From: an uncultured Chloroflexota bacterium
GTDB lineage: Bacteria > Chloroflexota > Anaerolineae > Anaerolineales > Villigracilaceae
Reading direction: 5' to 3'
Length of the DNA: 36,725 bases
Assembly: GCA_903914955.1 (NCBI GenBank)
Contig: CAIWRB010000300.1
Span: 1-36,725, forward strand
How positions within the stretch are numbered: the first letter of the stretch is position 1; every line of letters begins with the position of its first letter. The translations under genes and the position numbers were made by a program. Under the pieces are notes generated by a model. The model was not told where the DNA came from, made no database searches, and was given only the letters and a program-made list of their open reading frames with translations. Positions 1 to 36,725 of the stretch are shown here, in pieces.

Positions 1-37
1 AAAAAAGAGGGCTCCAAGTTTGGAGCCCTCTTTTTAT
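1..37 (-). terminator. Intrinsic terminator of ftsH (possibly bidirectional)
   Basis: An 11-bp perfect stem pairs 7-17 with 20-30, and the adjoining A and T runs extend it. Six A residues at 1-6 give a U tract when read on the minus strand, just past the ftsH stop codon. The T run at 31-35 would also serve a plus-strand transcript entering from the left. Confidence 0.85.
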
Positions 38-48
38 TTGTTACTATC

Positions 49-1917
49 TTACGCAATCTGCGGCGTGCCGCTCTTCTTCTTACCCAAAGGTGCAGGGAAG
101 AGCACTTCAAATTCTTCGCGATTGATCGATTCAACTTCGAGAAGTTTCTTGGCAATAATATCCAACTGCTTGTGATATTTCTTGACCAGAGCCTTGGCTT
201 GTTTATATGCGTCTTCCACAATCTTGCGGACTTCGCGATCGATCTGCTCGGCGACAGCTTCGGAATAATCTCGTTGTTCCGAAATCTCGCGTCCGAGGAA
301 GATCATCTCTTCTTTTTGTCCGTAGGTCATGGTGCCCATTTCGACGCTCATACCAAGGCGTGTGACCATGGCACGCGCCATGCGAGTCACCTGCTCAATG
401 TCATTGGATGCACCAGAAGTAATATCATCAAAGATCAATTCTTCAGCGGCGCGGCCACCGAGTGCCATAGCCAGCGTGGCAAGCATTTTCTTGCGTGACA
501 TGAGGATACGGTCTTCATCGGGACGGAACCAGGTTACGCCGCCAGCCTGCCCACGGCCGACGATGGTCACTTTTTGCACGGGGTCTGCTTCAGCGATTGC
601 ATTTGCTACTATTGCATGACCCGCTTCATGGTAGGCAATGATGCGCTTCTCTTCATCAGAGATAAGCCGTGATTTACGTTCAGGTCCCATCACAACGCGC
701 TCGATGGCTTCTTCCAATTCCGATTGGCCGATGGATTTCTTATTACGGCGCGCGGCTAAAATAGCGCCTTCATTAACCAGATTCTCCAGATCGGCACCCA
801 CGAAACCAGGCGTACCGCGCGCGATCGTCGCAAGATCAGCGGATGGGTCCAATGGCTTACCTTTGACGTGTACTTTGAGAATGGCTTCGCGTCCCTTTAC
901 ATCTGGGCGATCCAAAGTTACGCGGCGGTCAAAGCGACCGGGGCGCAGCAGTGCAGGGTCAAGAATATCGGGGCGGTTTGTGGCGGCGATAATGATCACG
1001 TTCGTATCAGTGTCGAAACCGTCCATTTCAACGAGCATTTGATTTAGGGTCTGCTCGCGTTCATCGTGCGAACCGCCGAGTCCTGCTCCGCGTTGACGAC
1101 CGACGGCATCAATTTCATCTACAAAAATGATGCAAGGCGAATGTCGTTTGGCTTGCTCGAAAAGATCGCGCACGCGGCTCGCGCCAACACCCACAAACAT
1201 CTCAACGAATTCAGAACCGGAAATGGAAAAGAAAGGCACGCCCGCTTCGCCAGAGACTGCTTTCGCCAAAAGAGTTTTACCAGTTCCAGGAGGGCCAACC
1301 AGCAAAACGCCTTTCGGAATACGCGCGCCAAGTTGAATAAACTTCTGCGGCTCCTTGAGAAACTCGACAATTTCTGCCAGTTCTTGTTTTGATTCTTCCA
1401 CACCTGCCACATCCGCAAATGTGACGGTAGGATGTTCACCGCTAAACATACGGGCGCGGCTCTTACCGAAGGACATCGCCGCGTTATTGCTGCCTTGCGC
1501 CTGGCGGAAGATAAACCAAAGCACGCCACCCATGAACAAAATAGGCAGAAGGTACAATGCACCGCTTAACACACCTCCCCATACAGAAGGCGCGCGAACT
1601 TCGATGATGACATTTTCAGGGGCAAGTTGCTCTTTTGTAACGCCAAGACTAATGAGCTGATCTACCAAAGTAGCATTAGCCTCTTTACGAGATGCAACGC
1701 CTTGTTCTTCTGTACCATTGGTATTAACCACGGTAATGGTGTCATCGCTCTCAATGATAATTCGAGCAACCTTACCATTCTGCACGGCTTGAGCCACTTC
1801 ATTAATGGTAAGTGGTTTTACCGTACTGGTATTATCGCGGAAGGCCATAAAAAGCATGGCGCCGATAGCAACGATCAGAAGGAAATACACAATAAACGAT
1901 TGACTACGGGAATTCAC
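49..1917 (-). CDS. ftsH: ATP-dependent zinc metalloprotease FtsH
   Basis: FtsH is a membrane-bound AAA+ protease that degrades misfolded membrane proteins and short-lived regulators. From the chosen start it is 622 aa, normal for the family. It has a transmembrane segment at about 8-26, an extracytoplasmic domain, a second one at about 115-137, Walker A (GPPGTGKT, about 208-215), Walker B (IIFVDEID, about 263-270), the second region of homology and the zinc motif HEAGH (about 430-434). The reading frame is open up to 2022. I chose the GTG at 1917 because a GGAGG (1923-1927) lies 5 nt upstream and translation then begins just before the first membrane segment. The longer version would put a soluble 35-residue tail, partly over the promoter, in front of it. 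It is a single gene with its own terminator. Confidence 0.95.
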
Positions 1918-1947
1918 GGAATCCTCCAAATTTTGACTTGCGCCTGG

Positions 1948-1953
1948 ATTATA
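1948..1953 (-). promoter_or_regulatory. Candidate -10 box of ftsH
   Basis: A perfect TATAAT reads on the minus strand, 30 nt upstream of the preferred GTG start and upstream of the GGAGG. No good -35 hexamer is visible at 16-18 nt, so only the -10 is supported. Confidence 0.4.
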
Positions 1954-2211
1954 CCAAGCCAACCCTATAGACGACATGTATAATGGAAAGTTATACGATT
2001 CTCTAATACGGCTCTTTTCCACGGGAAAACTGCCGGCAAAAACAATCAGGCTTGATTCTAGCCGTGAAAGGACAACCTATGTTACGATTACACCAAGCTT
2101 TCTTATTCAAACTACCTGGCGTTATAGAGAAACGCAATAACAAAACAGGGGTTACTAATAAGAACAGCCTTTTATTGGTCGCTTATACTTAATAAAAAAA
2201 CTGGAGCGTTA

Positions 2212-3669
2212 ATGAATCTACCAAAATTAATTCAAGGCGGCATGGGCGTAGCCATCTCAGATTGGCGGCTTGCAAAAACAGTTTCGCAGTTGGGTCAGCT
2301 GGGCGTCGTTTCAGGGACAGGCATTAGCCGTGTCTTAGCCAGCCGTCTCATGGATGGTGATCTAAGCGGAAACGTACGCCGCGCACTGGCAAATTTTTCG
2401 ATGCCTGAACCAGTGCAAAACATCATCAACCGTTATTACACCCCCGGCGGAAAAAAACCAGAAGCGCCCTACAAAACCCCTGCGGCTTATAGTATCCGGC
2501 CGCCGAAATTCCTCGATCAAATCACAGCCATCGCCAATTACGTTGAAGTCTTTCTTGCCAAAGAAGGGCACTCCGGTATTGTTGGGATCAATCTGTTGGA
2601 AAAAGTTCAAATGCCAAATCTAGCATCACTCTATGGCGCAATGCTAGCCGGCGTGGACGTAGTTCTGATGGGCGCCGGTATTCCCACTCAGGTAGCCGGC
2701 ATCCTCGATAAATTGAGCAACCACGAACCAGTCTCATACCGGGTAGATGTACACGGAGCGGACAAAGATGACGATCATCGCATCCACTTTGACCCGGAGG
2801 CCGTTTTCCCCGGGATTGCCAAACTTGTCGGGAAACTCAAGCGGCCAAAGTTTTTGCCGATCATCTCTTCGGTAGTATTAGCGCAGGCTCTCATCAAAAG
2901 AAGCGAGGGACCGGTAGATGGTTTCGTGATCGAAGGTCCAACCGCTGGAGGTCATAATGCACCTCCGCGCGGTGCGGTCAACTTGAATGAGAAAGGCGAA
3001 CCGATCTACGGCGATAAGGATGTCGTTGATCTGGAGAAGATGAAACTATTGGGTTTACCTTTCTGGCTGGCTGGCGGATATGGAAACCCCAAACAAGTGC
3101 AGGCCGCACTGGATTCTGGCGCGGCAGGTGTTCAAGTAGGGACAGCTTTTTCACTATGTGACGAATCTGGTATGCGGGATGATCTAAAAAAACGCATGCT
3201 CCAAAAAGTGCGCAACGAAGAAGCCGAAGTATTCACCAGCCCGCTTGTTTCACCGACTGGTTTCCCGTTCAAAGTTGCTCAACTGGAAGGCACGCTTTCA
3301 GAGCCCGAGGCATATCAGGCGCGTAATCGAATTTGCGATCTTGGCTTTCTGCGCATCCTATATAAAAGGGAAGATGGCTCGATCGGCTATCGCTGTGCCG
3401 CGGAACCCGTAGATATTTTTGTGAAAAAAGGGGGTGCAGAAGAAGATACTGTTAATCGCTCTTGCCTGTGCAACAACCTGACCGCCACGGCCGGCTTCCC
3501 TCAAATCCGCAAAGACGGTTATGAGGAGCAGCCAATCATCACATCCGGCGACGATCTTGTATCTGCGGGACAGTTTATAAAAGAAGGAAAAACTAGTTAC
3601 TCAGCAGAAGATGTGATCAGATACCTTCTTGGTCCTCTTTTTCAACAAAACAGCCTAACAAGCTCTTAG
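2212..3669 (+). CDS. Nitronate monooxygenase / 2-nitropropane dioxygenase-family flavoprotein
   Basis: An FMN-dependent TIM-barrel protein of the NPD/NMO (YrpB/PfaD-like) family, which oxidises alkyl nitronates such as propionate-3-nitronate or acts as a general flavin oxidoreductase. The N-terminus has IQGGMGVAIS. EGPTAGGH (about 241-248) carries the His that is catalytic in nitronate monooxygenases. AGGYGNP and GVQVGTAF match the FMN-phosphate region. At 485 aa it is clearly longer than the usual 320-360 aa. The extra C-terminal part of about 115 residues holds Cys375, Cys395, Cys418 and Cys420. A CTGGAG ribosome-binding site precedes the ATG by about 5 nt, and a TATACT (2184-2189) lies upstream. 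It is monocistronic, with a terminator shared with the convergent exonuclease gene. The substrate cannot be read from the sequence. Confidence 0.8.
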   Translation: MNLPKLIQGGMGVAISDWRLAKTVSQLGQLGVVSGTGISRVLASRLMDGDLSGNVRRALANFSMPEPVQNIINRYYTPGGKKPEAPYKTPAAYSIRPPKFLDQITAIANYVEVFLAKEGHSGIVGINLLEKVQMPNLASLYGAMLAGVDVVLMGAGIPTQVAGILDKLSNHEPVSYRVDVHGADKDDDHRIHFDPEAVFPGIAKLVGKLKRPKFLPIISSVVLAQALIKRSEGPVDGFVIEGPTAGGHNAPPRGAVNLNEKGEPIYGDKDVVDLEKMKLLGLPFWLAGGYGNPKQVQAALDSGAAGVQVGTAFSLCDESGMRDDLKKRMLQKVRNEEAEVFTSPLVSPTGFPFKVAQLEGTLSEPEAYQARNRICDLGFLRILYKREDGSIGYRCAAEPVDIFVKKGGAEEDTVNRSCLCNNLTATAGFPQIRKDGYEEQPIITSGDDLVSAGQFIKEGKTSYSAEDVIRYLLGPLFQQNSLTSS

Positions 3670-3684
3670 CCAAACTGGAAAAAA

Positions 3685-3717
3685 ATCCCGTAGAATTTTA
3701 TCTACGGGATTTTTTTA
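3685..3717. terminator. Bidirectional terminator between convergent genes
   Basis: A perfect 10-bp stem (3685-3694 with 3701-3710) has a 6-nt loop, with an A run before and a T run after. It sits between the stop codons of the nitronate monooxygenase-like gene (+) and the exonuclease III gene (-), so it can end both transcripts. Confidence 0.9.
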
Positions 3718-3719
3718 TT

Positions 3720-4481
3720 CTACTTCAAAACCAGTTCGACCGGACAGTGATCAGATCCAATCACCTTTTCATGAATGATCACATCTATGACTCGTGGGAC
3801 AAGATTTTTTGAAACGAGGAAATAATCCAACCGCCAGCCGATACCCCGCTGACGGGCATTGAGGCGATATGTCCACCATGTGTATTCAACTTTTTGGGGA
3901 TACAAATGACGGTAAATATCCACAAAACCATGCTCCAGAAATCTTTGTACCCACTCGCGCTCTTCGGGCAAAAAACCTGAAGTCTTTGCGTTTGCCTCTG
4001 GATTCTTCAAGTCGATCGGCATGTGCGCGGTGTTGAAATCGCCAGTAATTATGATGCTCTCACCTCGTTCATGAAGTGTGTCACATAAATTCAACAAATG
4101 AGAATAGAACTCAAGTTTATAATCCACGCGTTCCTGTCCGCGTTGACCATTCGGGAAGTAGATGTTGAATAGCCGGCAACCAGCCCAAACAGTCTGAATG
4201 AGACGCCCTTCCACATCAAATTGATCGTTGTTCATACCGATCACGATTTCGTCAGGTTGATCTTTAAAAAAGGTCGCCACTCCACTATAACCAGGGCGCT
4301 GTGCAGGGTTCCAGGCGAAAGGCAATTTCAACTGAGCGCGCTGTTCATCGTTTAATTGTTCCGCGCGTGCCTTAACTTCCTGCAAACACAGGGCATCAGG
4401 GTGTTGGGCGAAAGCCCAATCTAAAGCACCTTTGCCGAGCGCGGCCCGAATCCCATTAACATTCCAAGTAATGATTTTCAT
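3720..4481 (-). CDS. xth: Exodeoxyribonuclease III (AP endonuclease)
   Basis: A DNA-repair enzyme of the EEP (endonuclease/exonuclease/phosphatase) superfamily. It cleaves 5' to abasic sites and removes 3' blocking groups. The protein is 253 aa, the usual size. It begins with ITWNVNGIRAA, then has LQEVKA (catalytic Glu), GDFNTAH (Asp/Asn), the WWTYR...GWRLDYFLVS block and the C-terminal GSDHCPV with the catalytic His. All expected ExoIII residues are present. The start at 4481 matches the conserved MKIITWN opening of the family. It diverges from the response regulator gene. Confidence 0.93.
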   Translation of the reverse strand: MKIITWNVNGIRAALGKGALDWAFAQHPDALCLQEVKARAEQLNDEQRAQLKLPFAWNPAQRPGYSGVATFFKDQPDEIVIGMNNDQFDVEGRLIQTVWAGCRLFNIYFPNGQRGQERVDYKLEFYSHLLNLCDTLHERGESIIITGDFNTAHMPIDLKNPEANAKTSGFLPEEREWVQRFLEHGFVDIYRHLYPQKVEYTWWTYRLNARQRGIGWRLDYFLVSKNLVPRVIDVIIHEKVIGSDHCPVELVLK

Positions 4482-4540
4482 CGGCCAGCCTTTGATCGAT
4501 TTAGATTCCGTTCGAATGACTTCTTCAATATTTTACTTCT

Positions 4541-4568
4541 TTGAGGTAATGTTGCTTAATGGTAAACT
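4541..4568 (+). promoter_or_regulatory. Weak candidate sigma70 promoter of the response regulator gene
   Basis: TTGAGG (4541-4546) and TAAACT (4563-4568) are 16 nt apart and upstream of the AGGAG site. Each hexamer matches the consensus at only four of six positions, so this is tentative. Confidence 0.3.
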
Positions 4569-4590
4569 TACTTTAGCAGACAGGAGATAC

Positions 4591-4986
4591 ATGGAAAACA
4601 TAGCTGTCAAACGAATTCTTTGTATTGAGGATGAGCCGGAGATGATTGATCTTATCCGCCTCATTCTTAGCCGGCGTGGATTTGAAGTGGTTGGCGCATC
4701 TGGTGGAGTGGAAGGTGCAAGATTAGTCCGAGAAATACTCCCAGACCTTGTACTCCTCGACTTAATGATGCCTGATATGGATGGTTGGGAAGTATACCAA
4801 CAAATAAAAGCCAACACAGCCACTCGTAATATTCCGGTGATCGTCGTTACTGCCAAAGCGCAGAACATTGATAAAGTTCTTGGGTTACACATTGCAAAAG
4901 TAGACGATTACATAGCCAAGCCCTTCGGTCCGCAGGAATTAATGGATAGCGTCGAAAAAGTACTCAGCCAAAAATCATCTTCCTAA
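4591..4986 (+). CDS. Single-domain response regulator (CheY-like receiver)
   Basis: A stand-alone receiver domain of 131 aa with no output domain. It shows the acidic pocket (CIEDEPE, about 11-17), the phospho-acceptor Asp57 in LLDLMMPDMDG, the switch Thr88 (VVTAKA) and Lys110 in YIAKPF. Upstream in-frame codons reach 4432, but the ATG at 4591 has AGGAG 4 nt away and starts exactly at the receiver fold. The longer version would overlap exonuclease III. No histidine kinase is nearby, so the partner is unknown. A hairpin follows at once, suggesting a single-gene transcript. Confidence 0.88.
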   Translation: MENIAVKRILCIEDEPEMIDLIRLILSRRGFEVVGASGGVEGARLVREILPDLVLLDLMMPDMDGWEVYQQIKANTATRNIPVIVVTAKAQNIDKVLGLHIAKVDDYIAKPFGPQELMDSVEKVLSQKSSS

Positions 4987-4998
4987 GATCAATATTCG

Positions 4999-5028
4999 GG
5001 CGGCTGAACAGCCGCCTTATTTTATTAT
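4999..5028 (+). terminator. Intrinsic terminator after the response regulator
   Basis: A GC-rich perfect stem (4999-5006 with 5009-5016; the real loop is probably GAAC) is followed by a T-rich tract. It ends the response regulator transcript, and its AT-rich tail probably doubles as upstream sequence for the DUF192 gene. Confidence 0.75.
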
Positions 5029-5034
5029 TGCGCC

Positions 5035-5406
5035 ATGAGCCGTCCTGTCATTATTCGCAACTTGAACAAAAAAATTCAACAACCTGCGCAGGTAGGATAT
5101 TGCGATTCGTTTTTGTGTCGCCTACGCGGATTGATGTTTCGCTCCCGCCTCGGGCATGACAAAGGTTTGCTTCTCGTCGAAAAGCAAGATTCACGCCTCG
5201 ACACTTCCATCCATATGTTTTTTGTCCCATTTGATCTCGCTGTTTTTTGGATCAATTCCGAAATGACTGTTGTGGATAAGATCATCGCCAAATCATGGCG
5301 GCCTGCTTACTTTCCCAAAGTAGCCGCAAAGTACACATTGGAGATTCACCCTGATCGCTGGGGGGATTACGAAATCGGAGACAAGGTTGAAATTCAGAAT
5401 GTATAA
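5035..5406 (+). CDS. DUF192 family protein
   Basis: A small protein of 123 aa in the DUF192 family, whose function is not established. Family landmarks are visible: the LRGLMFRSRLGHDKGLLL block near residue 30, the MFFVPFDLAVFWIN strand (hydrophobic, about 60-73) and a C-terminal turn with GDKVEI. Many DUF192 proteins carry an N-terminal signal peptide, but this one has none and looks cytoplasmic. Its last codons overlap the start of the LysM/M23 gene, so the two are probably co-translated. Confidence 0.75.
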   Translation: MSRPVIIRNLNKKIQQPAQVGYCDSFLCRLRGLMFRSRLGHDKGLLLVEKQDSRLDTSIHMFFVPFDLAVFWINSEMTVVDKIIAKSWRPAYFPKVAAKYTLEIHPDRWGDYEIGDKVEIQNV

Positions 5407-6808
5407 ACGAGTAATCCTGTTCTTTCTTCTTTTCTCGTCGGTAATAATTTCATCTCGTCCGGTATTCGCCCAGAATTCAACCGGGCCTGTTTATATTGTT
5501 CAGGCAGGCGACAGCCTCTCATCCATCGCATCACGGTTCAGCGTGGAACTTTCAGATTTAATGTTTACAAATCAAATTACCGACCCGAACGCACTTGCTG
5601 CAGGGCAGCAACTTATCATACCCGGGCTAGAAGGGGTTAGCGGGACACTGACCACCAGAGTAATTAATTTTGGAGACTCGTTTCGTAGCCTGGCCCGCAG
5701 TACACAAGTTTCAATAGGATTATTCAAAAAGCTAAATCACATTGTAAGCCCCAGTGAATTCTATGTCGGCGCATCAATGATCGTGCCTGTTGAAGATGGA
5801 ACACAACCGTTTCATTCACGCACCACACCCGCTATAGGCGAATCGATATTGGAATTGGCGGTAAAACATAACACAGATATATGGACCCTATCTCAGCGCA
5901 ACAATCTTCGAGGTTCATGGGACGGCCTGCCCGGCGATACTATATTAGTTCCTGGCGATGAAAGTGAACAAGCCGTAACAGGACTACCTTCCGATATTAC
6001 CTCTGCAGAAATACAAGGCCTGCCGATAAAGCAGGGTGGAACAGCTGTTATAAAGGTCAAGACGATCCCCGGTGTAACACTTGGGGGAATCCTTGTTGAT
6101 CACCAACTTCACTTCTTTCCTGATGTAAATGGAACCCAGATCGCGTTACAGGGAGTTCATGCATTAATCGAACCAGGAATATATTCCGTACGGTTGGACG
6201 CCACACTTCCAGATGGCAGCGCACAATCTTATGAACAGTCTATTCTGATCACCTCAGGAAATTATCTTACTGGTGAAAGCCTGCCCGTGGATCCATCATT
6301 GATCGACCCCGCTGTGACAGAACCCGAGCAGCAACAATTAGAAAGTTTGACTCTGCCATCTACTCCAACAAAATACTGGGAGAATCTGTTTACATCTCCT
6401 GCCAGCACTTATGCAGATTCTACCTACCCCACTTCATACTATGGAACCAGCCGGGTTTATATTGGACAAGGAACAGATCTAAAAATAAACTGGTGGCATA
6501 CCGGCGTGGATTTCGGCGGCGGAACAGGTCTGCCTATCAGCGCCCCGGGAGCCGGAAAAGTTGTCTTTGCAGGATTTTTAACAGTGCGCGGGAATGCAAC
6601 GATCATTGACCACGGTTGGGGCGTCTATAGTGGTTTTTGGCATCAATCTGAAATAGATGTTCAGGTTGGTGACATTGTTGGGCAGGGTCAGGTCATCGGG
6701 TTGGTCGGTGGAACTGGTCGAGTTACAGGCCCGCACCTTCATTGGGAATTATGGGTTAATAACATACAGGTTGACCCGCTTGATTGGTTAATTCAAACAT
6801 ACCCATAA
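5399..6808 (+). CDS. LysM-repeat M23 metallopeptidase (secreted murein hydrolase-like)
   Basis: An exported peptidoglycan-binding endopeptidase of 469 aa. A signal peptide (KR, a hydrophobic stretch, then PVFAQ) is followed by one clear LysM repeat (VQAGDSLSSIASRF, about 30-75), two weaker LysM-like repeats and an Ig-like region. A C-terminal M23/LytM domain has HTGVDF (His367, Asp371), WHQS (His415) and HLHWE (His446, His448). These supply the zinc ligands and catalytic His, so it is probably an active D,D- or glycyl-endopeptidase rather than a degenerate LytM activator. The ATG overlaps the DUF192 stop codon. A TTG at 5387, with GGAG 6 nt upstream, is an alternative start adding four residues. 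Confidence 0.85.
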   Translation: MYKRVILFFLLFSSVIISSRPVFAQNSTGPVYIVQAGDSLSSIASRFSVELSDLMFTNQITDPNALAAGQQLIIPGLEGVSGTLTTRVINFGDSFRSLARSTQVSIGLFKKLNHIVSPSEFYVGASMIVPVEDGTQPFHSRTTPAIGESILELAVKHNTDIWTLSQRNNLRGSWDGLPGDTILVPGDESEQAVTGLPSDITSAEIQGLPIKQGGTAVIKVKTIPGVTLGGILVDHQLHFFPDVNGTQIALQGVHALIEPGIYSVRLDATLPDGSAQSYEQSILITSGNYLTGESLPVDPSLIDPAVTEPEQQQLESLTLPSTPTKYWENLFTSPASTYADSTYPTSYYGTSRVYIGQGTDLKINWWHTGVDFGGGTGLPISAPGAGKVVFAGFLTVRGNATIIDHGWGVYSGFWHQSEIDVQVGDIVGQGQVIGLVGGTGRVTGPHLHWELWVNNIQVDPLDWLIQTYP

Positions 6809-6832
6809 ATAGATTTATAGGATTTTAAATTC

Positions 6833-7288
6833 ATGAGCAACCTTGTAAATTTTTTGAAACAAAGCGATATTTTTTATCAATTCACACCAACTCAACTTGA
6901 ATTGGTGGCGAGCCTGTGTCAGGAAGTTGTTTTTAATGCCCATGAAATAATTTTTCATGAAAATAGCGGAAGCAAGGAATTGTATGTGATAGCCCAAGGA
7001 GAAGTGGACATTTTGATCAACCGCGGCGCAGCCGGAGATACCGACAAACAAGAGACAACAGTGGCATTGCTACGAAGAGGTCAATCTTTTGGCGAAGTAG
7101 CCTTGGTGGATGAAGGACTTCGGTCGGCTTCAGCATGTGCGGTGCAAAATGACACCCGATTAATTGTCATACAACGCGACAAGCTGATCATGTTATGCGA
7201 AACATATCCGCAATTGGGCTATCATTTGATGTATAATCTCGCAGCAGATCTTGCCATGAAAATCCGAAATACCGATATGCGTATTTGA
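6833..7288 (+). CDS. Cyclic nucleotide-binding domain protein
   Basis: A protein of 151 aa consisting almost only of a cNMP-binding beta-roll. The phosphate-binding cassette FGEVALVDEGLRSASACA (about 85-102) keeps the Glu and Arg that hold the nucleotide in CRP-type domains. There is no helix-turn-helix after the domain, so it is not a complete CRP/FNR transcription factor. It may act as a small sensor or through a partner. It lies 24 nt after the M23 gene and may share its transcript. Confidence 0.8.
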   Translation: MSNLVNFLKQSDIFYQFTPTQLELVASLCQEVVFNAHEIIFHENSGSKELYVIAQGEVDILINRGAAGDTDKQETTVALLRRGQSFGEVALVDEGLRSASACAVQNDTRLIVIQRDKLIMLCETYPQLGYHLMYNLAADLAMKIRNTDMRI

Positions 7289-7404
7289 GAACAAATATTT
7301 TTACAAACCCAATAAAATATATATTGACGGATCAATCCTTTCTTAATGGCTTTTCGAGCTATCGCCATGGCTTTATAAAATCTAAAGAATCTCATGGAAA
7401 ACAC

Positions 7405-7433
7405 TTGACCTGTGACAAAAATCCCCTTATTAT
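7405..7433 (+). promoter_or_regulatory. Strong sigma70-type promoter of the Liv transporter operon
   Basis: TTGACC (7405-7410) and TATTAT (7428-7433) are separated by exactly 17 nt, the best promoter match in the window. Transcription from about 7440 would give an untranslated leader of roughly 225 nt before the binding-protein start at 7665. Confidence 0.65.
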
Positions 7434-7493
7434 TACGTCTTATTAATTATAGAGCACCGCGCAAAATAGAGGTTTATAAAGTAGTGGTTTAGT

Positions 7494-7542
7494 GAAAGCT
7501 GGGAAAATCCAAATTGATAGGGTTTTTTCGGGCTTTCTTTGT
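7494..7542 (+). promoter_or_regulatory. Long stem-loop with U-rich tail in the leader of the binding-protein gene
   Basis: The outer arms GAAAGC (7494-7499) and GCTTTC (7532-7537) pair. Inside, 7501-7510 pairs with 7520-7529, allowing three G-U wobbles, around a 9-nt loop. The 3' arm runs into CTTTCTTTG. It resembles an attenuator or leader terminator, or an mRNA-stabilising structure. No known riboswitch consensus was recognised. Confidence 0.4.
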
Positions 7543-7582
7543 ATAAGGACCTAATTTGACCATAGAGGAGGTGAGGCTGACA

Positions 7583-7645
7583 TTGAAAGCATTGTCCGCT
7601 GTTTGTTGTATCCCGCGCTTGCGGGAATTTGATTTCACAATATAA
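7583..7645 (+). CDS. Possible 20-codon leader peptide
   Basis: An extended Shine-Dalgarno match, AGGAGGTGA (7566-7574), stands 8 nt before a TTG that opens a 20-codon frame, MKALSAVCCIPRLREFDFTI, ending in TAA just before the real GGAGGAG site of the binding-protein gene. The ribosome-binding match is stronger than that of most genes here. The hairpin at 7611-7626 lies inside it. It is only a candidate: the TTG start and lack of homology leave it unproven. Confidence 0.25.
   Translation: MKALSAVCCIPRLREFDFTI
7611..7626 (+). promoter_or_regulatory. Small GC-rich hairpin upstream of the binding-protein ribosome-binding site
   Basis: TCCCGC (7611-7616) pairs with GCGGGA (7621-7626) around a GCTT loop, followed by ATTTGATTT. 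It lies 39 nt before the start codon and within the candidate leader peptide. Confidence 0.4.
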
Positions 7646-7664
7646 TTTTGGAGGAGTAAGAAAA

Positions 7665-8990
7665 ATGAATAAGCGTTTGTTCGCATTACTATCCGTGTTG
7701 GTTCTCGCCAGCATGATGCTCGCCGCTTGCGGTGCACCAGCTCCGGCTGCCACTGAAGCCCCCGCCGCTCCCGCCGCTACCGAAGCGCCTGTCGTCGCTA
7801 CCGAAGCTCCAGTTGCCGCTTTTCAATGCACCGACGCGATCGGTTGCGTAGATATCGCACCGGGCGAACCTGTACACATCGCCTATTGGGGTGTTCTCTC
7901 CGGCCCTGACAGCTCACTTGGCGAAGACTCCAAGCGTGGCGTTGAAATCGCCATTGACGACATGGGCGGTAAGTTCCAGGGTCATGATATTCTTTTGACC
8001 ACTGAAGATGCAGGCTGCACACCTGAAGGTGGCGCCACTGCCGCGACCAAACTCGCGACTGACACATCGATTGTAGGCCTGATCGGTTCCAGCTGCTCGG
8101 ATGAGACCGTTGGCGGTATCGCAACACTCACCAATGCAGGCCTGACCACCATCTCCCCATCCAATACCCGACCGGTTTTGACCAGCCCAGATCGCGGCCC
8201 AGACTATGCAGGTTACTTGCGCACCGCTCATAGCGATGCCTTCCAAGGCAAAGCCGTGGCTGAGTTCGCCTATAACTTTCTCAAGGTTACCAAAGCCGCA
8301 ACCCTGCACGATGGTTCGACCTATGCCCAGGCTCTTCAACAGGTTTTCGCCGATGAGTTCGTAAAACTCGGCGGAACGATCGTTGCTCAGGAAGCTGTCG
8401 CTAAGGATGCGACTGATATGAAGCCTGTACTTACCACCATTGCCGCGGCTAAACCTGAATTCCTTTACTACCCAGTATTTGTAGCCGTGGGCGGTTACGT
8501 CACCGCTCAGATCCGCGATGTTGCTGGTCTTGAAAATGTTAAGATCGCCGGTTCAGACGGTATCTTTACAGCTGACCTGCTCAAAGGCGGCGGCGAGAAC
8601 ACAAAGGGCATGTATCTTTCCAGCCCTGACTTCAGCGCCTTCACCGGCGACTATGCTGGCTTCATTGCGAAGCATACCGCCAAATATGGTGGTACAACAC
8701 TCTCCACCTTCCATGCTCATGCTTATGATGCCGCCAATATCCTATTTGCGGCTCTTGGAAAAGTAGCTGTTGCAGATGCAGACGGCACACTCCATGTTGG
8801 ACGTCAGGCTCTCCGTGACGCCATTTACGCCACAAAAGATTTCAAGGGCATCACAGGCACCCTCTCCTGCTCTCCCTCAGGTGATTGCGGCGCTCCCGTC
8901 ATCGCGGTTTACGAGATCATGAACTCCGATCCGGCCTCCTGGAATCCTTCAGACGCGACCAACCCGAATCCGAAGAAAATCTTCCCGTAG
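7665..8990 (+). CDS. Branched-chain amino acid-type ABC transporter substrate-binding lipoprotein
   Basis: The extracytoplasmic receptor of a Liv/HAAT importer (periplasmic-binding-protein fold, LivJ-like), 441 aa. A lipoprotein signal peptide ends in the lipobox LAAC with Cys22, then a low-complexity Ala/Pro/Thr/Glu linker (about 23-52) tethers the domain. The mature part has the family's opening IAYWGVLSGPDSSLGEDSKRG followed by GLIGSSCSDETVG. The ATG at 7665 has GGAGGAG 8 nt upstream; longer frames have no signal peptide at their N-terminus. It is the first gene of livJHMGF-like order. Ligand specificity is not readable, and HAAT receptors also bind amides, urea, betaine-like compounds and aromatic acids. 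Confidence 0.93.
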   Translation: MNKRLFALLSVLVLASMMLAACGAPAPAATEAPAAPAATEAPVVATEAPVAAFQCTDAIGCVDIAPGEPVHIAYWGVLSGPDSSLGEDSKRGVEIAIDDMGGKFQGHDILLTTEDAGCTPEGGATAATKLATDTSIVGLIGSSCSDETVGGIATLTNAGLTTISPSNTRPVLTSPDRGPDYAGYLRTAHSDAFQGKAVAEFAYNFLKVTKAATLHDGSTYAQALQQVFADEFVKLGGTIVAQEAVAKDATDMKPVLTTIAAAKPEFLYYPVFVAVGGYVTAQIRDVAGLENVKIAGSDGIFTADLLKGGGENTKGMYLSSPDFSAFTGDYAGFIAKHTAKYGGTTLSTFHAHAYDAANILFAALGKVAVADADGTLHVGRQALRDAIYATKDFKGITGTLSCSPSGDCGAPVIAVYEIMNSDPASWNPSDATNPNPKKIFP

Positions 8991-9015
8991 TTTGTAAGTT
9001 AATAAAGTAAGTCAA

Positions 9016-9049
9016 AATGATGAGGCAGACAAATGTCTGCCTCATCATT
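9016..9049 (+). promoter_or_regulatory. Intercistronic 16-bp stem-loop between binding protein and permease genes
   Basis: A perfect 16-bp inverted repeat (9016-9031 with 9034-9049) has a minimal loop and no following T run. Lacking a U tract, it is more likely a 3'-end stabiliser or partial terminator that keeps binding-protein mRNA more abundant than permease mRNA than a full stop. Confidence 0.7.
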
Positions 9050-9078
9050 AACACCTCTCAATTTCAAGGAGGCAGTCC

Positions 9079-10143
9079 ATGCGCACGAGTTTTGGCGAAC
9101 GATTATTAGATCTGGCAGTTAATGGTTTCCTTTGGGGATTTCGTATTTTAATCGTTGTAATCGTAGTACTAGGCACATTCTTAACGATCCGCGCCGGCAA
9201 ATACACTAGTGAACAGTGGATTGATTTTGTAGTTTTTGGAATCTCTCAAGGCAGCATTTATGCTCTGATAGCGCTTGGATATACAATGGTTTATGGTATC
9301 TTGCGCATGATCAATTTTGCTCACGGCGAAATTTTCATGAGCGGGGCTTTCGGCGGCTATTTCATCGCGACCTGGCTGACCGGTATCGGTTTTATGGATA
9401 AATACCCCGTATTTGGTTTAATAATTTCAATGATGTTCGGCATGCTTGTCTCAACCTTAATTGCCTTGTTGGTCGAACGCATTGCATATCGTCCCTTGCG
9501 CGGAGCGCCGCGTCTTGTGCCATTAATTAGCGCGATCGGTGCTTCATTTTTTCTGCAATATACATTCCGCGGTTTTTTTGGTCCCGGTGTTTATGCCTAC
9601 CCCAGCATGAAAGCGCTGGATGGTGAATGGATTTTTTTTGGTATCGGAATCCTTAAAGTTCAGATCGTTGTCACGATTGCCGCAGTAGTGATGATGAGCA
9701 TTTTATACTCCATCGTCATGTTCACGAAAATCGGCAAAGCCATGCGGGCTGTTTCCGAAAATAAAGATGTTGCCGCGTTGATGGGAATTGATGTCAATCG
9801 CATTATTGTGACCACATTTGCGTTAGGCGCTGCGATGGCAGGTGCGGCGGGCGTGCTATATGCATTGACCTATCGTCAGGTTAACTTCTTTACAGGCTTC
9901 ACTCCGGGCATTAAGGCATTTACCGCCGCTGTATTAGGAGGAATTGGCAACATACCGGGCGCCATGGTGGGCGGGCTTGTTCTTGGGATCGTCGAATCTG
10001 TAGGCCCCGCCCTTTTCCTCGATAGCATCGGCATTCCCCGTCCGTATCAACTCAAAGACGCGATTGCCTACATCATGCTGGTGATGATCCTGCTCTTCCG
10101 CCCATCTGGTATTCTGGGCGAACGCGTTTCCAAGAAGGCTTAA
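9079..10143 (+). CDS. livH: Branched-chain amino acid-type ABC transporter permease (LivH)
   Basis: The first membrane subunit of the Liv/HAAT importer, 354 aa with about eight hydrophobic segments. The LivH signature FGISQGSIYALIALGYTMVYG and NFAHGEIFM is present near residues 52-88, and the cytoplasmic coupling region has GKAMRAVSENKDVAALMGID. The C-terminus has AAVLGGIGNIPGAMVGG and FRPSGILG, as in LivH. An N-terminal extra membrane segment (about 15-40) precedes the core. AAGGAGG lies just before the ATG. It is followed by the LivM gene after 10 nt. Confidence 0.93.
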   Translation: MRTSFGERLLDLAVNGFLWGFRILIVVIVVLGTFLTIRAGKYTSEQWIDFVVFGISQGSIYALIALGYTMVYGILRMINFAHGEIFMSGAFGGYFIATWLTGIGFMDKYPVFGLIISMMFGMLVSTLIALLVERIAYRPLRGAPRLVPLISAIGASFFLQYTFRGFFGPGVYAYPSMKALDGEWIFFGIGILKVQIVVTIAAVVMMSILYSIVMFTKIGKAMRAVSENKDVAALMGIDVNRIIVTTFALGAAMAGAAGVLYALTYRQVNFFTGFTPGIKAFTAAVLGGIGNIPGAMVGGLVLGIVESVGPALFLDSIGIPRPYQLKDAIAYIMLVMILLFRPSGILGERVSKKA

Positions 10144-10153
10144 CAGGGTAAAA

Positions 10154-11908
10154 ATGATGATAAAAAAAGAAAATCTCATCTGGATTGCCATCAAAACCGG
10201 TCTGCTCAGCGGTGTTATTGCAATATTTCTTTGCCTGATTGGTATGATAGAAGTATTTAGCAAACGTGATGTAATCGAACATATCATCACGCTGGGAGAT
10301 TTTATACTTCTGGTCTCAGCTGTTTCTGCAGGAATAATTGCTGCGCGAGCGGCCTCAAACCCGGATCAAGAAAAACAACCCCTCAAAAACTATCTCGCGG
10401 GGGCACTTGCAGGACTAACCACTGGTATATTGATCATCGCGTTTATTGGACTAAGCCAGACGATCAACCTGCGCAGTGTATTTCTAAGCGCATCACCCTC
10501 GCTATTTAAACTGCTCACATTCAAAGGCGGAACAAGTTGGATATGGATATATCCTTCGATCGGTTTAGCATCAGGTCTACTGGGGACGACCTTGTTTCTC
10601 CTGCCTGAAAAATTCCGCCAGCCCATCACGCGCGCGATCTTCATTACTTTTTTAATGGCGCTATTCTCAGGTCTTTTCCGCGTGATTATGATCAACCGCG
10701 CAGGCAGTATCGCCAAATTAGCAAAATACCTGTTTGGACAAACCGGCCTTACCCTAAGCGGCGCGACCATATTCTTTGTCGCTATTATTGCTATTTCCAT
10801 GTTTTGGACTGCTCGATCCAAAAACCTTCAGGAAGGTTTTTCTCGTATTCCTAAAGCAGGCCAAACCAGTCTACGAGTGGCATTATATGTCTTGCTTGCA
10901 TATGTGGTAATTATGTTACCTCAGGTATCCGGGCCATTCATCGCTCAGGTCGTCGTTATCGTCAGTCTATATGCCCTGATGGGACTTGGACTCAATATTA
11001 CACTTGGATTTGCAGGTCTGCTGGATCTTGGTTTCGTGGCATTCTTCGCAGTCGGCGCCTATACAGTTGGTTTGCTCACATCCTACGGCATATTTGGATT
11101 ACAACATATCCCCTTCTGGGTAGCAGTACCGATTGCAGTTTTAGTTGCAATGATGTTTGGAGCATTTCTTGGCTTGCCTGTACTCGGCGTACGCGGTGAC
11201 TACCTGGCAATTGCCACACTAGGCTTCGGAGAAATTGTCCGCTTGCTCGCTGGATCAGATTTCCTGGCACCATTCTTCGGTGGCCCACAAGGTATCATCG
11301 GCATTCAAAAACCATGCCTTGGCACGCTAGGGGAATTTTTAAAAGTAGACGTGCCGCGAATCTGTAATGGCATAGAGTTCGGAGGCCCGAAAGAAATTTA
11401 CTATCTTGCCGTCGCTAGCGCAATATTGGTCGCTTTTATTGCATTGCGATTACAAAAATCACGGCTGGGCCGCGCGTGGATGGCTATTCGCGAAGATGAA
11501 GATGTGGCAGAAGCTCTTGGTATCAACTTGATCCAGACAAAATTGCTTGCATACATGCTCGGCGCGGCATTTGCCGGGTTGGGAGGTGCAATTTTTACTG
11601 TATTGGTTGGTTCCATATTTGCCACCAGTATGCAGTTGATCGTTTCCATCAATGTTGTCGCTCTGATCATTGTCGGTGGGATGGGAAGTATTCCCGGCGT
11701 AATCGTCGGCGCCATCGCCTTGATCGGTATGCCTGAGCTTCTCCGTGAAGTTTCAGAATATCGCTTCCTGTTCTACGGGGCAGCTTTAATTATGATGATG
11801 CTTGCCAAGCCAGAAGGTTTATGGCCGTCTCAAGCCACACTTCGGGAATTACATCATGAAGATCCTGGCGAAGATTTAGATGTAGCGTCGTCACAGGCAA
11901 AGGCATAG
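10154..11908 (+). CDS. livM: Branched-chain amino acid-type ABC transporter permease (LivM) with long N-terminal membrane extension
   Basis: The second membrane subunit of the importer. The LivM core starts near residue 240: NITLGFAGLLDLGFVAFFAVGAYT, then GVRGDYLAIATLGFGEIVRLL, then GRAWMAIREDEDVAEALGIN (coupling helix) and a C-terminal GGMGSIPGVIVGA. The total is 584 aa, against about 320-430 aa for typical LivM. The first ~240 residues form an additional block of about six hydrophobic segments that does not resemble the permease core. ATG codons at 10154 and 10157 are both possible starts, with AGGG upstream. The LivG gene begins 10 nt after the stop codon. Confidence 0.9.
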   Translation: MMIKKENLIWIAIKTGLLSGVIAIFLCLIGMIEVFSKRDVIEHIITLGDFILLVSAVSAGIIAARAASNPDQEKQPLKNYLAGALAGLTTGILIIAFIGLSQTINLRSVFLSASPSLFKLLTFKGGTSWIWIYPSIGLASGLLGTTLFLLPEKFRQPITRAIFITFLMALFSGLFRVIMINRAGSIAKLAKYLFGQTGLTLSGATIFFVAIIAISMFWTARSKNLQEGFSRIPKAGQTSLRVALYVLLAYVVIMLPQVSGPFIAQVVVIVSLYALMGLGLNITLGFAGLLDLGFVAFFAVGAYTVGLLTSYGIFGLQHIPFWVAVPIAVLVAMMFGAFLGLPVLGVRGDYLAIATLGFGEIVRLLAGSDFLAPFFGGPQGIIGIQKPCLGTLGEFLKVDVPRICNGIEFGGPKEIYYLAVASAILVAFIALRLQKSRLGRAWMAIREDEDVAEALGINLIQTKLLAYMLGAAFAGLGGAIFTVLVGSIFATSMQLIVSINVVALIIVGGMGSIPGVIVGAIALIGMPELLREVSEYRFLFYGAALIMMMLAKPEGLWPSQATLRELHHEDPGEDLDVASSQAKA

Positions 11909-11918
11909 AGAGGTCTCA

Positions 11919-12752
11919 ATGGCTATTATCTTATCCGCAAAAAAAGTCATCAAACGCTTCGGCGGCCTGGTTGCTGTCAACTCGGTGGATTTTGACATAC
12001 CAGAAAAATCCATCGTCAGCATTATCGGACCCAACGGCGCAGGCAAGACCACGTTCTTCAATATGATCACAGGTTTTGGAAAGATCGACGAAGGGGAAAT
12101 TTCCTTCGAAGGAACCCCCATTCACCGCTTGCGACCTGACCAGATCACAAATCGCGGCATCTCTCGCACGTATCAGAATATCCGCTTGTTTCCAGACATG
12201 ACTGCGCTTGAGAATATCCTGGTTGGCCAGCATCTATTCTTACACTCAAGTTGGATCAGCGCTGTACTCGGCACACCCAGAGTTCGCGCAGAGGAACAAA
12301 TGGCTCTGGAGGAAGCGCAAAGATTGCTAAATTTTGTTAACCTAAAAGGAAAAGGAGATATGCTCGCCCGCAATCTGCCTTATGGTGCGCAGCGACGGCT
12401 TGAAATTGCCCGCGCGCTCGCGACCAAACCCAAATTATTGTTGCTGGATGAACCCTCTGCGGGCATGAACCCTCGCGAAACAGAAGATCTGACAGAGTTC
12501 ATTCACCGCATCCGCGATGATCTCGGTATCGCGATCCTGCTCATCGAACATCACATGCGCGTTGTGATGGGTATTTCCGAGCGCATCACCGTACTCGATT
12601 ACGGTGAGAAGATCGCAGAAGGCACTCCATCCGAAATCCAGAGCAATCCGCGCGTGATTGAAGCGTATCTCGGCCGCGGGGCTGCCACTGAGGGTATGGC
12701 AAATGCCCATGAGCGTTATTCAGACAATAAGACCGAAACACCATCACAGTAG
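11919..12752 (+). CDS. livG: Branched-chain amino acid-type ABC transporter ATPase LivG
   Basis: A nucleotide-binding subunit of 277 aa. It has Walker A (GPNGAGKTT), the Liv-type Q-loop region with GISRTYQNIRLFPDMTALENILVG, a signature-like YGAQRRLEIARAL (the LSGGQ position is YGAQR, usual for LivG), Walker B LLLLDEPSAGMNP and the H-loop IEHHM. It ends with the LivG-type tail EGTPSEIQSNPRVIEAYLG. It pairs with LivF as the ATPase heterodimer. The gene lies 6 nt before livF. Confidence 0.94.
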   Translation: MAIILSAKKVIKRFGGLVAVNSVDFDIPEKSIVSIIGPNGAGKTTFFNMITGFGKIDEGEISFEGTPIHRLRPDQITNRGISRTYQNIRLFPDMTALENILVGQHLFLHSSWISAVLGTPRVRAEEQMALEEAQRLLNFVNLKGKGDMLARNLPYGAQRRLEIARALATKPKLLLLDEPSAGMNPRETEDLTEFIHRIRDDLGIAILLIEHHMRVVMGISERITVLDYGEKIAEGTPSEIQSNPRVIEAYLGRGAATEGMANAHERYSDNKTETPSQ

Positions 12753-12758
12753 GCCAAA

Positions 12759-13472
12759 ATGAGCATATTAAATATTGAAAACGTTCACACCTACTACGGC
12801 AACATTCACGCCCTAAAAGGTATAAACATTAACATCGAGAAGGGTGAAATTGTGACCCTGATCGGAGGCAATGGCGCCGGAAAAACAACCACCCTTCGAA
12901 CTATTTCAGGTTTGTTAAAACCACGAGAAGGAAGCGTCAGCTTGAACGGCGAGGATATCCTGAAATATCAAGCCCATGAGATTGTCTACAAAGGCATCTC
13001 GATGGTACCGGAGGGACGCGGCGTATTTGCCCGCCTGACAGTGTTGGAAAACCTTGAAATGGGTGCGTTCAGCCGTAACAGCAAGGAAGAAGTAACCCGC
13101 AACATGAATAGGGTATTTACACTCTTCCCTCGCCTAAAGGAACGTCGGACGCAGGTAGCTGGCACACTCTCCGGCGGCGAACAACAAATGCTCGCGACTG
13201 GGCGTGGTCTAATGTCGAACCCAACCATTCTTCTAATGGATGAACCCTCCATGGGACTTGCTCCTGTTTTAGTGGAATTGATCTTTGATACCATCCAGCA
13301 GATCAACAAGGAAGGTACGACGATCATGTTGGTAGAACAAAACGCCTTAATGGCTTTGACCATTGCCGATCGCGGCTACGTTCTACAAACCGGTGAAATC
13401 ATTCTCAGCGACACCGCAGAAAATCTGAAGAAAAACCCCACCGTACAAAAAGCGTATCTGGGCATGGAATAG
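12759..13472 (+). CDS. livF: Branched-chain amino acid-type ABC transporter ATPase LivF
   Basis: The second ATPase subunit, 237 aa, the usual LivF size. It opens with the LivF-typical NVHTYYGNIHALKGI, then Walker A GGNGAGKTTTLRTI, the MVPEGRGVFARLTVLENL block, the signature LSGGEQQMLATGR, Walker B ILLMDEPSMGLAP and the H-loop LVEQN. It is the last gene of the transporter operon, followed by a terminator. Confidence 0.95.
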   Translation: MSILNIENVHTYYGNIHALKGININIEKGEIVTLIGGNGAGKTTTLRTISGLLKPREGSVSLNGEDILKYQAHEIVYKGISMVPEGRGVFARLTVLENLEMGAFSRNSKEEVTRNMNRVFTLFPRLKERRTQVAGTLSGGEQQMLATGRGLMSNPTILLMDEPSMGLAPVLVELIFDTIQQINKEGTTIMLVEQNALMALTIADRGYVLQTGEIILSDTAENLKKNPTVQKAYLGME

Positions 13473-13493
13473 AAATAGCTAACGAAATAGTCT

Positions 13494-13529
13494 AAGCGCA
13501 GAGGTAAAATATTATCTCTGCGCTTTTGA
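13494..13529 (+). terminator. Terminator of the Liv operon
   Basis: A 14-bp stem with one G-U pair (13494-13507 with 13512-13525) and a 4-nt loop is followed by a short TTGATT. It lies after livF and before the ribosome-binding site of the next gene, so it separates the two units at least partly. Confidence 0.65.
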
Positions 13530-13545
13530 TTGCCTGGAGGATTCA

Positions 13546-14535
13546 ATGCTGATACTTAATGCCGAGGAAGTTCGCAAAGCCCTTCCCATGCACCAAGCTA
13601 TAGAGGCGATGAAGCAGGCTTACGCCTCGCTCTCTAGCGGTAAAGCGGAAGTTCCCCTGAGAACACGCCTATCTATTTCTCCTCATGAAGCGGTAAGCCT
13701 GTTCATGCCCGCATATCTTCAAACGAACGAAACCGAAGCGCTGGCAATAAAAGTAGTTTCGATCTTTCCGAATAATCCCGCGCAGGGTCTGGCTCTCATT
13801 CAAGCCGCAGTACTTGCTCTGGATCCTGAAACGGGCCGCACCATTGCTCTGCTTGAAGGGGGGATGATCACCGCCATACGCACAGGCGCAGGAAGCGGTG
13901 CTGCAATTGACATTTTATCCCGCACGGATAGCCGTGTGGTTGCCATTTTTGGAGCAGGCGCGCAGGGACGTACCCAACTCGAAGCCGCATGCACTGTCCG
14001 TAAAATTGAAAAAGTATGGATTTATGACTCAGACACGAAGAGAGCTGAAGCCTTCGCGAAGGAAATGGCGGGGCGAGGCCCAATTCCTGCCGACGTTCAA
14101 CCTGCAGCTACAAGCCGGGAAGCAGCGGCCGAAGCAGACATCATCTGCACAGCAACAACTTCAACATTCCCCGTATTTATGGATAAAGACGTCAAATCAG
14201 GTACCCACATCTCAGCCATTGGATCGTACACTTCCGAAATGCAGGAAGTGCCGGGAGAAACCATCCAACGTGCAAAAGTGATCGTTGATTCACGTTCAGC
14301 AGTATTAGCCGAATCTGGCGACTTAATCAAACCGATACAAAGCGGGATGATCAGCGAGTCACATATTTTTGCAGAACTCGGAGAGATCGTGCTAGGCAAA
14401 AAAACTGGCAGACAATCCACTGAAGAGATCACGGTTTTCAAATCAGTTGGAGTGGCAGTGCAAGATGCGATGGCCGCGCAGTTGGCACTCAGAAACGCAA
14501 AGATCATGAAGCTGGGACAGGACATTCCCTTCTAA
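13546..14535 (+). CDS. Ornithine cyclodeaminase / mu-crystallin family enzyme
   Basis: An NAD(P)-dependent enzyme of 329 aa in the OCD/mu-crystallin family. Members deaminate ornithine to proline, reduce cyclic ketimines or act as alanine or N-methylalanine dehydrogenases. Visible are the substrate-side strand KVVSIFPNNPAQGL, the EGGMITAIRTGAGSG segment, the Rossmann loop IFGAGAQGRTQ (about 134-144) and CTATTSTFPVF followed by GTHISAIGSY. CTGGAGG lies 6 nt before the ATG. It starts a short run with the FAD oxidoreductase 18 nt downstream, directly after the Liv transporter. Family membership is firm. The exact reaction is not: OCD, ketimine reductase or alanine dehydrogenase remain possible. 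Confidence 0.85.
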   Translation: MLILNAEEVRKALPMHQAIEAMKQAYASLSSGKAEVPLRTRLSISPHEAVSLFMPAYLQTNETEALAIKVVSIFPNNPAQGLALIQAAVLALDPETGRTIALLEGGMITAIRTGAGSGAAIDILSRTDSRVVAIFGAGAQGRTQLEAACTVRKIEKVWIYDSDTKRAEAFAKEMAGRGPIPADVQPAATSREAAAEADIICTATTSTFPVFMDKDVKSGTHISAIGSYTSEMQEVPGETIQRAKVIVDSRSAVLAESGDLIKPIQSGMISESHIFAELGEIVLGKKTGRQSTEEITVFKSVGVAVQDAMAAQLALRNAKIMKLGQDIPF

Positions 14536-14553
14536 ATAAAAAGGATAACTCAC

Positions 14554-15711
14554 ATGAACGAATTACCAAACACAGCAGACATTGTTATTATCGGGGGCGG
14601 AGTGATGGGAGCCAGCGCGGCATACCATCTGGCCAAACGCGGAATGAAACACATCGTTTTGCTCGAAAAAGAGAATTTCTTTGGGCAGGGAGCAACTGGC
14701 AGATGCGCGGGCGGAGTACGGTATCAATTTTCAACTGAGATCAATGTAAAACTTTCAATTGAAAGCCTGCCCATGCTCGAAAGATTCAAAGAAGAAATTG
14801 GACAGGACGTTAGTTACAAACAATGCGGATATCTTCTGGTTGCCACAAATGAAAAAGATGCCAATACCTTCAAACGCAATGTGGAATTGCAAAACAAACT
14901 CGGTGTACCAACCCAACTCCTGAGCGGGGATGAAGTCCGCAAACGCTTGCCACTGATGAAATTTGACGACGCGCTCGCAGGCACGTTCAATCAAAAAGAC
15001 GGCATCGTTGACCCGAACAGTGTGGTGATGGGATACATCAGCGCGGCGCAAAAAATGGGCGTAAAGGCCCTCACAGATGCGGAAGTGCTTGGGATAACTC
15101 TCAGTGGTGATCAAGTTGAAGAGGTGCAAACAACCCTCGGCATAATTAAGACGCGCATGATATTGAACGCAGCGGGACCATGGGCGAGTCCTATAGGCAA
15201 AATGGCAGGAGTCCAACTTCCAGTCGTCCCTCTGCGCAGGCAGATGTTTACAACGAGTGCGCTGAAAGAAGTCCCTGCTGATTTTCCATTCGTGATCGAT
15301 TTTGCAAAATCGCTTTATTTTCATCGTGAGAGTGAAGGCTTGCTGATCGGCATGAGCAATCATAATGAACAGCCTGGCTTTGATCAAAATGTGGATGAAG
15401 ATTTTGAATTGACAAATCTCGACGCCGCAATTGAGCGAATGCCTGTGGTGGAAAAGGCGCAGCGCGCTTCACATTGGGCGGGATTATATGAAGTAACACC
15501 CGACGCGCACCCGATATTTGGTAATACAAATACAAATGGTTTTTTTGTATGCACGGGATTTTCAGGGCATGGGTTTATGCACGGCCCGATCTCAGGAAAA
15601 TTGATGAGTGAGTTTATTTTGGATGGCAAATTTTCAAGCCTGGATGTTTCGATGCTTGACCTGAAACGCTTCGAGGAAAGCCGTTTGATTCAAGAGTACA
15701 ATGTAGTTTAA
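14554..15711 (+). CDS. FAD-dependent amino acid oxidoreductase (DAO family, sarcosine oxidase beta-like)
   Basis: A flavoprotein of 385 aa in the D-amino-acid oxidase (DAO) superfamily. The N-terminal dinucleotide motif IIGGGVMGASAAYHLAKRG is followed by the Glu that binds the ribose (LLEKE). The ATGRCAGGVRYQFS segment resembles the FAD-binding loop of sarcosine oxidase beta and related proline or dimethylglycine dehydrogenases. The C-terminus has GLYEVTPDAHPIFG and CTGFSGHGFMHGP, typical of this group. The likely substrate is a secondary or N-methyl amino acid such as sarcosine or proline. Its pairing with an OCD-family gene fits amino-acid or imino-acid catabolism. No sarcosine oxidase alpha, gamma or delta gene is nearby, so it probably acts alone or with partners elsewhere. 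Confidence 0.82.
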   Translation: MNELPNTADIVIIGGGVMGASAAYHLAKRGMKHIVLLEKENFFGQGATGRCAGGVRYQFSTEINVKLSIESLPMLERFKEEIGQDVSYKQCGYLLVATNEKDANTFKRNVELQNKLGVPTQLLSGDEVRKRLPLMKFDDALAGTFNQKDGIVDPNSVVMGYISAAQKMGVKALTDAEVLGITLSGDQVEEVQTTLGIIKTRMILNAAGPWASPIGKMAGVQLPVVPLRRQMFTTSALKEVPADFPFVIDFAKSLYFHRESEGLLIGMSNHNEQPGFDQNVDEDFELTNLDAAIERMPVVEKAQRASHWAGLYEVTPDAHPIFGNTNTNGFFVCTGFSGHGFMHGPISGKLMSEFILDGKFSSLDVSMLDLKRFEESRLIQEYNVV

Positions 15712-15749
15712 CAATTTGCTCAAACCGCCGCCTAAAGCAGATTTTATTT

Positions 15750-16877
15750 ATGACATCCGCAGAAATTATCACCATTGGAACTGAAATATTACTCGGCGAG
15801 ATCGTGGATACCAACACACGTTATCTTGCGCGCAATTTGCGCGGACTTGGCATTGACCTGTACCGCACGATCACCATCGGCGATAACGAAGAACGCATTG
15901 CCGGCGCCATTCGCGAATCAATGGAACGCGCAGATATTGTCATCACCACTGGTGGGCTTGGCCCAACAATAGACGACCCCACACGTGACGCCGTGGCAAA
16001 AGCCATGGGCGTGGAAACAGAATTTCGCGAAGACCTCTGGCAACAAGTGGTCGCGACCATCGCGCGCTATGGACGCACGCCATCTGAAAATCAGAAACGG
16101 CAGGCGTATGTTCCAAAGGGCGCGCTCGGAATTCTAAATCCTGTTGGCACTGCGCCTTGTTTTATTGTTGAAACACCGCGCAACGCGATCATCTCTTTGC
16201 CTGGCGTCCCAAACGAAATGGAACATGTTTTACACGAGTCCATCATTCCCTATTTGCAAAAAAGATTCAACCTTAATGAAATTATAAAAGTTCGGGTATT
16301 ACATTGCTCGGGTCTCGGCGAAGGCATGATTGACGAAAAAATTTCGGATCTTGAAATGTTAAGCAACCCCACGGTTGGCTTGGCCGCACACACAGGCGTT
16401 GTGGATATACGTATCGCCGCGAAGGCAAAAAGCGAAAGTGAAGCGAATATCATGATCGCGGAGATCGAGTCGCAAGTCCGCGAAAGACTCGGGAATGTTG
16501 TCTTTGGAGCGGATGAAGATAAACTCGAAGAGGTCACATTGGACCTGATCGCCCGCCGCGGCTGGACTCTAACCGCAGTCGAATCGGGTCTCGATGGGAT
16601 TCTTGCCCGTAAAATTCCGCACAGCGCATCTTTTCCTAATCTGACAGCTGATGCATTGATGCAAACATTACGCGCCGCCCAAGCAGAATCGCAAGCAGAT
16701 ATCGCCCTGGGTGTTTCTGTTTATTCCGAAGATCGCTCCGCTGAAATGGCCATGATCACACCACTCGGCGAAAAAACACATCATATTACCTATGGCGGGC
16801 CCACGCGAAGTCTGCAATACTGGGCTATGAACCTTGCTCTCAACTGGCTGCGGACAAGTGTAGAGGAAATGAAATAA
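15750..16877 (+). CDS. cinA: CinA-like protein with degenerate C-terminal domain
   Basis: A CinA-family protein of 375 aa. The N-terminal MoCF-like (COG1058) domain is complete: IITIGTEILLGEIVDTNTRYLA, TTGGLGPTIDDPTRDAVAKA, PGVPNEMEHV. In the family this domain is an ADP-ribose/NAD-related pyrophosphatase. The C-terminal CinA/PncC domain, normally about 160 residues with NMN deamidase activity, is only about 115 residues here. The usual AESCTGG is replaced by AVESGLDG, and the normal GGVVAYSN-type strand and glycine-rich AGP segment are not recognisable. The deamidase function is therefore probably lost. No clear ribosome-binding site precedes the ATG. The stop codon overlaps the next start (TAATG). 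Confidence 0.85.
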   Translation: MTSAEIITIGTEILLGEIVDTNTRYLARNLRGLGIDLYRTITIGDNEERIAGAIRESMERADIVITTGGLGPTIDDPTRDAVAKAMGVETEFREDLWQQVVATIARYGRTPSENQKRQAYVPKGALGILNPVGTAPCFIVETPRNAIISLPGVPNEMEHVLHESIIPYLQKRFNLNEIIKVRVLHCSGLGEGMIDEKISDLEMLSNPTVGLAAHTGVVDIRIAAKAKSESEANIMIAEIESQVRERLGNVVFGADEDKLEEVTLDLIARRGWTLTAVESGLDGILARKIPHSASFPNLTADALMQTLRAAQAESQADIALGVSVYSEDRSAEMAMITPLGEKTHHITYGGPTRSLQYWAMNLALNWLRTSVEEMK

Positions 16878-17854
16878 TGCCCCCAGCACGCCACAGCAAC
16901 GATTCTTTCTTGGTGACTGTGGCATGGGCGCTGAATATTGCGGGATTAGCTGGTATCGCGCTCGTGCTGATAGCATATTGGGCATTCCAACCTGCACTCG
17001 CCGCGCCACAAAACTCAAATTCCATATCAACTTCCGCCCTGCCTGCAACTTATACACCGAATCCAAATTCGCTTTATTTACCCACGGTCACACCAAATCC
17101 ACGTTCGACATTGATCGTTGTCCAAACGCAAACGCCTTTTGTGCTCGAAAACAGCACCACGCGCCCAGTCACAATCGGGTATTCGGTTTCAGGTCGGCCG
17201 ATCGAAGTTTATACATTTGGAAATGGAGAACGACAACGCATGATCGTGGCCGGCATTCACGGCGGCTATGAATGGAATACCATCGCGCTCGCAGATGAAT
17301 TGATCAAATCTATAAACGATAATCCGTCAATCATTCCATCCGATGTCACACTTTTTGTTCTGCGCAACATGAATCCAGATGGTGATGCCAGGGATCATGG
17401 GATCGATGGCCGCGTCAACGATCATGGAGTGGACTTGAATCGCAACTTCCCCACCAATTGGGCTGCAGACTGGGATCGCGAAGGATGTTGGAATTACGGA
17501 CCAACTACGGGAGGAACTGGTCCAGCCTCCGAACCAGAAACCCGCGCCGTGATGGGATTCCTGCAAAATCATAGAGTTGAAACATTGATCAGTTATCATA
17601 GTGCGGCTCTCGGCGTTTTCCCTGGCGGTGAACCCTGGGAGGAAATATCGACCCGATTTGCAAAAGCGCTTGCGAAGGAGACAGGATATCCATTTCCGCC
17701 AATAGACACAGGTTGCATATTTACCGGCACACTCGCAGACTATGCCGTGGAGCTAGGCGCAGTCGCCGTAGACATGGAACTATCCACTCATAAATCCACA
17801 GACTTCAAAAAAAATGTAAATGCGTTGAAAATATTATTGAATTGGCAAAAATAA
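16877..17854 (+). CDS. M14-family zinc carboxypeptidase, membrane-anchored
   Basis: A peptidase of 325 aa with one N-terminal membrane segment (about 12-37) and a Ser/Thr/Pro/Asn-rich linker. The extracytoplasmic M14 domain starts at about 97. The zinc ligands are in HGGYE (His128, Glu132) and SYHSA (His241). VDLNRNFP supplies the Asn-Arg substrate-binding pair, and Glu301 in VDMELSTH is the catalytic base. All key residues are present. Related M14 proteins cut peptidoglycan stem peptides (MpaA, gamma-D-Glu-mDAP amidase type) or peptides. The protein is translationally coupled to cinA through TAATG. Confidence 0.85.
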   Translation: MPPARHSNDSFLVTVAWALNIAGLAGIALVLIAYWAFQPALAAPQNSNSISTSALPATYTPNPNSLYLPTVTPNPRSTLIVVQTQTPFVLENSTTRPVTIGYSVSGRPIEVYTFGNGERQRMIVAGIHGGYEWNTIALADELIKSINDNPSIIPSDVTLFVLRNMNPDGDARDHGIDGRVNDHGVDLNRNFPTNWAADWDREGCWNYGPTTGGTGPASEPETRAVMGFLQNHRVETLISYHSAALGVFPGGEPWEEISTRFAKALAKETGYPFPPIDTGCIFTGTLADYAVELGAVAVDMELSTHKSTDFKKNVNALKILLNWQK

Positions 17855-17965
17855 TATTTGCCATAAATTCGTTGGGCGTTTTTGCAATCGACCACAAATT
17901 CTGCGTTCTTAATTAAAATAACAGTCAGCAAGTCGGTCAGACAACAAATAATTTCAGGAGTATGA

Positions 17966-19948
17966 ATGACTCAAAACGTAAATACCCTATTCACGAATGC
18001 CATCGTCCTCACAATGGATGGAAAATTAAACCAATATGACCGCGGCGCGGTTGCAGTACGAGATGACATGATCGTTGCTGTCGGCGCGGAATCTGAAATA
18101 ACAAAAGAATATTCGGCTGACGAAACGATTGATTGCGGCGGCAAAGTACTCATGCCTGGACTTATCAATGCGCACACACATGTCCCCATGACCCTCCTGC
18201 GTGGTCTCGCCGATGACCTGCGCCTTGATGTCTGGCTGATGGGTTACATGCTTCCTGTTGAACGTGAATTCGTTACCCCGGAATTTGTTCGGCTTGGAAC
18301 CTTGCTCGCCTGTGCAGAACAGATTCGCAGCGGCGTGACCACCTTTAACGATATGTACTTCTTCGAGGACGCAATCGCCCAGGCCACAGCAGACGCGGGC
18401 ATGCGCGCAGTCTGCGGGCAAAGCGTGATGAAATATCCCGCGCCGGATGCCCCCTCATTTGAAGTATCTCTTGCGATGGCGCGTGAATTCATCAAGAAGT
18501 GGAAAGGACACCCGCTGATCGTCCCGGCGGTTGCTCCGCATGCTCCCTACTCCACAACACCAGAGATCTTGCGAACATGCGCCAACCTGGCCAGGGAATT
18601 CGATGTGCCTTTGCACATTCACATTTCTGAAACTGCGTTTGAGGTCGAAACCATGCGAAACGAACAAGGCATGCCTGTCGTTCCGTATGTTAAAAAACAG
18701 GGCGTGCTCGTAGCAAAAGTGATTGCTGCGCATTGCGTCCACATTGACTTTGGCGAAATGAAAACGCTGAAACATGTGAATGCGGGTATCGCCCATAACC
18801 CTTCCTCAAATCTAAAACTTGCTTCAGGATTTGCCCCCGTACAAAAAATGCTGGAGACTGGTCTCAACGTGGGTATCGGCACCGATGGTCCCGCATCAAA
18901 TAATGATCTCGATATGTTTGAAGAAATGCGTCTGGCCTCCTTCGTTGCGAAAGCATCCAGCAATGACCCGACGGTCGTTCCAGCAGCGACTGCGCTCCTG
19001 ATGGCTACCCGCATGGGGGCGCAAGCGCTCCATATTGGACATTTGACAGGATCGCTCGAAGCAGGCAAACGCGCCGACTTGATATTGGTGGACACATCCC
19101 CCGTCCACAATTCTCCACGCTTCCGCCGTGACCCGAACAATGCCTACGCTCAACTGGTATTCGCGTCCAAATCGACAGACGTGACTGATGTGATGGTTAA
19201 TGGAAAATGGTTGATGCGTGCGCACGAATTGCTCACGTTGAATGAAGCTGAGCTTCTCGGGCAGGCGCGTGAAATTGCGCAGAAGATTGACGCATTCCTG
19301 ATCGAACGCGAACAATCCATACTTTCAAAATTGATCGCGCTCGGCGGCTCGATGGAACAGGAATCTTTCGAGGTGCAGGTCAAGGTCAAGGTCGCGGAAC
19401 CAGATCTATTAATTCAGAACATGCAGCGGACTGAGATCGAAATTAACGCATACAAGCATTATCTTCAATATGACGAGTATTACATGTTCGAAGATCCAGC
19501 GCAGGGACGGCTACGCTTCCGCGAAGATAATTTGATCAACGAAAAAGGTGATGTTGAGAATGTGCGCTCACGCCTAACATTGCTTGGTCAAAAACGAGAA
19601 GGCGAGATCGGACATGACGTGCTGCTTTCACGCAGTCGTTTCCTTGCGCCTGCTGTGCACACATCACGTTTCTATCGCGAATACTTCAAACCAAAACAGG
19701 TTATTTCCATTGAAAAAGACCGCCTACGCTGGCATATCAAATATAAAGAAACTGAGTTCTTTATTAATCTCGATCACATGAAAGACCCTGCAAACATGGG
19801 ATATTTCCTTGAGATCAAAAGCCGAACTTGGAGCCGAAAAGATGCCGATCTTAAAGCAGATTTGGTCAATGAACTGCTAAACCTGCTTGGTCTGGGTGAT
19901 GCAGAAACAGTTATACAAGATTATATCGAGACCTTGTTACCGCAATAA
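17966..19948 (+). CDS. MtaD-like amidohydrolase fused to a CYTH-like domain
   Basis: A two-domain protein of 660 aa. Residues 1-450 are a metal-dependent amidohydrolase of the 5'-methylthioadenosine/S-adenosylhomocysteine deaminase (MtaD/TrzN/SsnA) group: AHTHVPMTLLRGLADDL (His70, His72), HIHISE (His217, His219, Glu222), AAHCVHID (His256) and GTDGPASNNDLDM (Asp307). The catalytic set is complete. Residues about 465-655 look like a CYTH/triphosphate-tunnel domain: an ExExK-like EVQVK (469-473; the second Glu is Gln), RLRFRE (515-520), SRLTLLGQKREGE, SIEKDRLRWHI and FLEIKSR. CAGGAG lies 5 nt before the ATG. The likely reaction of the N-terminal part is deamination of SAH, MTA or a similar purine or triazine; the CYTH role is unknown. 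Confidence 0.82.
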   Translation: MTQNVNTLFTNAIVLTMDGKLNQYDRGAVAVRDDMIVAVGAESEITKEYSADETIDCGGKVLMPGLINAHTHVPMTLLRGLADDLRLDVWLMGYMLPVEREFVTPEFVRLGTLLACAEQIRSGVTTFNDMYFFEDAIAQATADAGMRAVCGQSVMKYPAPDAPSFEVSLAMAREFIKKWKGHPLIVPAVAPHAPYSTTPEILRTCANLAREFDVPLHIHISETAFEVETMRNEQGMPVVPYVKKQGVLVAKVIAAHCVHIDFGEMKTLKHVNAGIAHNPSSNLKLASGFAPVQKMLETGLNVGIGTDGPASNNDLDMFEEMRLASFVAKASSNDPTVVPAATALLMATRMGAQALHIGHLTGSLEAGKRADLILVDTSPVHNSPRFRRDPNNAYAQLVFASKSTDVTDVMVNGKWLMRAHELLTLNEAELLGQAREIAQKIDAFLIEREQSILSKLIALGGSMEQESFEVQVKVKVAEPDLLIQNMQRTEIEINAYKHYLQYDEYYMFEDPAQGRLRFREDNLINEKGDVENVRSRLTLLGQKREGEIGHDVLLSRSRFLAPAVHTSRFYREYFKPKQVISIEKDRLRWHIKYKETEFFINLDHMKDPANMGYFLEIKSRTWSRKDADLKADLVNELLNLLGLGDAETVIQDYIETLLPQ

Positions 19949-19961
19949 GACGCGAAACAAA

Positions 19962-20966
19962 ATGGAAACATTCAAAAAAATACTGGCAACGATCTTTGCG
20001 ATCCTCTTCATCATCACCGCCATTGCTGCGCTCATATTTTTCAACTTTGACCGAAAGGCATTCACCGCAGAGACCTATCAAAAGGGATTTGCAAAAGCAG
20101 ATTTTTACAATCAACTGCCAGCCATTATCGCACAAGCCATGGCTTCTACAACGAACGAGGAACAACTTCCCATCGTGATGCGCGGGATGAGCACGCAAGC
20201 CTGGGATGCGTTCTTTCGATCTTTGTTACCGCAGGATGTTCTAAAAGAGATGGGAGATGATGCATTAAATTCCACCTTTTCTTATTTAAATATGCAGACA
20301 GATTCCGCAGAACTTTCATTACAGCCGCTTAAGACAAGCATTGTCAGCGAATCGGGTGCGCAGGCAGTTTTTACACTTTTGAAATCACTGCCAGATTGCA
20401 CCTTACGCCAGATCGGCCAGATCACAATTGACTTGTTTTCAAGTAGTGAGATCCAATTTTGCAATCCACCTGAGGATCTGTATCCACTTCTAACACCCAT
20501 CGTGCAAGGTCAAATGCAAATGGCCGCCCTCGCGATCCCCGATCAATTCACCATCGTCAGCGCGCCGCCTGAAAATGATCCACGCCAAAAATTGCAGACT
20601 GCTCGAATGCTCATGCGATTAAGTCCATTATTACCGCTTGGATTATTGCTGTTGATGACGATCATTGTTGTCAACTCGCTCAAGAGCTGGCTGGAATGGT
20701 GGGGCTTTCCATTCATCATCACGGGTGGATTGGTTAGTCTGATGGGATTCAGTGGCGCGCCTGTGATCGGGGTTATTTTTCAGCGTATCCTTGTGAACAG
20801 AATGCCGGCTTTCCTCCCCGCGATCATATTGGATTATGCAGGCAATTTGGCATCTGCGATGGTACAGGCATTACTGAACCCTATTTTATTTCAGGGAATA
20901 TTCCTTGTTGTTATCGGAGTAGTAATGGTGGCAGGGGTTTACTTTGCTAAGACAAATAATATTTGA
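19962..20966 (+). CDS. Unknown membrane protein
   Basis: I do not recognise a family. The 334-aa protein has one N-terminal membrane segment (about 8-29), an extracytoplasmic region of about 200 residues with no clear motif apart from a Cys pair (DCTLRQIG and QFCNPPEDLYP, possibly a disulfide), and three or four hydrophobic segments in the last 110 residues, some probably re-entrant. The frame is open from 19887, but the ATG at 19962 starts right before the first membrane segment and does not overlap the preceding amidohydrolase gene. No good ribosome-binding site is seen. It follows that gene by 13 nt and may share its transcript. Confidence 0.65.
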   Translation: METFKKILATIFAILFIITAIAALIFFNFDRKAFTAETYQKGFAKADFYNQLPAIIAQAMASTTNEEQLPIVMRGMSTQAWDAFFRSLLPQDVLKEMGDDALNSTFSYLNMQTDSAELSLQPLKTSIVSESGAQAVFTLLKSLPDCTLRQIGQITIDLFSSSEIQFCNPPEDLYPLLTPIVQGQMQMAALAIPDQFTIVSAPPENDPRQKLQTARMLMRLSPLLPLGLLLLMTIIVVNSLKSWLEWWGFPFIITGGLVSLMGFSGAPVIGVIFQRILVNRMPAFLPAIILDYAGNLASAMVQALLNPILFQGIFLVVIGVVMVAGVYFAKTNNI

Positions 20967-20976
20967 CAGCTTCAGA

Positions 20977-22077
20977 TCACGGACATCCATTCGCGAGATG
21001 TTCTTCAAAGGTAACTGTAAAGGTATGATAGCCTGAGTTATCACACTTCGCCTGAAAATAATAATAGGGGGAAGTTTGGGGAAAAGCGACAGCTTTCAAT
21101 GCATCCAAACTTGGATTTGAAATTGGCTTGGGCGGCAAGCCTGCGTAAATATAAGTGTTATACGGGGAGTCAATTTTCAGATCGTCGAGGCTGAGCGGAT
21201 TTGTCCACCAGGTTTGTCCAATCGAATCATAGCCTAGCGCAAATTGTACTGTCGGGTCACTTCCAAGAGTCATTCCAATGTTCAAGCGATTAAGAAACAC
21301 AGATGTGATCAATGGCATTTCTTCATTTTGAATGGATTCGCGCTCCACGATGGATGCGAGAATGACGGCTTGATTGACGTTCAATCCCTGCGCTGAAAAA
21401 CCTGAACGCATTTCATCGGTGATATGTAAAGTAAAGTTACGTGCGATGGTTTCGAGTAATTGATCCACGGTGGTGGTGCGCGGCAGAAGATAAGAATCAG
21501 GGAGGAAGAATCCTTCCATTGTGGCGGGAGATGCAAAAGCAAGGACTTGCGGCGGAGTCTGCGCGGCGGTGATAAATGCTTCGGGAGAAATATCCAGCCC
21601 AGAGGTTGGCAGCGAAGCGGCGATCTCTTCCATCCGCCAACCTGAGAGAATTACAAAGGGTATTTCTTCAGGAGTTGAATCCTGCAATTCGCTTGCGATA
21701 TCGATCATGGATAGCGCGGGACTGAGGGCATATTCGCCTGCTTGAAGTGTCGTGTCAAGTCCGGTATAAACAAAATAATCGTAAAGAAAGTCTGCCCTGC
21801 TAATGATGCTTGATTCTTCAAGGCGGGATGTAACAGAGGCAACTGATTCACCCTGCTCAATGCGAAATGACCGCTCAACGCCGTTTGAATCCAGTGGCGT
21901 AATCAACGCATCACCATGCGAAAGCAGTCGCGCTGAATATTCTATTCGGTCAGAAATAGAAAGTAAACGGGCGGGCGGACCATACAAAAGCGATGCTCGC
22001 GCGGGGATATAACCAAGCGTGAGAAAAATGCAGGCAATAATTGCGATGATAAAAAGAAAGAAATATATACGGCTCAT
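20977..22077 (-). CDS. mltG: Endolytic murein transglycosylase MltG
   Basis: An inner-membrane lytic transglycosylase (YceG-like) that cleaves nascent glycan strands. It is 366 aa with an N-terminal membrane anchor (about 4-23), a LysM-like region with FRIEQGESVASVTSRLEE, and the YceG catalytic core: EGFFLPDSY, ASIVERES with catalytic Glu245, SDPTVQFALG, YNTYIYAGLPPKPISNP and YYYFQA. All core motifs are present. It lies 6 nt downstream of ruvX on the same strand, a common pairing. It converges with the unknown membrane protein gene with no visible terminator between them. Confidence 0.93.
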   Translation of the reverse strand: MSRIYFFLFIIAIIACIFLTLGYIPARASLLYGPPARLLSISDRIEYSARLLSHGDALITPLDSNGVERSFRIEQGESVASVTSRLEESSIISRADFLYDYFVYTGLDTTLQAGEYALSPALSMIDIASELQDSTPEEIPFVILSGWRMEEIAASLPTSGLDISPEAFITAAQTPPQVLAFASPATMEGFFLPDSYLLPRTTTVDQLLETIARNFTLHITDEMRSGFSAQGLNVNQAVILASIVERESIQNEEMPLITSVFLNRLNIGMTLGSDPTVQFALGYDSIGQTWWTNPLSLDDLKIDSPYNTYIYAGLPPKPISNPSLDALKAVAFPQTSPYYYFQAKCDNSGYHTFTVTFEEHLANGCP

Positions 22078-22083
22078 GAGGAA

Positions 22084-22506
22084 TTAGGGATTCGGGTTGC
22101 GATTGGATTCGAGATAGGATTGGAGGATAACGACTGCAGCAAATGCATCCTGATGGCCCGAACGTTTTTTTCTTGAAACGCCAATTTCAATTCGCGCCGA
22201 ACGCGCATCTTGAGTGCTGAATGATTCATCCCACATTTCAACGGAAAGGTTGGTCTGATTTTTCAATTCATCGGCAAAACGCGCGGCGCGGCGGCCTGCT
22301 GGATTCGGGTGTCCTTCTTCGTCAAAAGATTGGCCGATGACGATCAAAGTCACTTTGTTTTGCTCGGCGAGGTCAGCCACTTGCGCTGCATCAACGGCAC
22401 GCGAAATATGTTCTATTACTTTTAGCGGACTGGCGATTGTGGCGGTCGCATCGCTGAGCGCGAGGCCGATCCGTTTTTCGCCATGGTCAATTGCAAGAAT
22501 TCGCAT
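22084..22506 (-). CDS. ruvX: Putative pre-16S rRNA nuclease RuvX/YqgF
   Basis: An RNase H-like nuclease (YqgF) that processes the 5' end of 16S rRNA. The 140-aa protein has the typical order of acidic residues: AIDHGEKRIGLALSD at the N-terminus, IGQSFDEEG in the middle, WDESFSTQDA and SGHQDAFAAVVILQSYL near the end. The start codon is ATG with GGAG upstream (about 22512-22515). It forms an operon with mltG and probably with the baseplate-J-like gene 27 nt upstream. Confidence 0.93.
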   Translation of the reverse strand: MRILAIDHGEKRIGLALSDATATIASPLKVIEHISRAVDAAQVADLAEQNKVTLIVIGQSFDEEGHPNPAGRRAARFADELKNQTNLSVEMWDESFSTQDARSARIEIGVSRKKRSGHQDAFAAVVILQSYLESNRNPNP

Positions 22507-22533
22507 TCATTCTCCAAAGAACTCGAAAAAAAA

Positions 22534-24024
22534 TTATTTAATTTCCACAGAAATATTATATGGGATCAATGGAAACCACGGCCACCAGACTGGAACGAGG
22601 TCAATGATGGGATCATCGCGCAATGAAAAATTAGAGGCTAATTCTTTTTTTACTGAATTCAATTGATGCCCGCGCACAATTGAAAAAACCTTCATCTTAT
22701 CCACTTGACGAAGTAATGTGCGGGTCACTTCAAGGTCAAAATGTGTGAGTCCAGATGTGTCCGTTGACGGGTCGGTGAGTATTTTCAATTTCTGTGCTCC
22801 AAAAGGTGCAAAGCCGTCGGTTATGGATGTATCCAATGTTGCTGATGTGAGCTGGTCAACATCATCCGCCAGGACATACTGAACGGAATATTCAACCTGC
22901 ATGTTTAAACTCAGATCCTTACCAGGCTGACCTGCTGCAGGTTCATAAACCTCGTTCACTACTTTCAAAACCTCCAGAGTGTCCGATAACAAAATATCGT
23001 TTGGCCCGATCTGCGCGAGCAATTTAGATTCAGCATCGCGACTCAAATTCTCTAAAACAATTTTGCGTAATTTCTCACGGTCAACATCAGTGGCTCCAGT
23101 CACTTTTGAATCCGCGCCGCCTGTGATCGGATTCGAGTTGGAGACAGCGATTGAAAGTCCAAGGGGACCATCCACAACAAGCACCGACTCGCCTGGAACG
23201 TTTCCACTTGCGCCGGATTGAAGCGCCTCGATCGGCACATCCAAAAATTTATCGAGGCCGGGTTCAAGAAAGGTATCGTGCAGGGTAATAAACTTAATGG
23301 GCAATTCAGTCACAGTTGAAACGATCGTGCCAGCGCGAATATTCACCTCAGTCTGACCGAGATTTCTAAACCGTGCAATTCCCTGTGACTTGGATTTCGG
23401 AACAGTGATATTACTCGTGACGGCAAAAGACTGTTTGGTATCAACTGTGATCGATAACCCCCGTGCAGGGACCGCACCCGTTACAGACACCGACTTTACA
23501 GACTGACTCGCTGTGACTGGGATGATTACGCTTTGGGTCTGCGATTCTGGAAATAAGGTTAACCTCACATGCGGGACAAATAAGCCTGCCACTACCAAAA
23601 CAGCGATTACTCCCGCTGTAAAAGACAGTATGCGCCCAAGCAGGGATGTCCGCCACGCGTCTTCTTTCTCGTACACAATATCTCGAATCTTCCGCAGGTC
23701 ACGGCGCGGCGTCTTCGGGATACGCCTGCTTCTCGGACCAGAATCAGGCCACGGATCACGCTGAGCAGCTACTGTCGACTTGAAGACAGGAATTCCCAAC
23801 GATTCCGCATCCCTCCTGACTTTTGCGCGGCGAGTTACCAATCCCAATTGCGCGCCTAACGAATCTGCGTGTCTATGAAGAACTTTTAGATCAAGCACAC
23901 GCAGAATTATTTTTTCATATTTGGGCCAGACGAGTAAAATACGCGGCGTCTTTGCCCACGAAAATTTATCGCGGACAGAGATGAGGTCATCGTGAGATTC
24001 CAGAGTGATAATTTTTGTTTTCAA
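22534..24024 (-). CDS. Membrane-anchored baseplate J/gp47-like protein
   Basis: A protein of 496 aa with an N-terminal cytoplasmic region of about 125 basic residues, which resembles a nucleotide or signalling fold. One membrane segment (about 132-152) is followed by an extracytoplasmic region. The extracytoplasmic part resembles the baseplate J-like domain: FRNLGQTEVNIRAGTIVST, then PIEALQSGASGNVP, the order seen in gp47/J proteins. No other phage or contractile-injection gene is present, so it is not evidence of a prophage. It shares strand and spacing with ruvX and mltG, which points to an envelope role. The only possible start is a TTG at 24024 without a visible ribosome-binding site; an in-frame stop lies five codons upstream. 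Confidence 0.65.
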   Translation of the reverse strand: MKTKIITLESHDDLISVRDKFSWAKTPRILLVWPKYEKIILRVLDLKVLHRHADSLGAQLGLVTRRAKVRRDAESLGIPVFKSTVAAQRDPWPDSGPRSRRIPKTPRRDLRKIRDIVYEKEDAWRTSLLGRILSFTAGVIAVLVVAGLFVPHVRLTLFPESQTQSVIIPVTASQSVKSVSVTGAVPARGLSITVDTKQSFAVTSNITVPKSKSQGIARFRNLGQTEVNIRAGTIVSTVTELPIKFITLHDTFLEPGLDKFLDVPIEALQSGASGNVPGESVLVVDGPLGLSIAVSNSNPITGGADSKVTGATDVDREKLRKIVLENLSRDAESKLLAQIGPNDILLSDTLEVLKVVNEVYEPAAGQPGKDLSLNMQVEYSVQYVLADDVDQLTSATLDTSITDGFAPFGAQKLKILTDPSTDTSGLTHFDLEVTRTLLRQVDKMKVFSIVRGHQLNSVKKELASNFSLRDDPIIDLVPVWWPWFPLIPYNISVEIK

Positions 24025-24133
24025 AAGTAGTCTACATTATTGATTTTCAGGTCTTTGAATTATATACTGATAGCGCCATCTACGGCGAGCCATATTCATT
24101 TCATGAAAAATAGCACTTCCTAATATTGGAGAT

Positions 24134-24152
24134 ATTATATATAATATATAAT
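24134..24152. promoter_or_regulatory. AT-only palindrome overlapping -10 and start of the GntR gene
   Basis: A 9-bp perfect inverted repeat (24134-24142 and 24144-24152) flanks one central base, all A and T. It contains TATAAT twice (24140-24145 and 24147-24152) and ends 1 nt before the ATG. It is a good candidate for the GntR operator and also for the -10 box of a short-leader or leaderless transcript. No strong -35 is seen (TTCCTA at 24117-24122). Confidence 0.5.
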
Positions 24153-24153
24153 C

Positions 24154-24897
24154 ATGACGTCAACCATAGAAAGAGAACTCAGCCATAAACCACTAAAGGA
24201 GGAAATATACGACGCGCTCCATCGTCAGATCATCGCGGGTAAATATGTACCCGGAGACTGGTTACGTCAGGAAGATATCGCCACCCAGATGGGAGTCAGC
24301 ATGACACCAGTGCGTGAAGCGCTTGACCTGTTGGTTGCTTCGGGCATTGCTGAACGTGTTCCATACCGCGGCGTACGCGTGCGCGAAATGTCGGCAAAAG
24401 ATGTGGCTGATGCCTACGGGTTGCGGTTGATCCTTGAAGCAATGATCGCTCGGGAAGCCGCGCTGCACATCACGTCTGCGCAGATCGCGAACCTCGAAAA
24501 AATAATGGATGAGATGAAAAAACGGGTCAAGTTAAATGAAATGCCGCAGGAAAGACAGCTAAGCCGCGATTTCCATTTATCGATCGCCGAAGCGTCAGAC
24601 AACGATTTGATGAAAAAACTATATTCCGTTGTTGCGAACGCATTCCCCGATTGGCTGTTGTACGAAGCGATATTCCGCAACCCCGAAATACTTGCAGGCA
24701 GTGTATCTCAAACTTACGAGGAACATTCAGCGATCATGAACGCGCTGATCAGGGGTGACGTGGAAAAAGCCGTCCAAACATCCATAGATCATGTTTTGGA
24801 TTCTGGAAAATGGCTGGAGGATTATCTAAAGATCCCAGCAGAATTATTAAGGGAAAAAGAAAAAGTTGCTATATCATTCATCAAGAGGTCGAAATAG
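24154..24897 (+). CDS. GntR-family regulator, FCD (FadR) type
   Basis: A transcription factor of 247 aa. The N-terminal winged helix-turn-helix (about 14-76) has EEIYDALHRQIIAGKYVPGDWLRQ and MGVSMTPVREALDLL. The C-terminal all-helical FCD ligand domain (about 84-220) has the acidic and His metal-site pattern (RDFHLSIAEASDND; EEHSAIMNALIRGD; SIDHV). FCD regulators bind small carboxylates or amino acids. The gene is 8 nt upstream of the corrinoid protein gene and on its strand, so it is the first gene of the methyltransferase block and probably controls it. No ribosome-binding site is near the ATG: TTGGAG at 24126-24131 is more than 20 nt away. Confidence 0.9.
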   Translation: MTSTIERELSHKPLKEEIYDALHRQIIAGKYVPGDWLRQEDIATQMGVSMTPVREALDLLVASGIAERVPYRGVRVREMSAKDVADAYGLRLILEAMIAREAALHITSAQIANLEKIMDEMKKRVKLNEMPQERQLSRDFHLSIAEASDNDLMKKLYSVVANAFPDWLLYEAIFRNPEILAGSVSQTYEEHSAIMNALIRGDVEKAVQTSIDHVLDSGKWLEDYLKIPAELLREKEKVAISFIKRSK

Positions 24898-24905
24898 GAG
24901 GCTGT

Positions 24906-25562
24906 ATGTCAGAAGAACTGTATAAGGAAATGGCACAAAGCATAATTGACGGGGACTCGGATATCTCCACCGAGCTTGCGAAGAAATCCATCGAGCTGAA
25001 AATGCATCCGTTGGAAACCATCACAAAGGGATTTGTGGTGGGCGTGAATTACATCGGCGATCAGTTCGGCTTGGGTGAAGCGTTCCTGCCTGAACTGGTG
25101 ATGGCTGGCGAGGCGATGAAAGCCGCGATTGCTGTGTTGGAGCCTGAATTGCTCAAACTTGGAGAAACCCGTCAAATGCTGGGACGTGTGGTTCTCGCAA
25201 CTGTTGAAGGTGACATTCACGAGATCGGCAAGACCCTCGTCGGCACGATGTTGAGCGCCTCTGGGTTTGAAGTCGTTGATCTCGGCGTAGATCAACCCGC
25301 CGACAATATTATCGGCAAAGCGCTTGAGATCAACGCTGACATCATCGGTATGAGTGCGCTGTTGACAACAACGATGGTACGTCAACGCGAAGTGATCGAA
25401 GAGCTGGACAAGGAAGGCCTGCGCCCACGAATCAAAGTTATGGTTGGCGGCGCACCGATCACCCGTGATTGGGTCACGAAGATCAAAGCCGATGGATATT
25501 CTGAAGATGCGATCGGCGCAGTAAAGATTGCTAAGGATTTAGTCGGCAAGGGTGATCAGTAA
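24906..25562 (+). CDS. Methyltransferase corrinoid protein (MttC/MtbC-like)
   Basis: A methyl-carrier protein of 218 aa. The N-terminal helical cap (about 1-88; B12-binding_2) covers the cofactor. The Rossmann-like B12 domain has GDIHEIG with His105 as lower axial ligand of cobalt, SALLTTTM (about 150-157) and MVGGAP (about 179-184). This is the classic DxHxxG...S...GG set of base-off/His-on corrinoid proteins. It should receive a methyl group from the MttB proteins and hand it to the pterin methyltransferase at the end of the block. The start is ATG at 24906 with AGGAGG upstream; longer versions overlap the GntR gene. It is the only corrinoid protein in the window. Confidence 0.94.
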   Translation: MSEELYKEMAQSIIDGDSDISTELAKKSIELKMHPLETITKGFVVGVNYIGDQFGLGEAFLPELVMAGEAMKAAIAVLEPELLKLGETRQMLGRVVLATVEGDIHEIGKTLVGTMLSASGFEVVDLGVDQPADNIIGKALEINADIIGMSALLTTTMVRQREVIEELDKEGLRPRIKVMVGGAPITRDWVTKIKADGYSEDAIGAVKIAKDLVGKGDQ

Positions 25563-25625
25563 TTTACCTTGAAATGTCAGTACCAATCAGAGAGAGAAGC
25601 GAGACATAAATCCTCGGGAGGGAAT

Positions 25626-27077
25626 ATGTCTTCTAAAACTATTAAGACCATCAGCAATCCAAAATTAAAACTGGAAGTGTTGACGCAGGAAGAAGTAATA
25701 AAAATTCACGAAACGACTTTACAGATCATTGAAAAAGTCGGAGTGAGATTTCCATCCAAACGCGCGCTGGAGATTTGGGAAGCCAACGGCGCAGACGTGA
25801 ATTATGAAAAAAAGATCGTGCGTGTCAAACCGCACATCATTGAAGATGCACTAAAAAAAGCTCCACCAGCTTATAAACTTGCAGCGCGCGATCCGCAGCA
25901 GGATTTGCTGCTCGATGGCAATCACGTAAATCTCGGAACGGATGGCTGTGGAGTGGAAGTAATTGACATCAACACAGGCGAAAAGCGTACATCTTGCCTG
26001 CAGGATGTACGCGACATTGCCCGAATAGCAGACGCGACCGAAGAAGTGGCGTTCCATTGGGTTGCTGTCTCTGCTCAAGATGCGCCCGTGGAAGCACGTG
26101 GTTTGCATGAATTAAAAGCCGTTTGGGAGAATTCCACCAAACATGTCCAGACCGAGTCTGTTTACAACGTGGAAGAAGCAAAAGCCGCGATTGAGATGGC
26201 TGCATTAATCGTAGGCGGCAAAGATAAACTCCGCGAACGACCCGTTCTCTCCCTTATGCAATGCACCGCCCCCCCGTTAGGTCACGATGGCGGGAGTTTG
26301 GATGCCGCATTATTAGCTGCAGAATTTGGAATCCCAACCGGATTTATGACCATGGCAGCTTGTGCGACAACTGGCCCAACCACCATGGCTGGAAACCTCG
26401 TTGTAGGTAACGCGGAAGTGATCGCAGGAACCGCTCTTTTACAACTCGCGTATCCAGGCGCGCCGGTTTTTTACGCAGCGGCGCAAACAGCCTCCGACCT
26501 GCGCACCGGAGCCTACACGGGTGGCGGCCCCGAGGATTTCCTCTTCGGCGCAGCGACCAACATCCTAGCGGATTTTTACAACATTCCACTTTCGATGGGT
26601 TCCTTTGCTACAGGCGCGAAAGAACCAAATTGGCAGGCTGGACTTGAAGGTAGTTTATCCACATTCATGGCTAGTATTGTCATGTCGGATATGCTGCTCG
26701 GATGCGGATTCTTGCACGGCAGCCGCATCTGGTCTTTTGCAGAGATGATGCTGGACTGTGAAATTTTCTGCATCATCCACAAGATGATGCAGGGTATTGA
26801 AGTCAATGATGAAACTCTTGCGATAGATTCAATTGCGGCAGTCGGCCCAGGCGGACATTACCTCGGTCAGAAACATACCCGCAAACACATGCGTGAGTTA
26901 TTCATGCCGCAATTCATGGATAGACGCCCATATTCTGAATGGGAAACAAAGAAAGATGATGCCCGCGATTGGGCTGTTTCCAAGGCACGCAAGACATTGA
27001 AGGAACATCAACCTGATCCATTGGACGAAAATATCAGCAAGGAAATGGATCGAATTATCAAGTCGGTTGAGAAATAA
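25626..27077 (+). CDS. MttB-superfamily corrinoid methyltransferase 1 (non-pyrrolysine)
   Basis: A substrate:corrinoid methyltransferase of 483 aa in the trimethylamine methyltransferase (MttB, COG5598) superfamily, TIM-barrel fold. Family features are LTQEEVIKIHETTLQIIEKVG at the N-terminus, LQDVRDIARIADA, MAACATTGPTTMAG, and GPGGHYLGQKHTRKHMRE near the C-terminus. No in-frame amber codon occurs, so it is of the non-pyrrolysine type that includes MtgB (glycine betaine), MtpB (proline betaine) and MtcB (carnitine). Its substrate is most likely a quaternary amine. The start is ATG at 25626 with GGGAGG just upstream; a TTG at 25569 would add 19 unlikely residues. The corrinoid protein gene lies 63 nt upstream. 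A hairpin follows the gene. Confidence 0.9.
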   Translation: MSSKTIKTISNPKLKLEVLTQEEVIKIHETTLQIIEKVGVRFPSKRALEIWEANGADVNYEKKIVRVKPHIIEDALKKAPPAYKLAARDPQQDLLLDGNHVNLGTDGCGVEVIDINTGEKRTSCLQDVRDIARIADATEEVAFHWVAVSAQDAPVEARGLHELKAVWENSTKHVQTESVYNVEEAKAAIEMAALIVGGKDKLRERPVLSLMQCTAPPLGHDGGSLDAALLAAEFGIPTGFMTMAACATTGPTTMAGNLVVGNAEVIAGTALLQLAYPGAPVFYAAAQTASDLRTGAYTGGGPEDFLFGAATNILADFYNIPLSMGSFATGAKEPNWQAGLEGSLSTFMASIVMSDMLLGCGFLHGSRIWSFAEMMLDCEIFCIIHKMMQGIEVNDETLAIDSIAAVGPGGHYLGQKHTRKHMRELFMPQFMDRRPYSEWETKKDDARDWAVSKARKTLKEHQPDPLDENISKEMDRIIKSVEK

Positions 27078-27101
27078 AAGCGTTACAAGTTGAAGGTTCA
27101 A

Positions 27102-27145
27102 AGGTACCAAGTCCCTCACTCAATAAACTTGGTACCTGAAATTTT
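27102..27145 (+). terminator. Terminator or attenuator between methyltransferase genes 1 and 2
   Basis: A perfect 11-bp stem (27102-27112 with 27127-27137) around a 14-nt loop is followed by GAAATTTTTATTT. It lies inside the methyltransferase block, so transcription beyond it must be partial read-through or start anew. Confidence 0.65.
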
Positions 27146-27194
27146 TATTTCCTCTCTTTCGCCAAAGAGAATCCAACCCCATTAGAGGCTTCTT

Positions 27195-28673
27195 ATGCAA
27201 CCCAAACTCACACTACTGAGTGATGAAATCATCGCTCGCATTCTTGGAGAAGCCCACGAACTTCTTCTCAAACCTGGCATCAAGGTCCAGAACGCTGAAG
27301 CGCGGGAATTGCTCGCCGAAGCTGGAGCAAAGATCGATCCAGAGACACAGGTCGCGCAAATCCCCGCTACACTTGTCTACAAGGCTCTGGAAAGTGTGCC
27401 GCGTGATTTCTATTTGTACGATTACGATGGAAACCCTACGGTTCATTACGGTGGAGACTCAGTCCACTTTGACCCAGGCTCTTCGGGTATTACGATCCTC
27501 AATCCCGAAACGCTGGAACACGACACCACTGAAACCGAACACCTTATCCGCCTGATAAAAGTTGCCGAGCAACTCCCGCAGTATGACGCTCAATCCACGG
27601 CGGTTATTTGCCACGATGTTCCAAAGGAAATCCAGGATTCATATCGGTTATACCTGGCTTTACTATATTCAAAGAAGCCGATCGTCACGGGTGCTTTCAC
27701 GAACAAGACCGTTCAGGAAATGATCGATATGCTTGTGCTCTTCGAGGGCAGTGCGAAAGCTGCGAGAGAAAAACCGCGCGCCATCTTTGATGTATGCCCA
27801 GCGCCGCCATTGATCTGGTCAAATTTCGGCGCAGGAAATTTGATCGCGCTCGCGCGCGCAGGCGTCCCTGCCGAGATTGTTTCCGTTCCGCTATCAGGAG
27901 CAGCGGCCCCTGTGACCATGCTCGGCACCGTCACCCAGCACACAGCGGAGTGTTTCGCTGGCATCGTCATCCATCAACTTGCACATCCAGGCTCCCCTAT
28001 CGTTTGGGGCGGCGCGGCGGCGATCTTTGATATGCGCAAAGGTGCGACTCCAATGGGGGCAGTGGAAACCGCAATGCTCGATTGTTCGTACGCTCAGGTC
28101 GCGAAAACACTCAACATGCCCACGCACACGTATCTCGGCGCAACAGATTCAAAACTCGTCGATGCACAAGCCGGGCTTGAAAGTGGAATCTCTGCCATGG
28201 TCGGCGCGTTGAGTGGTATCAATATGATCTCTGGTTCAGGCATGCTGGACTTCCTCGCCTGCCATAGCGCAGAAAAACTGGTGCTCGACGCGGAAGGTAT
28301 CGCAATGGCCAAGCGCATGATCGGTGGTGTAAAACTCCACACCGACACGCTCGCCACAGGTTTTTACGACCACAACATCAATTTCAAAGGCGGCGACTTC
28401 CTCAAGCAGAAAGTTACAATGAAACTCTTCCGAGAGGAACAACATTTACCAAGCAGTGTGATTGATCGCGACTCGACCCGAGCCTGGAAAGCCGCAGGCA
28501 GCCTGGATGCCTTTGGTAGATGCAAACTCCGCGTGATCGAATTACTCGCATCATACCGGCGCCCTGAAATTGATCCTGAAAAAGAACGGAGACTCTACGC
28601 TTTCGTGCTGGATCTCGCAAAAAAGTGCGGCCTCGAAGAGTTACCCAAGCTGGAAGATTTTCACCCCGTTTAA
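27195..28673 (+). CDS. MttB-superfamily corrinoid methyltransferase 2 (tandem duplicate)
   Basis: An MttB-superfamily protein of 492 aa, non-pyrrolysine, of a type distinct from copies 1 and 4. Landmarks are KPGIKVQNAEAR, VHFDPGSSGITIL, QYDAQSTAVICHDVP, PPLIWSNFGAGNL, GAAAPVTMLGTVTQHTAE and ALSGINMISGSGMLDF. It should methylate the shared corrinoid protein from an unknown amine. It is about two-thirds identical to copy 3, with long identical DNA stretches, so the pair arose by recent tandem duplication. The ATG has GAGG about 9 nt upstream. It is flanked by hairpins on both sides. Confidence 0.88.
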   Translation: MQPKLTLLSDEIIARILGEAHELLLKPGIKVQNAEARELLAEAGAKIDPETQVAQIPATLVYKALESVPRDFYLYDYDGNPTVHYGGDSVHFDPGSSGITILNPETLEHDTTETEHLIRLIKVAEQLPQYDAQSTAVICHDVPKEIQDSYRLYLALLYSKKPIVTGAFTNKTVQEMIDMLVLFEGSAKAAREKPRAIFDVCPAPPLIWSNFGAGNLIALARAGVPAEIVSVPLSGAAAPVTMLGTVTQHTAECFAGIVIHQLAHPGSPIVWGGAAAIFDMRKGATPMGAVETAMLDCSYAQVAKTLNMPTHTYLGATDSKLVDAQAGLESGISAMVGALSGINMISGSGMLDFLACHSAEKLVLDAEGIAMAKRMIGGVKLHTDTLATGFYDHNINFKGGDFLKQKVTMKLFREEQHLPSSVIDRDSTRAWKAAGSLDAFGRCKLRVIELLASYRRPEIDPEKERRLYAFVLDLAKKCGLEELPKLEDFHPV

Positions 28674-28681
28674 TAAATTTC

Positions 28682-28714
28682 AACTCCAACGGCTGGCGTC
28701 GTTGGAGTTTTATC
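28682..28714 (+). terminator. Terminator-like hairpin between duplicate methyltransferase genes
   Basis: A 10-bp perfect stem (28682-28691 with 28700-28709) has an 8-nt loop and is followed by TTTATC. It lies 8 nt after the stop codon of copy 2 and before the ribosome-binding site of copy 3. The T run is short, so read-through is likely. Confidence 0.6.
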
Positions 28715-28757
28715 ATCCGAAGTCAGAATACTTTGGACTCTATACAGGAGACTTAAT

Positions 28758-30233
28758 ATGCAACCCAAGCTATCTTTGCTCAACGAAGAGTTAATCGAAC
28801 GCATTGTTGAGGAAGCCTATCAATTGATGATGAAACCCGGCATCAAGGTGCAGAATGCCGAAGCAAGGCAACTGCTCGCAGACGCTGGGGCACAAGTGGA
28901 TGAGGAGACGATGGTCGCTCACATTCCAGCTCAGATCGTCAAGAAGGCATTGGAAACAGTCCCCCGCCAGTTTTTTCTTTATGATTACGATGGCAATCCC
29001 ACGGTCCAGTACGGAGGCGACGCGGTTCAATTTGACCCTGGTTCATCCGGCATTTCCATTCTCGTCCCGGAAACTCTGGAGCACAAAACAGCCGAAACCG
29101 AAGATCTGATCCGCATCATTAAGGTCGCCGAGAGTCTGCCGCAATACGATGCACAATCCACAGCGATCGTTTGCCACGATGTTCCAAAAGATATCCATGA
29201 TCTGTATCGGTTGTATCTGGTATTGCTTTATTCAAAGAAACCGATCGTCACGGGGGCATTCACGACCAAGACCGTGCACAATATGATCGACATGCTCGCC
29301 ATCTTCGCGGGCGGGCGGGATAACTTACGTGAACATCCACGCGCAGTATTTGACGCCTGTCCTTCACCTCCTTTGATCTGGTCTAACTTCGGCGCAGGAA
29401 ATTTGATCACGTTGGCACGCGCCGGTGTCCCAGCCGAGATCGTATCCATGCCTTTGGCTGGCGCTGCGGCTCCGGTAACATTGCTCGGCGCAGTCACACA
29501 ACATGCGGCGGAATGTTTATCAGGCATCGCGATCCATCAACTCGCCTACGCTGGTTCCCCCATTGTTTGGGGCGGGGCACCTTCCACATTTGACATGCGT
29601 AAAGGCGGCACACCATTTGGCTCAGTGGAAACAGCCATGATTGATTCATCCTACGCGCAGGTTGGTAAATCGCTCGGCCTGCCAACTCATGCCTATCTCG
29701 GCTCAACCGAATCAAAAATTTTAGACATGCAAGCTGGACTTGAAAGCGGCATGGGGGCAATGATCGGCGCATTGAGTGGTATCAACATGATCTCGGGTTC
29801 GGGCATGGTCGATTCACTGCTTTGCCAAAGCCCCGAGAAACTTGTCATCGACGCGGAAGGTATCGCAATGGCACAGCGCATGCTGCAAGGTATGAAGATC
29901 CACACCGACACGCTCGCCACAGGTTTTTATGAAGGAGTCAATTTCAAAGGCGGTGACTTCCTTAAACAAAAGATCACCATGCAGCTCTTCCAAAAAGAAC
30001 AGCACATGCCAGGCAAAGTGATCGATCGAGACTCGATGCGTGGCTGGAAAGAATCTGGTTCAATGGATACATTCACCCGAGCCAGAATCCGTGTGAAGGA
30101 AATTCTCGCATCCTACCGCCGGCCTGAACTTGATCCTGCCAAAGAAGCGGAACTCCACGCTTATGTCATGGATCTCGCCAAAGAGGCAGGCCTCGAACAG
30201 CTGCCTTTCGTAGAGGAATTTCAACCTGTATGA
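28758..30233 (+). CDS. MttB-superfamily corrinoid methyltransferase 3 (tandem duplicate)
   Basis: A 491-aa sister of copy 2 with the same landmarks: MKPGIKVQNAEAR, VQFDPGSSGISIL, QYDAQSTAIVCHDVP, PPLIWSNFGAGNL, GAAAPVTLLGAVTQHAAE, ALSGINMISGSGMVDS. Differences cluster in the N-terminal helices, the segment after YLGS/ATDSK and the C-terminal tail. This fits divergence in substrate pocket or partner contact, though that is inference. There is no in-frame amber codon. CAGGAG precedes the ATG. Its TGA overlaps the ATG of the S9 peptidase gene (ATGA), so the two are translationally coupled. Confidence 0.88.
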   Translation: MQPKLSLLNEELIERIVEEAYQLMMKPGIKVQNAEARQLLADAGAQVDEETMVAHIPAQIVKKALETVPRQFFLYDYDGNPTVQYGGDAVQFDPGSSGISILVPETLEHKTAETEDLIRIIKVAESLPQYDAQSTAIVCHDVPKDIHDLYRLYLVLLYSKKPIVTGAFTTKTVHNMIDMLAIFAGGRDNLREHPRAVFDACPSPPLIWSNFGAGNLITLARAGVPAEIVSMPLAGAAAPVTLLGAVTQHAAECLSGIAIHQLAYAGSPIVWGGAPSTFDMRKGGTPFGSVETAMIDSSYAQVGKSLGLPTHAYLGSTESKILDMQAGLESGMGAMIGALSGINMISGSGMVDSLLCQSPEKLVIDAEGIAMAQRMLQGMKIHTDTLATGFYEGVNFKGGDFLKQKITMQLFQKEQHMPGKVIDRDSMRGWKESGSMDTFTRARIRVKEILASYRRPELDPAKEAELHAYVMDLAKEAGLEQLPFVEEFQPV

Positions 30234-32071
30234 GCATCCTCAACCTCGCTCAACTTTTACGTGTGCCCCATGTGGACAGCGGCTTAAAATTCGATATTTC
30301 ACCCAACGGGCAGAGGTTGATTTTCTCTTGGAACAAGACCGGTAAGTGGGAACTTTATGATTTGTCTCTGCGAGGGAGGGAGACCAAAGAAATTCCCAAC
30401 TCGACAGATGTTTACGTCACAATAGAGAGCCCCCTCCTCGAAATGATGCCACACATGGAAGGCGCAAAATTCTCACCACTATTTTCACCCGATGGCACTC
30501 AACTCGCTTACGCTTTGGATATTGATGGCAGCGAGTCTTATCAAATAGTCATCCAAGATCTGCAGACAAACATCGCAACCAACCTGACCCCAAATATTGC
30601 TTACGCTCACCAACCTAATTTTTCATGGTCGCCCGACGGAAAAATGCTGGCGGTGCTTTCTGATAAGCACGGGCAATTTGCTTTACACCTGCTCCCCGTC
30701 GACGGGACTTCAGGGCGATTGATAAAAAACGTATTCCATCCGTGCTGGGATGTAAAATGGTCGCCGGATGGTCAATGGATCGCAATCGAAGCCGAGTCGA
30801 CGGCGAGTGATAGAAGTATTTATGTGATGCCAATTAACCGTCCACGAAAAACGGGGAAAAGCAATGTTGCTAAAGTCGCTACTACTCAATTGAAATTGAA
30901 CGCGCAAAATCCTGCGTGGTCACCAGATTCTAAATTTCTTGCTTTCTCCGGAGAAAATGGAGAGTGGCATGATATTGGATTGTTCAATGTAGATTCCCAG
31001 GAAATTACGTGGGTCAATGAATCCGCGGGCGATGACACACAGCCCGCATGGTCGCGGAGCGGGGAATCTATAGGATGGATTCACTCTAATGGCGCAAGAA
31101 CCAGTTTCCAGTTTAAAAGAGGAAATGGTTCAATTGAAGAGAAAAAAATTGGGGATGGCGTTCACTACTTTCCGCAGTTCACATCTGACAGCATTGTAAT
31201 TCTATATGAAGATCCTCAGCATCCATGCGACTTGTGGAAAATAAATCTTGAAGATGGTTCAGTAGGTCAATTATCAAATTCAATGCCAGATGAGTTACGA
31301 AGCGCCGGGATCATTCAACCGGAGGAAGTGTGGTACGCGGGCAAGGATGGCGCGCAAATTCCCGCGTTGTTGTATCGCGCAAAAAACAGCAAGCGGGCTG
31401 TAATCAATATCCATGGCGGGCCTAACTGGTTGTTCCAATTTTTATGGTATCCGATCATGAGCTATATGGTTTCACGCGGCTGGACGGTTCTCGCGCCAAA
31501 TTATCGTGGCTCATCAGGTTATGGAAAGGTATGGCAAAACGCCAGCCGCTACGATATGGGTGGCGTGGACTGCGATGATTGTGCGGCGGGTGCAAATTAT
31601 TTAATCGAAAATGGGCTGGCAGACAAAGATAAGATCGGTGTCACAGGCAGAAGCCATGGTGGTTATTTGACAATGACTTGCATGACCGGTTATCCGGAAT
31701 TATTCGCTGTGGGTTCGGCGGTTGTACCCTTCTTAAATTGGATCAAATCGCATAAAAATTCACGTGAAGATCTGCAGCATTGGAATATTGAAAACATGGG
31801 CGACCCGGATGAGAACCATGAGCTATGGATCGCGCGTTCGCCTTATTTCTTTTTGGATAAAATCAACGCGCCCGTGCAAATGATCTGCGGCGGAAATGAT
31901 GCGCGCTGCCCAGCTTCTGACTCGATCGACGCGCGTGATAAACTTGTCGAACTCGGGAAACAAATAGAGTTGCTACTATACAAAGATGAAGGCCATTCAT
32001 TTTTGAATACCGAAAATATTATTGATTCAGAAATGAACCGCATGGAATTTTTAGCGAAGGTACTGGGTTGA
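30230..32071 (+). CDS. S9-family (prolyl oligopeptidase-like) serine peptidase
   Basis: An S9 peptidase of 613 aa, resembling acylaminoacyl-peptidase or S9C enzymes. The N-terminal part (about 10-355) is a TolB/PD40-type beta-propeller with repeated FSPDG/SWSPDG/WSPDS turns. The C-terminal alpha/beta hydrolase domain has the oxyanion strand INIHGGP, the nucleophile elbow GRSHGG, the Asp region ICGGNDARCP and the catalytic His in KDEGHSF. All of the triad is present. No signal peptide is visible, so it is probably cytoplasmic and acts on small peptides or acylated amino acids. The start overlaps the stop codon of methyltransferase 3 by four bases. A role in releasing the methylated substrate is inferred from context only. 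Confidence 0.88.
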   Translation: MSILNLAQLLRVPHVDSGLKFDISPNGQRLIFSWNKTGKWELYDLSLRGRETKEIPNSTDVYVTIESPLLEMMPHMEGAKFSPLFSPDGTQLAYALDIDGSESYQIVIQDLQTNIATNLTPNIAYAHQPNFSWSPDGKMLAVLSDKHGQFALHLLPVDGTSGRLIKNVFHPCWDVKWSPDGQWIAIEAESTASDRSIYVMPINRPRKTGKSNVAKVATTQLKLNAQNPAWSPDSKFLAFSGENGEWHDIGLFNVDSQEITWVNESAGDDTQPAWSRSGESIGWIHSNGARTSFQFKRGNGSIEEKKIGDGVHYFPQFTSDSIVILYEDPQHPCDLWKINLEDGSVGQLSNSMPDELRSAGIIQPEEVWYAGKDGAQIPALLYRAKNSKRAVINIHGGPNWLFQFLWYPIMSYMVSRGWTVLAPNYRGSSGYGKVWQNASRYDMGGVDCDDCAAGANYLIENGLADKDKIGVTGRSHGGYLTMTCMTGYPELFAVGSAVVPFLNWIKSHKNSREDLQHWNIENMGDPDENHELWIARSPYFFLDKINAPVQMICGGNDARCPASDSIDARDKLVELGKQIELLLYKDEGHSFLNTENIIDSEMNRMEFLAKVLG

Positions 32072-32101
32072 TTCTCACAACATGGAAGGTAAGGAGATTT
32101 T

Positions 32102-33520
32102 ATGGGTCAATTGAATTTTCTCTCGGAGGATGATGTCAAGCGAATACATAACGCCACGTTGCGGATCCTGAACGAAGTCGGTTATGTGTGGACACATAAG
32201 GAAAGCCTTGAAATCCTAACTGGCGCGGGATGCAAGATAAAAGGCAACCGAGTATATTTTCCACCTGAATTGGTGGAAGACAGTATCCAGAAAGCTGGGA
32301 AGCGCACCACCATCCGCGGGCGCGGCGGCATGACAAAAACGCTCGGCGACGGAAATTTATATTTCCACAACCTCGGCGGCGCGCGTGATATTTATGACGC
32401 GAAGTCGGGTGATCATCGCATTGCTCAATTGCAGGATGTACGCGACTCGACACGAGTGCTCGATGCGCTTGAAAACTGTAACACCATCACGCCTTTCTTT
32501 ACGCCGCAGGATGTGCCGGGCGAATTGATGTCACTTGCAATGTACCGCCATGCGCTACCGTTCACCACAAAACCACTTCAGGGTCCCGGTGTACAGTATG
32601 GCCCTGAAACTAAATTCGCGGTCCAAATGGCGGAAGTGATCGGGAATCCGAAAGAGGTCTTGACCCTTGCACTTTCTCCTGTTTCCCCGCTCACCATTCC
32701 TGACCATGAAGCGGAGGCTGTGATCGAGATCGCGCGCGCGGGAATCGCATTCGGAGCTCTGCCCTGCCCCACTGCAGGCGCGACAGGACCAATGACGATC
32801 AGCGGATCCATCGCGCAGCAGAATGCGGAGACTCTGGCGGTAGTGATCCTTGCACAATTGGTAAATCCAGGCTTGCCGATCATTTATTGCGGACGACTTG
32901 CCATGATGGAACCGCGACTGGGTTCATCAGTTTGGGGCGGCGTGGAATTGGGTCTCGCCTCGGCAGGAACTGTTCAACTCGGACATCATTATGGGTTCCC
33001 GGTCAACGTGTATGGGTTCTCCACAAATGCACATACCATCGATGCCCAGGATGGATTTGAGCGCGGACTGAACGCAGCCATCCCCGCCCTGGCTGGAGCG
33101 GATGAACTCTCTGGCATCGGTGAAATGGAAGCGGGTGTGATGGGTTCGTATGCGCAGATGGTTCTGGATAACGAATTGGCATCCAGCATCCTGCGATTAA
33201 GGCGCGGTTTCAGCGCGGATGAAGACGCGCTTGGTGTTGACATCATCGCAGCAGTCATGGATGGCTCGCGCAATTTCCTCGGCCAAAAGCATACGATGAA
33301 ATATCTAAAAGCTGGCGAAGTACAATTGACAAAACTTGCAGAACGAAATTCCTGGGAAACTTGGGAACGGAAAGGGAAGCAGGGAATGGTGGAACGTGCC
33401 ATTGATGAAGCTGAAAAGCTTTTACGCGAACATCAAGTGGAGCCGCTCGAGCGGCAGCAAGAGCAGGAGCTTGATAAAATCATGGAAGCTGCGGAAAAAG
33501 AATTGGTGAAGAAAAGATAA
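32102..33520 (+). CDS. MttB-superfamily corrinoid methyltransferase 4
   Basis: A 472-aa MttB-superfamily protein that resembles copy 1 in layout (IHNATLRILNEVG, AQLQDVRDSTRVLDALE, GATGPMTISGSIAQQNAE, NFLGQKHTMKYL) but is clearly divergent from it and from copies 2 and 3. It has no in-frame amber codon. The region equivalent to the pyrrolysine loop reads ELSGIGEMEAGVMGSYAQMV. The C-terminus is a charged helix rich in Glu and Lys. AAGGAG precedes the ATG. It follows the S9 peptidase by 30 nt and precedes the M20 amidohydrolase by 25 nt, with no terminator, so these are probably one transcript. Confidence 0.88.
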   Translation: MGQLNFLSEDDVKRIHNATLRILNEVGYVWTHKESLEILTGAGCKIKGNRVYFPPELVEDSIQKAGKRTTIRGRGGMTKTLGDGNLYFHNLGGARDIYDAKSGDHRIAQLQDVRDSTRVLDALENCNTITPFFTPQDVPGELMSLAMYRHALPFTTKPLQGPGVQYGPETKFAVQMAEVIGNPKEVLTLALSPVSPLTIPDHEAEAVIEIARAGIAFGALPCPTAGATGPMTISGSIAQQNAETLAVVILAQLVNPGLPIIYCGRLAMMEPRLGSSVWGGVELGLASAGTVQLGHHYGFPVNVYGFSTNAHTIDAQDGFERGLNAAIPALAGADELSGIGEMEAGVMGSYAQMVLDNELASSILRLRRGFSADEDALGVDIIAAVMDGSRNFLGQKHTMKYLKAGEVQLTKLAERNSWETWERKGKQGMVERAIDEAEKLLREHQVEPLERQQEQELDKIMEAAEKELVKKR

Positions 33521-33545
33521 CGACATATAAAACTTTGGAGATATT

Positions 33546-34703
33546 ATGTTAAAACAAGCAAATGCAATTTCAGAGGAACTGATCGAATGGCGGCGAGATT
33601 TTCACATGCACCCCGAAACGGGATTCGATGTTTACCGCACAGCAGGTATCGTGGCTGATGAGTTGGAGAAAATGGGGTACCGAGTCAAGCGCGGCGTAGG
33701 CAAAAGCGGCGTCGTGGCAGACATCGGCGAAGGCGGCAAGATGGTCGCTATCCGCGCGGATATGGATGCGCTTCCCCTTCAAGAGTTGAATGAATCTGAA
33801 TTCAAATCGCAAAATGATGGAAAGATGCACGCATGCGGACACGACTCTCATACCGCGATGGCATTGGGCGCAGCGCATTTGCTCGCCAAAGAAAAATTCA
33901 ATGGCCGTGTTCGTTTTCTATTCCAGCCCAGCGAAGAATCCGCAGACGAGGAAGGCAAAAGCGGCGCAGTACGCATGTCTGAAGATGGAGCGATGGAAGG
34001 CGTGGATTATGTCATCGCGCAGCATGTTGACCCGGGCCAGCCTGTCGGGACGATCGCCATCAGTTCGGGAGCAGCTTCCGGCGGAGTCGATTCGTGGTTT
34101 GGTGTCATCCAGGGAAAAGGAGGGCATGGCGCGTATCCGCATAATACAGTTGACCCATTCTATCTATTAGCCCATATTATTTTTGCGTTGAACGCGATGA
34201 TCTCTCGCAAACTTGACCCATTTTCTCCGGCAGTGGTCAGTATCGGCTCCATCAATGGCGGTTTTACAGAAAATGTGATTCCGGATAGCATCAAGATCAC
34301 AGGCACATTACGCTTCACCACGGCGGAGGTGCAAAAACAAATCCACGCTGAGATCAAGCGCGCTTTTGATACCGCAAAAGCGCTTGGCGGTAATTATGAA
34401 TTAAAGATTGAAATCGGCGCACCTCCGATGACCAATGATCAGAAGGTTACGGAAATGATCGAATCAGTTGGCAAGGATTTTCTCGGCGCGGAAAATGTGC
34501 ACGAGATTCACAAGTCACTTGGCGCGGAGGATTTTGGTTCTTTTATGGAGCACGCGCCTGGAGCGATGTACATGCTCGGCACGAGAAAACAAGGCCATGA
34601 AGAATATCCATTCCATCATCCAAAATTTGATATTGACGAGCGCGCCTTTCCTTTAGGCACGGCCATTTTGGCGGAAACTGCTTTGAGATTTTTGAAACAG
34701 TAA
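33546..34703 (+). CDS. M20-family amidohydrolase (hippurate / N-acyl-amino acid hydrolase type)
   Basis: A di-metal amidohydrolase of 385 aa in the M20D group, which cleaves N-acyl amino acids, hippurate or indole-acetyl amino acids. Motifs are MHPETGFD (about 21-28), IRADMDALPLQE (about 69-80), HACGHDSHTA (Cys97 and His99 as metal ligands), QPSEES (Glu130, Glu131), QHVDP (His160) and PFHHPKFD near the end. In the dimerisation domain, GKGGHGAYPH carries the family's second-site His. TTGGAG lies before the ATG. Its place between methyltransferase 4 and the pterin methyltransferase suggests it hydrolyses an amide of the methylated substrate or its product. No signal peptide is present. Confidence 0.9.
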   Translation: MLKQANAISEELIEWRRDFHMHPETGFDVYRTAGIVADELEKMGYRVKRGVGKSGVVADIGEGGKMVAIRADMDALPLQELNESEFKSQNDGKMHACGHDSHTAMALGAAHLLAKEKFNGRVRFLFQPSEESADEEGKSGAVRMSEDGAMEGVDYVIAQHVDPGQPVGTIAISSGAASGGVDSWFGVIQGKGGHGAYPHNTVDPFYLLAHIIFALNAMISRKLDPFSPAVVSIGSINGGFTENVIPDSIKITGTLRFTTAEVQKQIHAEIKRAFDTAKALGGNYELKIEIGAPPMTNDQKVTEMIESVGKDFLGAENVHEIHKSLGAEDFGSFMEHAPGAMYMLGTRKQGHEEYPFHHPKFDIDERAFPLGTAILAETALRFLKQ

Positions 34704-34760
34704 TCCAAAAACTTAGTGGGCTGTGAGGCCTTTCAGGTTTTAACTTTTTTCGGAGGACAC

Positions 34761-35633
34761 ATGCATACCATATTAAAATCGAACAGCAAAGAAATCATCA
34801 TCGGCATTGACAAACCTTTTGTCATCATCGGCGAAAAGATCAACCCAACCGGCATAAAAAAACTGGGCCAGGCTCTAATTGATAACAACATGGAATTTGT
34901 TATTCAACTCGCCAAGCGACAAGTCGCTTGGGGGGCGGAGGTTCTTGATGTGAACGTGGGTCATCCGCAAATTGACGAAGTTGCAATGATCGCGATCGTG
35001 GTCGAAGCAGTAAGAGGCGCGGTGGATGTTCCCTTATGTATTGACTCAAATGATCCGAAGATCCTCGAAGCTGGGCTGAAATTTGCGCCGGGCAAGCCGT
35101 TGATCAACTCTGTCAATGGAGAGGAAAAACAATTGTCAAGTGTCCTGCCGCTCGCAAAAGAAAGGGGCGCAGCCGTCCTCGGATTGACGATCGGAGAGGA
35201 TGGAATCCCGGCTACTGCAGAGGAACGTCTTGTTGTGGCTGGTCACATTATTGAGCGCGCGGCGAAGATGGGTATCCCTGTTGAAGATATCATCATTGAC
35301 CCGCTGGTGATGACCGTTGGACACAATAGCCTAGCCGCGACTGTCACGCTTAAGGCGATCGAATTGATTAGAAAAGAATACGGCGTGAACATGAGTCTGG
35401 GCGCAAGCAATGTTTCATTTGGATTACCTGACCGGCAATTCGTCAATAGTGCGTTCCTTTCGCTGGCTATTCAAGCGGGCGTAACCTGCTCGATCACGGA
35501 TCCGATCAAACTGGGAAGCTCAATCCGCGCTACAGATTTATTGTTGGGCAAGGATGCAAACTCAATTCGATACTTAAAGTATTTCAGAGCGACTGAAAAA
35601 TTAAGAGATCAGGAAGCCGCAGCGAAAACGTAA
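34761..35633 (+). CDS. Methyltetrahydrofolate:corrinoid methyltransferase (MtgA/AcsE/MtrH-like)
   Basis: A pterin-binding TIM-barrel methyltransferase of 290 aa, related to MtgA, MtvA and AcsE (MeTr). It moves methyl groups between the corrinoid protein and tetrahydrofolate. The pterin pocket is visible: IIGEKINPTG, LDVNVG (Asp63), CIDSND (about 94-99), IIDPLVMTVG (Asp180) and GASNVSFGLPDR (Asn217). CGGAGG lies 4 nt before the ATG at 34761; a longer in-frame start at 34716 lacks a ribosome-binding site. It closes the methyltransferase block and is the expected acceptor step, delivering methyl-THF to one-carbon or Wood-Ljungdahl metabolism. Confidence 0.92.
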   Translation: MHTILKSNSKEIIIGIDKPFVIIGEKINPTGIKKLGQALIDNNMEFVIQLAKRQVAWGAEVLDVNVGHPQIDEVAMIAIVVEAVRGAVDVPLCIDSNDPKILEAGLKFAPGKPLINSVNGEEKQLSSVLPLAKERGAAVLGLTIGEDGIPATAEERLVVAGHIIERAAKMGIPVEDIIIDPLVMTVGHNSLAATVTLKAIELIRKEYGVNMSLGASNVSFGLPDRQFVNSAFLSLAIQAGVTCSITDPIKLGSSIRATDLLLGKDANSIRYLKYFRATEKLRDQEAAAKT

Positions 35634-35656
35634 ACTTAGAAACGCACTTGGGGTTT

Positions 35657-36436
35657 TTATTTTGGCACCGGCAGAGAATACCCGCCATCCATAATAATGG
35701 TCTGCCCCACGATCATAGATGCGGCGGATGTACATAAAAATGCGACAACCTGAGCTACTTCTTCAGGTGTGACCAACCTGCCGGCCGGAACTAGCTCAAC
35801 AAATTTTTGCAGGATGTTATCCTGACTTCCCATGGAAGCAAAATGATTTAACGCATCCGTCTCCACTACACCCGGAGACACTGCGTTGACATTGATTCCC
35901 TTTGAGATCAACTCGACGCCAAGATAGCGCGTCAATGCCTCCAACGCCGCTTTACTGGCGCCGACGACAACATAATCAGGCAATACTCGCGTGGCACCCG
36001 CGCTTGAGATGCTGACGATATTTCCGCCGCCGCGTTTTTCCATCAAAACCGCGGCGCGCTGTGCCGAGAACAACAAGGCGCGCGCGTTGATGTTCATGGT
36101 CCAATCCCAGCCTTTTGGTTTCTGGTCCATCGCTGGGCGGTTATATCCGGAAGCGGCGTTGTGAATGAAAATATCCAGCCCGCCAAATTCCTTTTCCAAT
36201 TCATCGAACATGCGGTTCAGATCATCCATATCTCCAACATCCGCTCTGACTAGCAGCACACGGCGGCCTAATTTTTCAATCTCACGCGCAGTCTGCTCAG
36301 CCGGCTCGCGGTTGCGGAAAAAATTAATGGCCACATCCGCACCATTTTCAGCAAAATGTAAGGCGATGGCGCGACCAATTCCGCGGCCAGAGCCGGTGAC
36401 AAGAGCGATCTTGTTTATAAAAGATGTTGAAGGCAT
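35657..36436 (-). CDS. fabL: Enoyl-[ACP] reductase FabL-type SDR
   Basis: A short-chain dehydrogenase of 259 aa. The Rossmann motif is TGSGRGIG (about 14-21), and NAASG (about 93-97) replaces the usual NNAG. The catalytic Tyr155 and Lys162 are spaced Y-x6-K, as in FabL, rather than Y-x3-K as in most SDRs. WDWTMNINA, VGASKAALEALTRYLGVEL, VETDALNHF and GQTIIMDGGYSL also match the FabL (YgaA) group. This predicts NADPH-dependent enoyl-ACP reduction in fatty acid elongation. It is convergent with the pterin methyltransferase gene and divergent from the HAD gene, so it is not part of the methyltransferase operon. Confidence 0.82.
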   Translation of the reverse strand: MPSTSFINKIALVTGSGRGIGRAIALHFAENGADVAINFFRNREPAEQTAREIEKLGRRVLLVRADVGDMDDLNRMFDELEKEFGGLDIFIHNAASGYNRPAMDQKPKGWDWTMNINARALLFSAQRAAVLMEKRGGGNIVSISSAGATRVLPDYVVVGASKAALEALTRYLGVELISKGINVNAVSPGVVETDALNHFASMGSQDNILQKFVELVPAGRLVTPEEVAQVVAFLCTSAASMIVGQTIIMDGGYSLPVPK

Positions 36437-36508
36437 GGGATATTTTCCTTATTTTGTTATGACATTTGAGGCAGTATAACATGATGACCAGCATCAAATA
36501 AATTCATG

Positions 36509-36514
36509 TATAAT
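36509..36514 (+). promoter_or_regulatory. Perfect -10 box directly before the HAD gene
   Basis: TATAAT lies 10 nt before the ATG at 36525, with no ribosome-binding site between. This would give a leader of only a few nucleotides. No convincing -35 hexamer is seen. Confidence 0.5.
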
Positions 36515-36524
36515 CCCCGCTCAT

Positions 36525-36725
36525 ATGAAAACTACCCCTTTTGACCTTGTCATTTTTGATTGCGACGGCGTATTGGTGGAGAGCGAACCACTCGCCACGC
36601 AAGTCATAGTCCAAATACTCGCAGAGCGTGGCATCAAAGTAAATTATGAAGAATTCTTGCGGGAATTTTCCGGGGCTGTCATATACAAAAGGCTGGAAGC
36701 TATTTCGCAAAAACTGAATTGGACC
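36525..36725 (+). CDS. HAD-superfamily phosphatase, partial (5' end only)
   Basis: The first 67 codons of a haloacid dehalogenase-like hydrolase; the window ends inside the gene. FDLVIFDCDGVLVESEP (about 6-22) is the HAD motif I with nucleophile Asp12 and acid/base Asp14, followed by the start of a helical cap domain (TQVIVQILAERGIKVNYEEFL). The FDCDGVLVDSE-like form is typical of sugar-phosphate phosphatases and beta-phosphoglucomutase relatives. The substrate cannot be told from this part. Confidence 0.85.
   Translation, partial: MKTTPFDLVIFDCDGVLVESEPLATQVIVQILAERGIKVNYEEFLREFSGAVIYKRLEAISQKLNWT

Follow-up and report, generated by a model that had tools for sequence, protein, structure and literature searches.

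What does an amidohydrolase of the nucleoside-deaminase type do with a triphosphate-tunnel domain in the same polypeptide, and does that domain still hydrolyse what it may bind? The question is raised by one gene of the window, which is the whole stretch of DNA that was analysed (36,725 nucleotides).

17966..19948, plus strand: fused gene of 660 amino acids (deaminase-type amidohydrolase, linker, TTM/CYTH-fold domain); a single open frame, built alike in 79 distinct aligned sequences

Computation establishes the fusion, its conservation, the folds of both halves and the replaced residues of the second domain; ligand binding, the absence of hydrolysis, regulation and the substrate of the fusion are what we infer. 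The frame from 17966 to 19948 starts with ATG and is uninterrupted. In the whole protein Pfam recognises Amidohydro_1 over residues 61-416 (E 5.6e-73), while CYTH is matched weakly over residues 469-637 (E 0.0068, 16.7 bits). The alignment used throughout contains 79 distinct sequences, left after duplicates had been dropped from a set of 88, and was built without the partial L063 and without L005-L033, which are near-identical members of the genus. The initial annotation had stated that its reading would be refuted if two genes were joined near 19,340-19,370 by a frameshift or an assembly error, and one internal stop in the frames of a few relatives (G066, G077, G339 and G208) would agree with such an artefact joining two genes. 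However, the same junction is found in the 79 distinct sequences, in which E449 and E469 are 20 to 24 residues apart (20 in 71 of the 79), 79 of 80 named loci feature both parts in one frame (L143 is shortened), and the fused proteins form one group in the tree. The artefact is so improbable that it can be regarded as already refuted. The remaining locus, L169, starts within the domain, close to where its contig ends.

The fusion is genuine, ancient and conserved, and it is found across the Chloroflexota. The C-terminal domain occurs in the genomes of 138 of 151 relatives; of the 100 genomes with a completeness of 90% or more and a contamination of 5% or less, 95 have it. A whole-protein search of the class gave some match in 196 of 199 genomes, and the fused frame, taken as a match extending past residue 500, was counted by us from the result rows in 114 of the 199, a few of which are truncated where a contig stops. 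The remaining 85 genomes include three with no match and two with strong partial matches (G154 and G271); the other best matches among them are at 8e-113 or weaker and are other amidohydrolases where rows were listed. A sample of the whole phylum, 251 genomes, has the domain in 51. Of these, 24 lie outside the class in four families, and the domain is fused in all 18 of the 24 that were fetched, one being cut by a contig end. Both parts are in one frame in 59 of 60 retrieved stretches (in L063 the N-terminal part is cut), and L120, a weak match, has neither part. A genome scan returned at least 528 relatives, the best 80 of which all bear Chloroflexota-type titles, including Anaerolinea and Brevefilum. 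Five short frames from the search of the 151 relatives (G034, G041, G061, G064 and G130), considered as candidate stand-alone copies of the domain, all run into a contig end. None of the 46 pattern matches in viral contigs is a relative, and a search of plasmids with one family member as query gave no match. A weak match in G138:C27 (E 2.5e-4) was rejected as a relative because tblastn gave no relationship.

A tree of the deaminase part compared 76 fused sequences from the class and the phylum with 19 unfused ones from the class only, chosen from the listed matches. A single branch separates all fused deaminase halves from the unfused ones (SH-aLRT 99, a quick method, no bootstrap). Long branches lead to two of the unfused rows, and a program warning flagged such joins as possibly false, so a single origin is supported within this sample only. 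Nonsynonymous and synonymous changes between the window and eleven relatives (Nei-Gojobori) indicate that both domains are under purifying selection wherever dS is estimable, with dN/dS at 0.03-0.07 in the deaminase part, where 8 of 11 comparisons were estimable, and at 0.03-0.18 in the TTM domain (6 of 11, the rest being saturated).

The N-terminal half features the following elements.

17966..19294, plus strand: amidohydrolase part, residues 1-443, of MTA/SAH/adenosine-deaminase type (Pfam, VIA-align, and phmmer at 1e-94 to 4f0r)
18173..18181, plus strand: H70-x-H72, metal ligands by homology, 79 of 79 sequences
18620..18631, plus strand: H219 and E222, metal ligand and catalytic acid by homology, 79 of 79
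18731..18733, plus strand: H256, 79 of 79
18884..18886, plus strand: D307, metal ligand by homology, 79 of 79

The roles of H70 and H72 as metal ligands, and those of H219 and E222, are known from the amidohydrolase superfamily. The initial annotation had seen all metal residues of an SAH/MTA deaminase-type enzyme, and each of them (H70, H72, H219, E222, H256 and D307) is identical in the 79 sequences, as is H192. The complete MTA/SAH deaminase set, HxH, H, H and D as metal ligands with the HxxE acid in an amidohydrolase fold, is therefore present, and with every active-site residue kept there is no sign of a dead deaminase. The full-length AlphaFold model (pLDDT 80.7, pTM 0.71) was compared over residues 1-445 with solved deaminases using VIA-align, which gave Z scores of 47.9 for 4dzh, 46.8 for 4dyk, 46.5 for 4f0r and 42.8 for TM0936 (1p1m). 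The fusion shares fold and metal and catalytic residues with the MTA/SAH and MTA/adenosine deaminase structures (4f0r/4f0s, 4dyk/4gbd and 1p1m), and its deaminase half is 37% identical to 4f0r. It differs from them in about 217 additional residues, which form the TTM-fold domain, and in scoring below the NCBIfam equivalog cut-offs. The best NCBIfam matches are TRZ/ATZ-hydrolase and MTA/SAH/5'-deoxyadenosine deaminase models, and none among the 25 best of 69 models reaches its cut-off (459.7 against 540 for PRK09045, 418.7 against 609 for PRK06038, and 296.1 against 779 for PRK15493).

The substrate was approached through the other enzymes of the host. The host MTAP scores 309.2 bits against a cut-off of 274.85, which is exceeded in 16 of 21 genomes, and it reads TDYDVW, which we take to be the adenine-type motif. 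An MTA-to-MTI route is weakened by these two results, although the host MTAP could still accept MTI. The host MtnA, a PfkB-type sugar/nucleoside-kinase-like protein and SahH adjoin one another (G000:C198). The host SahH reads HVTTE, and three other SahH proteins read HITTE, HVTTE and HMTIQ. HxTxE is linked to a preference for SAH and HxExK to a preference for SIH in the available text of PMC10978960. The SAH-to-SIH route of the M. jannaschii and T. maritima type was set aside for the host because its SahH has HxTxE rather than HxExK. The host also has two matches to the adenosine-deaminase family. Among the 199 class genomes SahH occurs in 187, PNP_UDP_1 in 197 and the adenosine-deaminase family in 120; the near-universal SahH and PNP_UDP_1 have no discriminating power. 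MTA, SAH and probably adenosine are thus each served by another enzyme of the host. The initial label of MtaD-like holds for the fold and the metal site; it need not extend to the substrate. MTA and SAH are weak candidates in this host, although redundancy excludes neither. By exclusion, the more probable substrate is 5'-deoxyadenosine or some uncommon nucleoside. DadD of M. jannaschii was named after its substrate 5'-deoxyadenosine, as described in the available text of PMC10978960 and PMC6302742.

Neighbouring genes were considered as a functional clue and rejected, as they have no common theme. CinA-type and M14 peptidase genes lie just upstream in 62 and 55 of 140 loci, the window included; among the deep loci L063-L122, however, the former occur at only 3 and the latter at none. 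One of the two commonest deep partners is a dephospho-CoA kinase, whose cluster is found at 10 loci of families outside the class; at 8 loci outside the class it is directly downstream on the same strand, at -17 to +36 bp. ABC-type ATPases, at 8 deep loci, are the other. The 54 deep loci have 48 close same-strand neighbours, of which 20 were annotated. These include two dephospho-CoA kinases annotated as CoaE (9.2e-52 and 8.5e-53), an inositol-monophosphatase-family protein, RNase III, RecO, an M20 peptidase and members of unrelated families, and five are without a Pfam match; no nucleotide-signalling or polyphosphate gene is among these 20. At L099, a locus from the class, a pyrimidine-nucleoside phosphorylase is located 7 bp downstream of the fusion. 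In the absence of a theme, the context was not used beyond the weak support given by this phosphorylase.

The second half of the protein is formed by the following domain.

19349..19945, plus strand: C-terminal TTM/CYTH-fold domain, residues 462-660 (AlphaFold2 model of residues 455-660; Foldseek match to 7ns9; VIA-align match to 2een)

The initial annotation had proposed comparing a predicted structure of residues 455-660 with triphosphate-tunnel enzymes. The AlphaFold2 model of this segment, built from 50 sequences, features a beta tunnel (pLDDT 87.2, pTM 0.84). The top Foldseek match is SaTTM (7ns9, E 1.6e-9, probability 1.00), followed by CyaB (2fjt) and 7z67; AtTTM3, ThTPase and YgiF rank lower, with Mediator chains interspersed. 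VIA-align gave Z 18.0 for PH1819 (2een; rmsd 2.5, 169 residues aligned), 16.8 for the archaeal SaTTM (rmsd 2.3, 166 aligned), 16.6 for 3n0z (rmsd 2.7, 167 aligned) and 14.3 for YgiF (5a60; rmsd 3.1, 172 aligned). Sequence searches gave weaker matches. The C-terminal part alone matches Pfam CYTH (PF01928) with 19.6 bits and E 0.00089, below the cut-off of 23.2, and a CYTH match at E <= 0.01 is found in 8 of 15 family members, the best at 5.8e-9. A search of PDB sequences with the domain profile returned nothing significant (best MutS at 0.29; 2aca at 2.8), so the fold claim rests on the predicted model, according to which the domain adopts the TTM superfamily fold. The pairing of a deaminase-type amidohydrolase with a CYTH/TTM fold, as first read from the letters, is borne out by the sequence, two AlphaFold models and phylum-wide conservation.

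SaTTM and PH1819 are the closest solved folds, at 20% identity. SaTTM is a single-domain triphosphatase with ExExK and ExE, which belongs to cluster 3 of the CYTH network in the available text of PMC8233210, whereas in the fusion these motifs read ExQxK and ExK and the domain follows an amidohydrolase. YgiF (CYTH-CHAD) and AtTTM1/2 (kinase-CYTH) are multidomain TTM proteins too, but their partner is a CHAD domain or a kinase. Among the ten largest CYTH clusters, that text gives only clusters 1, 4 and 7 as multidomain (PMC8233210).

The following motifs of the domain are conserved.

19370..19384, plus strand: E469-x-Q471-x-K473, altered ExExK, 79 of 79; its register was set by aligning the canonical CYTH protein of the host, a weak match in hhalign
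19514..19528, plus strand: R517-x-R519-E520-D521, triphosphate-binding arginines by homology; R517, R519 and E520 in 79 of 79, D521 in 77
19667..19687, plus strand: R568-F-Y-R-E572-Y-F, on a helix of the AlphaFold2 model just before a long strand; R568 and E572 in 79 of 79
19715..19729, plus strand: K584-x-R586-x-R588, basic tunnel residues by homology, 79 of 79
19811..19846, plus strand: E616-x-K618-S-R-T-W622-S-x-x-D626-A, altered ExE and start of the next helix; E616, K618, W622 and D626 in 79 of 79

The CYTH-like stretches picked out at the outset (EVQVK, RLRFRE, SIEKDRLRWHI and FLEIKSR) are all present. The basic triphosphate-binding set of K473, R517, R519, K584, R586 and R588, which corresponds to that of CYTH enzymes by motif, is invariant in the 79 sequences, as are D503, Y505 and D603 beside the motif residues; R556 (75 of 79) and R558 (76 of 79) are variable. 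The CYTH hallmark ExExK is absent and reads ExQxK in 79 of 79. The metal motif ExE of the last CYTH strand is likewise absent and reads ExK in 79 of 79, with the first Glu kept. This second altered acidic motif, E616-x-K618, had been overlooked in the initial annotation. The host has a separate canonical CYTH protein (G000:C113) in which both motifs are intact, as EIEAK and EIE. Aligned to it with hhalign, ExQxK falls over ExExK and ExK over ExE, with E 0.0053 and a probability of just 2.9%; as this alignment is weak, the residue register depends chiefly on the motifs together with the common fold.

In YgiF, metal 1 (Glu160) holds the triphosphate and metal 2 (Glu4, Glu6 and Glu162) activates water, and hydrolysis is impaired on changing Glu4 of AtTTM3 or Glu6 of YgiF, according to the available text of PMC4641920. 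By motif correspondence E616 matches Glu160 and E469 matches Glu4, both kept, while Q471 replaces Glu6 and K618 replaces Glu162. Judged from these motifs, the site-1 metal glutamate and the main basic residues appear to be kept, and two of the three putative catalytic-site glutamates to be exchanged for an invariant Gln and Lys. With two of three site-2 glutamates replaced, the domain therefore most likely binds a triphosphorylated ligand without hydrolysis. The initial remark that the second Glu of ExExK is Gln is correct in 79 of 79, and its corollary of impaired hydrolysis is made more likely, as the change of ExE to ExK is also invariant.

Loss of site-2 glutamates is no proof of lost catalysis, however, as shown by two examples in the available text of PMC8233210: class IV adenylate cyclases (AC-IV) are without the second Glu of ExE, and AtTTM1/2 are without both acidic motifs, as is the fusion, and are yet reported active on pyrophosphate. 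The domain could thus be active with a re-engineered centre of a site-1 metal and Lys, as a pyrophosphatase of the plant TTM1/2 type or a phosphotransferase or polymerase like Vtc4p, which would make a two-step protein. The retained site-1 Glu and basic tunnel agree with this, and the Lys found in place of the second Glu of ExE is reminiscent of Vtc4p, in which basic residues replace the acidic patch (PMC4641920, in its available text). The TTM domain of Vtc4p appears to have metal site 1 only, as does that of the fusion (PMC4641920, same text), and the fold matches include the kinase-TTM module 7z67 (Z 15.0) and Vtc4p itself (3g3r), the latter at just Z 9.3 (rmsd 3.9, 170 aligned). The nearest folds, however, are archaeal TTM proteins and CyaB rather than Vtc4p, and the 20 annotated deep neighbours hold one nucleoside phosphorylase, two dephospho-CoA kinases and no polyphosphate gene. 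We consider an active domain of this kind rather unlikely.

The C-terminal domain could also be a class IV adenylate cyclase that makes cAMP beside the deaminase. Its best NCBIfam match is cyaB and the CyaB structures align at Z 16.4-16.6, but the score of 20.4 bits is far under the cut-off of 57.95. In the available text of PMC8233210, ExExK is the hallmark of CYTH proteins, HFxxxxExExK that of the cyclases and W/YxRxR that of ThTPases, and in AC-IV a small residue replaces the first Arg. The HF signature is absent from the fusion, in which residues 463/464 are M/E (mostly Q, E or R elsewhere), the gate-keeping first Arg is kept as R517 in 79 of 79, and ExE ends in Lys instead of Ala. A cyclase is thus very improbable. 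The ThTPase motif is absent as well, residue 515 being R here and in 60 of 79 sequences and Y in 4.

The two halves are joined by a conserved linker.

19286..19348, plus strand: linker, residues 441-461, with F444 (78 of 79), R448 (77 of 79), E449 (78 of 79) and K455 (79 of 79) in the alignment

The mean frequency of the top residue is 0.65 in the linker, 0.61 in the TTM domain and 0.70 in the deaminase core, and dN/dS of the 21-residue linker is 0 to 0.13, with one of eleven comparisons at 0.50. Distances in the deaminase and TTM parts co-vary (Mantel r 0.84, with 0 of 999 permutations as high). A conserved linker fits a fixed interface between the halves, which does not in itself demonstrate allostery; the constraint may reflect structural contact alone. 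The TTM domain could be a structural, oligomerisation or protein/RNA-binding module, similar to a Mediator subunit, that takes no small ligand. Mediator chains have the same fold (7lbm_k, Z 13.8, rmsd 2.8, 170 aligned; Med8C/18, 3c0t_A, Z 12.3), and the RFYREYF and TWSxxDA motifs are invariant while we know of no catalytic residues in either. A scaffold would not need the tunnel charges K473, R517, R519, K584, R586, R588 and E616 at 79 of 79, however, and this reading is improbable in our view.

The best explanation, which in our judgement has an even chance of being right, is a non-hydrolysing, triphosphate-binding TTM domain that regulates a purine-nucleoside deaminase, in a protein that looks bifunctional and is probably mono-catalytic. 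The metal-dependent N-terminal amidohydrolase would deaminate a 6-aminopurine nucleoside of the MTA/SAH/5'-deoxyadenosine class. The C-terminal tunnel, with the basic residues and the site-1 Glu that are needed to hold a triphosphate-metal complex, would bind a triphosphorylated ligand (ATP or a different NTP, tripolyphosphate, an alarmone) but leave it intact, and would tune the deaminase via the conserved linker. That the domain has turned from hydrolase to sensor throughout a phylum-wide family, so that the deaminase rate is set by such a ligand bound at metal site 1 only, is proposed tentatively, at somewhat less than an even chance.

The folds are known, the combination was not found described, and the catalytic metal site is degenerate. 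No description of an amidohydrolase with a CYTH/TTM domain was found in the open-licence PMC literature, and none of the titles listed there for the CYTH domain (24) or for an allosteric triphosphate tunnel (6) names such a protein. Searching that literature for CYTH with Chloroflexi led to available text on PIWI proteins and Mediator, and for methylthioadenosine deaminase with Chloroflexus to a title on purple bacteria. If the proposal is true, the fusion would to our knowledge hold the first TTM domain that senses nucleotides and thereby controls an enzyme of metabolism allosterically. TTM proteins are widespread and their physiological function has been largely elusive so far, as stated in the available text of PMC8233210. 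The conserved deaminase fusion links one TTM protein to a likely pathway, purine-nucleoside salvage, and as a natural variant it may uncouple the binding of triphosphates from their hydrolysis. A large group of Chloroflexota proteins also gains a testable role.

The fusion, which joins a deaminase-type amidohydrolase to a TTM/CYTH-fold domain, is directly preceded in the window by genes for a CinA-type protein (MoCF + KH) and an M14 carboxypeptidase (15750-17854). The CinA-type family is found in 62 of the 140 loci and the M14 carboxypeptidase family in 55, nearly all of them loci of close relatives. Farther upstream, positions 7629-15711 feature a branched-chain-amino-acid-type ABC transporter consisting of a binding protein, two permeases and two ATPases, followed by an ornithine-cyclodeaminase-family gene and a sarcosine-oxidase-like FAD gene. 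Downstream, on the minus strand, 22534-24024 encodes a 496-residue protein with a Baseplate_J match of 28.8 bits (cut-off 21.1), which is adjoined by the RuvX and MltG genes and whose cluster is present in 40/140 loci. The region 24154-35633 contains genes for a GntR-type regulator, a corrinoid-binding protein and a pterin-binding protein, four trimethylamine-methyltransferase-family (MTTB) genes, and one S9-peptidase-like and one M20-peptidase-like gene; it looks like a methylamine/betaine-type methyl-transfer cluster. Elsewhere in the host genome, contig G000:C198 (locus L230, 3770-7324) features adjoining genes for MtnA, a PfkB-type kinase and SahH, together a compact cluster for methionine/SAH salvage.

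In loci L064, L067, L069, L071, L072, L075, L076 and L078, which are outside the class, the gene immediately 3' of the fusion encodes a dephospho-CoA kinase, and in three of these loci it overlaps the fusion by 4 bases.

Among unfused amidohydrolase relatives (loci L205-L224) the identity is 35-44%, and genomes G235, G174 and G208 each carry an unfused copy in addition to a fused one. Two residues of the deaminase part, V89 and G93 (window 18230-18244), are identical across the 76 fused proteins and mostly differ in the 19 unfused proteins, where position 89 is Arg in 10 and position 93 is Glu in 16. V89 and G93 are possibly a mark of specificity or of an interface.
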